From contig JAKIHM010000009.1 in NCBI GenBank assembly GCA_021608145.1, forward strand, positions 1 to 64,000: a stretch of 64,000 nt of DNA. Reading direction: 5' to 3'. The notes under the pieces are model-generated. The model searched no databases. It was not told where the DNA came from and was given only the letters and a program-made list of their open reading frames with translations. The DNA is from Thermovorax subterraneus (GTDB taxonomy: Bacteria > Bacillota > Thermosediminibacteria > Thermosediminibacterales > Thermosediminibacteraceae). Shown here piece by piece: positions 1 through 64,000 of this stretch. Position numbers and translations under genes: made by a program. Positions within the stretch are counted from its first letter, which is position 1. Every line of letters begins with the position of its first letter.

Positions 1-1
1 A

Positions 2-178
2 GTATCTAAAATAGGAAGGATTCCTGAAGTTGCATTGTATATAGAATACGGTCATTCAACATTAACGTTGGAGCCTAGTGTATCATTAACGGGAGAATTA
101 TCATTAAGCTTTTCAGAAGGTGTATATGTATCTAATAAAAAATACATTCACGAAGAGTTGATAAATTGGGAAAAATAA
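2..178 (+). CDS. 3' end of an unknown gene (partial)
   Basis: An open frame runs from the window edge to a TAA at 176-178 (58 codons). The peptide is rich in Ser, Leu and Glu and contains the stretch SLTGELSLSFSEG, which looks like beta-strand repeats of an extracellular protein. The start lies outside the window, so the family cannot be recognised. The AT-rich codon use matches the following gene. Confidence 0.45.
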   Translation, partial: VSKIGRIPEVALYIEYGHSTLTLEPSVSLTGELSLSFSEGVYVSNKKYIHEELINWEK

Positions 179-305
179 TTAGATTTTCGATTTTTAAGCG
201 GAAAGCCTTGGCATATTACTAACTTGGGCTGAGGGCTTTTGCTGTAATTTTTTATAAGAAAGTCAAGTAGTACTAATTGTGCAGTATTATATAGGAGGAT
301 AACAA

Positions 306-746
306 ATGTTCAGGAATAGTTCGAATAAAAAGGTCATTTTCATGTTAATTATAGTAATAATTTTAACAGCTATGCTTCTACTGTCGGATTGTACTAATTT
401 GGGAATATTAGATTTTGGTATACAATATAAAAGGCCAGGCGAAATTAGTGAGCAGTATGTGAAAGATTGGATAAATGAAGTTAAGGATAAGGAAGGCGAT
501 TTTTTTATAGCTAAATCTATCAAAGAAAACAAAGAAATTTATTATCTCTATTTAGACCCACATCACTTTAAAATAACAGCCGACAAGAAAAATATCTATG
601 TATCTGGAATAAAAAGAGGAGAAAGTAATTCCGAAGATAAAAGAATTTTTAAAATAACAATGGAAGAAAAGAGAAAACCCAAAGCCATTATTATAAATGG
701 TACAGTTATACCCACGAAATCTATTCCAGAAATAGGTGGAAAATAG
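306..746 (+). CDS. Hypothetical membrane-anchored or lipoprotein-like protein
   Basis: The ATG follows a clear AGGAGG at 293-298. The 146-aa product starts with a basic stretch and a hydrophobic segment (about residues 10-27), followed by LLLSDC. This resembles a lipobox, but Asp just before the Cys is unusual, so it may be a lipoprotein or simply a membrane-anchored protein. The rest is Lys/Glu-rich and soluble-looking, with no motif I recognise. It faces the oppositely oriented anti-sigma gene downstream. An AT-rich palindrome (748-761) lies between them. Presumed extracytoplasmic; function unknown. Confidence 0.6.
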   Translation: MFRNSSNKKVIFMLIIVIILTAMLLLSDCTNLGILDFGIQYKRPGEISEQYVKDWINEVKDKEGDFFIAKSIKENKEIYYLYLDPHHFKITADKKNIYVSGIKRGESNSEDKRIFKITMEEKRKPKAIIINGTVIPTKSIPEIGGK

Positions 747-767
747 TAAGAAAAATTTCTTGTAAGT

Positions 768-1499
768 TCACAAAGACTTCATGCTTTCAGCTACCCGGAT
801 TATATCCCCTTCGCTCAATCTCCCAGTAATTATAAAATAAATCGAGCCGTTTTCATATAAAAGCTGCCTTAAGCCGCTTTTCCTGAAATGAATGAGCGTG
901 GCTTCAGATCCTTTTATGTTGAGGTCTTTTACTTCTACATTATTTGTCCGGAAATTATGAGAAAAGGCCGTTTCCCGTGCTACAGAAAATTGTTCAATTC
1001 TAAGTTCCTCACCTTCTGTTCCTTTTCTATAAATCAAAGCAACAGAAGCCTTCCCCCCACCGGAAATCTTCGCGCCGTGGAAACCGTATCCCTCCGGGAG
1101 GTATTCCGGGACCGCGATTTGAAAACCCACATTTTTCTGCACTTCATCAATGGAGAGAATAAAATCTTTCGCTGTTCCGTAATTTTCTGAGGCCGTCTTT
1201 CCTGAAATGGTCATTATATTATTCCAGTATTCCCTGACAATTTTGAAAAACTTTGAATCAGCCGTGGCTTCCTTTCCGGCAATTCCCGTATAGACACCCA
1301 TGAAAAAAACTATTAGAACAAAAGCCACACTTACAATTCTTTTTTTAATGGCTATCTTTTTGTTCTTTTGAGCTTCTAATTCTCTTTTTATTCTGACCCA
1401 AATTTCATCTTCGATATGTTTCGGAACTGGGATGTCTTCAGCGTACTCCTTTATTTTTTTAGACAGATAAAGGTCGAAAGCGTCCTTATCTTTTTTCAT
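768..1499 (-). CDS. Anti-sigma factor-like membrane protein with DUF4367 C-terminus
   Basis: A protein of about 243 aa with a charged cytoplasmic N-terminus, one transmembrane segment (VAFVLIVFFMGVYTGIAG) and an outside C-terminal domain ending in the FIITGRLSEGD...AESMKSL pattern typical of DUF4367. Such proteins commonly act as anti-sigma factors or sensors of a partner ECF sigma factor. I place the start at 1499 because AAGGGGCAGG lies at a good distance before that ATG; an earlier in-frame ATG at 1517 is possible. The start overlaps the end of the sigma gene, suggesting translational coupling. A truncated, degraded second copy of its C-terminal part lies at 5036-5390. Confidence 0.75.
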   Translation of the reverse strand: MKKDKDAFDLYLSKKIKEYAEDIPVPKHIEDEIWVRIKRELEAQKNKKIAIKKRIVSVAFVLIVFFMGVYTGIAGKEATADSKFFKIVREYWNNIMTISGKTASENYGTAKDFILSIDEVQKNVGFQIAVPEYLPEGYGFHGAKISGGGKASVALIYRKGTEGEELRIEQFSVARETAFSHNFRTNNVEVKDLNIKGSEATLIHFRKSGLRQLLYENGSIYFIITGRLSEGDIIRVAESMKSL

Positions 1500-2028
1500 C
1501 GCATCCTGCCCCTTCATTTTGTTCTCTAAAAAAATTCCTCAAAAACATCCTTGCGCGATAAAGTCTGCTTTTGACGGTTCCCACTGGTACACCGAGATAC
1601 TTAGATATTTCATTTTCTGAAGGGTCGTTATAGTACTTCAATACTAAGATCTGTCTGTAAATTGGATTGAGCTGCTTTAAAGCATAATCCAGATCCATCC
1701 TGTTTTCGGCATCCGTAATTGTATCGGGCGAAACTTCCAGATTGGTATTCAGAGAAACTATCTTATCCATAAAGCTCTCATCTATGAGCATATACTTTGA
1801 TTTATTTCGGATAAAGTTGATGGCTTTTTTGGTGGCGATAGCAGAGATAAGCGCCTGGAAGCGGGAAAGGTCAATAGGGCTTTTTTTCAATATTTCGCAG
1901 GCAGCTAAAAAAGCCTCTTGGACGGAATCATGAGCGATATTTTCGTCCTGAGCGACCAAGAAAGCCGCCCTGTAAGCTTTTGAAAAATACCTGCGGTAGA
2001 GACTCTCGAAAAGGTCAAAATTTTCCAT
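1486..2028 (-). CDS. ECF-type RNA polymerase sigma factor
   Basis: 180 aa with the two-domain layout of group IV sigma factors: region 2 near the N-terminus (YRRYFSKAYRAAFLVAQD...AHDSVQEAFLAA) and region 4 near the C-terminus (LDYALKQLNPIYRQILVLKYYNDPSENEISKYLG, then the helix-turn-helix VPVGTVKSRLYRAR). It would direct core RNA polymerase to a small regulon, held in check by the membrane protein encoded just downstream. The two genes overlap. The specific signal is unknown. Confidence 0.85.
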   Translation of the reverse strand: MENFDLFESLYRRYFSKAYRAAFLVAQDENIAHDSVQEAFLAACEILKKSPIDLSRFQALISAIATKKAINFIRNKSKYMLIDESFMDKIVSLNTNLEVSPDTITDAENRMDLDYALKQLNPIYRQILVLKYYNDPSENEISKYLGVPVGTVKSRLYRARMFLRNFFREQNEGAGCDEKR

Positions 2029-2245
2029 TTTAACATACCGCCTTTTTGAAAGAATCTTTAATATTATTATAAAAAAATTTTCAACTAAAGGGAACTTTTT
2101 GGAGGCATAAAACGACTTATATTATAGAGGGAAAAAATTCAAAAAGAAATGTGTCACAAAAAAGTTCCAGAGGGGGGTGAAATAGGGAGGTTAAATCAAA
2201 AAATCATAAAACTTAACAATATTAAGATTGAACGGAGGGTAGGGT

Positions 2246-3061
2246 ATGAGGAAATCAATATTTAAGTTGAGTGTTATAGGTACATGTATAATTCTTTTGA
2301 CTGTAAGTATACCCATATTTGCAGAAGATAATAGCTTAATTATTGAGAATACTGAGAAAAAAACGGGTGCAATGCTAAATGATCCCAATTTAATACCAGA
2401 AATGATTGAAATGTTGAAGCAAGAAGCATTGATGAAAGATAGGAAAATGCGAGAAAAAGAGAAAAATTATACATTACCAATGGGAGATCCGGATGGCGTA
2501 GAGTATTATTCTGTAAATGTTACTAATTTTAAGCAGGAAACTTATTATTGCGGACCTGCATCTGTAAGACAAAGTCTCAGTTTTCACAAAGCAAAAAGCG
2601 GTTCTTCAGTATCACTGCCATCTCAGACCACCATTGCAAAATTAGCCGGTACTACGAGTGAAGGGAATGTTACAACTGGCCTTAGAACAGCTATAAACAA
2701 TTATGCATCGACGTACGGTTTTGAAGATGATAAATACGTTGTAGGGAATGTAACAGATGGTTCTAATCCATCTTATTTATTTGAAGTAAGAATAAGAGAT
2801 GACTTAAAATACAGGACGAACGCACCGATAATTTTAATAGATACTCGCCATCTTGACTATTACAAAGGTTATAAAACACGTCACTATGTTACGGTGTGTG
2901 GATATCTTAACAATAAAAATACTGGTGAAAAAGAATTGTACATTGTTGATCCTAATAATAAAGATGAATATAGAGGATATCATTGGGAAAAATTAGAAAA
3001 TGTCTTTAATGCAGTGGAACAAGCTGATAAAGATGGCACAAATTACGTGATGTTGTATTAA
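2246..3061 (+). CDS. Secreted C39-like (papain-fold) peptidase family protein
   Basis: 271 aa with an N-terminal signal peptide (hydrophobic residues about 8-24, VSIPIFA then EDN). The catalytic-type motif QETYYCGPASVRQSL supplies a Cys, and HYVTVCGY followed by YIVDPNN supplies a His and an Asp/Asn. This order (Gln-Cys-His-Asp) fits the C39-like peptidase family. The product is probably exported and may cleave or bind peptides outside the cell. The start follows GGAGGGTAGGGT. A lipoprotein gene follows after an 18-nt gap, so the two may be co-transcribed. Confidence 0.7.
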   Translation: MRKSIFKLSVIGTCIILLTVSIPIFAEDNSLIIENTEKKTGAMLNDPNLIPEMIEMLKQEALMKDRKMREKEKNYTLPMGDPDGVEYYSVNVTNFKQETYYCGPASVRQSLSFHKAKSGSSVSLPSQTTIAKLAGTTSEGNVTTGLRTAINNYASTYGFEDDKYVVGNVTDGSNPSYLFEVRIRDDLKYRTNAPIILIDTRHLDYYKGYKTRHYVTVCGYLNNKNTGEKELYIVDPNNKDEYRGYHWEKLENVFNAVEQADKDGTNYVMLY

Positions 3062-3079
3062 GGAAAGGAAGAAAAGATT

Positions 3080-4120
3080 ATGGACATAAAGCGATTAATT
3101 GCCCTTTTTATAATCCTATCTTCATTTCTTTACGGTTGCAGCAACGTCCATAAAAAAGCTCATCAGAATGAAGCCGTAACGAAAGTTGAGCTTTTATATG
3201 CCGACTTTTTTACTCCTGCCATTGTCGACGATCGCCTTTTCGTGGCGGTTAAGAGCAAAAAAGCAAAAGATGACATGTGCGACATACTGATAGAGCGCAA
3301 TATAAAGACGGGAGAAGAAAAATTAATATTTGAATCAAAATATGAATTGGGCAATGTTCAAGGTGTAAAAGCGAACGAAAAATGGCTCGTATGGGCTGAT
3401 GGAGATGTATGGGGTTCGGAAGTAAAATTTTATGCGAAGAACCTCAAAACGGGTGAAGTAAAGTTAATATACTCGAAGGGCGAAAAAGAATCAATTACTG
3501 TTCCGGAACTGTGGCGAGACTACCTTGTCTGGGCAACCGATTACGATGCCACAGACGGTAATAGAATATCCGAGATAGTTCTGTTAAACTTGGAAAATGG
3601 TCAGATGAAAAAAGTTGGGACTATAAGAAATACTTGCTTTATTAATAATTTTGTCAGCATTAATAATGGGAGGATAATATGGGCTGACAGGGACGATAAA
3701 ATGAATTATTATCATATTTTTGATATAAATACTTCAAAAACAACAAGTTATGAAGTACCGGGAAACATCATAGGTGAGGCGTACTTAGTAGAAGGTAAGA
3801 TATATTCTGTAGATCTTAAATACGGGACGGAATATCCTACAGAGAATAAATTATATGTGTATGATTTGGCTACTAATGAGCATAAAATCGTTGATGAAAA
3901 TATAACTAGGCTGAGAGTTTTTAATAATGGATTGGCTTATAAAAAGGATAAATGGAAGATTTATTTAAACCATAAAAATTTGCGACCAGTGGATTTAGAT
4001 TTAGGATTTGAGCCACTTCATTATTATGTGACAGGAGAAGGCAAATATTTAGTAACAGGGCAGAGTTTTTTTGAAGAACAAAGAAGCGTTATATATATCA
4101 TTTATCCGGAAAAATTTTGA
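3080..4120 (+). CDS. Lipoprotein with beta-propeller-like (TolB/WD-type) repeats
   Basis: 346 aa. The start is preceded by AAGGAAGGAAG. A lipoprotein signal peptide ends in LSSFLYGCSN with a lipid-attachment Cys. The rest has repeated strand patterns such as KWLVWADGDVWG, DYLVWATDYDATDG, GRIIWADRDD and GKIYSVD, separated by LKTGEVKLIY or LENGQMKKV type segments. This suggests a multi-bladed propeller facing the extracellular side. Ligand unknown. It lies directly behind the C39-like gene. Confidence 0.65.
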   Translation: MDIKRLIALFIILSSFLYGCSNVHKKAHQNEAVTKVELLYADFFTPAIVDDRLFVAVKSKKAKDDMCDILIERNIKTGEEKLIFESKYELGNVQGVKANEKWLVWADGDVWGSEVKFYAKNLKTGEVKLIYSKGEKESITVPELWRDYLVWATDYDATDGNRISEIVLLNLENGQMKKVGTIRNTCFINNFVSINNGRIIWADRDDKMNYYHIFDINTSKTTSYEVPGNIIGEAYLVEGKIYSVDLKYGTEYPTENKLYVYDLATNEHKIVDENITRLRVFNNGLAYKKDKWKIYLNHKNLRPVDLDLGFEPLHYYVTGEGKYLVTGQSFFEEQRSVIYIIYPEKF

Positions 4121-4153
4121 AAAAACAAGAATTCATATTAGGAGGCACATAAA

Positions 4154-4358
4154 ATGGTAAGATCCTATTAAAATACCATTAATGCTAATATTGCTAATTA
4201 TTTTAGTTTGGACAAATTTAACAGTGGCTAAGGTCGAGGAAAATGATGATTTTATTAACATTGAACCTGGCACATTTAAAAGAGAAGAATTAATAAAAGC
4301 AGATAAAGAATCTGCTGCTCAAAATAATATGATTAGCAGGTCTACTTGGATTATATAA
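4154..4358 (+). pseudogene. Small membrane or exported protein gene broken by a frameshift
   Basis: GGAGG at 4141-4145 is correctly placed for the ATG at 4154, but that frame stops after five codons. A one-base shift opens a frame encoding IKIP, then MLILLIILVWTNLTVA (a signal or membrane helix), then about 40 polar residues, ending at the TAA at 4356-4358. The downstream part could start on its own at ATG 4182, but no ribosome site precedes that codon. A recent frameshift is therefore more likely. The end overlaps a strong terminator hairpin. No family recognised. Confidence 0.5.
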
Positions 4359-4380
4359 TTGCAAGTAGACCAATATTTTT
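4339..4380 (+). terminator. Rho-independent terminator
   Basis: Perfect 10-bp inverted repeat GGTCTACTTG / CAAGTAGACC (4339-4348 and 4362-4371) with a 13-nt loop, followed by AATATTTTT. The left arm overlaps the last codons of the preceding small gene. Confidence 0.8.
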
Positions 4381-4398
4381 GAAATTTGGGAGGAAAAA

Positions 4399-5013
4399 AT
4401 GATAATCAAAAAAATGTTAGTAATTCTTATCGTAACCAATTTACTTTTTATAATAATCAGCGGTTCATTACTTTACAGGAAAAATTTGTATATAAGTGAG
4501 TTGCAATCAACAATTGAAATGAAAGACAAGGAAATAGAAAAACTAAAAACTGATTTATCAAACCAAGAATCAGATTTAAGGTTAACTAAAGAGCTATAAG
4601 GCAAAGATCTTGTTACGTTAATGTTAAAGCACATGAATTCCGCTCAAATATCGCAGCTTGTAAGAAATTGTTGGGTGTATGAAATTGAAGTAAATGGGAG
4701 ACCCATCCCGAAAAACGGGATTATTGAGATGAAAGAAGGCAAAATCAAGATAAGCAGTTCTCAAACAATTAAATATAGTGATTTCTTTCCTCCTTCAATA
4801 TATAACCAAGGCCGGATATCCGGCGATTATACTGTAGAATTTTTGGAACTTCAGCCGGATGAAGAATATGGTACTGATGGGACTGTTGTATCAGCCGTTC
4901 ATTATGTTTTTAAATCTGTGGAAAAAGACACAGTAATAACAATGAAAATAAGTGAAGAACTTCAGGAAAGATTGGGTCTTGAAAATAATATAATCAAAAT
5001 TGTGGTAAAATAA
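4399..5013 (+). pseudogene. Membrane/coiled-coil protein gene interrupted by one in-frame TAA
   Basis: An ATG behind GGGAGG opens 66 codons: a transmembrane helix (about residues 5-25) and a coiled coil (ELQSTIEMKDKEIEKLKTDLS). A TAA at 4597-4599 stops this frame. The same frame continues at once with GKDLVTLMLKHMNSAQISQLV and about 130 further sense codons that contain folded-domain features (a hydrophobic/Gly pattern and DEEYGTDGTV). The second half has no ribosome site of its own before ATG 4621. I read this as one gene of about 204 codons inactivated by a nonsense mutation. Two separate small proteins remain possible. Family not recognised. Confidence 0.6.
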
Positions 5014-5035
5014 ATTGATCGTAAAGTTCCCCCTA

Positions 5036-6226
<1,191 letters not shown>

Positions 6227-6258
6227 AATATTGCAATTTAAGTAAATCTATTTTCTTG

Positions 6259-6720
6259 CTAAATCATATCTTTATTTTTAAACAGCCATTCTTTTATCAT
6301 TTCTGCTTTTTCAATCCGCCCCATTTTTTTATATGCCTGATACTCATAATCTAGGGAAAGAACAGGAATTTTCATTCCTTGTACATATACAAACTTTTTA
6401 TGCTTCTCAAGCTCTACAGGTTCTTCCCATATACCGTCTACCAATTTTTGTATATCTCCCATAATCTCAACCTTTATACCGTCGATCATTAAAGCTCCAA
6501 AATGTGAACGAATGTTCTCAGCCTGAGAAAACTGCACTTTTCTTATTACATATTTTTCAAAAAGGCCCTCTATTTCATAAGCACCTCTCTCGTCCGTTTG
6601 AATATCGATATCATGGACCTCTACAGGCATCCCCTGTAGCGCAAAACTAAAACTTCCTGTTAATACCCAGTTTATATTGCTATCATCGAGCTTGTCTTTT
6701 ATTTTTTTTAAAATCTTCAA
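6259..6720 (-). CDS. Nucleotidyltransferase-fold protein (MNT/AbiEii-like)
   Basis: 153 aa. Residues 18-42 (WVLTGSFSFALQGMPVEVHD, then IDIQTD) carry the G-S...D-x-D signature of minimal nucleotidyltransferases. SLDYEYQAYKKMGRIEKAEMI near the end resembles the helical tail that follows in this superfamily. Members transfer nucleotides to small molecules, RNA or partner proteins, often as antitoxins of HEPN toxins. No HEPN partner is visible here. It stands alone between IS remnants. The substrate cannot be predicted. Confidence 0.65.
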   Translation of the reverse strand: MKILKKIKDKLDDSNINWVLTGSFSFALQGMPVEVHDIDIQTDERGAYEIEGLFEKYVIRKVQFSQAENIRSHFGALMIDGIKVEIMGDIQKLVDGIWEEPVELEKHKKFVYVQGMKIPVLSLDYEYQAYKKMGRIEKAEMIKEWLFKNKDMI

Positions 6721-6835
6721 AAAAATAACCTTGTCCGTACTGTCTCCCTCCCTGAAAATTTAAGCTCCTCTTATCATCATTAAAATGTAAAAAATAATTG
6801 AAGCCTTTAATTGGGTTCTTGCCCTGAAAAATAAT

Positions 6836-6985
6836 AAGTTAAGTCTATCCAATTATGTAGAAAAAGTGAGTTCAAACAAAACTTGAGCCCTACTTCCTCT
6901 TTTGGTTAGAATTAAAGGTAATCAAAACAGAAAACTTAACTGAATGGATTAGAAATGGCTCAACCAGATGCACTTGGTTCAATAT
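6836..6985 (+). mobile_element. Truncated left end of an IS256-family-like element
   Basis: The stretch GTTAAGTCTAT...AATTATGTAGAAAA, then TTGGTTAGAA, then CTTAACTG-A-GGAT-AGAAATGGCTCAA is a diverged copy of the left end of the element at 8493-9702, up to the first codons of its transposase (ATGGCTCAA). The rest is missing, replaced by IS21-type sequence from about 6985. This gap of about 360 nt between the nucleotidyltransferase and the IS21 gene holds nothing else recognisable. Confidence 0.65.
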
Positions 6986-7084
6986 CCCCGCCGGTATATT
7001 ATTGACCCACCCATGACGAAATATCCACTGATATTAATGCTAAAAATCGGATGAAAATAATTGCTAGGGAGTGAATCTATTATC

Positions 7085-8177
7085 ATGTTACACGAACTAA
7101 AAGCAAAGGGCAAGAGCATTCGCGCAATTGCACGAGAAACCGGCCTTTCTAGGAATACGGTGAGAAAATACCTCAGAACACAAGGCATTCCCGAAGGGAA
7201 GCCATATCCCAAAAGAGGCTCAAAACTTGACCCATACAAGGATACCATTCAAGAGCTCATGAATTTTGGCATATTTAACTGTGAAGTCATCTACGAAAGA
7301 ATCAAAGGAAGAAGGCTACACAGGTGGACGCACTATCTTGAGGGACTATGTAAGACAATTCAGGCCTCCAAAAAAGACCTCTGCCGTATGTCGCTATGAA
7401 ACCAATCCCGGCCAGCAGGCTCAAGTCGACTGGGGTGAATATACATACATTGATGAGGAAACCGGCGAAATACGCAAGCTCTATCTTTTCGTCATGGTGC
7501 TGGGATATTCTAGAGCCATATACGTAGAATTCACAAACCGGTGCGATGTCAATACCTTCACCCGCTGCCTTATACACGGATTCGAATATTTCGGGGGAGT
7601 AACTGACGTATTGCTCACCGATAGGATGAAAACCGTAATCCTCGGCACCGACGAAAACAAAAAACCTATATGGAACTCCACTTTTGAAGACCTTGCTGCG
7701 ACGCTCTGCTTTACCCCTAGAGTTTGCAGGGCCCGGCGCCCTCAGACCAAAGGCAAAGTCGAAAGCGGGATAGACTTTGTCAAAAGCAACTTCCTGCCTG
7801 GTAGGAAATTCATAGACTACGGCGACTTGAACCGGCAGGCGATAGTGTGGTGCGAAAAGGAAAACAGGAGAATACACGGTATTACCGGCGAAAGGCCCAT
7901 TGACCGCATGAAGGAAGAAAAACTCAAACCCCTCCCCGACTCTGACAGATACCAGAAGTTTATGGAAGAAGTGAGGAAAGTCCACAAAGATGGCCTTTTA
8001 AGCTTCGGCGGTGTAAGGTATGGCGTACCCTGGCAGTATAGCGGAAAAGAGGTGGTTGTAAGGGACAAACTTGGGCTTTTAAGCGCAGCAGTTTTCCTCG
8101 ATGCCCTCCTAGAAAGAGTTCAACGCGAGAATACAACTTATGAATATTCAACTGGAAGTGGTAATAGTTATACTTAG
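7085..8177 (+). pseudogene. istA: IS21-family transposase (IstA), frameshifted and truncated
   Basis: The N-terminal helix-turn-helix (LKAKGKSIRAIARETGLSRN, then TVRKYLR) reads in one frame to about 7305 (VIYERIK). The protein then continues in another frame with EEGYTGGRTILRDYVRQFRP and the DDE core (QAQVDWGEY, LLTDRMKT, ARRPQTKGKVESGIDFVKSN). The frames change within AATCAAAGG near 7305. After VPWQYSGKEVVVRDK the C-terminus is foreign and ends early at 8177. No istB ATPase gene follows. A non-functional remnant. Confidence 0.85.
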
Positions 8178-8264
8178 TATACAACAAATGAATATCAATG
8201 GATAGCTGATTAAAAGAAATCGGGCCCAGGGAAATTCTCTGTGCCCAAGTTTCGGATTTTAATT

Positions 8265-8490
8265 TCAATATAGAAACTGATGATAGATAATGAAAAAAGC
8301 TATAATATTAATTATTACACATATCATAATGATAATCTCCAGAATTTTACATTTTTCATAACATAAATAATCATAAAAAAAATATCCGGCTGCTATAGCA
8401 TACAGTAACCAAGTCCAGTATTGCATAGTTTTCCATATTTTTAATTTTTGCGGTATTTCTGTTATCAAAATACTGTGGGACCCTTTAAAT
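8265..8490 (-). pseudogene. C-terminal fragment of a small membrane protein cut by IS256
   Basis: On the minus strand a frame enters from inside the IS256-like element and then encodes LKIWKTMQYWTWLLYAIAAG and a second hydrophobic helix (ILEIIIMICVIINIIAFFII) before a stop at 8265. The part upstream of about 8490 is only IS sequence read backwards. The true gene therefore appears to have lost its 5' end to the insertion. Family unknown. Confidence 0.45.
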
Positions 8491-8492
8491 AA

Positions 8493-9702
8493 GTTAAGTC
8501 TATATAATTGTGTAAAAAGGGATTGAGCCACCCCCATCCCTCTGGTTAGAATAAAATTGCCAACACATAAACCTAACTGGAGGGATGAGAAATGGCTCAA
8601 TATAATATTACCATCGATTCTGAAATTTTGCACCATCTTCTTCTAAATGGAGCTAAAGATGAAGGGATGGCCAAACTATTGGAATACGTGCTCAACCAAA
8701 TACTCCAAGCCCGGGCTACCGAACAAATCAAAGCCGAGCCTTATGAAAGAACCGAAGGAAGATAGGATTACCGCAACGGTAAGGCTAACTACTGAGATCT
8801 TCAGCCGTTACCAGAGAAGCGAACAGGCCCTTTTGCTGGCTTTGCAAGAACCTTGACCCTATTGTTACAGCCTGGAATTCCAGGTCTCTTAGAGAAAAGA
8901 AAATTCCCTTCGTCATAGTAGATGCTATGGTTATAAAAGTTAGGGAAGATGGTCGGGTTCGGCAGCGGGGGCTGTTAATCGCCGTAGGTGTGAATGAGGA
9001 AGGTTACCGGGAAATATTAGGCATTATGGTCGGTGACAGTGAATCGGAAAAGCTTTCGTGAATTCTTTTTTTGGTTCAAACAAAGGGGTTTGCACGGCGC
9101 AGATTTGGTAGTTTCTGACCATCATAACGGGCTTATCCGGGCTATTCACGAATATTTTCAGGATGCAACCTGGCAACGCTGCCAAACCCATTTTATGCGT
9201 AATATTCTCGATAAAACCACAGGAGCTTTATAAAAAGAAATACATACTAAGGTAAGGGCTATATTAGAGGCACCGGATGCTAAAACGGCAAGAATGCTGT
9301 TAAACCAGGTGTTAGAGGAATATCGAGCAAAGGCACCGAAGGCAATGGATGTATTAGAATCTGGATTTGAAGATGCTATAGCGGTATTAGAGTTTCCTGA
9401 ACGGTATAGGAAAAGGCTTCGAACTACAAACGGGAAAGAAGCGGCTAAATGAAGAAATACGCCAAAGTGAAAGGTTTAAGGATATTTCCCAACTGCGAAT
9501 CAGCTATACGTCTAATTGGGGCATTGCTTATGGAACAGGACGAAAAATGGACTTCCGGCAAAAAATACCTGGATATGACCGAATACTTTGAGTGGCATAA
9601 AGAAAACTCCAAAAAAGTAAAAGAAAAAGTAGTTTCGATAAGTTAAACTTTTATCACCTGATTCTAACCAGAGGGAATTTTACACAAAAAATTGGACTTG
9701 AT
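8493..9702 (+). mobile_element. Decayed IS256-family insertion sequence
   Basis: Imperfect terminal inverted repeats: GTTAAGTCTATATAATTG... then TGTAAAA at 8493-8516, and its reverse-complement relative (TTTTACACAAAAAATTGGAC, then TTGAT) at about 9678-9702. In between lies a transposase reading frame with many stops and gaps. A shorter relative of the left end lies at 6836. Confidence 0.75.
8592..9646 (+). pseudogene. IS256-family (mutator) transposase, multiply interrupted
   Basis: The translation starts MAQYNITIDSEILHHLLLNG and GMAKLLEYVLNQILQARATE as in IS256 transposases. A stop follows (8763-8765), then FSRYQRSEQALLLAL in another frame, an internal deletion, IPFVIVDAMVIKVREDGRVR (first catalytic Asp), FFWFKQRGLHGADLVVSDHH (second Asp), WQRCQTHFMRNIL, and a final part around LIGALLMEQDEKW (third acidic residue). 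At least four frame changes or stops are needed to read through it. Non-functional. Confidence 0.85.
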
Positions 9703-9894
9703 CATGTGGGGAATAGATTTGAATTAAGTAGTAAGAGGGATAGTGGATAATTGTCAACTTATGCAGTAATTATTTTACATAAATGGCAATATAATACATC
9801 AAATTTATGTCACCTGAACTTAAATAGTGGTGAGGTCAGCTTAAAAAATTTTTTACCTACAACCTCTTGACACAGACACTCAAACAAAAATCAG

Positions 9895-9922
9895 TTGACA
9901 TAATCCATGCCTGTGTTATAAT
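9895..9922 (+). promoter_or_regulatory. Sigma-A promoter for the lysine riboswitch and lysA
   Basis: A perfect TTGACA (9895-9900) and a perfect TATAAT (9917-9922) are separated by 16 bp. Transcription would start near 9929, just before the lysine riboswitch. The 190 bp before it, back to the IS256 end, show no gene. Confidence 0.8.
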
Positions 9923-9957
9923 AATACAAAACGAATAACAATACCTCATCTCGCAAT

Positions 9958-10148
9958 GAGTTGAGGTAGAGGCGCGACACATCAAGAGTACTCCTGCAAA
10001 GGTGCGAGAGGCCAATGATGCAGGAGGAAAGGGATTGTCGCCGAAGCACAATCCGATTCTCGTAGGGTTGTGCTGGGCCTATGCCTAAGAGGTATAGGAC
10101 TGTCACCAAAAAACTTCCCCGAGTTTTTTGGTGGAGCGCTACTTCATA
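9958..10148 (+). ncRNA. Lysine riboswitch (L box) aptamer
   Basis: The conserved blocks appear in order: GAGGTAGAGGCGC, AGTA, GGAAAGG, TCGCCGAAG, GCTGGGCCT, GGACTGTCA, and the closing GTGGAGCGCTACTT. The two ends pair as P1. This matches the L-box aptamer that binds free lysine and turns off lysine genes. It sits between a strong promoter and a terminator and precedes lysA, as expected. A small 5' hairpin (TACCTCA 9942-9948 with TGAGGTA 9962-9968) could compete with P1. Confidence 0.93.
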
Positions 10149-10187
10149 ACCCTGGGGAGAGAGGAGGTATTTGCCTGTATGAAAAAA

Positions 10188-10220
10188 ACAGCTGGCAAAT
10201 ATCTGCGGCTGTATTTTTTT
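10188..10220 (+). terminator. Riboswitch-controlled terminator before lysA
   Basis: ACAGC (10188-10192) pairs with GCTGT (10208-10212), with an inner GCA/TGC pairing, followed by a run of eight T. GGTATTTGCC just upstream can pair with GGCAAATATC in the hairpin, giving an antiterminator. This fits lysine-induced termination. Confidence 0.8.
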
Positions 10221-10263
10221 TAATTTATCTGTAAAAAATAATTTGGAAGAAAGGAGAACATAG

Positions 10264-11592
10264 ATGCTGCACAAGAACTTGACGGTAAATGAGAAAGGCC
10301 ATCTCGAAATAAGTGGATGTGATGCGGTTGAACTTGCAAAGAATTACGGGACACCCCTTTATGTTATGGATGAATCGCTTATAAGAGAAAATTGCAGGAT
10401 TTACAAGAATGAACTTTATTCACTGCATCCGGACAGCGGTGTAATTTATGCTGCGAAAGCATTTATTACCATGTCGATGTGCAAGATAGTAGAAGAAGAA
10501 GGCCTCTTTCTCGATGTAGTGTCGGGGGGAGAACTTTATACTGCAATTAAAGCAGGTTTTCCTCTGGATAGGGTGTATTTTCACGGCAATAACAAGTCCT
10601 ACGAAGAATTGAAAATGGCTTTGGAACACAGGGTTGGACATATCGTAGTAGATAATTTCTATGAACTGGAAATGCTAAGTAGCCTCACGCGAAAGCTGAA
10701 AAAGAAGGCAAACGTACTGCTTCGCATAACGCCAGGAATAGAAGCACATACCCACGATTATATAAAGACAGGCCAAATTGACTCGAAATTCGGCTTTAGC
10801 CTTGAAAACGGAATGGCCATGGCAGCAGTAGAGAAAGCTCTAAACATAAAAGGTGTAAAATTGGTTGGTTTTCACTGCCATATTGGATCGCAGATATTTG
10901 AATCTGAACCATTTGCACTAACTGCAGAAGTTATGATGAAGTTTGTTAACTCGGTAAAAGAACGATACGGTTTTGAGACGTCTCAACTTGATTTTGGTGG
11001 AGGATTTGGGATAAAGTATACTGAGGACGATAAACCACTTCACCCGAGAGAATATTTGAAAGCATTGGTTGAAACGGTAAAGAAATGGGCAAATGAGTTA
11101 AATGTGACTGTTCCAAGGATTATGATAGAGCCCGGCAGGGCTATTGTAGGACCGGCCGGGGTAACCCTATATACAATAGGAGCAATAAAGGACATCCCGA
11201 ATGTAAGAAAATACGTCTGCGTGGATGGGGGAATGAGCGACAACATAAGGCCCGCGCTTTACGGTGCAAAATATACTGCCATCATAGCAAACAAGGCAAA
11301 TAAGCCGCCAAAAGAGGTTGTGTCAATTGCGGGAAAATGCTGCGAATCCGGGGATATGCTCATATGGGACATAAAGCTTCCGGAAGTGGAAAGCGGGGAT
11401 GTTTTGGCGGTATTGTCAACCGGAGCATACCACTATTCTATGGCAAGTAATTACAATATGATACCGCGTCCGGCTATTGTTTTTGTGAGAGATGGGGTTT
11501 CATGGCTTTCGGTAAAAAGAGAGACTTATGAAGACCTTTTAAAAAATGAGATATTCGAAGAGGAAGAAGAAGTTGCATCGTACGTCTTATGA
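10264..11592 (+). CDS. lysA: Diaminopimelate decarboxylase
   Basis: 442 aa, normal length for the family. It decarboxylates meso-diaminopimelate to L-lysine, the last step of lysine synthesis, with PLP as cofactor. Visible motifs of the alanine-racemase-fold group: YAAKAF with the PLP lysine, GFHCHIGSQI, LDFGGGFGI, EPGRAIVG, and the CCESGDML segment with the active-site Cys of the neighbouring subunit. The ATG follows AAAGGAG. The gene stands alone between its riboswitch and its own terminator, so lysine itself should control it. Confidence 0.95.
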   Translation: MLHKNLTVNEKGHLEISGCDAVELAKNYGTPLYVMDESLIRENCRIYKNELYSLHPDSGVIYAAKAFITMSMCKIVEEEGLFLDVVSGGELYTAIKAGFPLDRVYFHGNNKSYEELKMALEHRVGHIVVDNFYELEMLSSLTRKLKKKANVLLRITPGIEAHTHDYIKTGQIDSKFGFSLENGMAMAAVEKALNIKGVKLVGFHCHIGSQIFESEPFALTAEVMMKFVNSVKERYGFETSQLDFGGGFGIKYTEDDKPLHPREYLKALVETVKKWANELNVTVPRIMIEPGRAIVGPAGVTLYTIGAIKDIPNVRKYVCVDGGMSDNIRPALYGAKYTAIIANKANKPPKEVVSIAGKCCESGDMLIWDIKLPEVESGDVLAVLSTGAYHYSMASNYNMIPRPAIVFVRDGVSWLSVKRETYEDLLKNEIFEEEEEVASYVL

Positions 11593-11617
11593 AAGTGCGC
11601 TAATGCGCACTTTTTTT
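11592..11617 (+). terminator. Terminator after lysA
   Basis: AAAGTGCGC / GCGCACTTT, a perfect 9-bp stem with loop TAAT, running into seven T. The stem starts at the lysA stop codon. Confidence 0.88.
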
Positions 11618-11675
11618 ATGGTTGCAAAAATGATATAATGCTTATTGGCAAATATTATACGAAAGGATGTTATAA

Positions 11676-12296
11676 ATGCCCTATTTTTCAGGTCCAGAAA
11701 TGCTATTGAGAATTCCGGCTCTTTTGATAGCCATATCTTTTCACGAATATGCTCACGCAAGAGTTTCTTATGCTTTGGGTGATCCAACTCCCAAATGGAC
11801 GGGGAGGTTGACTTTAAATCCGTTAGCACACCTTGATCCGATCGGTTTGCTCATGTTGTGGCTATTTAAATTCGGTTGGGCAAAGCCGGTTATGGTTGAT
11901 CCGAGGTATTATTCTAACAGAAACGGCATTGTGCTGACATCCCTCGCGGGTCCTTTGACGAATTTTTTGCTAGCCTTTATAACTTTAGTGGTTATCAAGT
12001 TAAATGTGTTCGGTGGATTATTCGCCGTTTTTTTAGAGGTGCTATTTTCTTACAATTTGGTTTTAGCAGTTTTCAATCTTCTCCCCATCGCCCCTCTTGA
12101 TGGGTATAAGATTCTTACGGGTCTTCTACCATGGAGAATGAGCGATAAACTTGTTTATTTAGAAACTTATGGACCTTTAATACTAATATTCATTGTTTAT
12201 TTTAATCTGGTACATATTATTCTCGACCCTTTTATATCGATTTCTTTGCGTGTTTTAGATAGATTGAGCGATATATTATTGATTTTTAGATTTTAA
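11676..12296 (+). CDS. Site-2 protease family (M50) membrane metalloprotease
   Basis: 206 aa, almost entirely hydrophobic helices. It has the zinc motif HEYAH (HExxH, about residue 24) in the first helix and the second motif NLLPIAPLDGYKI (NxxPxxxLDG) near residue 140. These mark the short M50B group of intramembrane proteases, which cleave membrane-bound substrates within the bilayer. Preceded by GAAAGGATG. The next gene, scpA, begins only 15 nt later, a common pairing in Clostridia. Substrate unknown. Confidence 0.88.
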   Translation: MPYFSGPEMLLRIPALLIAISFHEYAHARVSYALGDPTPKWTGRLTLNPLAHLDPIGLLMLWLFKFGWAKPVMVDPRYYSNRNGIVLTSLAGPLTNFLLAFITLVVIKLNVFGGLFAVFLEVLFSYNLVLAVFNLLPIAPLDGYKILTGLLPWRMSDKLVYLETYGPLILIFIVYFNLVHIILDPFISISLRVLDRLSDILLIFRF

Positions 12297-12311
12297 AAGG
12301 GTGACAGATTC

Positions 12312-13058
12312 GTGGCGCTAAATGTTAAGCTAGAAGCTTTTGAAGGTCCGCTGGACCTTCTTCTTCATCTTATAGAGAAAAACCAGATAAATATTTATGA
12401 CATACCTATTTCGGAGCTGACCGACCAATATCTGAGCTATTTGGAAGGGCTTGATAAACTAGATATTGATATAGCCAGTGAGTTTTTGTTAATGGCGGCC
12501 ACATTGCTCAGTATAAAATCTAGAATGTTACTTCCTACCGAGAAAACCGGCGATATGCAGAAAGAGGCATGCGCAGGTGCCGATAGAGAAGATCCAAGGA
12601 TGGAACTGGTGGAAAAGCTGATGGAATATAAAAAATATAAAATGATTGCAATGGTGTTGAGGGAAAAAGAAGAGAAAGAAAGTAGAGTTTTTAAACGTAA
12701 GCCCGAAGATTTTTCCTTTTTGTTTGATGGGGAGATTTGTCTTTCTGAAGTTAATCTTGACGATCTAATCTTAATTTTTACTCGTATCATTAAAAAAGGT
12801 AAAATTGAAGAAAGTCAAAACCTAAAGACGATTTTAAAAGATCCTTTGCCGTTGAGGGTTAGGGTAAAACAGGTATATAAAATTTTATTAAAGAAGAAAA
12901 GGATGTTTTTCAGGGAGTTTTTTCAAGAGAATTCTAGCAAATTGGAAATTATAATGACTTTTCTTGCAATACTCGAACTTATTAAATTAAACAGGGCAAG
13001 AGTAGATCAGGAACGGCTTTTTGGAGAAATAACGGTAGTATTAAAGGAGGGAGGTTGA
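12312..13058 (+). CDS. scpA: Segregation and condensation protein A
   Basis: 248 aa. Kleisin subunit of the SMC-ScpAB condensin, which bridges the SMC heads and organises the chromosome. The family start pattern is clear: VKLEAFEGPLDLLLHLIEKN, QINIYDIPI and LLMAATLLSIKSRMLLP. The winged-helix C-terminus (FREFFQENSSKLEIIMTFLA, then ILELIKLNRA) is intact. The start is GTG behind AAAAGGGTG. It overlaps scpB, so the two subunits are translated together. Confidence 0.93.
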   Translation: MALNVKLEAFEGPLDLLLHLIEKNQINIYDIPISELTDQYLSYLEGLDKLDIDIASEFLLMAATLLSIKSRMLLPTEKTGDMQKEACAGADREDPRMELVEKLMEYKKYKMIAMVLREKEEKESRVFKRKPEDFSFLFDGEICLSEVNLDDLILIFTRIIKKGKIEESQNLKTILKDPLPLRVRVKQVYKILLKKKRMFFREFFQENSSKLEIIMTFLAILELIKLNRARVDQERLFGEITVVLKEGG

Positions 13059-13576
13059 ATTTGGACAGGGATGCAGCTATAGGAATTTTGGAAGGTATAT
13101 TGTTTGCAGCTGGTGATCCTGTTGAATTAAAAGATTTAGCAAAAGTACTTGAGATTTCTGAGGAGGAAGTGTTATCTCTAATTCATGATATGAAACAGGA
13201 ATATAATTCTAAAAATAGAGGAATCATGATATCAGAGGTAGGTAAAAAAATAAGGCTAACTACTAAGGTTGAAATTTACCCTTATTTAGAGAAATTGTTA
13301 AACCCTCAAATTCGAACCCAACTTTCAAAAGCTGCTTTGGAAACATTGGCAATAATCATGTTCAAACAGCCGGTCACCAAAGCTGAAATAGAATCCATAA
13401 GGGGTGTCAACGTAGAAAAAACGCTAAACAGTCTTATGGAAAGGAACTTGATCCGCGAAGTTGGAAGGTTAGACGCACCAGGTCGACCGATTTTGTACGG
13501 TACGACGCAGGAATGTCTAGAGTATTTTGGGCTCAGCTCTATTGAAGAACTTTCGGAGATTAAATTGAGCGAATAG
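13055..13576 (+). CDS. scpB: Segregation and condensation protein B
   Basis: 173 aa. Forms a dimer that binds ScpA in the SMC complex. Two winged-helix units are visible, with typical ILEGILFAAGDPVELKDLAK near the start and LSKAALETLAIIMFKQPVTK and GRPILYGTT later. The start is TTG, either at 13055 (overlapping the scpA stop) or, better spaced from the AGGAGGGAGG at 13045-13054, the in-frame TTG at 13061. Confidence 0.92.
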   Translation: MNLDRDAAIGILEGILFAAGDPVELKDLAKVLEISEEEVLSLIHDMKQEYNSKNRGIMISEVGKKIRLTTKVEIYPYLEKLLNPQIRTQLSKAALETLAIIMFKQPVTKAEIESIRGVNVEKTLNSLMERNLIREVGRLDAPGRPILYGTTQECLEYFGLSSIEELSEIKLSE

Positions 13577-13585
13577 GGGATTAGT

Positions 13586-14146
13586 GTGGTTATATTATTT
13601 ATATTATTGGTCGCTATTCTTACCGTTTTGTTAATTACCATCGTTCCTCTAAAATATTATGTGAATTTAGATGTGGAAGGGAAAGAGAGATGGGAAGTTC
13701 GCCTGAAAGTATCGGTCGGAGGGCTTACTTTTAAAAGGGAAATATTTCATATTCCAAATTATAACAGTAAAAAGAAGTGGAATTGGCAGTCATTGGATTC
13801 GATTTCCTTTTTGAAAGCAATTAGGATAAAAAAGATTTCGTGTTACATAAGATACGGTTTCGATGACCCATTTATTACAGGTATAGCAGCAGGATTGATG
13901 TGGAACGTTGTGGCTTTTACTTTTGTAATTTTAAGCCTTTATTTTGACATTGATAGTTCTGATTTATATGTAGACCTAAAGCCTGATTTTTCCGGTCAAA
14001 AACCGTTGGAGCTTCATTTGGAGAGTATAATGAGCATGAGAATCGGTCATATTATTACCGCGGGACTATTTTTGTGGAGATCACGGTTTAGACAAAAAAT
14101 TAGAAGGAGCGAAAGAAAATGGATGGACATCCTATTGAAAATTTGA
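13586..14146 (+). CDS. DUF2953 membrane protein (sporulation-associated)
   Basis: 186 aa with one strong N-terminal transmembrane helix (VILFILLVAILTVLLITIV), then a beta-rich domain containing PLKYYVNLDVEGKERWEVRL, and the stretch YIRYGFDDPFITGIAAGLMW that is typical of DUF2953 proteins. In spore-forming Firmicutes this gene sits next to ytfJ and scpAB, as here, and is thought to act during sporulation; the molecular role is unknown. Its end overlaps the next gene by 28 nt. Start GTG after GGGGATTAG. Confidence 0.8.
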   Translation: MVILFILLVAILTVLLITIVPLKYYVNLDVEGKERWEVRLKVSVGGLTFKREIFHIPNYNSKKKWNWQSLDSISFLKAIRIKKISCYIRYGFDDPFITGIAAGLMWNVVAFTFVILSLYFDIDSSDLYVDLKPDFSGQKPLELHLESIMSMRIGHIITAGLFLWRSRFRQKIRRSERKWMDILLKI

Positions 14147-14538
14147 TGAAAACGGCGATGGAGAGCATAAAAGAGATGGTTAATGTCAACACGATAATCG
14201 GGGATGCTGTTGAAGCACCGGATGGAACCGTAATTATTCCGGTGTCGCGAGTCACCTTCGGTTTTGCCGCCGGTGGAAGTGAATTTTTTGGAAAAGGTAG
14301 CCAGGATAAAGATGAAAGTGAGGAAGCGAGAAAGATGCCTTTTGGCGGCGGAAGCGGAGGTGGCGTTTCTATCCAGCCCGTTGCATTTATGGTAGTAGGA
14401 CAGGGGCAAATCAGATTGTTGCCAGTCTATCAAAATGCTATGTGGGAAAGGGTAATAGACTTGGCACCACAAATTTTAGAACAGTTAAAAACAGCAATGC
14501 GAAAAAATACCGAACCAATAATAGTCCAGTCCAAATAG
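14119..14538 (+). CDS. ytfJ: YtfJ/GerW family sporulation protein
   Basis: 139 aa. Typical of GerW: the N-terminal helix (IENLMKTAMESIKEMVNVN) followed by VGDAV-like beta strands (IIGDAVEAPDGTVIIPVSRV), a glycine-rich segment (FGGGSGGGVSIQPVAFMVVG) and a C-terminal helix. In Bacillus the protein is made under sigma-F control in the forespore and is needed for germination of certain spores. It overlaps the DUF2953 gene and ends at a terminator. Confidence 0.9.
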   Translation: MDGHPIENLMKTAMESIKEMVNVNTIIGDAVEAPDGTVIIPVSRVTFGFAAGGSEFFGKGSQDKDESEEARKMPFGGGSGGGVSIQPVAFMVVGQGQIRLLPVYQNAMWERVIDLAPQILEQLKTAMRKNTEPIIVQSK

Positions 14539-14558
14539 ACTGGGCTATTATTTTTTTG
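14519..14558 (+). terminator. Terminator after ytfJ
   Basis: AATAGTCCAGTC / GACTGGGCTATT, a 12-bp stem with one G-T pair and loop CAAATA, followed by ATTTTTTT. It closes the scpAB-DUF2953-ytfJ group. Confidence 0.88.
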
Positions 14559-14604
14559 TTAAAATAAAAAGTAAGACTACATTCTTTAGGGAGAGGAGTC
14601 AAAA

Positions 14605-15012
14605 ATGGATTTAAAAGAAGCAATGGACATAATTTGGGAAAATAGAAAGTACAAGACAGCCGATCCTAAAGAAGCTATAAGCCATCTAAACGAAGAGGTG
14701 GCCGAGTCCTTAAAAGCCCTCCTAAGAGGCGAAATCGCAAAAGCAAAGCGCGAATTGGAGGATGCCTTTTCCTGCATATTAATAGCTCTAAAAGTGTTGG
14801 GTATTGACCCTGAAGAAGCAATTATGAGACAAGTTAACCAAATGAAGCAAAGACAGGAAAAACTTATGATATTTAAAAAAGATAAAGTCGAGATATATGT
14901 AAATGGCATTTACAAAGGAGGATGGTCCATTGGGAGCGAAGAAGACATAAGAGAAGCGGAAAAAATAGCGAAGGAATTTGGATGCAATATATTATACGAG
15001 AACAATAATTAA
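14605..15012 (+). CDS. MazG-like nucleotide pyrophosphohydrolase-fold protein
   Basis: 135 aa. The first 90 residues resemble an all-alpha MazG/NTP-pyrophosphatase unit: ISHLNEEVAESLKALLRGEI supplies an ExxE motif and KRELEDAFSCIL the ExxD motif that together bind Mg. A short C-terminal extension (VNGIYKGGWSIGSEEDIREA) is not part of the usual domain. It probably hydrolyses a nucleoside triphosphate or acts as a house-cleaning enzyme. Substrate unknown. ATG behind GAGAGGAG. Confidence 0.7.
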   Translation: MDLKEAMDIIWENRKYKTADPKEAISHLNEEVAESLKALLRGEIAKAKRELEDAFSCILIALKVLGIDPEEAIMRQVNQMKQRQEKLMIFKKDKVEIYVNGIYKGGWSIGSEEDIREAEKIAKEFGCNILYENNN

Positions 15013-15036
15013 AAGGAATTTCTATATCCTGTAAAT

Positions 15037-15099
15037 CCCTCCAGCTTTTTTAAGAATCTTGGATGTGCTTTTTACAAAAAATAAGCCTTAGCTGGAGGG
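15037..15099 (+). promoter_or_regulatory. Inverted repeat that can mask the ribosome site of the D,D-carboxypeptidase gene
   Basis: CCCTCCAGCT (15037-15046) is perfectly complementary to AGCTGGAGGG (15090-15099). The right arm contains the GGAGGGG ribosome site for the ATG at 15108. The loop is 43 nt and there is no T-run, so this is a candidate translational switch rather than a terminator. Confidence 0.5.
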
Positions 15100-15107
15100 G
15101 TTATATT

Positions 15108-16256
15108 ATGTTTGAAAACAGGACGAAAATTGCTTTAGTAATATTTTTAATATACACCTTGCTTATAATCTTTATTTTAAATAGTGCCGGTGTGGCACGG
15201 GCCGAAGAAACAAGTCTTCGTTTAAATGCCCGGGCGTACCTATTAATGGATGCGGTTACCGGAAGAATTTTAATAGAAAAAAATTCTCAAATGCGGCTGC
15301 CCATGGCAAGTACAACTAAAATTATGACAGCCATTGTGGCTTTGGAAAAAGGAGATTTATCGTCAAAAGTAACCGTTAGCCGAATGGCGGCTTCCATTGG
15401 TGGTTCCTCATTTCACCTCATAGTTGGTGAGACAATGTCTCTCGAAAATCTGTTATATGGATTGTTGTTACCTTCCGGAAATGACGCTGCTATAGCTATT
15501 GCTGAACATATAGGCGGAGATGTAGAAACCTTTGTCGAAATGATGAACCAAAAAGCGCGAGAAATAGGTGCTGAAAACACCAGCTTTAAGAATCCTCATG
15601 GCCTTGATGAACCTGGGCATTATACTACTGCGAGAGACTTGGCCTTGATTACGAGGTATGCCCTAAATATACCTAAATTTAAGGAAATTGTAAGCACAAA
15701 AGATATTGTTATAAACGAAGGAAAATACCCAAGGCATATATACAATACTAACAGATTATTAAGGATTTCTGATAACATTGACGGAGTAAAGACTGGTTAC
15801 ACAGGAAAAGCAGGCAAATGTCTTGTGGCTACCGCGCAAAAAAATGGATTTAGGCTTATTTCGATAGTGTTAGGTGCACAAGACCATTTTTCGACTTCAT
15901 TGAGACTCATTAATTACGGGTTTGATAATTATGAATTAAAAAAGTTGGCATCAAAAGATAGCGTTTATGCAGCCGTTCCCGTAAAGGGAGGCATTGTAAA
16001 AAAAGCTGTTGCAGTCGCAGGAGAAGATGTAACTTTGCCGTTGAGCGAAAAAGAAAAAGTTCGAATAAACATAAGCGTCCCTCCTTTTATACAAGCGCCG
16101 GTTTATAAAAACCAGGTTTTGGGAGAGATTCAAATATATGTAGACTCAACGTTAATTTACAGTGCGCCTCTTGTTTCAATTTATGACATAAGGAAAAAGT
16201 CGCTTTTCGATAATTTCTATAAAATGATTAAGATATGGATGCTTGGCGAGGGGTGA
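15108..16256 (+). CDS. dacF: D-alanyl-D-alanine carboxypeptidase (DacF/DacB type)
   Basis: 382 aa. A membrane-associated penicillin-binding protein that trims the terminal D-Ala from peptidoglycan side chains. A hydrophobic signal segment (about residues 8-30, ending VARA-EE) is followed by the serine-hydrolase motifs SxxK (STTK, residues 68-71), SGN (LLPSGNDAA) and KTG (VKTGYTGKAG). The C-terminal beta domain and an amphipathic tail are present. I place the start at ATG 15108 because of GGAGGGG; an earlier ATG at 15063 lacks a site. In Bacillus dacF precedes spoIIA; here it does not. Confidence 0.9.
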   Translation: MFENRTKIALVIFLIYTLLIIFILNSAGVARAEETSLRLNARAYLLMDAVTGRILIEKNSQMRLPMASTTKIMTAIVALEKGDLSSKVTVSRMAASIGGSSFHLIVGETMSLENLLYGLLLPSGNDAAIAIAEHIGGDVETFVEMMNQKAREIGAENTSFKNPHGLDEPGHYTTARDLALITRYALNIPKFKEIVSTKDIVINEGKYPRHIYNTNRLLRISDNIDGVKTGYTGKAGKCLVATAQKNGFRLISIVLGAQDHFSTSLRLINYGFDNYELKKLASKDSVYAAVPVKGGIVKKAVAVAGEDVTLPLSEKEKVRINISVPPFIQAPVYKNQVLGEIQIYVDSTLIYSAPLVSIYDIRKKSLFDNFYKMIKIWMLGEG

Positions 16257-16326
16257 TTTTTCATAAAAAAATTTATTGATCAAGAAGGATTTTCAATTTA
16301 CGTGTCGAATTTTCTAATTAAAACAA

Positions 16327-16341
16327 CTCATCAATGATGAG
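16327..16341. promoter_or_regulatory. Palindromic operator candidate, copy 1
   Basis: CTCATCAATGATGAG is a perfect 7-bp inverted repeat around one central base. It is identical to the site at 20550-20564, and both have A just before and G just after. Both lie at the ribosome site of the first gene of a cobalamin-locus transcription unit. It is a likely binding site for the regulator encoded at 19756. Confidence 0.6.
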
Positions 16342-16348
16342 GAGTATG

Positions 16349-16780
16349 ATGCTTATGGGAGATCCGTATAAAAATGGCATGTTTAAAGGGGCTAATCCCT
16401 ATATTCGAAAGAAACCATTAAAAGGCAAGATAATAGTAGTCTTAGATGGAAAATACGAAGAAAGGGGCCTAAAACTAATCGTTCAACCGTCAAGATGTAT
16501 AAAGGTCGGAGAAGTACATGAGCTTATAATCACTGATGAGCCAAAAGGGCCAGGAGACATTGTAAACAGAATTGCCTATGTAGGTTTTTTTGAGGTAAAA
16601 GAAAGTGCAGTTATAGTATCAGGCGATGAGGTAAAAATTAATGGTAGAGTAATAGGTAAGATAGCAGGATACGACGAAACGCATATGCCCAACCATTATA
16701 ACATAGTGGTAAATGCTCTGGAACTTGTTACCGGGAAAGAAATGGGAATAGAGCTCGATTCAGAAATTGTCATAGGGTAA
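16349..16780 (+). CDS. Conserved protein of unknown function at the head of the cobalamin locus
   Basis: About 144 aa. No family recognised with certainty. It is beta-rich, with Gly/Val patterns (GKIIVVLDGKYEERGLKLIV, VIVSGDEVKINGRVIGKIAG) and a central ITDEPKGPGDIVNRIAYVGF. No signal peptide or cysteines. Several ATG codons (16334, 16337, 16346, 16349, 16355) are in frame. GAGGAG at 16339-16344 suggests 16349 or 16355. It lies 73 nt before the PLP enzyme gene and shares the operator, so it is probably a subunit or an accessory protein of that pathway. Confidence 0.7.
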   Translation: MLMGDPYKNGMFKGANPYIRKKPLKGKIIVVLDGKYEERGLKLIVQPSRCIKVGEVHELIITDEPKGPGDIVNRIAYVGFFEVKESAVIVSGDEVKINGRVIGKIAGYDETHMPNHYNIVVNALELVTGKEMGIELDSEIVIG

Positions 16781-16853
16781 TTAGATAAAGGTTGAGAATT
16801 AGGCGGTTAAATTTGCCGCTTGGTTCCATAAATTTCATGAGGAGGGTTAAAGA

Positions 16854-18320
16854 ATGCCAAAGTTTAAAAAGAAATTCGAAATGTATAGACACCTTCAGGC
16901 AAATATTGCCAACATCTATGCGGAGGCCAAAAAAGCAGCTGATGAAATCGGTATACCCCCTGAGATTAGAGGAAAATTCGGCCTTACGGGAGCTATATCG
17001 GGCTGCCCTTCACCCCTGACCAAAAAAGTAAGGGAAGCTGTAGAAAAGGGAAGCACCGAAGTTATTCCTCTTGCCAAGTTGGTGGATGAAATAAGAGCTA
17101 TAGTGAAGGATGTATATGGAGATGAATATGACGCAGCACCCATAAACACTTGCGAAGCTGGTTTATGGGTAACCTTTGATGTGCTATTTACTCCGCCGAT
17201 GCAGGGTAGAGGCGACAATTACCTCAGCCGCTATATAATACCTTATGAAAAACACTTGCATCATCATGGAGGATATGGAAGACCTTACCCGCCCCGCTTC
17301 AAAGACATTTTCGCAGACCGGGGCTGCACTGCAGGTGAACTTGGATTCTATGGAAAAAGACAAAACAATCTGAGTGTCCATATCGTACCACTAGTAGGTG
17401 CGGATTATTCGGTGCATGGAATCAAATACCATCCTGCGATTTTACTGACAAAAGTTGACCCCGAGGCATCAGCGAAAAAGATAAAAGAAGCTGCACAAAG
17501 AAATGCTTCCATGCTGGCGGGCATAACCTCTCTAGCCTATGATACCCCAGGTTACGGATACGGTGTAAAGGATGCCGATGGAACACCGGTGCTTCAAAAG
17601 AAACTTGCGGAAATTGCCCATGAGTTTGACGTACCTTATGTTTTGGATAACGCGTGGGGTGTGCCGTTTATAGGCCATGACATAAGAAAAAGCGGAGCAG
17701 ACGTTATTATTTACAGCATGGATAAAGCCAGTGAATCCACAACCGCAGGCCTTATAATCGGAAAAGAGGAGTACATGGTTCCCATAAGAAGGGCTCTGGG
17801 TTACCACGGAGATAGATACGGCACTACGGCTTCTTATGGAAAAGCTGCCTACGTAACCAATGACCCGGGTAAAGAAGCTTTGTTGGGTGTCATTGCAGCA
17901 TTAAAAGAATTAAGGGAAAACCCCGAAGAACTTACCAAGCCTGTGGACGACCTTTACGAAATAGTAAAAGAAGAATTTGAAAACATACATCCGAAGATAA
18001 AAAAAGGCTTAATAATAAGCAAGTCTTACAACAGCAGGGCGGTGGAAGTAAATTACGAAAACACTTGGAATGGCGAAGAATTGGGATTGCCGATATTTAC
18101 CATAGAAGATATGTATGCAGGAACGAATATATTCCAGAGTGGAATGTCGCAAATGGGTGTAATCCCCACGGTAGCTTACGATGCAAACATTATGATATCG
18201 CCGGGGTTGGGAACCACAGACGATAACGGTCAGATAATAGAGGATAGAGCAAGATTAGCAGTGCGGGCTCTTGTCAGGCTGATTGAAATTGTGGCCAAAT
18301 ATAGTGGTTATATTGATTAA
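16854..18320 (+). CDS. PLP-dependent fold-type I enzyme, exact reaction unknown
   Basis: 488 aa. VLDNAWGVPF (Asp265) and YSMDKASESTTAG (Lys291) have the spacing of the cofactor-binding Asp and Schiff-base Lys of fold-type I enzymes (aminotransferases, lyases, decarboxylases). ISGCPSPLTKK and the His-rich HLHHHGGYGRPYPPRF are distinctive. I do not recognise the family closely enough to name a substrate. The ATG follows AGGAGGG. The FAD enzyme gene starts 29 nt after it. The operon context suggests amino-acid catabolism linked to a B12 mutase. Confidence 0.8.
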   Translation: MPKFKKKFEMYRHLQANIANIYAEAKKAADEIGIPPEIRGKFGLTGAISGCPSPLTKKVREAVEKGSTEVIPLAKLVDEIRAIVKDVYGDEYDAAPINTCEAGLWVTFDVLFTPPMQGRGDNYLSRYIIPYEKHLHHHGGYGRPYPPRFKDIFADRGCTAGELGFYGKRQNNLSVHIVPLVGADYSVHGIKYHPAILLTKVDPEASAKKIKEAAQRNASMLAGITSLAYDTPGYGYGVKDADGTPVLQKKLAEIAHEFDVPYVLDNAWGVPFIGHDIRKSGADVIIYSMDKASESTTAGLIIGKEEYMVPIRRALGYHGDRYGTTASYGKAAYVTNDPGKEALLGVIAALKELRENPEELTKPVDDLYEIVKEEFENIHPKIKKGLIISKSYNSRAVEVNYENTWNGEELGLPIFTIEDMYAGTNIFQSGMSQMGVIPTVAYDANIMISPGLGTTDDNGQIIEDRARLAVRALVRLIEIVAKYSGYID

Positions 18321-18349
18321 ATAAAAAGAAACTTTTAGGGGGTCATAGG

Positions 18350-19633
18350 ATGCCTAAAGTTATAGTAATAGGCGGAGGGTGGTCGGGATGTGCTGCCGCC
18401 CTTGCCGCCAGAAAAGCCGGTGCGGAAGTTGTGTTGCTCGAAAGAACCGATATGTTATTGGGAACTGGTTTGGTAGGCGGAATCATGCGCAACAACGGTC
18501 GCTTCACTGCTACGGAAGAAATGATTGCAATGGGAGCCGGGGAACTGTTTGAAGTTACTGACAAGGTAGCAAGACATAAAAACGTGGAGTTTCCAGGCCA
18601 TAAACACGCCACCCTTTATGATGTATCTAGGGTTGAACCTGCTGTAAAAAAAGTTCTCCAAGAAGCTGGCATTGAGATTCATACGATGAGCCGAGTAAGA
18701 GACATCGAAATGGAAGGGAATAAAATCAAAGCCGTCATAACCGATAATGATGAAGTATTTACTGGAGATGTATTTGTGGAATGCACAGGAACTGCAGGTC
18801 CTCAGAATAACTGCACTAAATATGGAAACGGATGTGCCATGTGCATCTTAAGGTGTCCGAGCTACGGTGGGCGTGTCAGCATAGCAGCGAAAGCTGGAGT
18901 AAAAGAGATGATGGCGAAAAAAGCCGATGGAACGTTCGGGGCGATGAGCGGCTCCTGTAAACTGCATAAAGATTCTCTATCCGAAGAAATAGTAGAAAAA
19001 CTTAATACCACCGGCGTGGCTGTCATCCCGGTTCCCCCTGAGGTTAGAGAAGATGAGAAAATCCTGACCAAAAAAGCCTGCCAGCAATATGCCTTAAAAG
19101 AATTCGTGGAAAATGTCGTATTGCTCGATACAGGCCATGCGAAATTGATGACGCCCTATTTCCCGCTCGACCAGTTGAGAAGAATTCCAGGATTTGAAAA
19201 CGCCCGCTATGAAGATCCTTATGCAGGTAACCTGGGCAACTCAATGAGATATATGGCGATGTCGCCGCGAGATAATTGCCTGAAAGTTCAGGGAGTGGAT
19301 AATCTTTTCTGTGCAGGAGAAAAGGCAGGTCCTTTGGTGGGACACACTGAGGCGATATGCACAGGGACGCTAGCCGGTGCTAATGCTGTGAGGTACGCGG
19401 TAGGGGCGAGTTTGGCGACAATTCCGACAGAACTGGCAGTAGGTGATGCCATTGCTTATGTAAACGAACAGATGAAGACGGAAGAAGGAATTTCAAAGAA
19501 ATATACTTTTTCTGGATCAGTATATTTTGAAAGAATGAAACAATTAGATTTGTATACTACCGAGGTGGATAAAATAAGAGAAAGGGTTAAAAAAGCCGGC
19601 ATGCTGGAGTTCTTCAATCAACAGATCGTATAA
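18350..19633 (+). CDS. FAD-dependent oxidoreductase with a four-cysteine motif (copy 1)
   Basis: 427 aa. The N-terminal Rossmann motif VIVIGGGWSGCAAALAARKA binds FAD, and VDNLFCAGEKAGPLVGHTEA near residue 320 is the second FAD contact. Residues 155-169 (NCTKYGNGCAMCILRC) form C-x6-C-x2-C-x3-C, able to hold an Fe-S cluster or zinc. The fold resembles MnmG/TrmFO-type flavoproteins, but the sequence is not theirs. A close paralog lies at 24794. It probably carries out a redox step on the pathway intermediate. Last gene before a strong terminator. Confidence 0.8.
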   Translation: MPKVIVIGGGWSGCAAALAARKAGAEVVLLERTDMLLGTGLVGGIMRNNGRFTATEEMIAMGAGELFEVTDKVARHKNVEFPGHKHATLYDVSRVEPAVKKVLQEAGIEIHTMSRVRDIEMEGNKIKAVITDNDEVFTGDVFVECTGTAGPQNNCTKYGNGCAMCILRCPSYGGRVSIAAKAGVKEMMAKKADGTFGAMSGSCKLHKDSLSEEIVEKLNTTGVAVIPVPPEVREDEKILTKKACQQYALKEFVENVVLLDTGHAKLMTPYFPLDQLRRIPGFENARYEDPYAGNLGNSMRYMAMSPRDNCLKVQGVDNLFCAGEKAGPLVGHTEAICTGTLAGANAVRYAVGASLATIPTELAVGDAIAYVNEQMKTEEGISKKYTFSGSVYFERMKQLDLYTTEVDKIRERVKKAGMLEFFNQQIV

Positions 19634-19646
19634 TTAGATGTTTATA

Positions 19647-19683
19647 TAGACAAAAAGGGGCGTATAAAGCCCCTTTTTGTCTA
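19647..19683 (+). terminator. Strong terminator after the first cobalamin-locus unit
   Basis: A perfect 15-bp stem from TAGACAAAAAGGGGC (19647-19661) to its complement (19669-19683) with loop GTATAAA. It contains an A-run/T-run pair and so may work in both directions. Confidence 0.85.
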
Positions 19684-19755
19684 AAAAATGATTTTTTTGG
19701 ACATCAAAATATTGTATAATGTAAAGTGAGAATACTAGTTCTTCAGGAGGATAGT

Positions 19756-20499
19756 ATGTCTTCTGAAAAAAAGCAATTATTGTATCAAGTCCTCAAGACC
19801 ATATCGAATTCATCTGTCCCGGTGGGGTCGGGTTTTGTTCGTGAAAGCTTGAGACTGAACGGCTATGACATAAGTGAAGCTACTGTTGGGAGAATATTAA
19901 GAGAGATGGATGCTGAAGGCTTTACAGAAAAAGTAGGTTTTAAAGGGAGGATATTGACATCTTACGGCATAGAAAAATTGAGAGAATTAGAACATGACCA
20001 CAAAATAAACCACTACGGAAATGAACTCATAAACGCTATAAAAGTTACCGGTAGAAAAAATCTAATCGACATTTTGATTGCCAGGAAAGTTATAGAAAGT
20101 CAACTGGCAAGATTTGCTGCCCAATATATAACTCAACGAGAACTCAAGGAAATTGAAGAAGTGATAAAATTTCAACGGATTCACGTAGAAAAGGGGCTTT
20201 CGATCGCTGAAGACGATGTCAGATTTCATAAACTGATAGCTCAAGCTGCTAGAAATAGGGTCCTTGATGCGGCGTTGGACCTCATAAGACAACACGGGCA
20301 GCTATCGCCGGTTTTGGAATATATAAGAAAAAAAGTTAAGAGTAAGGTGTTGCTGGACCACGAGAAGATTTTCGAGGCTATAGCTTCGAGGGACCCAGAA
20401 GCGGCGGAAAATGCCATGGTAAAACATATAGAGAATTTGATCGAAGATGTTGAAAAATATTGGAATATGGTATATGAGAGTGATGATGCTAATATGTGA
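19756..20499 (+). CDS. Winged-helix / FCD-domain transcriptional regulator
   Basis: 247 aa. The N-terminal 75 residues (VPVGSGFVRESLRLNGYDIS, EATVGRILREMDAEGFTEK, GRILTSYG) look like the HTH_12 winged helix of NrpR or RNase R rather than a GntR helix. The C-terminal part (DVRFHKLIAQAARNRVLDAA, DHEKIFEAIASRDPEAAENA) is an FCD ligand-binding domain, which often binds small acids through a metal. I choose ATG 19756, behind AGGAGG. It sits between the two operator-carrying units and is the best candidate to bind CTCATCAATGATGAG. Confidence 0.8.
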   Translation: MSSEKKQLLYQVLKTISNSSVPVGSGFVRESLRLNGYDISEATVGRILREMDAEGFTEKVGFKGRILTSYGIEKLRELEHDHKINHYGNELINAIKVTGRKNLIDILIARKVIESQLARFAAQYITQRELKEIEEVIKFQRIHVEKGLSIAEDDVRFHKLIAQAARNRVLDAALDLIRQHGQLSPVLEYIRKKVKSKVLLDHEKIFEAIASRDPEAAENAMVKHIENLIEDVEKYWNMVYESDDANM

Positions 20500-20549
20500 A
20501 ATGATTTTACTTAAGTACAAAGTTTTTAAATTATTTATATACATTACTA

Positions 20550-20564
20550 CTCATCAATGATGAG
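20550..20564. promoter_or_regulatory. Palindromic operator candidate, copy 2
   Basis: CTCATCAATGATGAG, identical to 16327-16341, sits 15 nt before the ATG of the next gene and immediately before its GGAGG. An AT-rich TATATA at about 20536 could be the -10 box, which would place the palindrome just after the transcription start, a repressor position. Confidence 0.6.
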
Positions 20565-20576
20565 GGAGGAATTTTA

Positions 20577-20816
20577 ATGTCAAAAGCTCTAGAAAAGGTT
20601 ATGGATGCCGTAGATATAGAAACGTTTCTGGTTTGCGACAGCGAAGAGGAAGCAAGGAAGATTTCCATGCAAATGATGAATGAACTGGGATTTTGTAATG
20701 CAAGCATTGTTTTCATACAATACCTTGGTCCGGGTGCCAGAGTAAGAGTAAGAGGATATATATATAAACCCGGAGAGCGGTATAACTGGTTTTACGATGA
20801 GAATAATAGTCAATGA
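20577..20816 (+). CDS. Small protein (79 aa), probable partner of the B12 mutase-like protein
   Basis: 79 aa, no family recognised. It begins with a helix (SKALEKVMDAVDIETFLVCD), continues with EEARKISMQMMNELGF, and ends with a basic beta-like segment (PGARVRVRGYIYKPGERYNW). It ends 12 nt before the mutase-like gene and has its own GGAGG. By analogy with the small S subunits of B12 mutases it may be a subunit or chaperone, but it lacks the B12-binding motif, which is in the large protein here. Confidence 0.7.
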   Translation: MSKALEKVMDAVDIETFLVCDSEEEARKISMQMMNELGFCNASIVFIQYLGPGARVRVRGYIYKPGERYNWFYDENNSQ

Positions 20817-20828
20817 GGGGGAAAAACT

Positions 20829-22649
20829 ATGACTTCACAGAAGAAAAAGGTACTGCTTGCCCCGTTAGATCCGGTTCATGACATCGGCCTTAAAATGATA
20901 AAGAGAGGCCTAGAGTTGGCAGGGCATGATGCCATTCTCCTCCCGCCAGATTATTCTCCTGAAGAAATTATTAAAGCTGCCATAGACAATAACGTGGATG
21001 TAATATTAATCAGCAGAACTCTTGGATATAGGGTGGCTGAAATCCTGGGGAGTTTCATAGATCTAGCCGAGGCATCCGGATTAAGAGAAAGGGTAAAAAT
21101 AGGTATCGGAGGTATGGCGATTAAGCCAGAGCTTGCCGCGGAACTAGGATTTGACGCAGGTTTTGGACCCGGAACCACCGTTGAAGAAGCTATAGCCTTC
21201 GTTGAAGGCAGGGAATATATAGAAAAAGATAGAGGTGCGCGAAAGACGAAAAAAGATATAACGGAGAAATACGATTATACGTTCAAAAACAAAAGAATAG
21301 AAAAGTTATTGAATACTATTGCCGATGAAATAATTGAATACGTGAAAGGCAAAACGACTCCCGGTATCGAAAGGGCAAAAATCCGTGAGAAGATGTTTGA
21401 AAGCGACGATGAGGCCGAATTGAGGCAATTGAGGAAGGAATATGCTGCTTTTTGCGACGACATAGTAAAGGCATATTATGCTAATGGTGCTTTAAAAGAA
21501 AAAACAAGGCAGCTTACTTCGGAAGAATTGAAAGCATTAAAGAGCTATTTAGAAAAAGTAAAAACAAAAATGAAACCGTTGAATTTGCAGCATATTGATA
21601 CTAATCCCGTAGTTTTTATCCAATACGGAACCGGTTGCCCCTTCATGGATATAGCACACATCAAAACCTGTGAGGCATGGGGTGCGGACGGCGTCGTTCA
21701 TTTCGACCCTTCGTGGGGGGCCAGGACTGAAGGTTTTTACGAAGGTTTCATCACCCACGAAGAAGACGGTTCCGTTATAACTTATGAAAATCTCAAGCTT
21801 ATAAAAGATGCACTGATGCCTTCCACGCTGTGGCAAGTAAGAGCTCATCGAGGCTTAAACACACCAGAGACTGTCTTGCTTGCAGGAAAAGTGGGAGCGG
21901 ATTTAACAAAAATAAATATAGCTTATGGTTCTTTAGGAGGAGGCACCGACCCCGAAAGGCTTACTGTAGATGCAGTCGCTGCAATTAAATATGCGGCCAA
22001 ATTTAAAATGCCTTTCGATGTAGTTACTAATGAAGAGTTGTGTGGAGTGCCGGCGCACAAAGCATTTGCAGGAATGTTAATCGTTACAGTGCTGGGGCTC
22101 AAACTAGGTGCCCGGCCAATCCTTCAACCGTTATTCTGCTATTCGCCTGAAGTTATGATAAATGGCCAAATGAAAGACAATTACATCGACTTCAATGCGG
22201 CAAAGATAATTGCCTTAAAAAGAATAATAAACGCACCAATCTGGTGCGGTGCACCTATCGGATTTTTGACCCAGACAGAGGACAGGGTTCAATCTTCGTT
22301 AAGTACGGCCTTACATGCATCGCTAGCTTCTTCGTTAGAAGTTGATGGAATTTCCATCGCTTCTGCCGATGAAGCTTATTCGGGCGGACCTATATCTGCT
22401 GCTGCAAGGGTCGACACTCTCAGAGCAACTCAATCGGCATTTAGATTTTTCGGACATGCTAAAATAATTCCCACCGAAAATTCCGAAGTTTGGGCTTCCC
22501 AGATTGTGGAAGGCATAGAACGTACCCTCGAGTCGGTTGTTAAAAATGGCAGTTTTGTGGATGCCCTTTATAAGGGGCTATTGGGAAGCCGTGAAGAAGG
22601 AGCATACCCGGGAAGGGCAGGCCGCGGCACGGTAATAAAGAATATTTAA
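20829..22649 (+). CDS. Cobalamin-dependent mutase-like protein, B12 domain at the N-terminus
   Basis: 606 aa. Residues 8-125 form a B12-binding Rossmann domain: LDPVHDIGLKMIKRGLELAG carries the lower-ligand-type His17, with ISRTLG and IGIGGMAI at the second and third family positions. The DxHxxG Asp is one residue early (D14-P-V-H17). After a charged linker comes a barrel-like domain (about 255-600) with QVRAHRGLNTPETVLLAGKV, LTKINIAYGSLGGGTDPERL and SADEAYSGGPISAAAR, which looks most like the catalytic subunit of glutamate mutase. It probably catalyses an adenosylcobalamin radical rearrangement of an amino or organic acid. Substrate unknown. Confidence 0.75.
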   Translation: MTSQKKKVLLAPLDPVHDIGLKMIKRGLELAGHDAILLPPDYSPEEIIKAAIDNNVDVILISRTLGYRVAEILGSFIDLAEASGLRERVKIGIGGMAIKPELAAELGFDAGFGPGTTVEEAIAFVEGREYIEKDRGARKTKKDITEKYDYTFKNKRIEKLLNTIADEIIEYVKGKTTPGIERAKIREKMFESDDEAELRQLRKEYAAFCDDIVKAYYANGALKEKTRQLTSEELKALKSYLEKVKTKMKPLNLQHIDTNPVVFIQYGTGCPFMDIAHIKTCEAWGADGVVHFDPSWGARTEGFYEGFITHEEDGSVITYENLKLIKDALMPSTLWQVRAHRGLNTPETVLLAGKVGADLTKINIAYGSLGGGTDPERLTVDAVAAIKYAAKFKMPFDVVTNEELCGVPAHKAFAGMLIVTVLGLKLGARPILQPLFCYSPEVMINGQMKDNYIDFNAAKIIALKRIINAPIWCGAPIGFLTQTEDRVQSSLSTALHASLASSLEVDGISIASADEAYSGGPISAAARVDTLRATQSAFRFFGHAKIIPTENSEVWASQIVEGIERTLESVVKNGSFVDALYKGLLGSREEGAYPGRAGRGTVIKNI

Positions 22650-22667
22650 CTTTCGGAGGTAATAAGG

Positions 22668-23738
22668 GTGCGAATAATCGGCGTTGCCGGTACTGCCAAA
22701 AACACCGGCAAAACTACGACAATATCAGGGCTTCTTAGATGTGTATCTCAGTCCTCGAAAACAAAAGTAGGCTTGACCAGCATAGGTTACGACGGGGAAG
22801 AGATTGATAACATAACGGGGCTAGTAAAACCCAGGTTGTTTTTAAACAAAGGTAACGTAGTGGCTACTGCCATCACTTTAATAAATGTAGGAAGTGCAGA
22901 ATTGAAAATTATAGAAGAAACCGATGTTTTTACACCATTAGGAAGGGTTATAATTGCCGAAGTGAAAAAAGATGGACTCGTAGTGGTAGCTGGCCCTAAT
23001 AAGAGTTTGGAACTTAAAATAGTCGTCGAGGCGATGTTAGAAGAATTGGGATGCGAAATTGTTCTAGTCGACGGAGCATTGAATAGAATAGCGCCGATGG
23101 CAATCACTGATGGCTTGATTATTGCAACAGGTGCAGCAAGAAATCCCGACGTGGCCGAGTTGGTTCAAGAGACGAGGCATATTTGTGATATATTGGATTT
23201 GGCTGAGACGGAAGAAAGCTATAAAAAGATAGTAAGCGATATAAAAACAATCGCGGTGATTAATAAAGGAGGCAAAATAGATACCTATCGCTATTCGGCG
23301 TTAATTCATGATGACATAGTGTCAGAACTGAGAAAAATTATAACCGACGATGCCCGTGCCGTGTATATACCCGCTGCCGTTTCCCAGCCGGCACTGGAAA
23401 AACTTTTAGAAATATTAGGTGCTAGGTTAAGCGGTTTTACAATTCTCCTTCATGATCCGATAAAACTTCTGGTGAGTGCAAGTCCCGAAAGAATAGTGAG
23501 GACCATAAATAAGGTAGAAGTTTTAAAAGGGCGAATTGAAGTATTGAAAAAAGTGCCGGTTTTGGCGGTAACTATAAATCCTTTCTATCCCCGATATTTG
23601 TTTGATAAAAATATTTACGAACCAGCTTATGTAGATGAAGAGCTGTTGAGAGAAGAGATGCAAAAGGCACTGCCGCTGCCAGTTGTGAATATACTAAAAG
23701 ATGGTGCTGATATTTTAATGAAAATATTGGGATTTTAA
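22668..23738 (+). CDS. P-loop NTPase, possible reactivating or assembly factor for the B12 protein
   Basis: 356 aa. The Walker A motif GTAKNTGKT lies at residues 8-16, and EIVLVDGALNR (about 128) and VINKGGKID follow. SIGYDGEEIDN resembles a switch region of a SIMIBI-class NTPase. B12 mutases are often accompanied by ATP- or GTP-driven reactivases, and the position 18 nt after the mutase-like gene supports such a role. This is inference. The gene ends in a terminator. Start GTG behind GGAGG. Confidence 0.7.
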   Translation: MRIIGVAGTAKNTGKTTTISGLLRCVSQSSKTKVGLTSIGYDGEEIDNITGLVKPRLFLNKGNVVATAITLINVGSAELKIIEETDVFTPLGRVIIAEVKKDGLVVVAGPNKSLELKIVVEAMLEELGCEIVLVDGALNRIAPMAITDGLIIATGAARNPDVAELVQETRHICDILDLAETEESYKKIVSDIKTIAVINKGGKIDTYRYSALIHDDIVSELRKIITDDARAVYIPAAVSQPALEKLLEILGARLSGFTILLHDPIKLLVSASPERIVRTINKVEVLKGRIEVLKKVPVLAVTINPFYPRYLFDKNIYEPAYVDEELLREEMQKALPLPVVNILKDGADILMKILGF

Positions 23739-23747
23739 GGATTTTAG

Positions 23748-23777
23748 GGTCGAATCCGTTGCGATTCGGCCTTTTTT
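23748..23777 (+). terminator. Terminator after the P-loop gene
   Basis: GGTCGAATC / GATTCGGCC (one G-T pair) with a 6-nt loop, followed by TTTTTT. It separates the mutase unit from the PyrK-like/FAD pair. Confidence 0.85.
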
Positions 23778-23846
23778 CTTTATCACAGTTCGAAAGGGAC
23801 ATTCATAAATTAATTTTAGGTGTATTTTTTTAGAGGGGTGGTACTC

Positions 23847-24791
23847 ATGGTGTTTACCTACAAGTGCATAGATGCGCTTTCACCTTATTGCCCTTGCTAC
23901 CTTGCTGAAACTCAAAGCTGTATTGTGTGTTCCGTGCTCCAAGGGAAAGACACGTGCGATTGCAATTGGCAGGGATTTTGCGTCTATCAAGAATATATAT
24001 GGAACGGGAGAAAAAAGAAAAATTTTAGAAAAGCATTAGAGGTAAAAATTTCAGAAAAAAAGGTTATTAACGAGAACCTTGCAATATTTAAAGTAATGCT
24101 TCCCTTACCTGCTTCAAGTAGAGATTTCAGCCAGCCCGGAACTTTTGTATTTTTGAAGTCTCTTGACAGTCCCTCTTATTTTGAACTTCCATTATGTGTG
24201 ATGAATGCGAATGAAGATGAAAACAGCTTAATCTTTGCCGTCCAGGTAATCGGTCCAAAAACTAAAAGTTTAGTTCAAGAAAATAGGGGTTTTTTATTAA
24301 GAGGGCCCTATTTTAACGGGGTTTTAGGTTTAAAACATATAAAAGCAGCTAAAGGCAAAAATTGTCTATTGATTGGCAGGGGAATCGGGCAGGCCTCGCT
24401 TGTCTTGATAGCTAAGGCTCTCATTCGAGGAGAAAATGAGATAGCTGCTTTATTAGATCCTGGTGCAATTAATTATAATCTCGCCGAAGATTATTTAAAA
24501 AAATTGAACGTAGCAATTAAGTTTTTTGAAAAAGAGTACCTTGTATTAGGAGATATAGTGTTGAATCTGATAAAAGAAAGAAATATTGAAATGATTTACA
24601 GCGGCGGCTCGGATATCCAGCATGATTTGGTAAAATCAATTATCATCCAAAGCAGTAGAAAGATAGACCTGGTGATATCTAACAACGCCCTTATGTGCTG
24701 TGGGGAGGGAGTTTGCGGAAGCTGTGCGGTTACGTTGGGCTCTGAAAAGATAAAATTTTGCAAAGCACAATTAGAAAATTGGGGGGCTTAA
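23847..24791 (+). CDS. PyrK-like flavin / 2Fe-2S electron-transfer reductase
   Basis: 314 aa. The N-terminus has eight cysteines within about 45 residues (including SPYCPC, CIVC, CDC), which could bind a metal cluster. A ferredoxin-reductase FAD domain (FSQPGTFVFLK, FELPLCVMN) and an NAD domain (LIGRGIGQASLVLIAKAL) follow. The end, CCGEGVCGSC, is the 2Fe-2S ligand set of the dihydroorotate dehydrogenase electron-transfer subunit. It probably passes electrons from NAD(P)H to the FAD enzyme encoded next, three bases away. I start at ATG 23847, after AGAGGGGTGG. Confidence 0.8.
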   Translation: MVFTYKCIDALSPYCPCYLAETQSCIVCSVLQGKDTCDCNWQGFCVYQEYIWNGRKKKNFRKALEVKISEKKVINENLAIFKVMLPLPASSRDFSQPGTFVFLKSLDSPSYFELPLCVMNANEDENSLIFAVQVIGPKTKSLVQENRGFLLRGPYFNGVLGLKHIKAAKGKNCLLIGRGIGQASLVLIAKALIRGENEIAALLDPGAINYNLAEDYLKKLNVAIKFFEKEYLVLGDIVLNLIKERNIEMIYSGGSDIQHDLVKSIIIQSSRKIDLVISNNALMCCGEGVCGSCAVTLGSEKIKFCKAQLENWGA

Positions 24792-24793
24792 AT

Positions 24794-26104
24794 ATGCCTA
24801 AAGTTATAGTTATAGGTGGCGGATGGGCGGGATGCGGTGCGGCGTTGGCCGCAAGAAAAGCGGGAGCTGAAGTGGTGATTTTGGAAAAGACTGATATGCT
24901 TCTTGGGTGCGGACTCGTGGGAGGCATAATGAGGAACAATGGCCGCTATACCGCAGCAGAAGAGGCAATTGCGTTAGGTGCAGGAGAGCTATTTGAAATT
25001 GCGGATGAAACCGCACGTCATCGCAATGTGGACTTTCCTGGACATTCCCACGCCACACTATATGATGTTGTAAAAATAGAACCCCGTGTGAGAAAATTTT
25101 TAGAAAAAATGGGAGTGGAACTTCGCTTTCAATCAAGAGCGGTGGATGTCAAAATGGAGAGAAAAAGGATAAAAAGTATAGTGTTAGCCGATGGCGAAAC
25201 AATCGAAGGTGATATGTATGTGGAAACCACCGGTTCTTCGGGGCCTATGGGAAATTGCGTTAAGTACGGTAATGGATGCTGTATGTGTATACAAAGATGT
25301 CCTGCCTTTGGGCCAAGAGTCAGTATTAGTGAAAAAGCAGGAGTAGAAGACCTTGTCGCTAAAAGATCTCCGGACCTTTACGGTGCGATGAGCGGTTCAT
25401 GTAAATTGAACAAAGATTCGCTCGGAGAAGATATAAAAAAGGAATTGGAGGAAAAAGGAGTGGTTGTGATAAAGTTGCCCGAAGAGTTTATTAATAAAGA
25501 AAAACTTTCGATAAAAGTATGCCAGCAATACGCTTTAGATGAGTTCGCCGAGAACATTGTTTTATTAGATACCGGACACGCAAAGCTCATGGCACCGTTT
25601 TTCAGTTTGGATGAATTGAGAAAAATTAAGGGATTTGAAAATGTTCGTTTTGAGGATCCTTATGCGGGAAGCAAAGGAAATTCTATAAGATATATGTCTA
25701 TGGCACCCAGGGATGACTACCTGCAAGTGGAAGGAGTTGAAAACCTGTTTTGTGCGGGAGAAAAGTCCGGGCCAATTGTCGGCCATACCGAAGCTGTTTG
25801 CACGGGAATTCTTGCGGGTCACAATGCGGTAAGGAAGGCACTAGGACTGGATCTTTTGAAACTGCCAAGAGAACTGGCTATTGGCGACATTATAGCTTAC
25901 GTCAACGAGGAGATTAAAAAGCCCGATGGACTTTATAAACGCTTTACTTTTGCCGGTTCTGCTTACTTCGAGCGGATGAAGAAATTCGGGCTTTACCTTA
26001 CAGAAAAAGAGGCAATAAGAAAGAAGGTAAAAGATCTTCAACTTTATAACGTTTTCAATGGAAATCTCGTCACAAATGAAGGAAAACGGCAACACGACGT
26101 ATAA
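24794..26104 (+). CDS. FAD-dependent oxidoreductase with a four-cysteine motif (copy 2)
   Basis: 436 aa and clearly paralogous to the gene at 18350 over its whole length: MPKVIVIGGGWAGCGAALAA at the FAD site, LLGCGLVGGIMRNNGRYTAA, the cysteine motif NCVKYGNGCCMCIQRC (one extra Cys), and NLFCAGEKSGPIVGHTEAVC. The gene starts directly after the PyrK-like gene, with GGGGGG as ribosome site, suggesting that the two proteins form an electron-transfer complex. It has its own transcription unit after the terminator at 23748, so expression may differ from that of copy 1. Confidence 0.8.
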   Translation: MPKVIVIGGGWAGCGAALAARKAGAEVVILEKTDMLLGCGLVGGIMRNNGRYTAAEEAIALGAGELFEIADETARHRNVDFPGHSHATLYDVVKIEPRVRKFLEKMGVELRFQSRAVDVKMERKRIKSIVLADGETIEGDMYVETTGSSGPMGNCVKYGNGCCMCIQRCPAFGPRVSISEKAGVEDLVAKRSPDLYGAMSGSCKLNKDSLGEDIKKELEEKGVVVIKLPEEFINKEKLSIKVCQQYALDEFAENIVLLDTGHAKLMAPFFSLDELRKIKGFENVRFEDPYAGSKGNSIRYMSMAPRDDYLQVEGVENLFCAGEKSGPIVGHTEAVCTGILAGHNAVRKALGLDLLKLPRELAIGDIIAYVNEEIKKPDGLYKRFTFAGSAYFERMKKFGLYLTEKEAIRKKVKDLQLYNVFNGNLVTNEGKRQHDV

Positions 26105-26149
26105 TAATTAATACTAGTATATTTTATTTTGGAAAAGGGTGTTATCAAT

Positions 26150-26863
26150 TTGAAGATGAGGTTGCAAAAGTTCCTTGCTATGGCTGGGATTGCTTCCAGA
26201 CGAGCCTGTGAAATGTTAATACTTGATGGAAGGGTTCAAGTTAACGGGAAGGTTGTAAAAGAACTGGGTGTTAAGGTCGATCCTGATGTGGATGAAATTA
26301 GGGTAGATGGGGAAATATGTCGCATTAAAATTAAACCGATATATATAATTATGAATAAACCAAAAGGAGTTTTGACTACTGTTAAAGATCCTTTTGGAAG
26401 GCCTACTATTATCGACCTTCTTGCAGGCGTAAGGGAAAGAGTGTTTCCGGTGGGACGCTTGGATAAAGATACGGAAGGACTGCTTATAATTACCAATGAT
26501 GGGGAGCTATCGTATAAGCTTACGCATCCCAAGCATCAGGTAGATAAGACCTATATAGCAAAGGTTTTAGGGATTCCCGATGAAAAAGACATCAAGAGGC
26601 TGAGGAAGGGAATATTCTTGGAAGATGGGAAAACAGCCCCTGCAAAGGTTCGCATTTTAAAAAAGGGGAAAAATTTTGCTGTGCTTGAAATTATTATTCA
26701 CGAAGGGCGAAAGAGACAAGTGCGGCGAATGTGCGAATCGATAGGCCATCCGGTTTTGACGCTGAAGCGAACTCGCATAGGCAACTTGACCCTCCGGGGA
26801 CTTGCCCCCGGAGGGTGGAGATACATGACAGAAGAAGAAGTCAACTACCTTAAAAATCTATAG
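26150..26863 (+). CDS. rluB: Ribosomal large-subunit pseudouridine synthase (RluB type)
   Basis: About 237 aa. An N-terminal S4 RNA-binding domain (MRLQKFLAMAGIASRRACEM, then VQVNGKVVKELGVKVD) is followed by the RsuA/RluB/E/F catalytic domain with the Asp motif GRLDKDTEGLLIITNDGE. GRKRQVRRMCESIGHPV and LKRTRIGNL are characteristic of the family. It isomerises a uridine in 23S rRNA. The start is TTG 26150 or ATG 26156, with GGAAAAGGG upstream. The GNAT gene follows 13 nt later. Confidence 0.92.
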   Translation: MKMRLQKFLAMAGIASRRACEMLILDGRVQVNGKVVKELGVKVDPDVDEIRVDGEICRIKIKPIYIIMNKPKGVLTTVKDPFGRPTIIDLLAGVRERVFPVGRLDKDTEGLLIITNDGELSYKLTHPKHQVDKTYIAKVLGIPDEKDIKRLRKGIFLEDGKTAPAKVRILKKGKNFAVLEIIIHEGRKRQVRRMCESIGHPVLTLKRTRIGNLTLRGLAPGGWRYMTEEEVNYLKNL

Positions 26864-26876
26864 AGGGGGAAAAATT

Positions 26877-27338
26877 TTGATTGTATTTAGAAGGGCAAGA
26901 CAAAAGGATTTTGATACGATAAAAGGCATTTTGGAAAAGGTCGGGCTTATGACGGATGGCATTGAACAACACATGGACAATTTTATGGTGGCTGAGGAGG
27001 ATAACATCGCAATAGCAACGGGAGGGTTAGAAATTTACGATGATATAGCGATACTTCGATCTCTTGCGGTGCTACCGGAATTCCAAGGCATGGGAATAGG
27101 CGATGGCCTTGTGAGAGCTTTGATAAACTTTGCAGAGCGAAGAGGGGTAGAAAGGATATATCTTTACACTACAAGCGCAAAACCTTTTTTTGAAAAGATA
27201 GGGTTTATGGTCGCAGAGCCGAAAGATTTATATGAAAAAAGCGTAAAACCGTCCCAAATGGAGCGATGTGCTAATTCATCGACTTTAATGAAGCTGGATA
27301 TAAAAGATTTTTTTAAGAATATAAGATGCGGTAATTAG
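26877..27338 (+). CDS. GNAT-family N-acetyltransferase
   Basis: 153 aa. The acetyl-CoA motif A is clear (LRSLAVLPEFQGMGIGDGLV), and YLYTTSAKPFFEKIGF is motif B. The layout and the end resemble amino-acid N-acetyltransferases of the ArgA/ArsN2 type, but the substrate cannot be fixed. The start is TTG, well spaced behind GAGGGGG. It ends about 90 nt before speE. Confidence 0.8.
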   Translation: MIVFRRARQKDFDTIKGILEKVGLMTDGIEQHMDNFMVAEEDNIAIATGGLEIYDDIAILRSLAVLPEFQGMGIGDGLVRALINFAERRGVERIYLYTTSAKPFFEKIGFMVAEPKDLYEKSVKPSQMERCANSSTLMKLDIKDFFKNIRCGN

Positions 27339-27348
27339 AGCTTTTTGT

Positions 27349-27377
27349 TTGAATGTTTTCCTTATATTTGGTATAAT
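27349..27377 (+). promoter_or_regulatory. Sigma-A promoter for speE-speB
   Basis: TTGAAT (27349-27354), 17 bp, then TATAAT (27372-27377). It lies in the gap before speE. Confidence 0.65.
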
Positions 27378-27423
27378 TTTTCCGATGTAAAAGTAATAAG
27401 CATCAAAAAAGGAGTGAAAGGAT

Positions 27424-28254
27424 TTGGAACTGTGGTTTTCAGAAATGCAATCTAAAAATGTAAAGATGAGCTATAAAATAAAGAATCTGCTTCATTCGGA
27501 AAAGACTAAATTCCAAAACCTCGCAGTTATAGATAGCGAGGAATTTGGCAGAATGCTAATACTAGACGATGTGGTACAGCTGACTATGAAGGATGAGTTC
27601 ATCTACCATGAAATGATGGCTCACGTGCCTTTATTTACTCATGGAAGCCCCGAAAGGGTTTTGGTTATTGGTGGTGGAGACGGAGGCACGCTTCGTGAAA
27701 TTTTAAAACATCCAGTAAAAGAGGCTCATCTGGTCGAAATAGATGAAAAAGTTATCGAGGCATCGAAGAGATTTTTCCCAGAACTAAGTGTCGCTTTTGA
27801 CGACCCCAGAGCAAAGATTTTCTGCGAAGACGGTATTGCTTACGTCAAGAGGTTTAAAAACTATTATGATGTTATCATAGTTGATTCAACGGATCCCGTG
27901 GGTCCAGCTGTAGGTCTTTTCAGAAAAGAATTCTACAAAGATATTTTTGATGCTTTGACAGAAAAAGGAGTTTTTGTAGCGCAGACCGAATCTCCCTTTT
28001 ATTATGAAGGATTGTTGAAAGAAGTTTATAATTGTATTGCCGAAATATTCCCATATGCTGCTGTTTATACAGCTGTTATTCCTACATATCCAGGTGCTCT
28101 TTGGACGTTTACTATGGGTTCTAAGCAAGTAGACCCAGGTGACAAAGCGAACGTTCCGGAAAGCTGTAATTTTAAAACCAGGTACTACACGCCGGAAATC
28201 CATAAGGCTTGCTTTAAAATACCTCCATTTATAAAAGAAATCCTTTCTAAATAG
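27424..28254 (+). CDS. speE: Spermidine synthase (polyamine aminopropyltransferase)
   Basis: 276 aa, normal length. It moves the aminopropyl group from decarboxylated SAM to putrescine. Motifs: IDDVVQ-like LILDDVVQLTMKDEF, VLVIGGGDGGTLREILKHP (dcSAM binding), VEIDEKVIEASKRFFPEL, DGIAYVK and VIIVDSTDPVGPA with the catalytic Asp. The start is TTG after GGAGTG. speB follows after 14 nt and speH lies 8 kb downstream, so the spermidine route is partly clustered. Confidence 0.95.
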   Translation: MELWFSEMQSKNVKMSYKIKNLLHSEKTKFQNLAVIDSEEFGRMLILDDVVQLTMKDEFIYHEMMAHVPLFTHGSPERVLVIGGGDGGTLREILKHPVKEAHLVEIDEKVIEASKRFFPELSVAFDDPRAKIFCEDGIAYVKRFKNYYDVIIVDSTDPVGPAVGLFRKEFYKDIFDALTEKGVFVAQTESPFYYEGLLKEVYNCIAEIFPYAAVYTAVIPTYPGALWTFTMGSKQVDPGDKANVPESCNFKTRYYTPEIHKACFKIPPFIKEILSK

Positions 28255-28268
28255 AAGAGGGGAGAAAA

Positions 28269-29132
28269 TTGCTGGAATTTAATAGATTAGTGAATCAAGG
28301 AAGATTTCTCCAGGCAAAGGACGATTACGATGAGAGTAGGGCTGTTATTACAGGCGTTCCAATGGACTTTACCGTAAGTTTCAGACCGGGGACCAGGATG
28401 GCCCCGAGAAAAATAAGGGAGGTTTCGTATGGATTGGAAGATTTTAGCCCTTATTTGCAGGATACGCTTCAGAATAAATCTTTTTACGACGCAGGGGATT
28501 TAGACCTCCCTTATGGAAACGTGGCAAAAAGCCTCGAAATTATCGAACAGGCTGCCAAGATCATCTTGAATGATGGGAAAATACCGGTATTTATCGGAGG
28601 AGAGCATCTCATTACATATCCTATAGTAAGACAAGTTGCAAAAAAATATCCAGAGCTTAAAGTTTTACACTTTGACGCTCATGCAGACTTGAGGGATACC
28701 TTTTTTGACGAAAAGCTATCCCATGCCACGGTGATGCGCAGGGTTTGTGAATGCATCAAGGAAAGACACTTATATCAATACGGTATAAGGTCTGGTATAA
28801 AAGAAGAGTTTGAGTATGCAAAACACCATACAAATATGTATTTGATAGATGTAAAAGGACCTTTTTTAGAAAGCCTGGAACAAATAAAAGGATATCCGGT
28901 TTATATTACTATAGATATCGACGTGGTAGACCCGGCCTTTGCTCCGGGAACGGGGACGCCCGAACCCGGAGGTTGTAGCTCTCAAGATATACTAGAAGTG
29001 GTTTCTCATTTCAGGCAACTGAACGTGGTGGGGTTTGATATTGTGGAGGTATCGCCCTTGAGCGACTTTTCAGAGAGGACTTCCTTGCTTGCTGCTAAGA
29101 TTTTAAGGGAAGTGTTGATTTCAATTTGTTAG
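28269..29132 (+). CDS. speB: Agmatinase
   Basis: 287 aa. A ureohydrolase with the binuclear Mn site: GGEHL, VLHFDAHADLRD and YITIDIDVVDPAFAPGTGTP. In this context (speE upstream) it hydrolyses agmatine to putrescine and urea. The start is TTG behind AGAGGGGAG. A possible alternative within the family is formiminoglutamase or guanidinobutyrase, but the position next to spermidine synthase favours agmatinase. Confidence 0.9.
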   Translation: MLEFNRLVNQGRFLQAKDDYDESRAVITGVPMDFTVSFRPGTRMAPRKIREVSYGLEDFSPYLQDTLQNKSFYDAGDLDLPYGNVAKSLEIIEQAAKIILNDGKIPVFIGGEHLITYPIVRQVAKKYPELKVLHFDAHADLRDTFFDEKLSHATVMRRVCECIKERHLYQYGIRSGIKEEFEYAKHHTNMYLIDVKGPFLESLEQIKGYPVYITIDIDVVDPAFAPGTGTPEPGGCSSQDILEVVSHFRQLNVVGFDIVEVSPLSDFSERTSLLAAKILREVLISIC

Positions 29133-29151
29133 AAGCTTGGTGAAAATTGTT

Positions 29152-30396
29152 ATGTCTGAACTTGAAGTAAAAAATTTGGCCTATAGTTACAAGAAAAGAA
29201 AGGTTCTAGAAGATATCTGTCTGGAAATAAGGGCCGGACAGTTTGTTGGCATACTGGGGCCTAACGGATCAGGTAAAACCACTTTGCTTAATAACATAAA
29301 TAGGTGGCTTAAGCCTCAAAAAGGGGTAATTTTTATAGAAGGACAAAATATAGAGCGTATGTCGACAAAAGTCTTGGCACAAAATATTGCTACTGTACCT
29401 CAGGAAACCTCTTTGGATTTAGGGTTTACCGTTGAAGAAATTGTAATGATGGGCAGAAATCCTTATTTAAGGACTTTTGAGCGGGAAAATTCTGAGGACC
29501 TTGCCGTTGTAGAAAGTTGCATGAAATCGGTGGGGATATGGGAATTGAGAGATAGATTGATCAGCGAGTTGAGTGGGGGCGAAAAACAGCGGGTTTTGAT
29601 AGCCCGCGCCCTCGCCCAACAACCAAAAGTACTTTTATTGGACGAACCCATTTCCCACCTGGATATCAATTATAAGTGGGAAATTCTTGAATTATTGAAG
29701 AAGTTGAGCAGAAATCTTAAAATAATTGTAATAGCTGTTCTTCATGATATAAACTTGGCATCAATATTTTGTGACAAACTAATTCTCTTAAAAAATGGTA
29801 AAATATTTAAAGTAGGTTCTCCCCATGAAGTTCTTACCGAAGAGAATCTAAAGGAAGTATTCAATGTCAATCTGAAAATAACCACAGGGACTTATGGCCT
29901 CCCGATGATAATTTTTCCGCAGCCATTGGAAAAATTTCAAAAAGCAAAGCAGTTCCACAGCATCCACGTCATTTGCGGTGGAGGAGCCGGTGAAAAAGTA
30001 CTGTACTACCTTCAGAGGAAAGGGTATAAAGTATCAACTGGTGTTTTGAATATTGGTGATACGGACTGGAAAGCAGCCAAGGAGCTCGGAGTTGATGTAG
30101 TAGAGGATCCTCCATTTTCACCCATTTCGGAAGAAAAATCAAAAGTAAACAGATTTTGCATAGATAATTCCGATGCCGTTGTCTTATGTAATATCCCCTT
30201 TGGTTACGGTAATTTGAAGAATTTAATAACCCTGAAAGATGCGGTGTTAGAAGGCAATAAAAGGACTTTTGTTTTGGACGAAACCCCAATTGAGAAAAGG
30301 GACTACACCAATGGACTTGCTAAAAAAGTTTACCGGCAAATTTTGACCAAGGCGGTTATATTTCGTTCATTCGACGAGCTACTAGACTTTTTTTAA
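29152..30396 (+). CDS. ABC transporter ATPase (FecE/BtuD-like) with an extra C-terminal domain
   Basis: 414 aa. The first 250 residues are a complete ABC ATPase: GILGPNGSGKTT (Walker A), LSGGEKQRVLIARALAQQPK, VLLLDEPISHLDI, and the H-loop LHDINLAS. This subtype serves siderophore, haem or cobalamin uptake. A further domain of about 150 residues (VICGGGAGEKVLYYLQRKGY, DAVVLCNIPFGYGNLKNLIT) has a Rossmann-like pattern and unknown role. No permease or binding protein lies nearby. ATG 29152 seems the likeliest start; a TTG and a GTG precede it. It may supply the cobalamin locus, but that is inference. Confidence 0.8.
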   Translation: MSELEVKNLAYSYKKRKVLEDICLEIRAGQFVGILGPNGSGKTTLLNNINRWLKPQKGVIFIEGQNIERMSTKVLAQNIATVPQETSLDLGFTVEEIVMMGRNPYLRTFERENSEDLAVVESCMKSVGIWELRDRLISELSGGEKQRVLIARALAQQPKVLLLDEPISHLDINYKWEILELLKKLSRNLKIIVIAVLHDINLASIFCDKLILLKNGKIFKVGSPHEVLTEENLKEVFNVNLKITTGTYGLPMIIFPQPLEKFQKAKQFHSIHVICGGGAGEKVLYYLQRKGYKVSTGVLNIGDTDWKAAKELGVDVVEDPPFSPISEEKSKVNRFCIDNSDAVVLCNIPFGYGNLKNLITLKDAVLEGNKRTFVLDETPIEKRDYTNGLAKKVYRQILTKAVIFRSFDELLDFF

Positions 30397-30414
30397 AATA
30401 ATGGAGGGCCAGCA

Positions 30415-30876
30415 ATGGTGAAAGTAAAATTGGGAGACGAAATCGTTCAGAGCAAAATAAAATTTAGGGTTCGAATGGATTTCAGAGGTGAACATAGACC
30501 GGGCAAGTTTTTATTTGGAGGAAAGCCCGTTGAACAGGTGGCCCAAAATGTAAGGGAAGAGCAAGTGACGCTGCTTAGAAACATTCCCATCCAGGGAATT
30601 TCCTTCGAAGAGTGCGACACTTCTCCCGAACCTTACGTGATATATGACGAAACTTTGGGAGAGAAAGTTGCTTATGCCCCAGCATTCATTACAGTCAATG
30701 CCGACTCAATAGAGGATATGATTCGGTTTGTGATGAGAGAAGAGTTTAGAAAGATAGAAGTAATCGAGCCTACTCAAATGATAATTACTAATAAGGACTT
30801 AGAAAAGATATTGTTTAAAATGGGAGAGGAGCTAAGAACTCAACTTATGCTTTTTGCTCGAAAGCTAAAAAAATAA
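30415..30876 (+). CDS. Conserved hypothetical protein
   Basis: 153 aa, not recognised. Beta-rich in the first half (KIKFRVRMDFRGEHRPGKFL), central ISFEECDTSPEPYVIYDETL, and a helical C-terminus (LEKILFKMGEELRTQLMLFA). No signal peptide, no membrane helix, one Cys. ATG behind GGAGGG. It lies in a tight run between the ABC ATPase (18 nt) and the flavoprotein (22 nt), so it is probably co-transcribed and real. Confidence 0.7.
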   Translation: MVKVKLGDEIVQSKIKFRVRMDFRGEHRPGKFLFGGKPVEQVAQNVREEQVTLLRNIPIQGISFEECDTSPEPYVIYDETLGEKVAYAPAFITVNADSIEDMIRFVMREEFRKIEVIEPTQMIITNKDLEKILFKMGEELRTQLMLFARKLKK

Positions 30877-30898
30877 TAGTGGAGATGAATTTTTAGAC

Positions 30899-32134
30899 AT
30901 GTCAAACAGCGTAGCCATAGTCGGTGGAGGAGCAGCTGGCCTCATGGCCGCCTATAGTGCGGCTGTGCACGGTGCCGAGGTAACCTTATTCGAGCGGAAC
31001 AGTATTCTAGGCATGAAAATATTGATATCCGGGAAAGGCCGGTGCAATTTGACAAATATAAAAGAGTTGCATGAGTTCATCCAAAATATCCCGGGAAATG
31101 GAAAATTTTTGTACGGGGCTTTGTCAAGGTTTTCTAACAGAGATCTGATTGCGTTTTTTAATAAAATGGGGGTTGAGACAAAAGTAGAAAGAGGGGGTAG
31201 AGTCTTTCCTAAGTCGGACAGGGCAAAAGACGTCGTCAAGGCCCTTGAGAGCGCTTTGATAAAAGTCGGGGTTGAAATACGGTATAAAAGCAGAGTAAAA
31301 GAGGTTATCGCTGAAGGTAAAACTGTAAAGGGATTGATTTTTTATGATAAAGAAGAGTTTTTTCCGTGTGATAAGGTTATAGTTGCAACGGGAGGAAAAT
31401 CCTATCCTTCAACCGGCTCTACGGGCGATGGATATGAAATTGCGAAAAAGCTCGGACATACCATCGTACAGCCCCGTCCGTCGCTGGTGCCCCTCATTAC
31501 AAAAGAAGAATGGGTGAAAGGCCTTCAGGGGTTGACCTTAAAAAATGTGGAAGTTACTGCTTACAGCATGGGAAGGAAGCTTGCCTCACAATTTGGAGAG
31601 ATGCTTTTCACTCATTATGGTGTTTCAGGCCCGATAATCCTTACAATAAGTAGAAGCGTAATTGAACATATAGAAGAAGGGGTAACGTTATCTTTAAATT
31701 TAAAACCTGCTTTAAATGGAGAAATGTTGGAAAGGCGATTGAAAAGAGACTTTGAGAAGTACTCTAGAAAACAATTAAAGAATGCCTTAGCCGACCTTTT
31801 GCCCAAGCGGCTTATACCGATTTTTATAGATATCTGCAATATAGAGCCTGAAAAATCGGTTAATCAATTGACGCGTGAAGAAAGGAACAAAATACTAAAG
31901 AATCTTTCTGATTTAAAACTTACAGTCATTGGGTGTATGGAAGAAGAGGCTATAGTCACGAGCGGAGGCGTTTCTGTAAAGGAAATCGATTCGCGCACTA
32001 TGGAATCAAAGATAATAAAAGGCCTATATTTTGCAGGAGAAGTCATTGACGTAGATGGCCTCACCGGGGGATACAATCTTCAAGCAGCTTTTTCAACGGG
32101 ATATCTGGCCGGGAAAAGTGCAGCTTTATCTTAA
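30899..32134 (+). CDS. NAD(P)/FAD-dependent oxidoreductase (HI0933 / BaiN family)
   Basis: 411 aa. FAD motif VAIVGGGAAGLMAAYSAAVH, then NSILGMKILISGKGRCNLTN and VATGGKSYPSTGSTGDGYEI, which mark the HI0933/YhiN/BaiN group, and a final LYFAGEVIDVDGLTGGYNLQ. Members include a bile-acid 7-dehydroxylation reductase, but most have unknown substrates. It heads a run that continues with cmk, plsC, ispH-S1 and fni. Confidence 0.88.
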   Translation: MSNSVAIVGGGAAGLMAAYSAAVHGAEVTLFERNSILGMKILISGKGRCNLTNIKELHEFIQNIPGNGKFLYGALSRFSNRDLIAFFNKMGVETKVERGGRVFPKSDRAKDVVKALESALIKVGVEIRYKSRVKEVIAEGKTVKGLIFYDKEEFFPCDKVIVATGGKSYPSTGSTGDGYEIAKKLGHTIVQPRPSLVPLITKEEWVKGLQGLTLKNVEVTAYSMGRKLASQFGEMLFTHYGVSGPIILTISRSVIEHIEEGVTLSLNLKPALNGEMLERRLKRDFEKYSRKQLKNALADLLPKRLIPIFIDICNIEPEKSVNQLTREERNKILKNLSDLKLTVIGCMEEEAIVTSGGVSVKEIDSRTMESKIIKGLYFAGEVIDVDGLTGGYNLQAAFSTGYLAGKSAALS

Positions 32135-32147
32135 GGAGATGAGCCTC

Positions 32148-32834
32148 TTGAGAGTCAGCAGTAATGGCAACTTGGAAAAAGTGTACAGTGTGGCCATCGA
32201 CGGACCGGCAGGTGCGGGAAAAAGTACTGTGGCTAAAATGATTGCAGAAAAACTCAATCTAGTTTATGTAGACACCGGTGCTATGTATAGAGCTATAACG
32301 TTGAAAGCGCTGGAAAGGGGTAATTTTAGCAAACAAGGAATAATAAAAATAGCAGAGGAAAGTACAATAGAAATAATAAATGGCCGTGTATATCTCGATG
32401 GTAGGGATGTAACGGAAGAAATAAGGAATCCTTACGTCGACGAAAAAGTTTCAACAGTAGCGAGTATCCCGCAGGTGCGGCAAAGGTTGGTAGAGATCCA
32501 AAGGCAGATGGCAAAAAATTACGGAGTTGTAATGGATGGAAGGGATATAGGTACGACCGTTTTGCCTAATGCAAAATATAAATTTTATTTAACCGCAGAT
32601 ATAAAGATTAGGGCAAAAAGAAGATATGAGGAAATGCTCAGCAAAGGCATAAAAAGGGATTTGGATAAAGTTGAAAAAGAGTTAGCTCAAAGAGATAAAC
32701 AGGACACGGAGAGGGAATGTTCGCCCCTTAAGGTGGCAGAAGATGCTGTAATCATAGATACCTCACATAAGACTCCCGAAGAAGTGGTAAACGAAATATT
32801 GGACTATATAAAGAGGGATGAAAATGCTTTATAA
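32148..32834 (+). CDS. cmk: Cytidylate kinase
   Basis: 228 aa. It phosphorylates CMP and dCMP with ATP. YSVAIDGPAGAGKSTVAKMI is the P-loop, VDTGAMYRAITL the CMP-binding segment, VVMDGRDIGTTVLPNAKYKF is typical of Cmk, and RDKQDTERECSPL lies near the lid. The start is TTG 32148, seven or more nt after AAGGAG; an ATG at 32139 is too close to that site. It overlaps plsC at its end. Confidence 0.95.
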   Translation: MRVSSNGNLEKVYSVAIDGPAGAGKSTVAKMIAEKLNLVYVDTGAMYRAITLKALERGNFSKQGIIKIAEESTIEIINGRVYLDGRDVTEEIRNPYVDEKVSTVASIPQVRQRLVEIQRQMAKNYGVVMDGRDIGTTVLPNAKYKFYLTADIKIRAKRRYEEMLSKGIKRDLDKVEKELAQRDKQDTERECSPLKVAEDAVIIDTSHKTPEEVVNEILDYIKRDENAL

Positions 32835-33405
32835 TCTGGCTAAATTCATATGTTCCATTTTGATAAAAGTGCTATTTAGGATCCAGGTAGAAGGTTTAGA
32901 AAATTTCCCGGAAGAGGGAGCTGTAATAGTATATTCAAATCATAAAAGCTGGTGGGATCCGGTTGTTGTTGGATGTGTATTGAAAAGGCCGATTTTTTTT
33001 ATGGCAAAGAAAGAGCTTTTTGAGATTCCCGTTTTTGGATTTATTTTAAAGAGTTTAAATGCCTTTCCTGTGAACCGGGGTGCGCCTGATAGGAAAGCTA
33101 TAAAAAGAGCATTAGAAGTTTTAGAAGGGGAAAAAGTTCTAGGTATATTCCCGGAAGGTACGCGCAGCAAAGATGGAATTTTAAAGGAACCGGAACCGGG
33201 AATTGGTTTGTTAGCAACGAAGGTTAAGGATGTTGCTTTAGTGCCAATTGCCATAAAAGGTCAGTATAAATTTTTTAGTCCCATTTTTGTGAAGATAGGC
33301 AAACCATTTAAACTAACCCTTGATGAAAAAGAAAAATTGAGTTCTAGGGATTTGTCTAATTTGAGCAAGGCAATTTTTGAGGAAGTTTCAAAAATGCTAA
33401 AATAG
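32824..33405 (+). CDS. plsC: 1-acyl-sn-glycerol-3-phosphate acyltransferase
   Basis: 193 aa. It adds the second acyl chain to make phosphatidic acid. Motifs: NHKSWWDPV (H-x4-D catalytic pair), FPEGTRSKDG, and VPIAIKG near the end. A short hydrophobic N-terminal stretch suggests membrane attachment. Start ATG 32824, or 32818 just before it. It overlaps the end of cmk, a very common clostridial order (cmk-plsC-ispH). Confidence 0.93.
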   Translation: MLYNLAKFICSILIKVLFRIQVEGLENFPEEGAVIVYSNHKSWWDPVVVGCVLKRPIFFMAKKELFEIPVFGFILKSLNAFPVNRGAPDRKAIKRALEVLEGEKVLGIFPEGTRSKDGILKEPEPGIGLLATKVKDVALVPIAIKGQYKFFSPIFVKIGKPFKLTLDEKEKLSSRDLSNLSKAIFEEVSKMLK

Positions 33406-33429
33406 ACCAAACTTGAGGAAGTGGGATAT

Positions 33430-35400
33430 ATGCAAATAATTTTGGCAGAGCACGCAGGGTTTTGCTTTGGAGTAAAGAATGCAATAAAATTATTGGATAA
33501 TTTAATTAAAAATGGTGAAAAAACTTATACGTTAGGTCCTATTGTACATAACAGACAAGTGGTGGAACTATATGAGAAACAGGGAATAAAAGCGGTAGAA
33601 CTTGACGATGTCAAAGATGGAAATCTGGTAATTCGCACGCACGGTGTACCTCCAGATGTAATAGACCAGGCTAGGAAAAAAGGATTAAACGTTATCGATG
33701 CCACTTGCCCTTTTGTAAAACGGGTTCACAAACTGGCCAGGGATTTATCTGAGAAAGGATATTTTGTTGTGATAATCGGCGATCCTAACCATCCTGAAGT
33801 TAAGGGCATAAAGGGATGGTGCGGGGTTGATGCCGCTGTTATAGAAAATGAAGAAGATGCGAGAGAATTTTACACGGATAAAAAAGTGGGGGTTGTTGTT
33901 CAGACGACCCAAACCGAAGAAAATGTAAATAAAATAATGGAGATATTAAAAGAAAAATTGGATATAGCATTTTTCTACAATACCCGCTGTAATGCCACTC
34001 AGCAAAGGCAGGAAGCGGCAAAAAAAGTTGCAGAAATAGTAGATGTAATGCTGGTGATTGGCGGGAAAAATAGTTCAAATACAAAAAAATTAGCTCAAGT
34101 TTGCAAAGATGCAGGAGCCAGGGTATATCACATCGAAACAGCGGACGAAATTAAATCAGAATGGTTTTCGAAAGCGAAGAGAGTAGGTATTACTGCGGGT
34201 GCATCCACACCTGATTGGATTATAAAGGAGGTTGTAGCCAAAATGGAACAAATATCAAAAAAGTCGGACTTCGCCGAAGGGCAAATAGTGGAAGGCGTTG
34301 TAGAAAAAGTGACTGAGAAAGAAGTTCTGGTAAATATAGGGTATAAATCTGATGGGGTAATACCATTGAAAGAATTGTCGTATGTTCCGTTTACATCGCC
34401 TTCCGATGTTGTGAAAGAGGGAGAAAAAATTAAGGTTTTTATATTAAAGCTTGAGGATAAAAATGGCGAACTAATTCTTTCCAAAAAAAGAGCCGACATA
34501 ATAGAAGGTTGGCAAAAACTGGAAGATATATACAAAGAAAATGGAACGGTTAAAGGTAAAGTGGTGGAAAATGTAAAAGGGGGCCTTTTGGTCAATGTGG
34601 AGGGCTTAAGGGGGTTTGTTCCTGCGTCTCATGCTGATCTGAAATACATAAAGGACCTGGCGTCTTTGGTAGGAAAAGAAATGAACCTAAAAATCCTCGA
34701 AATGGACAAGGAGAAGAAAAAGATCGTGCTTTCACATAGATTATTCCTTGAAGAAGAAAAAGAAAAAGCAAAAGAAAAAATATGGGATAAAGTTAAAGAA
34801 GGACAAGTCATAAAAGGTGTGGTTAAAAAAGTAACCGATTTCGGCGCATTTGTGGATATAGGCGGCTTTGATGGACTCTTGCACATTTCCGACATGTCTT
34901 GGCGCCGGATAAATCATCCTTCCGAAATTTTGAGCGAAAATCAGGAATTGAATGTGAAGGTGTTAAAGGTAGATAAAGAGCAAAAACGCATATCGTTGGG
35001 ATTAAAACAATTAAGCCAAAGCCCGTGGCAGGAAGTAGATAAAAAGTATAAGGTCGGACAAATAATCGAAGGAAAGATAGTGAAACTCACAAATTTCGGA
35101 GCTTTCGTTGAGCTGGAACCGGGAATTGAAGGGCTTGTACATGTCTCGCAGATTTCCGACAAACGCGTGGCTACTCCAAAGGAAGTTTTAAAGGAAGGGC
35201 AAACGGTGAAGGCAAAAATCCTAAATATTGATGCAAAGGAGAAGAAGATAAGCCTCAGCATAAAACAGGCACTTGAAGAGGAAAAAACGGCGAAAAAAGA
35301 CACGAAGAAAGAAGAAAAGATTTATGAGACCAAAGACGATTTTAAGGTTACAATAGGTGATGTAGTTGGCGATATTCTAAAAGAACAATTCAAAAAATGA
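33430..35400 (+). CDS. ispH: IspH fused to four S1 RNA-binding domains
   Basis: 656 aa. Residues 1-280 are 4-hydroxy-3-methylbut-2-enyl diphosphate reductase, the last enzyme of the MEP isoprenoid route. Its three cluster cysteines are visible (HAGFCFGV, DATCPFV, NTRCNAT). From about 290 on, four S1 domains follow (VEGVVEKVTEKEVLVNIGY; VKGKVVENVKGGLLVNVEGL; IKGVVKKVTDFGAFVDIGGF; IEGKIVKLTNFGAFVELEPG), resembling ribosomal protein S1. This fusion is known in many Clostridia. Start at ATG 33430, with GAGGAAGTGGG upstream; GTG 33421 is an alternative. Confidence 0.95.
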   Translation: MQIILAEHAGFCFGVKNAIKLLDNLIKNGEKTYTLGPIVHNRQVVELYEKQGIKAVELDDVKDGNLVIRTHGVPPDVIDQARKKGLNVIDATCPFVKRVHKLARDLSEKGYFVVIIGDPNHPEVKGIKGWCGVDAAVIENEEDAREFYTDKKVGVVVQTTQTEENVNKIMEILKEKLDIAFFYNTRCNATQQRQEAAKKVAEIVDVMLVIGGKNSSNTKKLAQVCKDAGARVYHIETADEIKSEWFSKAKRVGITAGASTPDWIIKEVVAKMEQISKKSDFAEGQIVEGVVEKVTEKEVLVNIGYKSDGVIPLKELSYVPFTSPSDVVKEGEKIKVFILKLEDKNGELILSKKRADIIEGWQKLEDIYKENGTVKGKVVENVKGGLLVNVEGLRGFVPASHADLKYIKDLASLVGKEMNLKILEMDKEKKKIVLSHRLFLEEEKEKAKEKIWDKVKEGQVIKGVVKKVTDFGAFVDIGGFDGLLHISDMSWRRINHPSEILSENQELNVKVLKVDKEQKRISLGLKQLSQSPWQEVDKKYKVGQIIEGKIVKLTNFGAFVELEPGIEGLVHVSQISDKRVATPKEVLKEGQTVKAKILNIDAKEKKISLSIKQALEEEKTAKKDTKKEEKIYETKDDFKVTIGDVVGDILKEQFKK

Positions 35401-35431
35401 GGGAAAGTATTGCTCTTTTAGGAGGATTTTG

Positions 35432-36481
35432 ATGGAAAATAGAGCTCGAAGGAAAAGGGAGCACATTAAATACAGCTTGATACTAGAAGAGCGATTAATG
35501 AGGGATGTTTTTTCAGATATTACGCTACTTCACAATTGCCTGTCAGAAGTTAATCTAGAAGAAATAGATATTTCTACTCGGCTCCAAGAGTTAAAACTTA
35601 AAAAGCCAATAATTATTAACGCTATAACTGGTGGATTTCCTCTAGCCTTTACAATAAATAGGGAATTAGCAAAAATTGCTCGAGAATTAGGCATTGCTAT
35701 GGCCGTTGGTTCGCAGAGAATTGCATTGAGAAATAAGGCAGCACAAAAAAGTTTCAAAGTTGTTAGAGAAGTAAATCCAGATGGTATAATTTTTGCAAAC
35801 ATAGGGGCCGATGCTTCGACCGAGGAAGTTCTAGAAGTGGTGGACATGATTAAAGCGGATGCTGTACAAATTCATTTAAATACTCCTCAGGAGATAGTAA
35901 TGGCAGAGGGCAGAAAAAAATTTAAAGGGACCATAGAGAAAATAAGCAAAATAGCAAGTGAAGTAAAAGTACCAGTTATTGTAAAAGAAGTGGGATTTGG
36001 CATCGCAAAAGAAGAAGCAAAAATACTTGCAGATTGCGGTGTAAAAATAATAGATATCGGGGGAGCGGGGGGCACCGACTTTATTGCTATTGAGAATATG
36101 AGAAATAAAAAAAATGCAGTACCGGTGTTGGAGGGGTGGGGTATACCCACTCCTGTAAGCTTAATTGAGGTCTTGAGCGAGGTGGGAGACAGGGTAGATA
36201 TAATAGCATCTGGGGGACTGAAAACCGGGCTTGATGCAGCAAAAGCGCTGGCTTTGGGGGCTAAAGCCGCAGGTTTTGCCGGGGCAGTCCTAAATAGATT
36301 GATTAAAGGTGGCCCGTTGGCACTGAAAAAATATCTCGAGCGCGTCGAAAGAGAGCTCATATATACAATGGCTATGGTAGGAGCCCGAAATTTATCGGAG
36401 TTAAGAAAGAGGCCGTTGATAATCGAAGGAAGAACGTATAATTGGTTAAAATTCAGAGGTATCAATATAAAATTCAGCTGA
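35432..36481 (+). CDS. fni: Type 2 isopentenyl-diphosphate delta-isomerase
   Basis: 349 aa. An FMN- and NADPH-dependent enzyme that interconverts IPP and DMAPP. Visible family features: ARRKREHIKYSL at the N-terminus, INAITGG, AVGSQRIAL, QIHLNTPQE, VIVKEVGFGI, DIGGAGGTDF, IASGGLKTGLDAAKALALGA. The ATG follows AGGAGG. It sits directly after ispH, which makes its substrates, so the end of the isoprenoid route is co-expressed. Confidence 0.95.
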   Translation: MENRARRKREHIKYSLILEERLMRDVFSDITLLHNCLSEVNLEEIDISTRLQELKLKKPIIINAITGGFPLAFTINRELAKIARELGIAMAVGSQRIALRNKAAQKSFKVVREVNPDGIIFANIGADASTEEVLEVVDMIKADAVQIHLNTPQEIVMAEGRKKFKGTIEKISKIASEVKVPVIVKEVGFGIAKEEAKILADCGVKIIDIGGAGGTDFIAIENMRNKKNAVPVLEGWGIPTPVSLIEVLSEVGDRVDIIASGGLKTGLDAAKALALGAKAAGFAGAVLNRLIKGGPLALKKYLERVERELIYTMAMVGARNLSELRKRPLIIEGRTYNWLKFRGINIKFS

Positions 36482-36525
36482 AACAGAGAACAAAAGGAAT
36501 TTTTCGTGAATTTTTCTTAAATCTA

Positions 36526-36553
36526 TTGACATTCTCCTATAATCTGCTACAAT
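36526..36553 (+). promoter_or_regulatory. Sigma-A promoter for speH
   Basis: TTGACA (36526-36531), 16 bp, TACAAT (36548-36553). speH starts 47 nt downstream. Confidence 0.7.
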
Positions 36554-36600
36554 TTATTTTGATTGATTAATTTTAAAACGAAGGGGGCTGTGATAGTGAA

Positions 36601-36975
36601 ATGAAGGCTTTGGGGCGGCACATCTTAGCAGAAATTTATGACTGTGATGAAAATGTATTGAACGACAGGGATCTAATCGAAGAAATCATGGTGAAGGCTG
36701 CACTTGAAGCAGGAGCTGAAGTAAGAGAAGTTGCATTTCATAAGTTCAGTCCGCAGGGCGTAAGCGGTGTAGTTGTGATTTCGGAATCACACCTTACGGT
36801 CCATACGTGGCCGGAGTTAGGATATGCTGCGGTAGACGTTTTTACGTGCGGGGAAAAGGTTAATCCGTGGGATGCTTGCAACTACATTGCGGAAAAATTC
36901 AAGGCTAAGCATATGACTGCTTCCGAAGTTAAAAGGGGAGTATTCGAAAAACCTGTAAAGGTGGTTAACTTTTAA
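36601..36975 (+). CDS. speH: S-adenosylmethionine decarboxylase proenzyme
   Basis: 124 aa. It makes decarboxylated SAM, the aminopropyl donor for SpeE. The proenzyme cleaves itself before Ser in [15 protein letters not shown] to create the pyruvoyl group. The catalytic His (TVHTWP) and Cys (VDVFTCG) are in place. Length and start ([15 protein letters not shown]) are typical of the short bacterial type. It has its own promoter and a strong terminator. Confidence 0.95.
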
Positions 36976-37042
36976 ATTTAACAAAAGGGAAGGGGATAGG
37001 TTGGTTTTTGGAAGAAAACCCTTTGAATACGGTTTTCTGTAA

Positions 37043-37088
37043 CGGAAAAAATGCGTGGACGGAAGGTCGCGCATTTTTTCCGTTTTTG
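37043..37088 (+). terminator. Terminator after speH
   Basis: CGGAAAAAATGCG / CGCATTTTTTCCG, a perfect 13-bp stem (37043-37055 and 37070-37082), followed by TTTTTG. A 13-codon frame (TTG at about 37001, MVFGRKPFEYGFL) lies between speH and this hairpin; its significance is unclear. Confidence 0.85.
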
Positions 37089-37146
37089 TATAAATATTTT
37101 TGTTTTGGGTTATATTATTGAATGAAGACCCCCTTTACATTAGCCC

Positions 37147-37183
37147 CCATGATACACGAAATCGTGTATCATGGACTTTTTTT
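37147..37183 (+). terminator. Second strong terminator before cheR
   Basis: CCATGATACACG / CGTGTATCATGG, a perfect 12-bp stem with loop AAAT (37147-37174), followed by AC and nine T. No gene lies between this and the previous terminator, so it acts as an extra barrier. Confidence 0.85.
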
Positions 37184-37240
37184 TTCAAATTTGCGGTTGA
37201 GTACGATATAATATAGCATGAGTTCGAGTGGTAGGGGGTT

Positions 37241-38020
37241 TTGCTGTTGGACGTCTACCAGGAATTTATCATCAACGTTAAAAGATTGACAAATATTGAC
37301 CTTTCCTTGTATAAAGAAAAGCAGATGAGAAGGCGCATAGAATCTCTTATGAAAAGAAATAACATGCCAGACTTAATAAGCTATTTCAGGCTTTTAAAGC
37401 AAAGCAAGAAGCACCTGCAGGAATTTTTGAATTACATAACCATAAACGTGTCGGAATTTTTTCGAAATCCCGTACAGTGGCAGGTGCTGGAAAAGGAAAT
37501 CTTGCCGTACCTTATATCGAGCAAGAAGGCCTTGAAGGTGTGGAGTTCGGCGTGCGCTTCCGGAGAAGAAGCTTATTCTCTGGCCTTGCTCTTCGAAAAA
37601 ATTAATTACGACAGGGTGGAAATCCTCGCCACCGATATAGATGATGAGGCGCTGGAAGCGGCCCGTTTGGGAGTGTATTCGGAAAAAAGCTTGGTGAATG
37701 TACCGGAAGATCTAAGGAGAAGATATTTTACTATTAAAGAAGGTTTGTATGCGATAAATGATGAAATAAAAAGGAAGGTAAAATTCAAAAACCTGAACCT
37801 GCTAGAAGATGAATTTCCTGAAAATTGCCATCTTATTTTATGCAGGAACGTGATGATATATTTCACAGAGGAGGCTAAAGACAGGCTCTACAGAAAATTT
37901 TATAATTCGTTGGCCGATGATGGCGTACTCTTTGTCGGCAATACGGAACAGATTATCATGCCGCAAAAATACGGTTTTGTAAGCATAAAAAGCTTTTTTT
38001 ATAAAAAGATAAAATTGTAA
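37241..38020 (+). CDS. cheR: CheR-type protein-glutamate O-methyltransferase
   Basis: 259 aa. It methylates glutamates of chemoreceptors using SAM. The N-terminal helical domain (IDLSLYKEKQMRRRIESLMK) and the methyltransferase domain are typical: TINVSEFFRNP, VWSSACASGEEAYSLALLF, ILATDIDDEALEAARLGVYS, LILCRNVMIYFT, LFVGNTEQI. No other chemotaxis gene is nearby, so it may be an orphan. The start is one of two TTG codons (37241 or 37247) after GTAGGGGG. Confidence 0.9.
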   Translation: MLLDVYQEFIINVKRLTNIDLSLYKEKQMRRRIESLMKRNNMPDLISYFRLLKQSKKHLQEFLNYITINVSEFFRNPVQWQVLEKEILPYLISSKKALKVWSSACASGEEAYSLALLFEKINYDRVEILATDIDDEALEAARLGVYSEKSLVNVPEDLRRRYFTIKEGLYAINDEIKRKVKFKNLNLLEDEFPENCHLILCRNVMIYFTEEAKDRLYRKFYNSLADDGVLFVGNTEQIIMPQKYGFVSIKSFFYKKIKL

Positions 38021-38108
38021 TAAAAGCTCGGCGAGAGCGTGTGTTGCGAGCAATTGACTTTTAAGTAGTTGGATAAATTTCCCAAACCGCAAACCCTTGT
38101 ACATAAAA

Positions 38109-38158
38109 AAATGGTGGGCCATGTAGGCTTCGAACCCACGACACCCTGATTAAGAGTC
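38109..38158. repeat. attL: 50-bp copy of the tRNA-Lys 3' end
   Basis: These 50 bases are identical to 48144-48193, which form the 3' half (anticodon region to CCA) of the tRNA-Lys gene plus three flanking bases. The match breaks at once on both sides. It is the left attachment site of the integrated element and the remnant of the original tRNA end. Confidence 0.93.
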
Positions 38159-38320
38159 CTAAAGTGATGATTTAGCCTAATATTAACGAATTTAAGGAAG
38201 TTTAATCCAGTATGGTTTTACGCTACTTCTGCCGCTGGTGACACTCATTCTTTTTTAACCTTTTTTGATGTATTTTTATCGTAAATGCAGTACCTTTTGC
38301 AGTACTGCAAGCCGCCAGGC

Positions 38321-38360
38321 AAGTAAGGGTATTCCTAGAAGGAATACCCTTACTTTTTTT
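38321..38360. terminator. Terminator just inside the left end of the element
   Basis: AAGTAAGGGTATTCC / GGAATACCCTTACTT, a perfect 15-bp stem with loop TAGAA and then TTTTT on the plus strand. It would stop transcripts entering from cheR, and it also lies directly behind the leftward gene at 38363. The 340-nt gap 38021-38362 otherwise holds attL and the paired TGCAGTA repeats at 38284-38304. Confidence 0.8.
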
Positions 38361-38362
38361 AG

Positions 38363-39427
38363 TTATCTAAAGAGCGAGTTATAATCAATCTTACTGTCCA
38401 AAATTCTATCGATAGCGGCGTTAGCGTCTCTACAGAAAAGCCGGTAATTGGTGTAAGCCCATTGAGGAAATGCCTCATTCCATTTTCGCATTAACTTTCT
38501 CCATGTTAAGCCTTCTTTGTTTTCGCTTACAAACTCGGCTAGTTTTAAATGCTTTTGCGTCAACGGCACAATGTGGTGGTTGCCAAGAATTTTTTTGCGG
38601 ATTTTCGTATACTCTTTAGCCAGCTTTTGCGGCGTTATTCGAGCGTCGAATTTAAGCGTTACCCAGCAAAGCCCTTCCGATGAAGTCAACGAAAGGGAAT
38701 ATTGCAGTTTAGGGATAATAGGCGGTTTGCCTGTTAGGATGAATCCTACCGCTTGAGCCTCTGACCATATAGGGCAGTAAACTTTGGTTATTCTCTCGGC
38801 TATTTTCTTCAGACGGCCCAAAACTCCGTTAACGTTAATGGGAATATGCTCAACCCATCCGGTTTTAGAAGGGAACGCCAGGAGAATAGGGCCTTCAACG
38901 ATGTATTTATCCTCTTGTTTTAAAACCGGTTTTATTTCGTTGCCGATAAATTCTATCCTTTCGATAGGTTTTTTGGCATAAAGAGTAGGCTGGCCGTCTC
39001 TTTTGGCAGTCTCTTTTATCCATTCTTCCATTTCATCAAGGGATAATAGCCTGTTTTTTAATTCCTGGCGGCGGAATTGTTTTACAAGCGGCAATTGACT
39101 AAGTTTGTAAGCTATTACTTTTGAAAGGGCTATATCTTCTTCAGTTATAGCGGATTGCCCTTCCGTATTCTTGGGTGGCGGGAACAGCTTACGAGCACTA
39201 TAGACGTTGACGGCAGTCTCGGCCCCGTCTTTGAAGGCTTCGTTATAGAATTTTTCTTCCTGTTTGTATCTCTTGAGTAAATACAGGAGAGAATCTTCGT
39301 AGTCAAGCAAAACTTCTTCTACGTATCCTTCTTCTTTTAGTTTTTGCCATACTTTGTCGTTGATTTCTTTCTTTTTAAGTCTTTTTGCTACGTAACTTTT
39401 AAGCTCGTCCTCATTTCGGAATTTCAT
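38363..39427 (-). CDS. Hypothetical element protein (about 354 aa)
   Basis: Not recognised. The N-terminal 100 residues are highly charged and helical (LKSYVAKRLKKKEINDKVWQ, LLYLLKRYKQEEKFYNEAFK). The middle contains LAFPSKTGWVEHIPINVNGV, and the C-terminus LTWRKLMRKWNEAFPQWAYT resembles a DNA-binding or winged-helix segment. No signal peptide. The start could be ATG 39439 or, better spaced from AGAAAGG, ATG 39427. It lies at the left end of the element and is read away from the replication genes. It may be accessory cargo or a replication-linked protein. Confidence 0.65.
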   Translation of the reverse strand: MKFRNEDELKSYVAKRLKKKEINDKVWQKLKEEGYVEEVLLDYEDSLLYLLKRYKQEEKFYNEAFKDGAETAVNVYSARKLFPPPKNTEGQSAITEEDIALSKVIAYKLSQLPLVKQFRRQELKNRLLSLDEMEEWIKETAKRDGQPTLYAKKPIERIEFIGNEIKPVLKQEDKYIVEGPILLAFPSKTGWVEHIPINVNGVLGRLKKIAERITKVYCPIWSEAQAVGFILTGKPPIIPKLQYSLSLTSSEGLCWVTLKFDARITPQKLAKEYTKIRKKILGNHHIVPLTQKHLKLAEFVSENKEGLTWRKLMRKWNEAFPQWAYTNYRLFCRDANAAIDRILDSKIDYNSLFR

Positions 39428-39511
39428 TTTATGTCTCATCCTTTCTTATAAGAACTATCGAAACAATAAAATTATACCAGAATCAAACAGATGAAACAAG
39501 GAGGAATCAAA

Positions 39512-39805
39512 ATGGAAAAAAAGATTACCTACAACGTGCGAGAGGTGGCCGAGCTCCTAAATATTAACGTTGCGAAAGCGTACGAACTTACTAAAAGGAA
39601 AGATTTTCCAGCGATACGGCTTGGGCGGCGAATAGTTGTCCCTAAAGACGCATTCTTCAAATGGCTTGAATTGGCGGCACAAGACAAAGAATCAAGTTCT
39701 TTCTCTGCACCATCCCTTAAGCCATGTAAGTGGAAACAGGTCGCAATCGTTAGTAAACCTCAAGCAGTAACCGGTTTTCTGGCATTCCGGCCTTTGGCGG
39801 TATAA
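39512..39805 (+). CDS. Excisionase-like helix-turn-helix protein
   Basis: 97 aa. It starts MEKKITYNVREVAELLNINV and continues AKAYELTKRKDFPAIRLGRR and IVVPKDAFFKWL, the standard MerR-like/excisionase domain used by Xis proteins and phage regulators. ATG 39512 has AGGAGG at the right distance. The last 35 codons overlap, on the opposite strand, the end of the gene at 39692, which is unusual but possible. It could direct excision or control the divergent genes. Confidence 0.75.
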   Translation: MEKKITYNVREVAELLNINVAKAYELTKRKDFPAIRLGRRIVVPKDAFFKWLELAAQDKESSSFSAPSLKPCKWKQVAIVSKPQAVTGFLAFRPLAV

Positions 39806-40006
39806 TTTCGCTTTCTTCCCTCCAGTCGTGACGGTTATCGTGGGATTGGCAAGCCATTCGATTATCTCTTGCTTGTGCTCTGACATGGTTTTTAGGACGC
39901 CAGGAGTAAGGACTTCTGCAGGGCCACGGTATTTTAATTTATCACCGGTCGCTAGAAAGGTAACGCCGCTCTGGATGAGATTCAAAATGAATTCCTCGAG
40001 GGTCAT
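39692..40006 (-). CDS. TubC N-terminal-docking-domain-like small protein
   Basis: 104 aa. MTLEEFILNLIQSGVTFLAT, GDKLKYRGPAEVLTPGVLKT and IIEWL match the TubC docking fold, which in mobile elements often accompanies primases. The C-terminal part has four cysteines (ECQKTGYC, NDCDLF, GWCRER) that could bind zinc. The ATG overlaps the TGA of the helicase gene (ATGA at 40003-40006) with GGAGGGCGAG before it, so the two are translationally coupled. Its 3' end overlaps the Xis-like gene on the other strand. Confidence 0.7.
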   Translation of the reverse strand: MTLEEFILNLIQSGVTFLATGDKLKYRGPAEVLTPGVLKTMSEHKQEIIEWLANPTITVTTGGKKAKLYRQRPECQKTGYCLRFTNDCDLFPLTWLKGWCRERT

Positions 40007-41778
40007 AGCTCGCCCTCCACGATTTTAGACTCAAAATGATTTTTTGCGTCACCATCGTCACCATCGTCACCATGCAGTATTTTCAAAGCTCCCGAGGGTG
40101 ACGCAAATTTTTCGCTATCGTCACCATCATCACCATTTGCGTCACCGTCTCGATTTTGCGTCACCATTTGCGTCACCATCTCAAAGCTAGTATTTTCAAA
40201 GCCTCCAGGGTTTTGGGTGACGGTGGTGACGGTGGTGACGATAGTTTTCTTTTTAAGTCTAATTAATCTCCTACCTGTATGTGCTTCTCTATAAAATTCA
40301 ATTGCTATTCCACTCTGCCGTAAAAAGGTTGCCATTCGCCTTAATCTACTACTTAAGCTCCTCGGACTAGAGGGCCAGGCTCTCGTTCGTTTTGTGTTGT
40401 CGTCCACGTAAACCGCCAGGGCTTCGAGTAGTTCCTGTGCCGTGCCTTCCCAATCGTTGCGTTCTTCAAGCAAGATTCTAATTGCGGTCGCCAGGACATC
40501 GTTTTCTAGGGCAGATTCTACAGCTTCGGTTCGATTCTCCGTATATGCAGCCATAAAGCCGCCTCTTTCCCATAACACATCACTTGCTTCGCAGGCAACA
40601 ATCCACTTAGCGAAATCCGCCATCCTGGGTAGCCGGTCAAGTTTTACTCGGTCGAAGTTTTCCAGCCCCAGCGATACTATTACTAGCAATGCTCCCAAAA
40701 TACCGGGCCTCGCCCTCTCGAATTCTTGCCAGAAGGTCGCTTCATCTTTTCGGTGTTCCTCGGGGATGGGTTGTAAGTTCACTATAATGCATCGGTCTAG
40801 TAAGTCGTGTCTGGTCACGATTTCATCTATGCCGGTAAGGATAATGGGCCTGCAGGCCTCCAGAATTACCTCTTCATCATCCGTGAATAGCTGGCGAGTA
40901 CTGAAGCCTCCCCCCGTGGATAGACGGCAGAGAGCGTCACTAAGCCATATAGGTATGCCACTGAGATTGTCATAACAGACCACCCAATTGTTTGTGGCGT
41001 TAATTGCTAGGTCTCTTTCATCTTTGGGTGGGGTTCGCACCGGCGAGACATTCGGGTCTATGAGCGAACGTAAAACTCTCGCCGCCGTGGTCTTGCCTGT
41101 TCCTTGCTCGCCTTCAAGCATTAAGATGGGATATGGGCCTTGGGGTCGCAAAGCCGCTAAAAGCCATGCAACGATTAATTTGAAATCGTCATCGCTTACG
41201 ATGTTCAAAAAACGCCTCAAGTCGTCCATTGTGCCGCCGCTTTTTGGTTCTGGCAATGGTAACATACCTTTGGGCCTTATAAACTTTACAGGGCACTCGT
41301 GGGCCTCAATTATACGCCAGCCATAGCCAGGGGTTATTTCCACTATTTGCCAATTTTCATTTGCTAAGTCAATGTATACTTTTCCAGCGTTTTGTGCTAT
41401 TCTAATATTGACGGCGTATTCCGGGCCATCGAATTGTGCCTTTGCTTCCAGTACGCCGATGGCGTCCTGTAATGTCTGGTTTCCTGGCGGCCTCCTGTAT
41501 TTCTCGAAGAATAACCGCCTAAGCCAACTCCGGAAAGGCCCACTTCCTCTAGAGGTTATGGGCCACGTTTCCTTATGGCCGTTGATTGGTATAGTGGCAT
41601 AAGCCTTGCCTTGTGGGTCATGGAATAACTCAACTCCAGCCGCTAAAGCAAGGTTGGCGATTTGTTGGGCTTGCGTTTCACGTTCCTTTTTTGCCAAACC
41701 GAGCGCCTCAGCCACTATCGCTTTTTCTTTCTCCGACAGGTTTTGGAGGGCTGTTAAAATTTCATCGCCGATGTTCAT
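40003..41778 (-). CDS. Phage-type replicative ATPase (helicase/primase-associated)
   Basis: 591 aa. The central ATPase domain has Walker A GEQGTGKTTAARVL, Walker B-like WVVCYDNLSG and CRPIILTGIDEI. The N-terminal part (KAYATIPINGHKETWPITSR, GPFRSWLRRLFFEKYRRPPG) is typical of element-encoded primase/helicase proteins. The C-terminal 90 residues are low-complexity and repetitive (TVTTVTTVT, MVTQMVTQ, GDDGDDGDAK), encoded by a 9-bp DNA repeat (see 40045-40245). It is read together with the CHC2 gene upstream and probably unwinds or loads at the element origin. AAAGGAGG precedes the ATG. Confidence 0.85.
   Translation of the reverse strand: MNIGDEILTALQNLSEKEKAIVAEALGLAKKERETQAQQIANLALAAGVELFHDPQGKAYATIPINGHKETWPITSRGSGPFRSWLRRLFFEKYRRPPGNQTLQDAIGVLEAKAQFDGPEYAVNIRIAQNAGKVYIDLANENWQIVEITPGYGWRIIEAHECPVKFIRPKGMLPLPEPKSGGTMDDLRRFLNIVSDDDFKLIVAWLLAALRPQGPYPILMLEGEQGTGKTTAARVLRSLIDPNVSPVRTPPKDERDLAINATNNWVVCYDNLSGIPIWLSDALCRLSTGGGFSTRQLFTDDEEVILEACRPIILTGIDEIVTRHDLLDRCIIVNLQPIPEEHRKDEATFWQEFERARPGILGALLVIVSLGLENFDRVKLDRLPRMADFAKWIVACEASDVLWERGGFMAAYTENRTEAVESALENDVLATAIRILLEERNDWEGTAQELLEALAVYVDDNTKRTRAWPSSPRSLSSRLRRMATFLRQSGIAIEFYREAHTGRRLIRLKKKTIVTTVTTVTQNPGGFENTSFEMVTQMVTQNRDGDANGDDGDDSEKFASPSGALKILHGDDGDDGDAKNHFESKIVEGEL
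40045..40245. repeat. GTCACCATC-type 9-bp tandem and dispersed repeats
   Basis: Units of GTCACCATC and variants recur many times: three in a row at about 40048-40075, then at about 40115-40135, 40140-40180 and, as GGTGACGGT forms, at 40216-40240. They lie within the 3' coding region of the helicase gene and keep its reading frame. They could be iterons of a replication origin or a simple protein repeat. Confidence 0.6.
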
Positions 41779-41874
41779 ATCACAGAGCCTCCTTTACTGC
41801 TTCAACGACTTCGTAAGTTTTTTCGCTTTTTGTTAGTTCCTGCCAAAGATACTCGAGGTAGTTTAGCCGGTGGG

Positions 41875-42318
41875 CTAGCCAGGTAGGTCGTCGGCGTGCT
41901 TGCCGTCGTCCATTATTACTCGCCAGCCGTTATACCTCCAAAGTAGTCGCTCGATAAGTTTTATTTCCTCGAGTAGCTCGTTTTCTAACTCTTTCACAAG
42001 GGCCTTTTCAAGAATTTGGGCCGCTAGCGTCTTTAAGGTGGCCCTTTCTTTTTTCTTTGCCTTCTTTGGCGAATCAAGAAAAAGGTCACTAACCGTCATA
42101 CCGACGGCCTCAACAATTCGGTTTGCTGGGCAACCGGCAAAGCAGTAAACCAGAATTCTATCGCCGTTCAGTCTTATCGAAAGCGAAGGACTGCGGTCTG
42201 GATGTGCCGGACAACGTGCAACCCATTTGTTTGGGCCTGTCTGCCGGACGCTTTCAAGCCGGTTCAATAATTTGAAAAGGCTGTCGGTTTGTGGTAAAAT
42301 TGAATGGGAATAATTCAA
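41875..42318 (-). CDS. CHC2 zinc-finger primase-like protein
   Basis: About 147 aa. A DnaG-type zinc-binding domain: VARCPAHPDRSPSLSI and ILVYCFAGCPA provide the Cys-His-Cys-Cys ligands. It would recognise template for priming. The polymerase domain is absent, so priming must be completed by another protein, perhaps the helicase gene product. TTG 42318 follows GGAGGTGA; ATG 42333 is the alternative. Beyond the stop, another frame continues as WLAHRLNYLEYLWQELTKSE to a TGA at 41780, suggesting a frameshift near 41885. Confidence 0.75.
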   Translation of the reverse strand: MNYSHSILPQTDSLFKLLNRLESVRQTGPNKWVARCPAHPDRSPSLSIRLNGDRILVYCFAGCPANRIVEAVGMTVSDLFLDSPKKAKKKERATLKTLAAQILEKALVKELENELLEEIKLIERLLWRYNGWRVIMDDGKHADDLPG

Positions 42319-42369
42319 TCGAGTCACCTCCATAACCCTGGCATTTGGCCGGGGTTTTTGTTTTGCCTA

Positions 42370-42453
42370 ATTGCAGTACCATTGCAGTAACCCACCGAAA
42401 AACCTCGTCATTTCCGCTTTCAAAACCAGCCACTAGATTAAATGTCTAGTGGC
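42370..42453. promoter_or_regulatory. Operator region 1: paired ATTGCAGTA plus ACTAGA-N7-TCTAGT palindrome
   Basis: Two ATTGCAGTA direct repeats 11 bp apart (42370-42378, 42381-42389) are followed by a palindrome GCCACTAGA-N7-TCTAGTGGC (42429-42453). The stretch separates the leftward replication genes from the rightward packaging genes and so is well placed as a divergent control region. The rest of the 270-nt gap holds an inverted TACTGCAA at 42489, a possible 15-codon frame at 42531 and the ribosome site for 42605. Confidence 0.6.
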
Positions 42454-42604
42454 ATATGGCAAGGCTCAAATTTTCAGGCACTCGAGTCTTGCATACTGCA
42501 AAAATAATGCAGTGTAGCGAGGTGGTGGAAATGAGAGACCCGCCGTTCAACAGAAATTCATCGAAATTTGGGAATTAAAAAAACTAAAATAGGAGGTTGA
42601 AATT

Positions 42605-43234
42605 ATGGCGATTGAGAACAGGATTTTTGAATTTAGCAACAGCATTATCAGGGAGGCAGAAATTAGGAAGAAAGCGATTGCAAGATTAGTAGCGAGCGGA
42701 GATTATACAGACAAACACATCAAAGACCAACAACAGAAGGCTATTGAAAGCCTGCAGAAAGAAGTTAAGGCTTTTTTTGACAGTCTAAAAGGAGAGTTAA
42801 AGGAGAAGCTCGCAAAAATTGAAGCAAAGTATACCCAAAACCCTGTAGGCGATTCGATGGCTCAATTGCTAGCCTTTCAACGCACAAAAGCAAGGTTAGA
42901 GGCCATGAACAGTAACGAACTTTCGGAAAAAGCACAGCAATATATAAGCACAGGCGTAATTAGCAGTATAGATGAGCTTGATTTGCTAACGGCAGAACTG
43001 AGAAAACGGAACATGAACGATTTGGCGGATAGAATCCAGCAGGAAGCGAAACAGAGATACTTCACCTATCAGCCCTGGAAGGCAGACCCAGAATATCAGC
43101 AGATTGAAAAGGATTTGGCTAAAGTCAATGCTTACGGAGCAGACCCCAATATTGTCTACGTCAATAACAACGGTGTAGTCGAAATTAGGCGTATATCGGA
43201 GATGTTACAAGTGAAACCGTCAGATGTAATATAG
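42605..43234 (+). CDS. Unknown coiled-coil protein at the head of the packaging module
   Basis: 209 aa, strongly helical and charged (YTDKHIKDQQQKAIESLQKE, ELKEKLAKIEAKYTQNPVGD), ending in a less charged part (NIVYVNNNGVVEIRRISEML). It resembles scaffold or minor structural proteins of phages in composition only; no homologous family is recognised. AGGAGG is in place. A hairpin with GGCGATACCC / GGGTATCGCC follows and separates it from the terminase genes. Confidence 0.6.
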   Translation: MAIENRIFEFSNSIIREAEIRKKAIARLVASGDYTDKHIKDQQQKAIESLQKEVKAFFDSLKGELKEKLAKIEAKYTQNPVGDSMAQLLAFQRTKARLEAMNSNELSEKAQQYISTGVISSIDELDLLTAELRKRNMNDLADRIQQEAKQRYFTYQPWKADPEYQQIEKDLAKVNAYGADPNIVYVNNNGVVEIRRISEMLQVKPSDVI

Positions 43235-43240
43235 CGACTA

Positions 43241-43288
43241 TGGCGATACCCGGAGGGATACCCTTCGGGGTATCGCCACCCTATCTTT
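43241..43288 (+). terminator. Hairpin between the 209-aa gene and the terminase genes
   Basis: TGGCGATACCC (43241-43251) pairs perfectly with GGGTATCGCCA (43268-43278), with inner pairing in the loop. Only a weak T-stretch (TATCTTTT) follows, so it may attenuate rather than fully stop. Confidence 0.6.
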
Positions 43289-43306
43289 TATAAAGGTGGT
43301 GAGACA

Positions 43307-43798
43307 ATGCCTAGAAAATGCACTATTTGCGAACATCCCAAAAAAGAGGAAATAAACGAAATGCTGGTTAAAGGTGAGTCATTACGAAACATAGCGAAAC
43401 ATTTTTCGGTAAATTTTACGGCTCTATATAGACACAAGGAAAAACACTTGCCAGCGGAGTTGATAAAATCCCATGAGGCCCAGGAAGTCGCCCAAGCAAG
43501 CACTTTGCTTGAGCAAATTACCGACTTACGAGACAGAGCATTGCGTATCCTTGAGAAAGCAGAAAAAGCAGGAAAGCTGAAAACAGCATTAGAAGGAATA
43601 AAAGAGGCCCGGGGATGTCTCGAGCTGCTGGCGAAACTTCAAGGCGAGCTTGCCCAGGAAGGCACTATAAACATCACCATATCGCCGCAATGGCTCGAGA
43701 TAAGGGCTGTCATCCTTAAGGCCCTCGAGCCTTACCCGGAGGCAAGAATAAAGCTGGCAGAGGCCCTCAAGGAGGTAGAAAACATTGCTGGCTCTTGA
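43307..43798 (+). CDS. Small terminase subunit-like protein
   Basis: 163 aa. It starts MPRKCTICEHPKKEEINEML (a CxxC pair) and continues VKGESLRNIAKHFSVNFTAL and YRHKEKHL, a helix-turn-helix. A helical oligomerisation region follows (LEQITDLRDRALRILEKAEK). This arrangement and its position immediately upstream of the terminase ATPase fit TerS, which recognises the packaging site on DNA. Its end overlaps the next start by 14 nt. AAAGGTGGTGAG precedes the ATG. Confidence 0.8.
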   Translation: MPRKCTICEHPKKEEINEMLVKGESLRNIAKHFSVNFTALYRHKEKHLPAELIKSHEAQEVAQASTLLEQITDLRDRALRILEKAEKAGKLKTALEGIKEARGCLELLAKLQGELAQEGTINITISPQWLEIRAVILKALEPYPEARIKLAEALKEVENIAGS

Positions 43799-44555
43799 TT
43801 TAGCCTTTGCGTTAGACCCCGTATTGTTCGCAAAAGAGGCCCTTAACTTCTACCCTGACCCGTGGCAAGAAAAAGTTTTACGCTGGAGCGGCAGAAGGCT
43901 ACTGCTTTGTTGCAGCAGACAGAGCGGCAAAAGCACGACAACGGCAATATTGGCCCTGCATAGAGCTTTATTCTACCCTAAAAGCCTTATCCTTCTTGTA
44001 AGCCCCTCCTTACGTCAATCTAGCGAGCTTTTTCGCAAGGTGCAGGAGTTTTTAAGAGAACTACCGCCGGAAATGCAACCCGAATTATTGGAGGATAACA
44101 AATTATCGCTTGTAATGAAAAACAAAAGCCGTATTGTAAGCCTTCCCAGTAGCGAAGGCACGATAAGAGGCTTTTCGGGAGCAAGCCTAATCATCGAAGA
44201 CGAGGCGGCTAGAGTATCAGATGACTTATATTTTGCGATAAGGCCCATGTTAGCGGTTAGCAATGGCCGGTTAATCTTAATGTCAACCCCTTTCGGAAAG
44301 CGAGGCCATTTCTTCAAGGAGTGGGCGGAAGGCGGCGACACATGGGAGCGAATTAAGATAACCGCCTATGACTGCCCGAGGATAAGCAGAGAATTCCTCG
44401 AGGAAGAACGCCAGGCAATGGGCGATTGGTGGTTTAGGCAAGAATACCTTTGCGAATTCGTAGAAACTGAGGATAACGTTTTCACTTACGAACAAGTAAT
44501 GAAGGCTTTAGATGATAGTGTAAAACCCTTATTTGGAGGTGGCGAGGATGTATAA
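43785..44555 (+). CDS. Large terminase, ATPase domain
   Basis: 256 aa. The motor part of TerL: LLLCCSRQSGKSTTTAILAL (Walker A), LIIEDEAARVSDDLYFAIRP (Walker B), LILMSTPFGKRGHFFKEW (coupling motif). It ends after a segment equivalent to the linker that normally joins ATPase and nuclease. The nuclease is encoded by the next gene, overlapping by 8 nt. A whole TerL would be about 460 aa, and here the two parts add up to that. A natural split is likely, since each half has a clean start and stop. Confidence 0.88.
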   Translation: MLALDLAFALDPVLFAKEALNFYPDPWQEKVLRWSGRRLLLCCSRQSGKSTTTAILALHRALFYPKSLILLVSPSLRQSSELFRKVQEFLRELPPEMQPELLEDNKLSLVMKNKSRIVSLPSSEGTIRGFSGASLIIEDEAARVSDDLYFAIRPMLAVSNGRLILMSTPFGKRGHFFKEWAEGGDTWERIKITAYDCPRISREFLEEERQAMGDWWFRQEYLCEFVETEDNVFTYEQVMKALDDSVKPLFGGGEDV

Positions 44556-45153
44556 ATACTTTTTGGGCCTTGACTTAGGACAAGCCCAGGACTATACCGC
44601 CATAGTGGTGGTGGAACGCAAAGACTTTATGTATGAAGATAAACCGGCGGAATATCACATAAGGCACATTGAGAGGCCAAATCTCGGGATGCCATATCCT
44701 GAAATAGTGGAATTAGTAAAGAGAATGCTCAATACGCCACAGCTAATTAGAAAAACGGCCTTAGTAGTTGACAAAACAGGAGTTGGAGGCCCTGTAGTTG
44801 ATATGTTTAGAAGGGCAGGCTTATGGCCCGTAGCGGTAACTATAACCGCCGGGAACGAGGTAACGATAGACTCGGGAGGCTATAAAGTGCCGAAGCGTGA
44901 CCTAGTGTCCAATTTGCAGGTATTATTTCAGACCGGAAGGCTTAAGGTGGCAGCAGAGCTGAAAGAAGCTCAAATATTAGTCCAGGAGCTTTTAAATTTC
45001 AAAGTCAAGATTAACCTTAAGACGGCCCATGACAGTTACGAGGCCTGGCGTGAAGGTATCCACGATGACCTGGTATTAGCTACCGCTTTGGCTTGCTGGT
45101 ATGCTGAAAGATTTGGCAATAAAAGGATTTTACCAAAACCAAAAGGCTGGTAA
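44548..45153 (+). CDS. Large terminase, nuclease (RNase H-fold) domain
   Basis: 201 aa. YFLGLDLGQAQDYTAIVVVE carries the first catalytic Asp, TALVVDKTGVGGPVVDMFRR the second and HDDLVLATALACW the third, the metal triad of terminase nucleases. It should cut concatemer DNA at packaging. The ATG at 44548 overlaps the stop of the ATPase gene and is preceded by GGAGGTGGCGAG within that gene. The proteins would have to associate to act as one terminase. Confidence 0.88.
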   Translation: MYKYFLGLDLGQAQDYTAIVVVERKDFMYEDKPAEYHIRHIERPNLGMPYPEIVELVKRMLNTPQLIRKTALVVDKTGVGGPVVDMFRRAGLWPVAVTITAGNEVTIDSGGYKVPKRDLVSNLQVLFQTGRLKVAAELKEAQILVQELLNFKVKINLKTAHDSYEAWREGIHDDLVLATALACWYAERFGNKRILPKPKGW

Positions 45154-45234
45154 TTGCATTAAAATTGCATTACATGAATTGTAAAGGCAGGAGATATAAG
45201 CATTTTGGGAATGTTACTAGATAGCCTATCTAGT
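45153..45234. promoter_or_regulatory. Operator region 2: paired ATTGCATTA plus ACTAGA-N7-TCTAGT palindrome
   Basis: Two ATTGCATTA direct repeats 11 bp apart (45153-45161, 45164-45172) are followed by the perfect palindrome ACTAGATAGCCTATCTAGT (45216-45234). The arrangement and spacing copy operator region 1: 63 bp from the first repeat to ACTAGA here, 62 bp there. Further right, TCTCCTCA / TGAGGAGA forms a hairpin with loop AAAT (about 45310-45329). No gene is seen before 45379. Confidence 0.6.
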
Positions 45235-45378
45235 GAAAACTTAAAGAAATTAAGGAGCGGTTGAATTGACTACCCCTTCCTCAAATCTGGGGAATCTCCT
45301 CAAAATTGAGGAGACTGGGGGAGTGCGTTGAAATCACGTCCTTAAGGGATTGAAGATTAACGAAAGGAGGGCCTTCTT

Positions 45379-45468
45379 GTGGAGTTATACCACATACTTT
45401 ACCCCTTAAGCTGGGCTTTGTCGGCAATGGGAGCAATGTTAATGCTGAAATTCTTTTTCTCGAGGTGA
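45379..45468 (+). CDS. Small hydrophobic peptide (29 aa)
   Basis: GTG at 45379 lies 8 nt after AAAGGAGG and encodes MELYHILYPLSWALSAMGAM and nine more residues ending FFFSR before a TGA. The sequence is one membrane-spanning helix. Size and position next to the terminase could fit a holin-like or toxin peptide, but nothing in the sequence proves it. Very strong ribosome site; stop 6 nt before the next start. Confidence 0.5.
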   Translation: MELYHILYPLSWALSAMGAMLMLKFFFSR

Positions 45469-45474
45469 AGCGTA

Positions 45475-45882
45475 TTGATACCTACCCATGTGAGGCGATT
45501 CTGTAAGGACGTGTTAAGGCAGTATCCCCTTATGAAGAAAGAACTTGCCATCCTTGAGGAAGAACGCAAGGAAGTGGCTGGGGATATTCCTTCCTCGTGG
45601 CCTAAAGAAGTGAGGGTAAAGGCAATAGGCGACAGGACGGCCAATCAGGCTTTCCGGTTACTCAGGCTTGAAGAACGCTGGAGACAGGTTAAATTTTACG
45701 TTGAAGCGGTAGAAGATTTATTGGCATACCTTGACGAAGAAAGGCGGAAGCTCGTAGAACTGCACTTCTTTAATGAACTGCCACCGTGGAGAGTGGCTGA
45801 CGAACTCAATATCTGCGAACGGAACTTCTACCGCTTGCAGGCTGAAATACTCGTGTTATTGGCTCATCGTTTAGGGTTGTGA
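45475..45882 (+). CDS. ArpU/RinA-like phage late-gene regulator
   Basis: 135 aa. The C-terminal part is a sigma-70 region-4-like helix-turn-helix (ELHFFNELPPWRVADELNIC, ERNFYRLQAEILVLLAHRLG). The N-terminal 80 residues are helical, with PSSWPKEVRVKAIGDRTANQ. Proteins of this shape activate late and packaging genes in Gram-positive phages and are usually encoded near terS, as here. TTG start after GAGGTG. Confidence 0.75.
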   Translation: MIPTHVRRFCKDVLRQYPLMKKELAILEEERKEVAGDIPSSWPKEVRVKAIGDRTANQAFRLLRLEERWRQVKFYVEAVEDLLAYLDEERRKLVELHFFNELPPWRVADELNICERNFYRLQAEILVLLAHRLGL

Positions 45883-45896
45883 CCGGAATTGAATTC

Positions 45897-45944
45897 CTCT
45901 GCAAGAAATTGCAGTCGCTTATTGGACTGCAAGAATTTGCAGAG
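45897..45944. repeat. Four TGCAA half-sites in an inverted array
   Basis: CTCTGCAA-N4-TTGCAGTC-N8-GACTGCAA-N4-TTGCAGAG is almost perfectly palindromic over 48 bp. Its half-sites share TTGCAG with the paired repeats elsewhere in the element. It lies in the 220-nt gap after the ArpU-like gene, which otherwise contains no gene. It may be a recombination-, packaging- or regulator-binding site. Confidence 0.55.
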
Positions 45945-46102
45945 AATACCCCAAAAACGATAGAGAAATGAGAGAGAAAATAACGCCATCGGGAAACTCG
46001 AGGCCATAGTAACAGGCCCAAAATTGGACTCGTTGAATATAGGGCCTTGCGTTAAAGGCACGAGGCTTTACGATTCAAAAAATAAAACCACCTAGCTGGT
46101 GG

Positions 46103-46264
46103 CTAATCTATGTTGAGAATACGGTTTATTTCCGATTCGGGAATACGCCATAAATCGCCGATTTTAACGGCTTTTATTCGGCCTTCTTTAATCCACTTAT
46201 AAACAGTCCTTATGTTTAACTTTAACTTTTCGGCTACTTCTTGCGGCGTGTAATAGTTTTCCAC
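46103..46264 (-). CDS. Excisionase-family DNA-binding protein
   Basis: 53 aa from GTG 46264, which follows CTTGGAGG at the right spacing. The protein reads ENYYTPQEVAEKLKLNIRTV, YKWIKEGRIKAVKIGDLWRI and PESEINRIL, the complete small winged-helix of excisionases. It lies divergent to the integrase transcription unit, a normal place for Xis. A longer in-frame start exists at 46339 but has no ribosome site. Confidence 0.85.
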   Translation of the reverse strand: MENYYTPQEVAEKLKLNIRTVYKWIKEGRIKAVKIGDLWRIPESEINRILNID

Positions 46265-46295
46265 TGCTTTCACCTCCAAGGGAATGCTTAACACT

Positions 46296-46324
46296 ATATT
46301 ACCATAGGTTGCAATGTTTTTCAA
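46296..46324 (-). promoter_or_regulatory. Promoter for the excisionase-like gene
   Basis: On the minus strand TTGAAA (46324-46319), 17 bp, TAATAT (46301-46296). It lies just left of the rightward integrase promoter, so the two are divergent within about 70 bp. Confidence 0.5.
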
Positions 46325-46339
46325 AACATGCAAAAACAC

Positions 46340-46368
46340 TTGACTAGTGTAATGAAGTGTAATATACT
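46340..46368 (+). promoter_or_regulatory. Promoter for the integrase operon
   Basis: TTGACT (46340-46345), 17 bp, TATACT (46363-46368). GGAGGGAT and the first gene of the unit follow at 46421. Confidence 0.65.
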
Positions 46369-46420
46369 GTAACTAGAGTGAACCAAATTAAACTAAAATA
46401 AACAAAGGAGGGATAAAAAA

Positions 46421-46621
46421 ATGACTGCCCAAACCCCTTACAAAACCCTTCCTATACCCAAAGACCTATACATTCCCATCACTTTCGGCATTTATGAAAC
46501 TATTTTGGGCCTTATAAGGAAAGGCGACCCGAAAGCGAAGGAATTGGTTGAATGGTACAAAGAACACATTGGCTTTTCAGCTAAATGGTTAGAAGAAGAA
46601 CTAAAGATAAAGGAGGCGTAA
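46421..46621 (+). CDS. Small hypothetical element protein (66 aa)
   Basis: Not recognised. MTAQTPYKTLPIPKDLYIPI then FGIYETILGLIRKGDPKAKE and a charged helical end (KWLEEELKIKEA). ATG behind AAAGGAGGG. First gene of the integrase operon; the next gene starts six bases after its stop. Confidence 0.6.
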   Translation: MTAQTPYKTLPIPKDLYIPITFGIYETILGLIRKGDPKAKELVEWYKEHIGFSAKWLEEELKIKEA

Positions 46622-46627
46622 ACCGCA

Positions 46628-46873
46628 ATGTGCAAATTCCTTGTCGATGATAACGATGGAAAGGTTATAGAACTGATAACAGAGATAAAAAAGCGTGGAA
46701 TAAAGCCGTTTTTAACCCCTGGAGACGAAATATCCATGAGCTTTTCGGTAGACAAACCCGAGAACGTAAAACGGTATATTGGGCAAGAAATCGATAGAGA
46801 CACGCTAATTGCAAAGTTAAACCGTGTCCTGGCGGATTATGAAGAATTGCTCGCATTCAGAGGTGGGCGATAA
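46628..46873 (+). CDS. Small hypothetical element protein (81 aa)
   Basis: Not recognised. It has a Lys/Asp-rich alpha/beta pattern (KVIELITEIKKRGIKPFLTP, MSFSVDKPENVKRYIGQEID). AAAGGAGG precedes it inside the end of the previous gene. Its stop is immediately before the integrase ATG, so the three are translated as a chain. It could modulate integration, but there is no direct evidence. Confidence 0.6.
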   Translation: MCKFLVDDNDGKVIELITEIKKRGIKPFLTPGDEISMSFSVDKPENVKRYIGQEIDRDTLIAKLNRVLADYEELLAFRGGR

Positions 46874-48073
46874 ATGGGCAAAAGGCGTGGAAATGGCGAA
46901 GGAACTATATACAGGCGTCCTGACGGAACATGGGCAGGCCAAGTAAGTATCGGTTATGACCCCAAAACCGGCAAGCTGAAACGAAAAACTGTTTATGGGA
47001 AGACCCGGAAAGAAGTGGCCGACAAGCTGGCAAAGATATTGCAGGATATTAACCAAGGCGTCTATATCGAGCCTTCCGAGATGACCTTTGGCGAGTGGCT
47101 GGATAAGTGGCTTGTGAACTACAAAAAGGGCCAGCTAAAACCAAGCACTTACGAAAGCTATGAAATGTTAATCAATGTCCACATAAAACCGGCTTTAGGG
47201 AACATTCCTCTGGCGAAGTTGCAACCCTATATGATTCAATCCTTCTACAACGAGAAGCTGGAAAGCGGCAGAACAGACGGCAAAGGCGGCTTATCCACTC
47301 GAATGGTACGTTACTTTCATGCAGTTATACGCCAGGCCTTACAGCAGGCAGTTAAAGAGGGCCTTGTTGCCCGGAACGTGGCCGATTCTACAAATCCGCC
47401 GACCATACAAAACAAGCAAATGAGGCCCTTAACCGAGGAAGAACTACAGAGATTCTTCGATGTTGCTAGAGATGACCGGCTTTTTGCGGCCTATGTCCTT
47501 GCAGTCACCACCGGCTTAAGGCGTGGAGAGCTTTTAGGCCTTTGTTGGGATTGCGTAGACCTGGAGAAAGGAATAATAACCGTGAAAAGGCAATTATTGG
47601 CCCTCAAAGACGGCCTCTCTCTGGAGGAAACGACCAAAAGCAAGAGTGGAAGGAGGAGCATATACCTTACCGATGACGCCGTGAAAGAGCTTAAAGCTCA
47701 CAGAAAACGGCAGTTGCAAGAAAAGTTAATAATGGGGAAAGCGTATAACGACAACAACCTTGTATTTTGCAAGGAAGATGGAAGCCCTTTAGACCCCCGA
47801 AGTTTTACGAGGCACTTCCAGCGGCTTTTGGAGAAGGCAGGCTTGCCAAAAGTTAGACTGCACGACTTACGCCATACCCATGCAACCCTTTTACTTGCCC
47901 GTGGCGTTCATCCCAAAATAGTGCAGGAAAGATTAGGCCATAGCAGTATAACGATGACCCTTGACCTATACAGTCACTTAATACCCAGCTTGCAGGAAGC
48001 GGCGGCGAAGTCACTTAATGGGCTTTTAGGCAATAAAAAAGGCCCTGCTACAACGCAAGGCGAATTGCAGTAA
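46874..48073 (+). CDS. int: Tyrosine-family site-specific integrase
   Basis: 399 aa. An N-terminal AP2-like arm-binding domain (GTIYRRPDGTWAGQVSIGYD), a core-binding SAM-like domain (MTFGEWLDKWLVNYKKGQLK) and the catalytic domain with the tetrad TTGLRRGELLGL (Arg), HDLRHTHATLLLARG (His-x2-Arg), LGHSSITMTLDLYSHL (His and the nucleophile Tyr). It inserts and excises the element at the tRNA-Lys 3' end, 70 nt to its right. Complete and probably active. Confidence 0.95.
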   Translation: MGKRRGNGEGTIYRRPDGTWAGQVSIGYDPKTGKLKRKTVYGKTRKEVADKLAKILQDINQGVYIEPSEMTFGEWLDKWLVNYKKGQLKPSTYESYEMLINVHIKPALGNIPLAKLQPYMIQSFYNEKLESGRTDGKGGLSTRMVRYFHAVIRQALQQAVKEGLVARNVADSTNPPTIQNKQMRPLTEEELQRFFDVARDDRLFAAYVLAVTTGLRRGELLGLCWDCVDLEKGIITVKRQLLALKDGLSLEETTKSKSGRRSIYLTDDAVKELKAHRKRQLQEKLIMGKAYNDNNLVFCKEDGSPLDPRSFTRHFQRLLEKAGLPKVRLHDLRHTHATLLLARGVHPKIVQERLGHSSITMTLDLYSHLIPSLQEAAAKSLNGLLGNKKGPATTQGELQ

Positions 48074-48083
48074 AATTGCAGTA
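48064..48083. promoter_or_regulatory. Paired ATTGCAGTA repeats next to attR
   Basis: Two ATTGCAGTA units 11 bp apart, straddling the integrase stop and 60 bp from attR. Together with the similar pair near attL (38284-38304), they could be arm-type integrase sites. Confidence 0.55.
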
Positions 48084-48143
48084 CTTTAGGGCAAAAATAG
48101 AGGCTTCGAGGTACTTCCCAAAACCTCGGAAGCCTTGATATTC

Positions 48144-48193
48144 AAATGGTGGGCCATGTAGGCTTCGAACCCACGACACCCTGATTAAGAGTC
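48144..48193. repeat. attR: 50-bp repeat within the tRNA-Lys gene
   Basis: Identical to 38109-38158. Here the repeat completes the functional tRNA-Lys gene, so insertion restores the tRNA. Confidence 0.93.
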
Positions 48194-48222
48194 AGGTGCT
48201 CTACCAGCTGAGCTAATGGCCC
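48147..48222 (-). tRNA. tRNA-Lys (anticodon CTT)
   Basis: 76 nt including encoded CCA. The acceptor GGGCCAT pairs with ATGGCCC, the anticodon arm is CCTGA-CTCTTAA-TCAGG, and GGTTCGAAGCC is the T arm. It is the last of four leftward tRNA genes and the integration target of the 10-kb element. Codon read: AAG. Confidence 0.95.
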
Positions 48223-48233
48223 ACATTAAGCTA

Positions 48234-48320
48234 TGGTGGAGAGAGGTGGATTCGAACCACCGAAGGCGTGCGCCAGCAGATTTACAGTCTGCCCCCTTTG
48301 GCCAGCTCGGGAATCTCTCC
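48234..48320 (-). tRNA. tRNA-Tyr (anticodon GTA)
   Basis: 87 nt with the long variable arm of class II tRNAs and encoded CCA. Anticodon loop ACTGTAAAT. The acceptor GGAGAGA pairs with TCTCTCC. Confidence 0.93.
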
Positions 48321-48328
48321 ACGTTTTA

Positions 48329-48404
48329 TGGAGCCGACGATGGGACTCGAACCCGCAACCTGCTGATTACAAATCAGCCGCTCTGCCAATTGAGCTACGT
48401 CGGC
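48329..48404 (-). tRNA. tRNA-Thr (anticodon TGT)
   Basis: 76 nt with CCA. Acceptor GCCGACG / CGTCGGC, anticodon loop TTTGTAA, T arm GCGGGTTCGAGTCCC. Part of the leftward tRNA operon. Confidence 0.95.
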
Positions 48405-48410
48405 AAAAAT

Positions 48411-48487
48411 TGGTGGGCCCACTAGGACTCGAACCTAGAACCGACCGGTTATGAGCCGGTTGCTCTGACCGGTTGAGCTATGGGCCC
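48411..48487 (-). tRNA. tRNA-Met (anticodon CAT)
   Basis: 77 nt with CCA. Acceptor GGGCCCA / TGGGCCC, anticodon loop CTCATAA. Elongator Met is likeliest. A tRNA-Ile with modified CAT cannot be excluded by sequence alone. First gene of the operon. Confidence 0.88.
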
Positions 48488-48507
48488 TTTCGCTGAACGC
48501 AATTTTA

Positions 48508-48536
48508 AGTATACAATAAAATTGGATTTTCGTCAA
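48508..48536 (-). promoter_or_regulatory. Promoter of the tRNA operon
   Basis: On the minus strand TTGACG (48536-48531), 17 bp, TATACT (48513-48508). It lies 21 nt before the tRNA-Met gene and drives the Met-Thr-Tyr-Lys set. Confidence 0.8.
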
Positions 48537-48654
48537 TATGTTTGCGTTAAAAATTTTTTTGACCAAATTTTAATTCAATTATTTTATTTTATCCCAAATG
48601 AAGGAAAAGGGGAGAGAATTGTAGAAATAATAGATTTGAAGGGAGGGGTTGAAT

Positions 48655-49704
48655 TTGGAATTGAAAGAAACGCTCATGGAACTGTTGTCAGCAGAAATGC
48701 CTTCTGGTTCTGAAGTAAAAACTAATAATTGTTTAGTAGAAATATTCAAAAGGCATTGCGACGATGTAAGAGTGGATAAACTTGGAAATGTTATAGGAAG
48801 AAAAGGGTCTGAAAATGCAAAAGTAAAGATTATGCTGGCAGCGCATATGGATGAAATCGGTTTGATGGTAAAGCAGATTGACGAAAGGGGGTTTATTCGT
48901 TTCTCTTATATAGGAGGTATAGACCACCGAATTCTTCCTGCACAGGAGGTAATAATTCACGGAAGGGAGAAAATTTTAGGGGTAATCGGAAGCAAACCGC
49001 CTCACATCCAGGAACCTGATGAGAGAAATAAAGCTCTTAAATCGGAAGATATGTTTATAGATACGGGCTTATCGGCGGAAAAGGTAAGGCAATTGGTCAG
49101 AATAGGTGACGTGATAACTTTTAAAAGGAAACCCGTAGAATTATTGAATGGATGCTTCGCCGGGAACGCTTTGGATGACAGAGCAGGTCTTGCCGCTATA
49201 ATCTATTGTCTGCAGGAACTTGATAAACTTCAATTTTCCGCAGAAGTTTATGCGGTAGCGACTGTACAGGAAGAGGTTGGGTTAAGAGGAGCAGTGGTGA
49301 GTACCTACCACTTATGTCCCGATATAGGTGTGGCTGTGGATGTGTGCCACGGGAATATGGCTGATGTTTCAGAAGAAGAGACGCAAAAATTGGGTAAAGG
49401 ACCGGCTATAGCCTTAGGACCTAATATCCATCCCAAGCTTTATGAGAGATTGAAAAATATTGCTGAAGATTATAAGATACCATATCAAGTAAATCCCGAA
49501 CCATCGGCAACTGGTACCGATGCGTGGGTCATGCAAATAACTAAAGAAGGCATTCCCACCGCTTTAATTTCAATTCCACTGAGGTACATGCATACGACGG
49601 TAGAAACTCTCTGTCTCGAGGACATAAAACTTAGCGGACGCTTACTGGCGCTTTTCATCTCGTCGTTGGAGGAAAACTTTGTGGAGGGGTTAAGATGTTA
49701 TTGA
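48655..49704 (+). CDS. M42-family metallo-aminopeptidase, copy 1
   Basis: 349 aa. A tetrahedral-type aminopeptidase of the M42 (PepA/TET/FrvX) group, with two metals: AAHMDEIG (His), NALDDRAG (bridging Asp), VQEEVGLRGA (base Glu and ligand Glu), VAVDVCHGN (Asp) and RYMHTTVE (His). It trims N-terminal residues of peptides in the cytosol. First of three tandem paralogs. Start TTG 48655, or TTG 48649 two codons earlier, after AAGGGAGGGG. Confidence 0.9.
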   Translation: MELKETLMELLSAEMPSGSEVKTNNCLVEIFKRHCDDVRVDKLGNVIGRKGSENAKVKIMLAAHMDEIGLMVKQIDERGFIRFSYIGGIDHRILPAQEVIIHGREKILGVIGSKPPHIQEPDERNKALKSEDMFIDTGLSAEKVRQLVRIGDVITFKRKPVELLNGCFAGNALDDRAGLAAIIYCLQELDKLQFSAEVYAVATVQEEVGLRGAVVSTYHLCPDIGVAVDVCHGNMADVSEEETQKLGKGPAIALGPNIHPKLYERLKNIAEDYKIPYQVNPEPSATGTDAWVMQITKEGIPTALISIPLRYMHTTVETLCLEDIKLSGRLLALFISSLEENFVEGLRCY

Positions 49705-50708
49705 AGGAATTGACGGAAGCTTTCGGCGTTTCCGGGGCTGAGCATGAAGTGAGAAATATACTAAAACGAGAGATAGAAAACTGTGCTGAATTCAGAACCG
49801 ATGCACTCGGTAATCTTATTTTTGAAAAACCCGGCAAGGGGAAAAAGCCTAAGGTTATGCTTGCGGCGCATATGGATGAAGTAGGCCTTATGATTACGTC
49901 TATCGGTAAAAATGGCTGGCTTAAGTTTGATACAGTTGGAGGAATAGATGACAGGATTCTGGTATCAAAAACGGTAGTCATTGGTCCTAATAAGGTAAAA
50001 GGAGTCATAGGTGCCAAGGCCATTCACTTACAGGAGCCTAAGGAAAGAGAAATTGCGTTAAAGTCAAAGAATTTGTATATTGATATTGGAGCAAAAGACA
50101 AGGAAGATGCGGAAAAAGTGGTTAAAATAGGTGATTATGCTGTGTTTGATTCAAAATATGAAGTGATGGGTGATCTGATAAAGGCCAAAGCACTGGATGA
50201 TAGAGTAGGATGCTATATAATCACTGAGATACTTAAAAAAAATTATGACTTGACCTTATGCGGTGCTTTTACGGTGCAAGAGGAGATAGGCGCAAGAGGG
50301 GCAACAGTGGCGGCTTATACCTTAGAACCTGATATCGCAATCGTATTGGAAGGCACTTTTGCAGCCGACGTCCCTGACACAAAGGAGGAAGGTTACAGTA
50401 CAACCGTAGGCAGGGGGCCTGCCATTACGTTGATGGATAAAACCTTTATAGCCGATAGAAGGCTTGTAGATAGGGTGCTTCAGGTAGCAGAACAAAACAA
50501 AATAGAATGCCAGTTGAGGAGAACTGCTTTTGGAGGCACGGATGGAGGAAAAATTCACATTGCTAAAGAAGGAATACCGACCATAGTTATTTCTGTGCCA
50601 TGCCGTTATATACATTCACCGGCAAGTTTGACAAGTCTTGGGGATATACAAAATACAATAGCCTTGGTGGACGCCCTTATCAAAGATTTTCAGGAAAGGG
50701 GTATATAA
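49695..50708 (+). CDS. M42-family metallo-aminopeptidase, copy 2
   Basis: 337 aa. Overlaps the end of copy 1 by 10 nt. Ligands: AAHMDEVG, KALDDRVG, TVQEEIGARGA (intact Glu pair), VLEGT (Glu in place of the usual Asp, as in several members) and CRYIHSPAS. Expected to be active. Three unlike copies in a row suggest different peptide preferences or mixed complexes. Confidence 0.9.
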   Translation: MLLKELTEAFGVSGAEHEVRNILKREIENCAEFRTDALGNLIFEKPGKGKKPKVMLAAHMDEVGLMITSIGKNGWLKFDTVGGIDDRILVSKTVVIGPNKVKGVIGAKAIHLQEPKEREIALKSKNLYIDIGAKDKEDAEKVVKIGDYAVFDSKYEVMGDLIKAKALDDRVGCYIITEILKKNYDLTLCGAFTVQEEIGARGATVAAYTLEPDIAIVLEGTFAADVPDTKEEGYSTTVGRGPAITLMDKTFIADRRLVDRVLQVAEQNKIECQLRRTAFGGTDGGKIHIAKEGIPTIVISVPCRYIHSPASLTSLGDIQNTIALVDALIKDFQERGI

Positions 50709-50712
50709 ACTT

Positions 50713-51690
50713 ATGAAAGAATTGGTGAAGAAACTAACGGAAGCCTTTGGTCCATCCGGCGAAGAAAATAAAATTCGTGAGGTTATACTTGACGAAATAA
50801 AGGATTATGCTGATGAAGTCCGGATGGATGTGCTCGGAAATATAATTGCGAGGAAAAAAGGTGCGGGAGAAAAATTGATGTTGGCCGCCCATATGGATGA
50901 GGTCGGCGTTATAGTCACGAACATCGACGATAAAGGGTTTCTGAGGTTTTCAAATATCGGAGGGATTTCGCCGTTTACCCTGATTGGTGAAAGAGTTGTT
51001 TTCGAAAATGGGACTGTAGGTGTTTTTGGAATGGAAAAAATGGACGATATTAAGGATTTGAAGTTCAACAAAATGTTCATCGATATCGGCGCAAGGACGA
51101 AAGAAGAAGCGCAAAAGAAGGTTCGTATTGGTGATAAAGCGGTATATTACAGAAATTGCGATATAATCGGTGATTACGTTACGGCTAAAGCTCTAGATGA
51201 TCGGGCCGGTTGTGCCGTGCTTATAAAAGTCTTGCAGAACGTTAAGTCCCCAAGATTTGATACTTATTTCGTCTTTACAGTTCAAGAAAAGGTAGGCTTG
51301 CGAGGTGCGAAAACTTCGGCTTTTGGGATTGGACCTGATCTTGCCATAGCAGTAGATGTGACAAAGACCGGTGATACTCCCGAGTCGGAAAAAATGGCAG
51401 TAGAGCTCGGCAAGGGGCCGGCGGTGAAAATAATGGATAGGTCGGTAATCTGCCATCCAAAAATAAAAGAGATGCTCATCGATAGCGCTGAAAAAAATAA
51501 TATTCCTTATCAGTTAGAAGTACTAGAAATGGGCGGGACTGATACAGGGGCGATACATCTAACTAAAGACGGCGTGCCGTCCGGCTGCCTTTCTATCCCG
51601 ACGAGATATATTCATACACCATCGGAGATGGCGTCAATTGATGACATGGAAAAAGCAGTAGAGCTGCTGCTCTACGTCCTCGAAAAATGA
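50713..51690 (+). CDS. M42-family peptidase paralog with altered metal site, copy 3
   Basis: 325 aa. The fold and most ligands are kept (AAHMDEVG, KALDDRAG, IAVDVTKTGD, RYIHTPSE), but the key motif reads VQEKVGLRGA. The second Glu of the EE pair, a zinc ligand in this family, is Lys. The codon is AAG with an unbroken frame. The protein may therefore bind metal poorly, have another activity, or serve as a structural or regulatory subunit of the complexes formed by copies 1 and 2. Confidence 0.85.
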   Translation: MKELVKKLTEAFGPSGEENKIREVILDEIKDYADEVRMDVLGNIIARKKGAGEKLMLAAHMDEVGVIVTNIDDKGFLRFSNIGGISPFTLIGERVVFENGTVGVFGMEKMDDIKDLKFNKMFIDIGARTKEEAQKKVRIGDKAVYYRNCDIIGDYVTAKALDDRAGCAVLIKVLQNVKSPRFDTYFVFTVQEKVGLRGAKTSAFGIGPDLAIAVDVTKTGDTPESEKMAVELGKGPAVKIMDRSVICHPKIKEMLIDSAEKNNIPYQLEVLEMGGTDTGAIHLTKDGVPSGCLSIPTRYIHTPSEMASIDDMEKAVELLLYVLEK

Positions 51691-51721
51691 TCCGGGGGTT
51701 GTCCTCCGGATTTTCTTTTTA
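51689..51721 (+). terminator. Terminator after the M42 genes
   Basis: ATCCGGGGG / CCTCCGGAT with loop TTGT and one G-T pair, followed by TTTCTTTTT. Confidence 0.8.
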
Positions 51722-51803
51722 AAAAATAAAAATCTTGCACGATGCCCTTGCGTCTCCCATAAACTTGTAATGATAAGGCAAAAGGAGGCGTAAAGAGTTT
51801 GCC

Positions 51804-52118
51804 ATGACCGGACATTGTCCTTTTTTGAAGGAGTATAAGGTTTTACGGCTTATCGAAAATGAAAATAGAATTATATTCAGATGCGAACTGGGAAAGGTTT
51901 TGTTGAAACCAAAAGATTTAAAAGAAAAATGGGCTTGCGAGGGTTGTTCGGTTCCTCATGTATTGGAAAGCAGTCCCTGTCGATATCTCAAACCCGGGAA
52001 GGATTTTTTGTTTCGAGGCTCGAGTCACACCTTTTTTATTTGCAAATTGCTAGAGATAAAACTTGAGAGTCCTGGTGAATTTTGTAAATTTTACTGTCGG
52101 TACTACATTCCTCTTTAA
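51804..52118 (+). CDS. Cysteine-rich hypothetical protein
   Basis: 104 aa with eight Cys: GHCPF, FRCELG, WACEGCSVPH, SSPCRYL, FICKLL and EFCKFYCRYYIPL. The spacing could hold an Fe-S cluster or zinc. No known family is recognised. A leading AAAGGAGGCG at about 51780 is somewhat far from the ATG, so the exact start is uncertain. Monocistronic. Confidence 0.6.
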   Translation: MTGHCPFLKEYKVLRLIENENRIIFRCELGKVLLKPKDLKEKWACEGCSVPHVLESSPCRYLKPGKDFLFRGSSHTFFICKLLEIKLESPGEFCKFYCRYYIPL

Positions 52119-52202
52119 GAAGTCGGCAGGAAAATTAAAGAAAAAATAGAATAATATGTTATGATACCCATGTTATAATACCGAAGAAAGGGGGGCAGTT
52201 TA

Positions 52203-53366
52203 ATGAACAGGAAAGAAGCATTACTCCTGCTCTATAAGATAATAAAAAAGAGATTTCTATCCTGGCCGAATATTTATCTTAGGTTTTTGTGTGAAGCAAA
52301 TATATACGATACCGCTCTTGAATTTGTTCGTAAAAAACTCATTCAAAATCCTGCATTGGATTTCCTGTGTTGGGGCGGAGTAATTAGTTACTTAAAAAAT
52401 GATTTTGGGGAAGCTCTAAATTTCTTTGAAAAAGCTATTTCTTTAGAAGAGTTACCAGAAATACGGTACTTTATCGGGCGGACGTATTTAGATTTGTTGG
52501 AATTTGATAAGGCAGAAGAGAATTATATGTTATTACTTGGCGATCCAATCTTAAACATCAAAGCTGTGTACGGGCTTGCTTTGTGCAAATTTAACAAAAG
52601 TCAGTATAAGGAGGCTCTTGAGCTTCTTGATGGAATATTACCTAAAGCGGAAGGTAAGGATTATGTAAGGATTCAGAATAAAAAAGGGCTGTGTTTAATG
52701 GAAATGGGGCTTATGGAAGAAGCAAAAAAGTGCTTTTTAGATTGTTTGGAAAAAATACCCGATGACTACAATGCGAAGCTCAATTTGGCTCTGGTGCTTA
52801 CTAAAACCGGTGAATACGAAAAAGCGGTGGATTTATATAAATCGTCATTAATGCGTTTTCCGCACGACCTCACAACTATAAACAATTTGGCTTTGTGCCT
52901 TGCTGCATCGGGTAAATATGATGAAGCTCTTGTTTACTGTGAAAGGGGATTGTCTATAGATCCTATAAACGGGGATTTGCTGATTAACAAGGGGTATTGC
53001 TTATATAAGAAAAAAAATTACAAAAAGGCCATCGAGTGTTTTAAGGAAGCTGAAAAATTTGTAAAGGACGACATTGAAGTAAAAAATAATTTAGCTCTTT
53101 GCCTAATAGCTGTAAAGAAATATAAAGAAGCGCTTGAACTGTTGGATGAGGTTTTGCAAAAGAGGAAGAGCAATGATATACTCATAAATAAAGCCTTTTG
53201 TTTGATGAAAATGGGGCTTTACGGTGAGGCAGCCGAATGTTGCAAAGAGCTAGAAACGGAAATAGAGGATAAAGCCGAAATTTATACCATGTTGGGAATA
53301 TGTTTCGAGAAAATGGGAGAAAATGAAAAAGCTGTAGAATATTACAATAAGGCTTTAATTGCTTGA
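52203..53366 (+). CDS. Tetratricopeptide-repeat protein
   Basis: 387 aa made of about ten TPR-type helix pairs, with clear units such as AKLNLALVLTKTGEYEKAVD, TINNLALCLAASGKYDEALV, DLLINKGYCLYKKKNYKKAI and YTMLGICFEKMGENEKAVEY. No signal peptide; acts as a protein-interaction scaffold, partners unknown. ATG behind GGGGGGC. surE follows 19 nt later. Confidence 0.88.
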   Translation: MNRKEALLLLYKIIKKRFLSWPNIYLRFLCEANIYDTALEFVRKKLIQNPALDFLCWGGVISYLKNDFGEALNFFEKAISLEELPEIRYFIGRTYLDLLEFDKAEENYMLLLGDPILNIKAVYGLALCKFNKSQYKEALELLDGILPKAEGKDYVRIQNKKGLCLMEMGLMEEAKKCFLDCLEKIPDDYNAKLNLALVLTKTGEYEKAVDLYKSSLMRFPHDLTTINNLALCLAASGKYDEALVYCERGLSIDPINGDLLINKGYCLYKKKNYKKAIECFKEAEKFVKDDIEVKNNLALCLIAVKKYKEALELLDEVLQKRKSNDILINKAFCLMKMGLYGEAAECCKELETEIEDKAEIYTMLGICFEKMGENEKAVEYYNKALIA

Positions 53367-53385
53367 TGAGTTAGGAGTGTAAAAA

Positions 53386-54153
53386 ATGAATATTCTCATA
53401 ACTAATGATGACGGCATTTACGCTGAAGGTCTTTTGATGTTGGCAAGGGAAATTTCAAAAATAGCTAAAGTTACTGTTGTGGCGCCGGATAGGGAAAGAA
53501 GCGCTACGGCTCATGCTATTACTATGCACAAACCGCTGCGGGTAGAAAAGGCCGAACTTCGCAATTGTTCGGTGGAAAGCTGGATGGTTAACGGTACTCC
53601 TTCGGACTGCGTGAAGTTGGCCCTTGACGCGCTGCTAAACGATGCACCCGACCTGGTGTTATCGGGAATAAACAGGGGACCCAATTTAGGGACTGACGTA
53701 ATTTATTCCGGAACTGTATCGGCCGCCATTGAGGCGGCGATTTACGGAATTCCTGCTGTTGCTGTTTCGGTAGCAGCCTATGAAAATGTATCTTACGAAT
53801 ACCCGGCTCAGTTCGTAAGAAAGCTGTGCGAGGTTTTGAAAGAAAAACAGTTTCCGAAAGACACCTTGCTAAATGTCAATATTCCTCCTTTAGATGCGGA
53901 AGATATAGCGGGGGTATTAATAACTCGTTTGGGAAATAGAAGGTATAAAAATTGCTTTGACCGTCGGCAAGATCCGAGGGGAAAAACATACTATTGGTTG
54001 GCAGGAGAGGTAGTGGAAGATTTAGAAGATGAGACTTCCGACGTCTGGGCCATAAGGAATAATTACATTTCGATTACTCCTATTCATTTTGATTTGACTA
54101 ATTATGAGGTAATTGATAGTATAAAAAGGTGGGAACTCAAGCCGTTATTATGA
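53386..54153 (+). CDS. surE: 5'/3'-nucleotidase SurE
   Basis: 255 aa. A metal-dependent phosphatase acting on nucleoside 5' and 3' monophosphates. ILITNDDGIYAEGL has the double Asp, APDRERSATAHAITMHKPLR is typical, NGTPSDCVKLAL and LVLSGINRGPNLGTDVIYSG complete the active site. Length as expected. It shares a run with the TPR gene. Confidence 0.95.
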   Translation: MNILITNDDGIYAEGLLMLAREISKIAKVTVVAPDRERSATAHAITMHKPLRVEKAELRNCSVESWMVNGTPSDCVKLALDALLNDAPDLVLSGINRGPNLGTDVIYSGTVSAAIEAAIYGIPAVAVSVAAYENVSYEYPAQFVRKLCEVLKEKQFPKDTLLNVNIPPLDAEDIAGVLITRLGNRRYKNCFDRRQDPRGKTYYWLAGEVVEDLEDETSDVWAIRNNYISITPIHFDLTNYEVIDSIKRWELKPLL

Positions 54154-54178
54154 ATCTTTTTAAGAAAGGAAATTATAA

Positions 54179-54340
54179 ATGGAATCAAAACTTGAACTTT
54201 TAGCGCAAAAGGAGTTTAATTATCACGATGACCTTTATCAGTTGGTGGATTTTTTGAATAAATCTCTTAAAAAGAAAGGATTCATATTCGGAATTTCTAA
54301 AAAAGGGGAAAAGGCTTTAATAACGATTTACGAGACATAG
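54179..54340 (+). CDS. ypmA: YpmA-family small protein (DUF4264)
   Basis: 53 aa. MESKLELLAQKEFNYHDDLY, QLVDFLNKSLKKKGFIFGIS and ALITIYET follow the Bacillus YpmA pattern closely (MESK start, DLY, VD-LN-SLK, FG, IYRT-like end). Function unknown; the family is common in spore-formers. AAGAAAGGAAA precedes the ATG. Easy to miss because of its length. Confidence 0.8.
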   Translation: MESKLELLAQKEFNYHDDLYQLVDFLNKSLKKKGFIFGISKKGEKALITIYET

Positions 54341-54352
54341 CTTTCACCAAAT

Positions 54353-54408
54353 GGCTTCCTCCTTAATATGCTAAATATTAAAGAGCTTGAAGGAGGGGGC
54401 TTTTTTCT
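54353..54408 (+). promoter_or_regulatory. Terminator-like hairpin that contains the next gene's ribosome site
   Basis: GGCTTCCTCCTT (54353-54364) can pair with AAGGAGGGGGC (54390-54400), followed by six T. The right arm is the only ribosome site for the ATG at 54409. The structure could both stop transcription and block translation. Confidence 0.5.
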
Positions 54409-55506
54409 ATGAAAGAGGGATATATAAGGCGGTTTTTTCCCGGCGGAAATACTTCGAAAGGGTACGTTTCTTTTTTCGATGATGTGCTACCGTGGGAAAA
54501 TGCTAAAAAGTTTTTTATCATGAAAGGAGGGCCGGGAGTAGGGAAATCCACTTTCATCCAAAAATTGGGAGAGCGCATGGTAAAAGACGGGATTGATATA
54601 GAGTTTTTGCATTGTTCGGCTGATAGCGATTCGCTGGATGGAATGATTTTACCGGAGTATGGTATAGCTATTATCGACGGCACGGCCCCGCACGTAGTCG
54701 ATCCTAAATATCCTGGGTGTGTGGAGGAAATTATAAATTTTGGTGATTCGTGGGATGAAAAGGGTATAATAAAACACAAAAGTGATATAATTAAACTGCA
54801 GAAAGAAATCAGCAAGTGTTATAAAAAGGGATTTGATTATATAAAGGCGGCAAAAGTTCTCCACGATGAGATCCAAGAGATATATTTTTGGGCTACGGAT
54901 GAAGGAAAGTTGAAAGAAATAATGGAGGAAATAGTGGGCGATATATTCTGCAATGTTACCCGGAATGGAAGGATATCTAGGCAGAGAAAAATGTTCGCCA
55001 GTGCTATATCATCCGGTGGATTGTTAAATTTTCTCGAGAATAATTTCAGGAATGTTGAGAAGCGCTATATTTTGAAAGGAGAAATCACGTGGGCAAAAGC
55101 AAAATTGATTGAGGCGGTTTTTAATACGGCTTTGATAAAGGGGTTCGATGTAGAGGCATTTTACTGTCCTTTGTCTCCAGAGAGGGTAGAACATATTATT
55201 ATAAAAGATTTAAACGTGGGATTGATAAATTCTATAGAACCTCATGTTTTTAGCGAGATAAAAAGTAATGATAGATTAATTGATTTCGACGGTTTTTTAA
55301 TTGAACGCGAATTTGAAAAGCATAGAAGTGATGTGGAATTTTCTAGAGGGATTTGTAAAACGCTCATAGATGAAGCTGTTGCGTGTTTTACAGAGGCAAA
55401 AAAATTGCACGATGAATTAGAAAGCTTTTATATTTCTAATATGGATTTTTCGAAGATTGATGGGAAGTTGGAATATGTTTACAAAATATTAGTGAATTTG
55501 TTGTAA
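54409..55506 (+). CDS. ATP-binding protein of the PRK06851 type (internal duplication)
   Basis: 365 aa. Two related halves: the first with FFIMKGGPGVGKSTFIQKLG (Walker A), LHCSADSDSLDGM and IIDGTAPHVVDPKYPG; the second with LKGEITWAKAKLIEAVFNTA, FYCPLSPERVEHI and LINSIEPHVF, matching the first without the Walker A. This arrangement is known in a Firmicute family of unknown role. Probably cytosolic. Expression may be controlled by the upstream hairpin. Confidence 0.75.
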   Translation: MKEGYIRRFFPGGNTSKGYVSFFDDVLPWENAKKFFIMKGGPGVGKSTFIQKLGERMVKDGIDIEFLHCSADSDSLDGMILPEYGIAIIDGTAPHVVDPKYPGCVEEIINFGDSWDEKGIIKHKSDIIKLQKEISKCYKKGFDYIKAAKVLHDEIQEIYFWATDEGKLKEIMEEIVGDIFCNVTRNGRISRQRKMFASAISSGGLLNFLENNFRNVEKRYILKGEITWAKAKLIEAVFNTALIKGFDVEAFYCPLSPERVEHIIIKDLNVGLINSIEPHVFSEIKSNDRLIDFDGFLIEREFEKHRSDVEFSRGICKTLIDEAVACFTEAKKLHDELESFYISNMDFSKIDGKLEYVYKILVNLL

Positions 55507-55524
55507 AATCGTTATGGATTAAAA

Positions 55525-55552
55525 AGGGGGGAGGAACTCCCCTATATTTTTA
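55525..55552 (+). terminator. Terminator after the PRK06851-type gene
   Basis: AGGGGGG / CTCCCCT with loop AGGAA and one G-T pair, then ATATTTTT. Confidence 0.7.
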
Positions 55553-55622
55553 CACGAAGCAGGAAAACTGTGAATTGATGAAGAATATGTAAATATATAT
55601 ATTTTCCGGGAGGCACCAGGAA

Positions 55623-56342
55623 ATGTCGACGCGCAAAATACTAATGCTATTATTGATATTTATTCTAACATTGAGTTTAGTAGGATGTGGAGATCAATTT
55701 AGAAAATTGTCGCCTAAAGATGCTGTAATTAAGGCTAATGAAAAGTTAAAAGAAGTTGAAGGGTACAGGATGAAAATAGATGCTCAGATAACCATGAAGG
55801 ACATAAAACAACAGGTTATTTTAATAGGAGAAGTAGTTAACCCTGATCAAGTTTACTTGAGTGGAAATTTAGCGGGGCTTAATATTGAAATTTACAAGAA
55901 AGAAAACAAAATCTTTATAAAGGACCCCTTGAATAATAAGTGGATTGAGAGCGAAAATTTAGGTTTAGGAAATATGGATGGCATAATATCCACTCCAGAA
56001 AAAACGCTCAATGAGTTGAATGATATGATCGTGGAGGCGGTATATCTTCCGGATGAACTAATAGAAGGAGTCAAGTGTAAAGTTATAGAATACATCCCAG
56101 ATAAGCAGAAATTAAAGGAGATATTTTTTGAAGATGAAAAAATAGATGAAATAAGGGACCTTGAAGCTAAATATAAAGTGTGGATAGGGGAAAAAGATTT
56201 TCTTATTCGCAAGTTGAGCATGGACCTTAAACTTAATTCTTACGAAAGTGAAGAGCAATCTATAAGTATGGTAGTACAGCTTTACGATTTCGGAAACAGT
56301 GACATAAAGATAGAATATCCGAAAGATTTACCATTGCAATGA
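55623..56342 (+). CDS. LolA/LppX-like lipoprotein (DUF6612-type)
   Basis: 239 aa. The lipoprotein signal ends LTLSLVGCGDQ, with Cys22 as lipid site. The mature part begins KDAVIKANEKLKEVEGYRMK and has beta strands such as QVILIGEVVNPDQVYLSGNL, WIESENLGLG and VWIGEKDFLIRKLSMDLKL. This is the half-barrel pattern of outer-surface lipoproteins in Gram-positive bacteria. Ligand unknown. GGGAGGC precedes the ATG. Confidence 0.75.
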   Translation: MSTRKILMLLLIFILTLSLVGCGDQFRKLSPKDAVIKANEKLKEVEGYRMKIDAQITMKDIKQQVILIGEVVNPDQVYLSGNLAGLNIEIYKKENKIFIKDPLNNKWIESENLGLGNMDGIISTPEKTLNELNDMIVEAVYLPDELIEGVKCKVIEYIPDKQKLKEIFFEDEKIDEIRDLEAKYKVWIGEKDFLIRKLSMDLKLNSYESEEQSISMVVQLYDFGNSDIKIEYPKDLPLQ

Positions 56343-56373
56343 ATATAATTAATTAGGGGAGGGTCTTAAAAAA

Positions 56374-57573
56374 ATGGATCTTTCTAGAAAATCAAAGTGC
56401 ATAAGTCCATCACCAACCCTAGCGGTTGATGCGAAGGCAAAACAGCTTAAAAGTGAAGGCCATGATGTTATAAGTTTTGGTGCGGGAGAGCCTGACTTCG
56501 ATACCCCCGATTTTATAAAATTTGCGGCGATTGAGGCAATTAATCAAGGGTTTACAAAATATACTCCCGTTGATGGTATACAGGAGCTAAAAAAGGCGAT
56601 TTCTGAGGCGTTGAGAGAGGAAATAGGAGTTGATTACGAAATCACCCAGATTATTGTTTCTAACGGAGCAAAACACTGCCTTTTTAATGCCTTGTATTGC
56701 CTCTGCGATGAGGGAGATGAGGTCTTAATACCATCGCCGTACTGGGTAAGTTACCCGGAAATTGTGAAACTGTGCGGCGGAACTCCGGTTTTTGTACCCA
56801 CGTTCGAGAGCCAGGATTTTAAATTAAAAGCAGAAAATATAAAACCTCTCATCAATAAAAAGACGAAAGTTTTAATAATAAATAGTCCGAATAACCCAAC
56901 AGGGAGTGTTTACACCCGCGAGGATTTGCTGGATATTGCCGAGCTAGCCTTAAAATACGATATATTTGTCATATCCGATGAAATTTACGACAAATTGGTT
57001 TACGATGGGGAAGGACATATAAGCATAGCTTCTCTAGGCAAAGAAATTTATAATAATACTCTCGTGGTGAACGGTGTTTCTAAGGCTTATTCTATGACCG
57101 GCTGGAGAATCGGATACGCAGCAGGACCAAAGGAACTCATTAAAGCCATGGCTGACTTTCAGAGCCATGCGACTTCTAACCCCAATTCGATAGCTCAAAA
57201 AGCTGCTTTGGAAGCTCTGAAAAACCCGGCTAAAAAACAGGCTGTCAATAGCATGGTAGAGGAATTTGCAAAGAGAAGGAAGTACATGGTCGATAGAATA
57301 AACAAGATAGATGGACTCTCTTGCCGTATGCCAAAAGGGGCATTTTACGTTATGATGAACGTTTCGAAAACTTTTGGAAAGTACATAGAAGGCAAAGTCA
57401 TTAAAGATTCTACGACTTTTGCCGAGGCTTTGCTTGAAAAGTACAAAGTGGCAGTCGTGCCGGGAATAGCTTTTGGAGCCGATGAATATGTAAGATTATC
57501 TTATGCTACATCTATGAAAAATATAAAAGAAGGGTTAGACCGTATTGAGCAATTTGTTAGGGAGCTTTCATAA
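56374..57573 (+). CDS. aspC: Class I/II aspartate aminotransferase-type enzyme
   Basis: 399 aa. PLP enzyme of the AspAT subfamily 1b. ISFGAGEPDFDTPDFIKFAA, ILVSNGAKHCLFNA-like, LIINSPNNPTGSVYT, VISDEIYDKLVYDG, and the Schiff-base Lys in VVNGVSKAYSMTGWRIGYAA. It probably transfers the amino group of aspartate to 2-oxoglutarate; related amino acids may also be used. GGGGAGGG precedes the ATG. Confidence 0.92.
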   Translation: MDLSRKSKCISPSPTLAVDAKAKQLKSEGHDVISFGAGEPDFDTPDFIKFAAIEAINQGFTKYTPVDGIQELKKAISEALREEIGVDYEITQIIVSNGAKHCLFNALYCLCDEGDEVLIPSPYWVSYPEIVKLCGGTPVFVPTFESQDFKLKAENIKPLINKKTKVLIINSPNNPTGSVYTREDLLDIAELALKYDIFVISDEIYDKLVYDGEGHISIASLGKEIYNNTLVVNGVSKAYSMTGWRIGYAAGPKELIKAMADFQSHATSNPNSIAQKAALEALKNPAKKQAVNSMVEEFAKRRKYMVDRINKIDGLSCRMPKGAFYVMMNVSKTFGKYIEGKVIKDSTTFAEALLEKYKVAVVPGIAFGADEYVRLSYATSMKNIKEGLDRIEQFVRELS

Positions 57574-57600
57574 GCAGGGCTATTTTCCTGCTTTTTATTT
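57572..57600 (+). terminator. Terminator after aspC
   Basis: AAGCAGG / CCTGCTT with loop GCTATTTT, followed by TTTATTTT. It starts at the stop codon. Confidence 0.75.
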
Positions 57601-57637
57601 TAATTTAAAAAAGGAAAAAAGGGGTTGAAGCGACGCT

Positions 57638-59071
57638 ATGGAATCGAAACATTATTTTGAACATCCATTGACGAAAAGATATGCTAGTGAAGAAATGTTA
57701 ATGAACTTTTCACCTTACAAAAAATATATGATCTGGAGAAAACTGTGGATAAGCTTGGCAGAGACAGAAAAAGAGCTAGGACTTCCTATTACAGATGAAC
57801 AAATCGAAGAGATGAAAGCCCACGTCGACAAGATAAACTTCGAAGAGGCCGAAGAGTTTGAAAAAGTTACAAGACATGATGTTATGGCTCATATATGGGC
57901 TTTTGGAAAACAGTGTCCAAAAGCTAAACCAATTATACATCTCGGGGCAACAAGTGCTTTTGTGGGTGATAACACAGATGTTATATTGATGAGGGATGGT
58001 CTTACCATATTAAAGAAAAAATTGGTCAACATCATAGATAACCTGAGAAACTTTGCATTGCAATATAAGGATATGCCCACTTTAGGGTTTACTCATTTTC
58101 AACCGGCACAGCTCACCACTGTGGGCAAGAGGGCGTGCCTTTGGATTCAGGATCTTGTAATGGATCTATGGGACCTAGAACATGTAGAGGAGAATTTGAG
58201 ACTAAGAGGTGTAAAAGGTACAACCGGAACGCAGGCTAGTTTTATGAAACTTTTTAACAATGATGAGGAAAAAGTAAAAAAGCTAGATACAATGGTAGCT
58301 AAAAAAATGGGTTTTGATAAAACTTTCCCAGTTACAGGTCAGACGTATCCGCGAAAACAAGATTCTCGAGTATTGAGAGTTCTGCAGTCAATAGCGGAAA
58401 GCGCTCATAAATTTGCGTGTGACATAAGGTTGCTATCTAGCATGAAAGAAATAGAGGAACCTTTTGAAGAAAACCAAATCGGTTCTTCGGCCATGGCATA
58501 TAAAAGAAATCCCATGCGCTGTGAGCGCATGACCGCCTTGTGCCGCTATGTAATGATAAATGGACTGAATCCGTATTTTACATCAGCCAATCAGTGGTTC
58601 GAAAGGACCCTTGACGATTCTGCCAACAGAAGACTGGTCATACCGGAAATGTTTTTGGCAACAGATGCAATTTTGAATATTTATATAAATGTAAGTCAGG
58701 GATTAGTAGTCAATTCTAAGGTGATAGAGAGGCACGTAATGGAGGAATTACCATTTATGGCCACTGAAAATATATTGATGGAGGCAGTAAAAAAAGGTGG
58801 AGATAGACAGGAACTCCATGAGGCTTTGAGAAAATATTCCATCGAAACTGCTGCAGAGGTGAAGGAAGGAAAACCTAATAATTTGATAGATAAAATTGCT
58901 GCCGATGCCAGGTTTAAGATGACCAAGGAGGATATTTTAAAGATGATGGATCCCTCGATTTTTGTTGGAAGAAGTCCAGGGCAGGTAATTGAATTTATCG
59001 AAGAGGTAGTAGACCCGATATTAAAGAAGTATGAGAAATATTTGGGTATGAAAGTAGACCTTCAGGTATAA
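57638..59071 (+). CDS. purB: Adenylosuccinate lyase
   Basis: 477 aa. It splits adenylosuccinate to AMP and SAICAR to AICAR, both with fumarate release. The fumarase/aspartase superfamily signature [16 protein letters not shown] is present, with [29 protein letters not shown] and [20 protein letters not shown]. The length is the longer clostridial type. GGGGTTGAAG precedes the ATG. No other purine gene adjoins. Confidence 0.94.
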
Positions 59072-59186
59072 GATGATTTTTAGATGGATTTTTATCAGGG
59101 GCCCCTCGTTAGCTGTGGAAAATAGTAGATTTGTTTTTCTTTGATAATAAAAAGATAAAAAAATAATAATTTTGGGAGGGGTTTTT

Positions 59187-59432
59187 TTGCATACCTTGCC
59201 GGCAATTAAAGTCCAGTGCAAGCCTTCGTATATTAAAGGTGTGGAAACGTACGAGGATGCTATGAAAACACAGGAGTGGAGCGGCGAGATGTTAGGAGTG
59301 AGATGTCCAAAGTGCAACGAGTTGTTCTTCTTATTTTTCAAATATCAATGTGATGACTTTGGAGGTTTTAAAAAGATGTGGGGGTTTTGCACTAGCTGCG
59401 GGCACAGGTTTGAGGCTGTTGTTAATAAGTAG
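59187..59432 (+). CDS. Small zinc-ribbon protein
   Basis: 81 aa from TTG 59187 (GGGAGGGG before it). VRCPKCNELFFLFF and WGFCTSCGHRFEAV give two CxxC pairs, a zinc ribbon. The N-terminal 50 residues have no recognised motif. Role unknown, perhaps nucleic-acid binding. A terminator follows. Confidence 0.7.
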   Translation: MHTLPAIKVQCKPSYIKGVETYEDAMKTQEWSGEMLGVRCPKCNELFFLFFKYQCDDFGGFKKMWGFCTSCGHRFEAVVNK

Positions 59433-59459
59433 AATTAATAAATGGCAATGGAAATATAG

Positions 59460-59495
59460 CCCACCAAAAGTGTTAAGGGTGGGTTTTCTTTTTTC
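59460..59495 (+). terminator. Terminator after the zinc-ribbon gene
   Basis: CCCACC / GGTGGG (59460-59465 and 59478-59483), followed by TTTTCTTTTTT. Confidence 0.8.
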
Positions 59496-59534
59496 CAAAA
59501 AGATCTTATAATTTTAATTGAAGCTTTGAAGTAA

Positions 59535-59789
59535 AAGTCACCTACCCCCGCTTGTAGAAGCGGGGCTTGTCGGCAGGGGTGAACTGCTGACAGGTCTGCC
59601 ACCGGCAGGTAGTTGAACGCGGGTGTGTGGCAGCGGGACATGACGCTCCGGGACGACACTCCCAGTCCCGGGAGACAGCGGTGAAATCCCGTAGCCTTAC
59701 ACGGGGTGCTGCCACACGCCTCAGGGAGACCCACCACCTTTCAAAAAGGTGCCCGGATCACAGGGCTCCTTACAGAAGGAGGAGAAAAG
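59535..59789 (+). ncRNA. HEARO / omega RNA of the IscB locus
   Basis: 255 nt of GC-rich, densely paired sequence in an AT-rich chromosome, without a plausible reading frame. Stems: CCCCGCTT / AAGCGGGG (59546-59565), CCGGGAC / GTCCCGG (59648-59671), a long-range GTGTGGCAGC (59625-59634) with GCTGCCACAC (59708-59717) enclosing the central domain, and CACCTTT / AAAGGTG (about 59734-59750). Its position just upstream of an IscB-type gene is that of HEARO/omega RNAs, which guide the nuclease. The guide would lie at the 5' end, near or before 59535. Confidence 0.85.
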
Positions 59790-61265
59790 ATGGTATTGTT
59801 CACTGCCGACAAATACGGCAGGCCCGGCCACCCGACGAAAAGGTTCGACATGATAAGGAAACTGAGGAAGAAGGGTAAAGTAAGAATCGTTGGTGGAGGT
59901 GCCTCCGGCAAGCCACCGGTAGCAGTGTTCCTGGACAGGGAGTTCGATTACTCCAAAACAGTACCAAGGAAACTCATCATAGCGCTCGACCCGGGATACA
60001 ACTACATAGGGTTTGTTGTGTGCGAAGCAAGAAATGGGAAACTGATCGTATACTGCCGGGGTGTTTTACAAACCAGAATTCCCGAGATTAAGGAGTTGAT
60101 GACAGAAAGAAGGAGACACCGAAGGAACAGAAGATACTATTCGCGGTGCAAAAAGAAACGCCTATCCGTCAGACAGGGAAGGGTTTTAACAAAATTTAAG
60201 GCGCCAAGAATAGTAAGGGCTAAAGACAAGTCGAACGCCACCCTCAAACATGGCATGGAAACACACCTTAACCTTTACAAAAAGCTTTTAAAGTTCTTTC
60301 CGTTTCCAGCAGAGCAGGTTGTATTTGTCATGGAGGATAACGTCTTTGACGTCAGGGCAATGACATGGGGTAAAACATACGGCACGAGTTACCAGAAATC
60401 TCCTAGGACACCAGCGGAGAGGAAATGCATCCTTTGCGGGACGAAAGAGAATTTGCAAAAACACCACCTGATACAGCGAAAGAGTGGCGGTACGGATGTT
60501 CAGGAGAACATAGTATACCTTTGCAAAGACTGTCATGAAGATGTACATTCCGGGAGGGTATATATCCCCATAAGAGGCATAAAGCAATGGCGTGCGCTGG
60601 GGACGATGAACGCAATAATGGGGAAACTGCGGGAAATACCGCGGCTGGAGTTTGTACCCGCATTGGAGGCGGCACGGATGAAGAAGAAGCTAGGGCTTGA
60701 AAAAGGGCATGCGAACGATGCGCTGGCGGCAGCATTGGCCTTTTGTAGCTGTGCGGAGATCGACGAAACGCACGGGATAGAACTCACCCTGGCCAAGTTC
60801 AGGAGGCACAACAGGGCAAGAATACACGCAGTGAGGGATAGGCTCTACAAGGTTGATGGCAGGATTGTGGCAAGAAATAGAAAGAAGAGGACGGACCAAA
60901 AGGAACCATCCTTTGCGGATATATCGCCGATACTGCCGGAAATTCAAAGAAAGCTCAAGGTTTATCCCGGCAGGAAGGTTCTTAATCCGTCCAGGAAGGA
61001 GATGCCGACCATTGCGGGCGACGTCTGGGTCCACATACCGACGGGCAAGAGGTTTGTGGCCACAAGTGTGATATCCCAAAATTACCTGTATTCGCCACAG
61101 CTAAGGGAAATAGTTGGGAAACCATATGTTGATCCGCGAGAATGCAGGCGTGTGCTCCGTAATGAAGGGATACTTGTCATATGAAGTAATTTTGCTTTAT
61201 GAGAATGGATTGCCCCCTGAACCAAGCAATTCATCTCCACCTTATAGAAGGTGGAGACTTCTTGC
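59539..61265. mobile_element. IscB-carrying element (likely non-autonomous IS200/IS605-type)
   Basis: A distinctly GC-richer block containing the omega RNA and the IscB gene, with a left-end hairpin CCCCGCTT / AAGCGGGG and a right-end hairpin CTCCACC / GGTGGAG (about 61228-61250) followed by ACTTCTTGC. Ends of IS200/IS605 elements carry such subterminal hairpins. No TnpA gene is present, so it would depend on a transposase elsewhere. The exact boundaries are uncertain. Confidence 0.55.
59790..61184 (+). CDS. iscB: IscB-type RNA-guided endonuclease (RuvC-HNH)
   Basis: 464 aa. Order as in IscB: N-terminal PLMP-like segment (KYGRPGHPTKRFDMIRKLRK), RuvC-I (IIALDPGYNYIGFVV, D67), Arg-rich bridge helix (residues about 105-125), RuvC-II (VFVMEDNVFD, E182), HNH (CILCG, LQKHHLIQRKSGG, LCKDCHEDVH, residues 213-253), RuvC-III (HANDALAAALA, D310), then a C-terminal domain of about 150 residues. 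All catalytic residues are present, so it should be active with the upstream RNA. The PLMP motif itself is PGHP, a divergence. AGAAGGAGGAG precedes the ATG. Confidence 0.9.
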   Translation: MVLFTADKYGRPGHPTKRFDMIRKLRKKGKVRIVGGGASGKPPVAVFLDREFDYSKTVPRKLIIALDPGYNYIGFVVCEARNGKLIVYCRGVLQTRIPEIKELMTERRRHRRNRRYYSRCKKKRLSVRQGRVLTKFKAPRIVRAKDKSNATLKHGMETHLNLYKKLLKFFPFPAEQVVFVMEDNVFDVRAMTWGKTYGTSYQKSPRTPAERKCILCGTKENLQKHHLIQRKSGGTDVQENIVYLCKDCHEDVHSGRVYIPIRGIKQWRALGTMNAIMGKLREIPRLEFVPALEAARMKKKLGLEKGHANDALAAALAFCSCAEIDETHGIELTLAKFRRHNRARIHAVRDRLYKVDGRIVARNRKKRTDQKEPSFADISPILPEIQRKLKVYPGRKVLNPSRKEMPTIAGDVWVHIPTGKRFVATSVISQNYLYSPQLREIVGKPYVDPRECRRVLRNEGILVI

Positions 61266-61309
61266 TTATTTTTCGTTAAAAAACCACATTAAGAAAAGGA
61301 GAATCCATT

Positions 61310-61513
61310 ATGCCCACTTATGATTTCATCTGCGAAAATTGTGGTCATAAGTTCAGCGAGTTTGTTTCCTTGCGAGAAAAGGATAGCGTAAGATGTCCTA
61401 TATGTAATGGGAGAGCAAAACAACGCTTTACGGGTTTTATGTACATGGGGAAGGGAGGTACCGAGTCAGGGGGTTGCGGCGGCTCGTGCGGAAGCTGCAG
61501 TGGATGTGGATAG
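61310..61513 (+). CDS. FmdB-family zinc-ribbon protein
   Basis: 67 aa. MPTYDFICENCGHKFSEFVS and VRCPICNGRAKQRFTGFMYM give two CxxC pairs, typical of the FmdB putative regulatory family. The end is a Gly/Cys-rich tail (GGCGGSCGSCSGCG), common in this family. Function unproven. AAAAGGAGAATCC precedes the ATG. Confidence 0.88.
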   Translation: MPTYDFICENCGHKFSEFVSLREKDSVRCPICNGRAKQRFTGFMYMGKGGTESGGCGGSCGSCSGCG

Positions 61514-61545
61514 AAAATAAAGCCACTGCATAAAATAATTAATAA

Positions 61546-61578
61546 ACCCTGCATTTTCTGCAGGGTAATTTTTATTTT
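61546..61578 (+). terminator. Terminator after the FmdB-type gene
   Basis: ACCCTGCA / TGCAGGGT with loop TTTTC (61546-61566), followed by AATTTTTATTTT. Confidence 0.8.
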
Positions 61579-61606
61579 ATTTATCAATTTATAAAATATA
61601 AAAGAA

Positions 61607-61682
61607 TGGCAGGGGAGACAGGACTCGAACCTGCAACCGGCGGTTTTGGAGACCGCTACTCTGCCAATTGAGCTACTCCCCT
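61607..61682 (-). tRNA. tRNA-Trp (anticodon CCA)
   Basis: 76 nt with encoded CCA. Acceptor AGGGGAG / CTCCCCT, anticodon loop CTCCAAA, T arm GCAGGTTCGAGTCCTG. Single gene. The 290 nt to its right hold no gene except the lexA control region. Confidence 0.95.
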
Positions 61683-61949
61683 GCGCATTTTCTATTATAT
61701 AAGATTTTTTGGTTAATGTCAATTGAAACTGAAACTTAAATTATAAGTTATAGTCTCTTTACTTGAGTCTAATATGCTTTCTAGCAGGCTATGTCTTGGC
61801 CTTTTGAAAAGCTACAATCTTTTAGCCAAAATAATAAGTTTACATAATATACATTATCGGACGTTATGGTACTCCTGAAATTAAATTTTTAGCGCTTTAT
61901 CCTCCCCGCGATGATATCGTAAACATCAAATATCTGCAGATTATTTTTC

Positions 61950-61987
61950 AAACAAATGTTTAAAATCACATTTAGTTATGATATAAT
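61950..61987 (+). promoter_or_regulatory. lexA promoter with a possible LexA operator
   Basis: AAACAAATGTTT (61950-61961) keeps the AAC-N4-GTT core of the Gram-positive SOS box. A TATAAT at 61982-61987 would place the -35 region over its right half. This would allow LexA to repress its own gene. One-base deviations at the outer ends keep it tentative. Confidence 0.45.
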
Positions 61988-62031
61988 TAACCTAAAAAAA
62001 ATTATTCTTATTGTACGGAGTGGTAATTGCG

Positions 62032-62640
62032 ATGTATGAAAATTTATCGCCGAGACAAAAACAGATATTGGATTTCATACGTGATTTTTTAAAAAAGAGA
62101 GGTTATCCCCCTTCGGTGCGCGAAATATGCGCTGCTACTAATCTGAAATCCACCGCTACTGTTCATTCCTACTTGGTTCAATTGGAAAAAAAGGGTTTTA
62201 TAACGCGAGATCCTCAGAAACCCCGGGCCATTATTATATCGGACAACAAATATTTGTTCGACTCCAGTTTCGTGCCAGTACCGCTTGTAGGCAGAGTCAC
62301 TGCTGGACAACCCATCCTGGCGGAAGAAAACATTCAGGGCGTGTTCCCGCTTCCTAAAGAGATAGTTCCCGAATCAGAAGTATTTATGTTGAAAATTCAG
62401 GGAAATAGCATGATAGAAGCTGGTATTTTTGATGGCGATTACGTGATCGTAAAGGTGTCCAATACGGCGGAAAACGGCGATATAGTAGTGGCGCTGTTAG
62501 GAGACGAAGCTACCGTCAAGAGATTTTTTAAAGAAAGCGACCATATAAGACTACAGCCGGAAAATCGATATATGGAGCCTATAATTGTAAGAGACGTTAA
62601 GATTTTAGGTAAGGTAATAGGCCTTTTTAGAAGGTTTTAA
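62032..62640 (+). CDS. lexA: LexA repressor
   Basis: 202 aa. SOS repressor with an N-terminal winged helix ([40 protein letters not shown]) and a C-terminal self-cleavage domain: Ala-Gly site in [10 protein letters not shown] (91-92), Ser126 in [10 protein letters not shown], Lys163 in ATVKRFF. All needed residues are present. I start at ATG 62032 with CGGAGTGG upstream; 62011 is an earlier in-frame alternative. Confidence 0.95.
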
Positions 62641-62648
62641 ATCAATTA

Positions 62649-63941
62649 TCAATTAAATTGACCTTTATATATTCCTTCGTCTATCATGTTCTGAAGTGCT
62701 TTCATGGCTCCTAATTTTATATGAAAGAAATTAATACCGCCCTGAATATATACTACAAACGGTTCCCTGATAGGTGCATCGGCGCTTAATTCTATCGACG
62801 CGCCTTGGATGAAGCTGCCGCCTGCCATTATTACCTGGTGTGCATAGCCCGGCATTTCCCATGGTTCAGGTACAATATGAGCATCTACAGGTCCTACTTT
62901 CTGCAGCCCCCTACAAAAAGATATCAAGGATTCTTTGTCGCCCATCTCTATTGCTGTAACAATGTCGCTGCGCTTTTCGTTGTAAGAAGGATATACCTTA
63001 AACCCTGCCCTTTCAAAAAATCTTGAAATGAAAATGGAGCCTTTTAAGGCTTCCCCAACTATCATGGGAGAGTAAAATAATCCTTGAAGGGCTAGGCGGT
63101 TGAAATTCAAGGAGGGTCCACAATTTTTCCCCAGTCCGGGAGCGTACAGGCGGTAAGCACATTGTTCTATTAACTCTCGTTTCCCTACTACATAACCTCC
63201 CGTCGGGGCAATGCCTCCTCCCGGGTTTTTTATAAGAGAGCCGGCGCATAAATCGGCACCGACTTCCGTCGGTTCTTTAGTTTCCGTAAATTCTCCGTAG
63301 CAGTTGTCAACAAGACACACAATATCTTCATTGATTTCCTTTATATATTCAATCAGCTCTTTTATACTTTCTATATCCAGGGTGGGTCTCATGCTGTAAC
63401 CCCTGGAACGCTGGATAAGTACCATCTTCGTCTTTTTACTAATTTTTTCTCTAATTTTCTCGAAATCGGGCTTGCCGTTTCTTAGTTCTACCTGGGAGTA
63501 CTTTATATTATATTCTCTGAGCGAACCTACATTTTTTCCTAAAATGGCATCTTTTAGAGTATCATATGGTTCGCCTGTGACACACAATAATTCGTCCTGG
63601 GGTTTTAAAACGCCGAAAAGGCAAAGAATGATAGCGTGAGTTCCGGAAATGATCTGCGGTCTTACCAGTGCATCTTCGGCACGAAATACACTGCTGTAAA
63701 CAGCTTCGATAGTTTCACGTCCTAAATCGTTATAACCATATCCTGTTGAATCATTAAGATGAAAATCGCTCAAGTTATTTTCTACCATAGCCGCTGTTAC
63801 TTTAAGCTGATTGCATTCTACTATTTCGTTTACCTTTTCAAATTCTTTGCCGACTTCTTTCACTACAGATTCTGCCAATGTTATTATTTCATCATTTATA
63901 GAAAATCTCGATTTTATAATTTCCCGTGTGATGCTGTGCAT
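62649..63941 (-). CDS. Methionine gamma-lyase / aluminium-resistance family PLP enzyme
   Basis: 430 aa. Matches the YnbB-type family annotated as aluminium resistance protein. GYGYNDLGRETIEAVYSSVF, RPQIISGTHAIILCLFGVLK, VLIQRSRGYSMRPTLDIESI, VDNCYGEFTE, and the PLP Lys in GSLIKNPGGGIAPTGGYVVG. Fold type I, probably a C-S lyase on methionine or similar. It is transcribed convergently with lexA, with only eight nt between the stops. The gene is complete; its ATG lies 59 nt from the window end. Confidence 0.88.
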   Translation of the reverse strand: MHSITREIIKSRFSINDEIITLAESVVKEVGKEFEKVNEIVECNQLKVTAAMVENNLSDFHLNDSTGYGYNDLGRETIEAVYSSVFRAEDALVRPQIISGTHAIILCLFGVLKPQDELLCVTGEPYDTLKDAILGKNVGSLREYNIKYSQVELRNGKPDFEKIREKISKKTKMVLIQRSRGYSMRPTLDIESIKELIEYIKEINEDIVCLVDNCYGEFTETKEPTEVGADLCAGSLIKNPGGGIAPTGGYVVGKRELIEQCAYRLYAPGLGKNCGPSLNFNRLALQGLFYSPMIVGEALKGSIFISRFFERAGFKVYPSYNEKRSDIVTAIEMGDKESLISFCRGLQKVGPVDAHIVPEPWEMPGYAHQVIMAGGSFIQGASIELSADAPIREPFVVYIQGGINFFHIKLGAMKALQNMIDEGIYKGQFN

Positions 63942-64000
63942 GTTATCCCTTCTTCTGCTTTTTTATTTAAGATTTTATCATATCAAATTTCTCGTTTCAA

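Follow-up and report, generated by a model that had tools for sequence, protein, structure and literature searches.

We describe a locus of nine open genes, all reading in one direction, at positions 16327 to 26104 of the 64,000-nucleotide stretch analysed here (the window; Table 1). Sequence and fold comparisons make it a diverged offshoot of the aminomutases and not a system unrelated to them. On balance, we think it probable that the locus serves anaerobic Bacillota as a dedicated, induced route of catabolism, with a new kind of AdoCbl radical mutase at its core, KamB-type repair, a separate PLP lyase and repression by an FCD regulator. Loss of the PLP site from the mutase, the clean co-occurrence of the genes and a compact regulon make this long-unassigned pathway testable. 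A sequence-only reading of the same DNA had named eight proteins, all of which are open frames in the place and order that it gave, and each of its labels is backed by domain searches. Its gene content was incomplete, as the DUF6917 gene within the same interval had been overlooked. The locus genes, which anaerobic heat-loving bacteria have in common, are kept at 50–98% identity in 48 sampled loci, and the frames are therefore not due to chance. The window comes from a close relative of Fervidicola ferrireducens, with 98% identity between the 606-aa proteins, and literature searches found no papers on DUF6917 or on this gene set.

Table 1. Features of the locus in the order in which they occur (window coordinates)
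Feature	Position	Strand	Remarks
Palindrome CTCATC-AAT-GATGAG, putative operator	16327..16341	.	Overlaps Shine-Dalgarno region of the DUF6917 gene
DUF6917 protein	16334..16780	+	PF21891, E 2.3e-49; probable start ATG at 16346, directly 3′ of the operator
488-aa fold-type-I PLP enzyme	16854..18320	+	Distant from SelA/DgaE/SepCysS; probable PLP lysine K291
FAD oxidoreductase a	18350..19633	+	Cys4 motif C-x6-C-x2-C-x3-CP, residues 155-169 (probable 4Fe-4S)
Intrinsic-terminator-like hairpin	19642..19688	+	20-nt arms, 90% complementary, 7-nt loop; separates the two locus halves
HTH_12 + FCD transcriptional regulator	19726..20499	+	Domain match; likely palindrome binder
Palindrome, second exact copy	20550..20564	.	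12 bp 5′ of the 79-aa start codon
79-aa protein, predicted stand-alone dimerisation domain, KamE/OraE-related	20577..20816	+	Profile against KamE; OraE model
606-aa mutase	20829..22649	+	~1-135 KamE-type B12 domain (DPVHDIG, H17); ~150-606 KamD-type TIM barrel
KamB-family mutase reactivase, P-loop, 356 aa	22668..23738	+	NF052386, 246 bits (cut-off 210)
PyrK-like FAD/NAD electron-transfer protein	23820..24791	+	NF004470, 353.6 bits (cut-off 313); C-terminal cysteine cluster
FAD oxidoreductase b	24791..26104	+	62% identical to a; same Cys4 motif

Sequence searches with the 606-aa protein detect its B12 domain alone, with KamE and OraE as the best solved matches. From an alignment of 39 homologues (52–100% identical to the window protein), AlphaFold (AF2) produced a confident model (pLDDT 88.5), in which the best solved structural match to residues 151-606 is the whole alpha subunit of lysine 5,6-aminomutase (5,6-LAM; 8t0v_A, Z 33.0 over 392 residues at 3.6 Å), well above glutamate mutase E (Z 26.5) and D-ornithine 4,5-aminomutase (OAM; Z 26.3). 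The same relationship was recovered by profile comparison with real KamD, KamE and OraE sequences out of related genomes. The barrel profile is collinear with KamD across 302 columns (hhalign, E 6e-5), and the B12 domain profile matches that of KamE at 36% identity (E 8e-24). The 79-aa protein matches the KamE dimerisation domain (E 2.5e-6), while its match to the PF16554 OAM_dimer model (E 0.015) falls below the cut-off. Positions 508-722 of the OraE model align in order across the 79-aa gene and then the 606-aa gene. In a tree of B12 domains, the mutase joins KamE and OraE (87/79, not starred) but forms a separate clade of its own (100/98). The protein thus carries two features of a class III AdoCbl/PLP aminomutase, namely a KamD/OraE-type TIM barrel and a KamE/OraE-type B12 domain with an axial histidine (H17, invariant). 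From these alignments, the 606/79 pair is best described as a rearranged class III aminomutase, in which the dimerisation domain stands alone and the B12 domain is fused ahead of the barrel.

Lysine 5,6-aminomutase and its reactivase (KamD/KamE and KamB) share with the locus the barrel fold, a collinear profile, the KamE-type B12 domain with a DAGFGPG motif in both, the dimerisation domain and a KamB-family reactivase. They differ in that the B12 domain here precedes the barrel in one chain, the dimerisation domain is a separate 79-aa protein, the PLP lysine is missing along with almost all PLP contacts, and the partner genes encode DUF6917, PLP lyase-like, FAD/Cys4 and FCD proteins. OraS/OraE also combines barrel and B12 domain in a single chain and has a common ancestry with the mutase, although its domain order is reversed (barrel, dimerisation domain, B12 domain in OraE) and the locus has neither OraS nor an equivalent of K629. 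With GlmE/GlmS, the likeness lies in the TIM barrel fold and in the H-x-x-G-x-K motif of a B12 domain; at the profile level there is no significant match (hhalign, E 0.02), and here GlmL is absent, the chain is fused and a dimerisation domain is present. A domain scan of the 606-aa protein found no match to PF06368 (GlmE family), which sets it outside glutamate mutases. A GlmE-like arginine claw was considered for R299, R338 and R377 (R66, R100 and R149 in GlmE); with real GlmE sequences R66 is left without a counterpart, and since the profile match is also not significant the claw was dropped as evidence.

The first reading had proposed a B12 route outside the known glutamate, ornithine and lysine clusters, and none of these clusters matches the locus. 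No curated family names the 606-aa protein. It is not orthologous to any characterised mutase, and a genuine OraE is encoded elsewhere in the genome. The reading had also listed KamD/E as absent. This holds for orthologues but not for homologues, as the 606-aa and 79-aa proteins show distant homology to KamD and KamE. Together with the membership of the P-loop NTPase in the KamB family, this indicates that the locus derives from the very aminomutase systems that it supposedly did not match. The DxHxxG motif of the 606-aa protein reads DPVHD-x-G in every aligned mutase, an invariant proline replacing the aspartate. Such a proline is unusual for a working AdoCbl mutase and counts against the explanation that we prefer. 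The HDIG form of the motif also resembles that of corrinoid methyltransferase proteins, which score weakly, and could be taken to mean that the protein is such a methyltransferase or another non-radical B12 protein. We regard this as very improbable, because AdoCbl mutases are by far the nearest match to the barrel, the B12 domain falls beside KamE and OraE in the tree, and a mutase-type dimerisation domain and a reactivase accompany the protein.

The PLP of 5,6-LAM and OAM is bound as an imine to a B12-domain lysine (K144 and K629, respectively) and is contacted from the barrel by R184, G187-Q188-S189, Y236, S238, Y263, R268 and N299 (PMC3958899). In the alignments, KamE K144 and OraE K629 sit 11 residues past the B12 histidine, on an insertion. 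The mutase has L28 at this position, invariant in every aligned sequence, and the class III insertion is absent. In the barrel, the profile alignment pairs KamD R184 with an invariant D293, Y236 with A339, S238 with an invariant R341 and R268 with G371, and places gaps opposite G187-Q188-S189 and N299. Y263 (Y366) is the sole contact kept, eight of the nine checked being lost; because the mutase profile has little depth (an effective sequence number of about 2) and the barrel is about 16–18% identical to KamD, mapping of single residues beyond the motif blocks is uncertain. With the PLP lysine, eight of nine further contacts and the class III insertion missing, the 606-aa protein is probably, on this comparison, an AdoCbl mutase that carries out its rearrangement without holding PLP in the known manner. 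AdoCbl would be bound in the base-off, His17-on form, and we infer radical chemistry that proceeds independently of PLP.

An ordinary PLP-dependent class III aminomutase acting on a new amino acid through a rebuilt PLP site would have to recruit another lysine, such as K22 or, in the barrel, K361 or K411, and the invariant R299, R338 and R341 would hold the phosphate. In favour of this, the mutase is of the same lineage as KamDE and OraE, a KamB-family reactivase is encoded in the locus, and K22, K361, K411, R299, R338, R341 and Y366 are all invariant. We nevertheless consider it unlikely, as there is no trace of the lysine-bearing class III insertion, and the phosphate-binding R184 and G-Q-S as well as the pyridine contact S238 have all been replaced. 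K22 also occupies what we take to be the position of a lysine common to mutase B12 domains, which counts against it as the PLP lysine.

A more specific form of the preferred explanation can be offered tentatively, and with more doubt than confidence: a PLP-free AdoCbl radical mutase, which evolved on the aminomutase scaffold or is ancestral to it, may catalyze a novel rearrangement in anaerobic degradation of an amino compound, with DUF6917 as an obligatory component. To our knowledge, very few reactions of AdoCbl mutases have been described. Enzymes that form a conserved sister group of the aminomutases, have their domains shuffled and lack the PLP site would reveal how B12 mutases gain or lose PLP.

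The 356-aa protein, previously labelled a P-loop NTPase, bears that label correctly; what the label left out is its identity, as the protein passes the NCBI cut-off for KamB, the reactivase subunit of lysine 5,6-aminomutase (NF052386). True KamB proteins score 316–398 bits on this model, above the locus protein, which is therefore placed in a sister group of KamB. The 488-aa PLP enzyme has an invariant D290-K291 and a fold nearest to those of SepCysS, SelA and similar enzymes. It resembles the fold-type-I enzymes SelA, DgaE and SepCysS weakly, in both profile and fold, in the region of the PLP lysine. It differs from them in falling well under every curated cut-off (43.6 bits against 385 for TIGR01437 and 15.1 against 268 for TIGR00474), which sets it outside the DgaE and SelA families, and in having, over 488 aa, long conserved stretches of its own. 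The two FAD oxidoreductases match GIDA and FAD_oxidored, and the GidA/TrmFO models weakly; the C-x6-C-x2-C-x3-C-P motif occurs in 47 of 49 members of their family. The PyrK-like gene is present in nine of the 48 clustered loci.

In many relatives, a RidA/YjgF gene adjoins the PLP gene. A PLP enzyme of Variovorax paradoxus (45% identical) also has a RidA neighbour, with no B12 module nearby. The association of RidA with the PLP gene in both Bacillota and Variovorax suggests an enamine or imine as the product released by the PLP enzyme. No RidA of the PF14588 type was found in the window's own genome, which weighs against the preferred explanation. The Variovorax homologue also adjoins a taurine/sulfonate-type ABC binding protein, and a sulfonate substrate was considered for this reason; nothing sulfur-specific is kept in the Bacillota loci, and the observation serves as a lead only.

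These parts can be arranged into a candidate pathway, of which the catabolic direction and the order of reactions are our proposal. Its substrate, possibly an amino acid, would be taken up by the co-regulated transporter described below. The 606/79 complex, in which the 79-aa protein would supply the dimerisation domain that KamE and OraE carry fused to their B12 domain, may then catalyze an AdoCbl radical 1,2-rearrangement, as its fold and B12 site suggest, with the KamB-type P-loop protein swapping out damaged cobalamin in the manner expected of its family. Before or after the mutase, the PLP enzyme would act as an enamine- or imine-forming lyase through elimination or deamination, consistent with its RidA linkage, and in many relatives RidA would hydrolyse the product to a 2-oxo acid. 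The FAD/4Fe-4S proteins, redox enzymes by their motifs, would pass electrons through the PyrK-like protein to NAD(P). CTCATC-N3-GATGAG would be the operator at which the FCD protein represses the two locus halves and an unlinked transporter.

The genes had been expected to recur together, and a neighbourhood survey of the 48 sampled loci bore this out across many Bacillota families. Distribution was assessed in an even set of 398 Bacillota genomes and, outside the Bacillota, in plasmid and phage records. Among the 398 genomes, the full-length mutase was found in 39, the PLP-enzyme family in 40 and DUF6917 in 40, with 39 genomes common to all three; the PLP enzyme thus accompanies the mutase in 39/39 mutase genomes. 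The exceptions are one genome with the PLP gene only (G074) and one with DUF6917 and a fragment of the PLP gene at a contig edge (G398). None of 14 control genomes contained DUF6917. A family of unknown function, almost confined to locus-bearing genomes in the sample searched, is thereby placed in a pathway. In some genomes (L062 and L142), the genes are split into two units, DUF6917-PLP-FAD and RidA-79aa-mutase-KamB, and one close relative (G006) has no locus. No substrate-specific downstream enzyme is conserved across the loci, which also counts against the preferred explanation. Second copies of the PLP gene (L136-L145) were also examined for indications of the substrate; their neighbours differ (threonine genes, a class V aminotransferase with MmgE/PrpD, and a TPP enzyme) and share no common theme.

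The shared palindromes noted in the first reading are exact copies of CTCATCAATGATGAG at 16327-16341 and 20550-20564, the only two exact copies in the window, and both abut a ribosome-binding site. A search of the window allowing up to three mismatches (≤3) gave 12 matches against 1.7 expected, a number reached by 0/100 shuffles. CTCATC-N3-GATGAG lies just ahead of both DUF6917 and the 79-aa gene, not in the window alone but in many relatives too; the distance is about 20 bp for DUF6917 in most palindrome-bearing loci and 22–26 bp for the 79-aa gene in many loci. The linked regulator belongs to the FCD family (Pfam FCD, 81 bits against a cut-off of 24), and its helix-turn-helix is of the HTH_12 type and not the usual GntR. 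The palindrome is present in 33/39 loci with the FCD gene and in 2/9 without it (Fisher p 6e-4, related loci not being independent), an association which suggests that the FCD protein binds the palindrome.

Base composition would predict 0.12 palindromes in the 2.45-Mb genome of the window, which contains three. The third lies ~90 bp 5′ of a gene for a 462-aa membrane protein, a transporter of a family that is found within the locus elsewhere, which points to a small dedicated regulon, presumably controlled by the linked FCD regulator. The same layout is seen in G003, G004, G009, G011, G012, G013, G015, G022 and G024. No palindrome was found in G006, the close relative lacking the locus, and a backward control pattern occurred 0 times in 18 genomes. 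With a transporter and a specific operator, the regulon is a direct handle on the substrate search.

The regulon also bears on the possibility that the locus is biosynthetic and that its SelA/SepCysS-like and GidA-like enzymes work on a carrier to make a modified amino acid or cofactor. The fold of the PLP enzyme and the weak GidA/TrmFO matches of the FAD proteins are in keeping with such a role, as is the adjacency of the PLP module to threonine-biosynthesis genes in one genome (L142). A dedicated transporter that has the same operator, both in the window's genome and in numerous others, argues against it, as does the patchy presence of the locus (39/398 genomes). Genes behind the operator elsewhere, for permeases, a peptide transporter and, in one operon, a 2-oxoacid oxidoreductase, indicate breakdown; biosynthesis therefore seems to us quite improbable. 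The catabolic explanation is consistent with the regulon pattern, which fits uptake of an amino compound and its breakdown to a 2-oxo acid and acyl-CoA.

The additional members of the regulon (RidA, permeases and one 2-oxoacid:ferredoxin oxidoreductase operon) likewise suggest that an amino compound is broken down to a 2-oxo acid. The four-subunit 2-oxoacid:ferredoxin oxidoreductase is encoded with RidA 60 bp downstream of a palindrome in L176, the one locus where such an enzyme is convincingly palindrome-linked; the oxidoreductase link in L174 was discounted, the site being 1 kb from the genes. Palindromes within coding sequence (L177, L181 and apparently L182) were judged to be due to chance and left out of the regulon. 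Other palindrome-linked genes encode an EamA permease in L178, a dipeptide ABC transporter together with a DHDPS-family protein in L169 (with a matching pair in L171), and a NIF3-like protein and an amidohydrolase in L167.

In a betaproteobacterium, Variovorax paradoxus, a homologue of the locus PLP enzyme (45% identical) has as its neighbours RidA, an ABC transporter of the taurine/sulfonate type, and a regulator of the GntR family. This gene neighbourhood possibly hints at a sulfonated amino compound as a substrate. A complete OraE ornithine aminomutase is encoded elsewhere in the window's own genome, adjoined by a GlmL/OraE-reactivase-like protein, and ornithine fermentation is thus separate from the B12 locus (16327–26104).

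The 462-aa membrane protein family of the palindrome regulon had no match in Pfam, NCBIfam, or PDB sequences; 13 segments are predicted for the protein of a relative. The genes for spermidine synthase, agmatinase, and the ABC ATPase keep a conserved neighbour order with the B12 locus and lie outside palindrome control. In L077 (5583–8113), the most divergent of the relatives, the palindrome is found upstream of genes for an iron–sulfur protein and an aldehyde:ferredoxin oxidoreductase.

Locations of features within and beyond the window
Feature	Location	Strand	Remark
PLP-enzyme neighbourhood	L189, V. paradoxus CP063167.1, 8071–13878		Homologue of locus PLP enzyme
Complete OraE	L112, G000:C10:13786–15963		Window's own genome
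462-aa integral membrane protein	L163:5375–6763, G000:C11	-	Family tied to palindrome regulon
Spermidine synthase, agmatinase, corrinoid/heme-type ABC ATPase	Window 27424–30396	+	After B12 locus
IscB-like protein, 492 aa	Window 59706–61184	+	NCBIfam IscB RNA-guided endonuclease model
Lysine riboswitch	Window 9959–10149	+	Rfam RF00168, 140 bits
lysA, diaminopimelate decarboxylase	Window 10264–11592		

The IscB-like protein scored below the cut-off of its model (E = 3.6e-28), and an Rfam scan reported no guide RNA at its position. Elsewhere in the window, lysA lies immediately downstream of the Lysine riboswitch.
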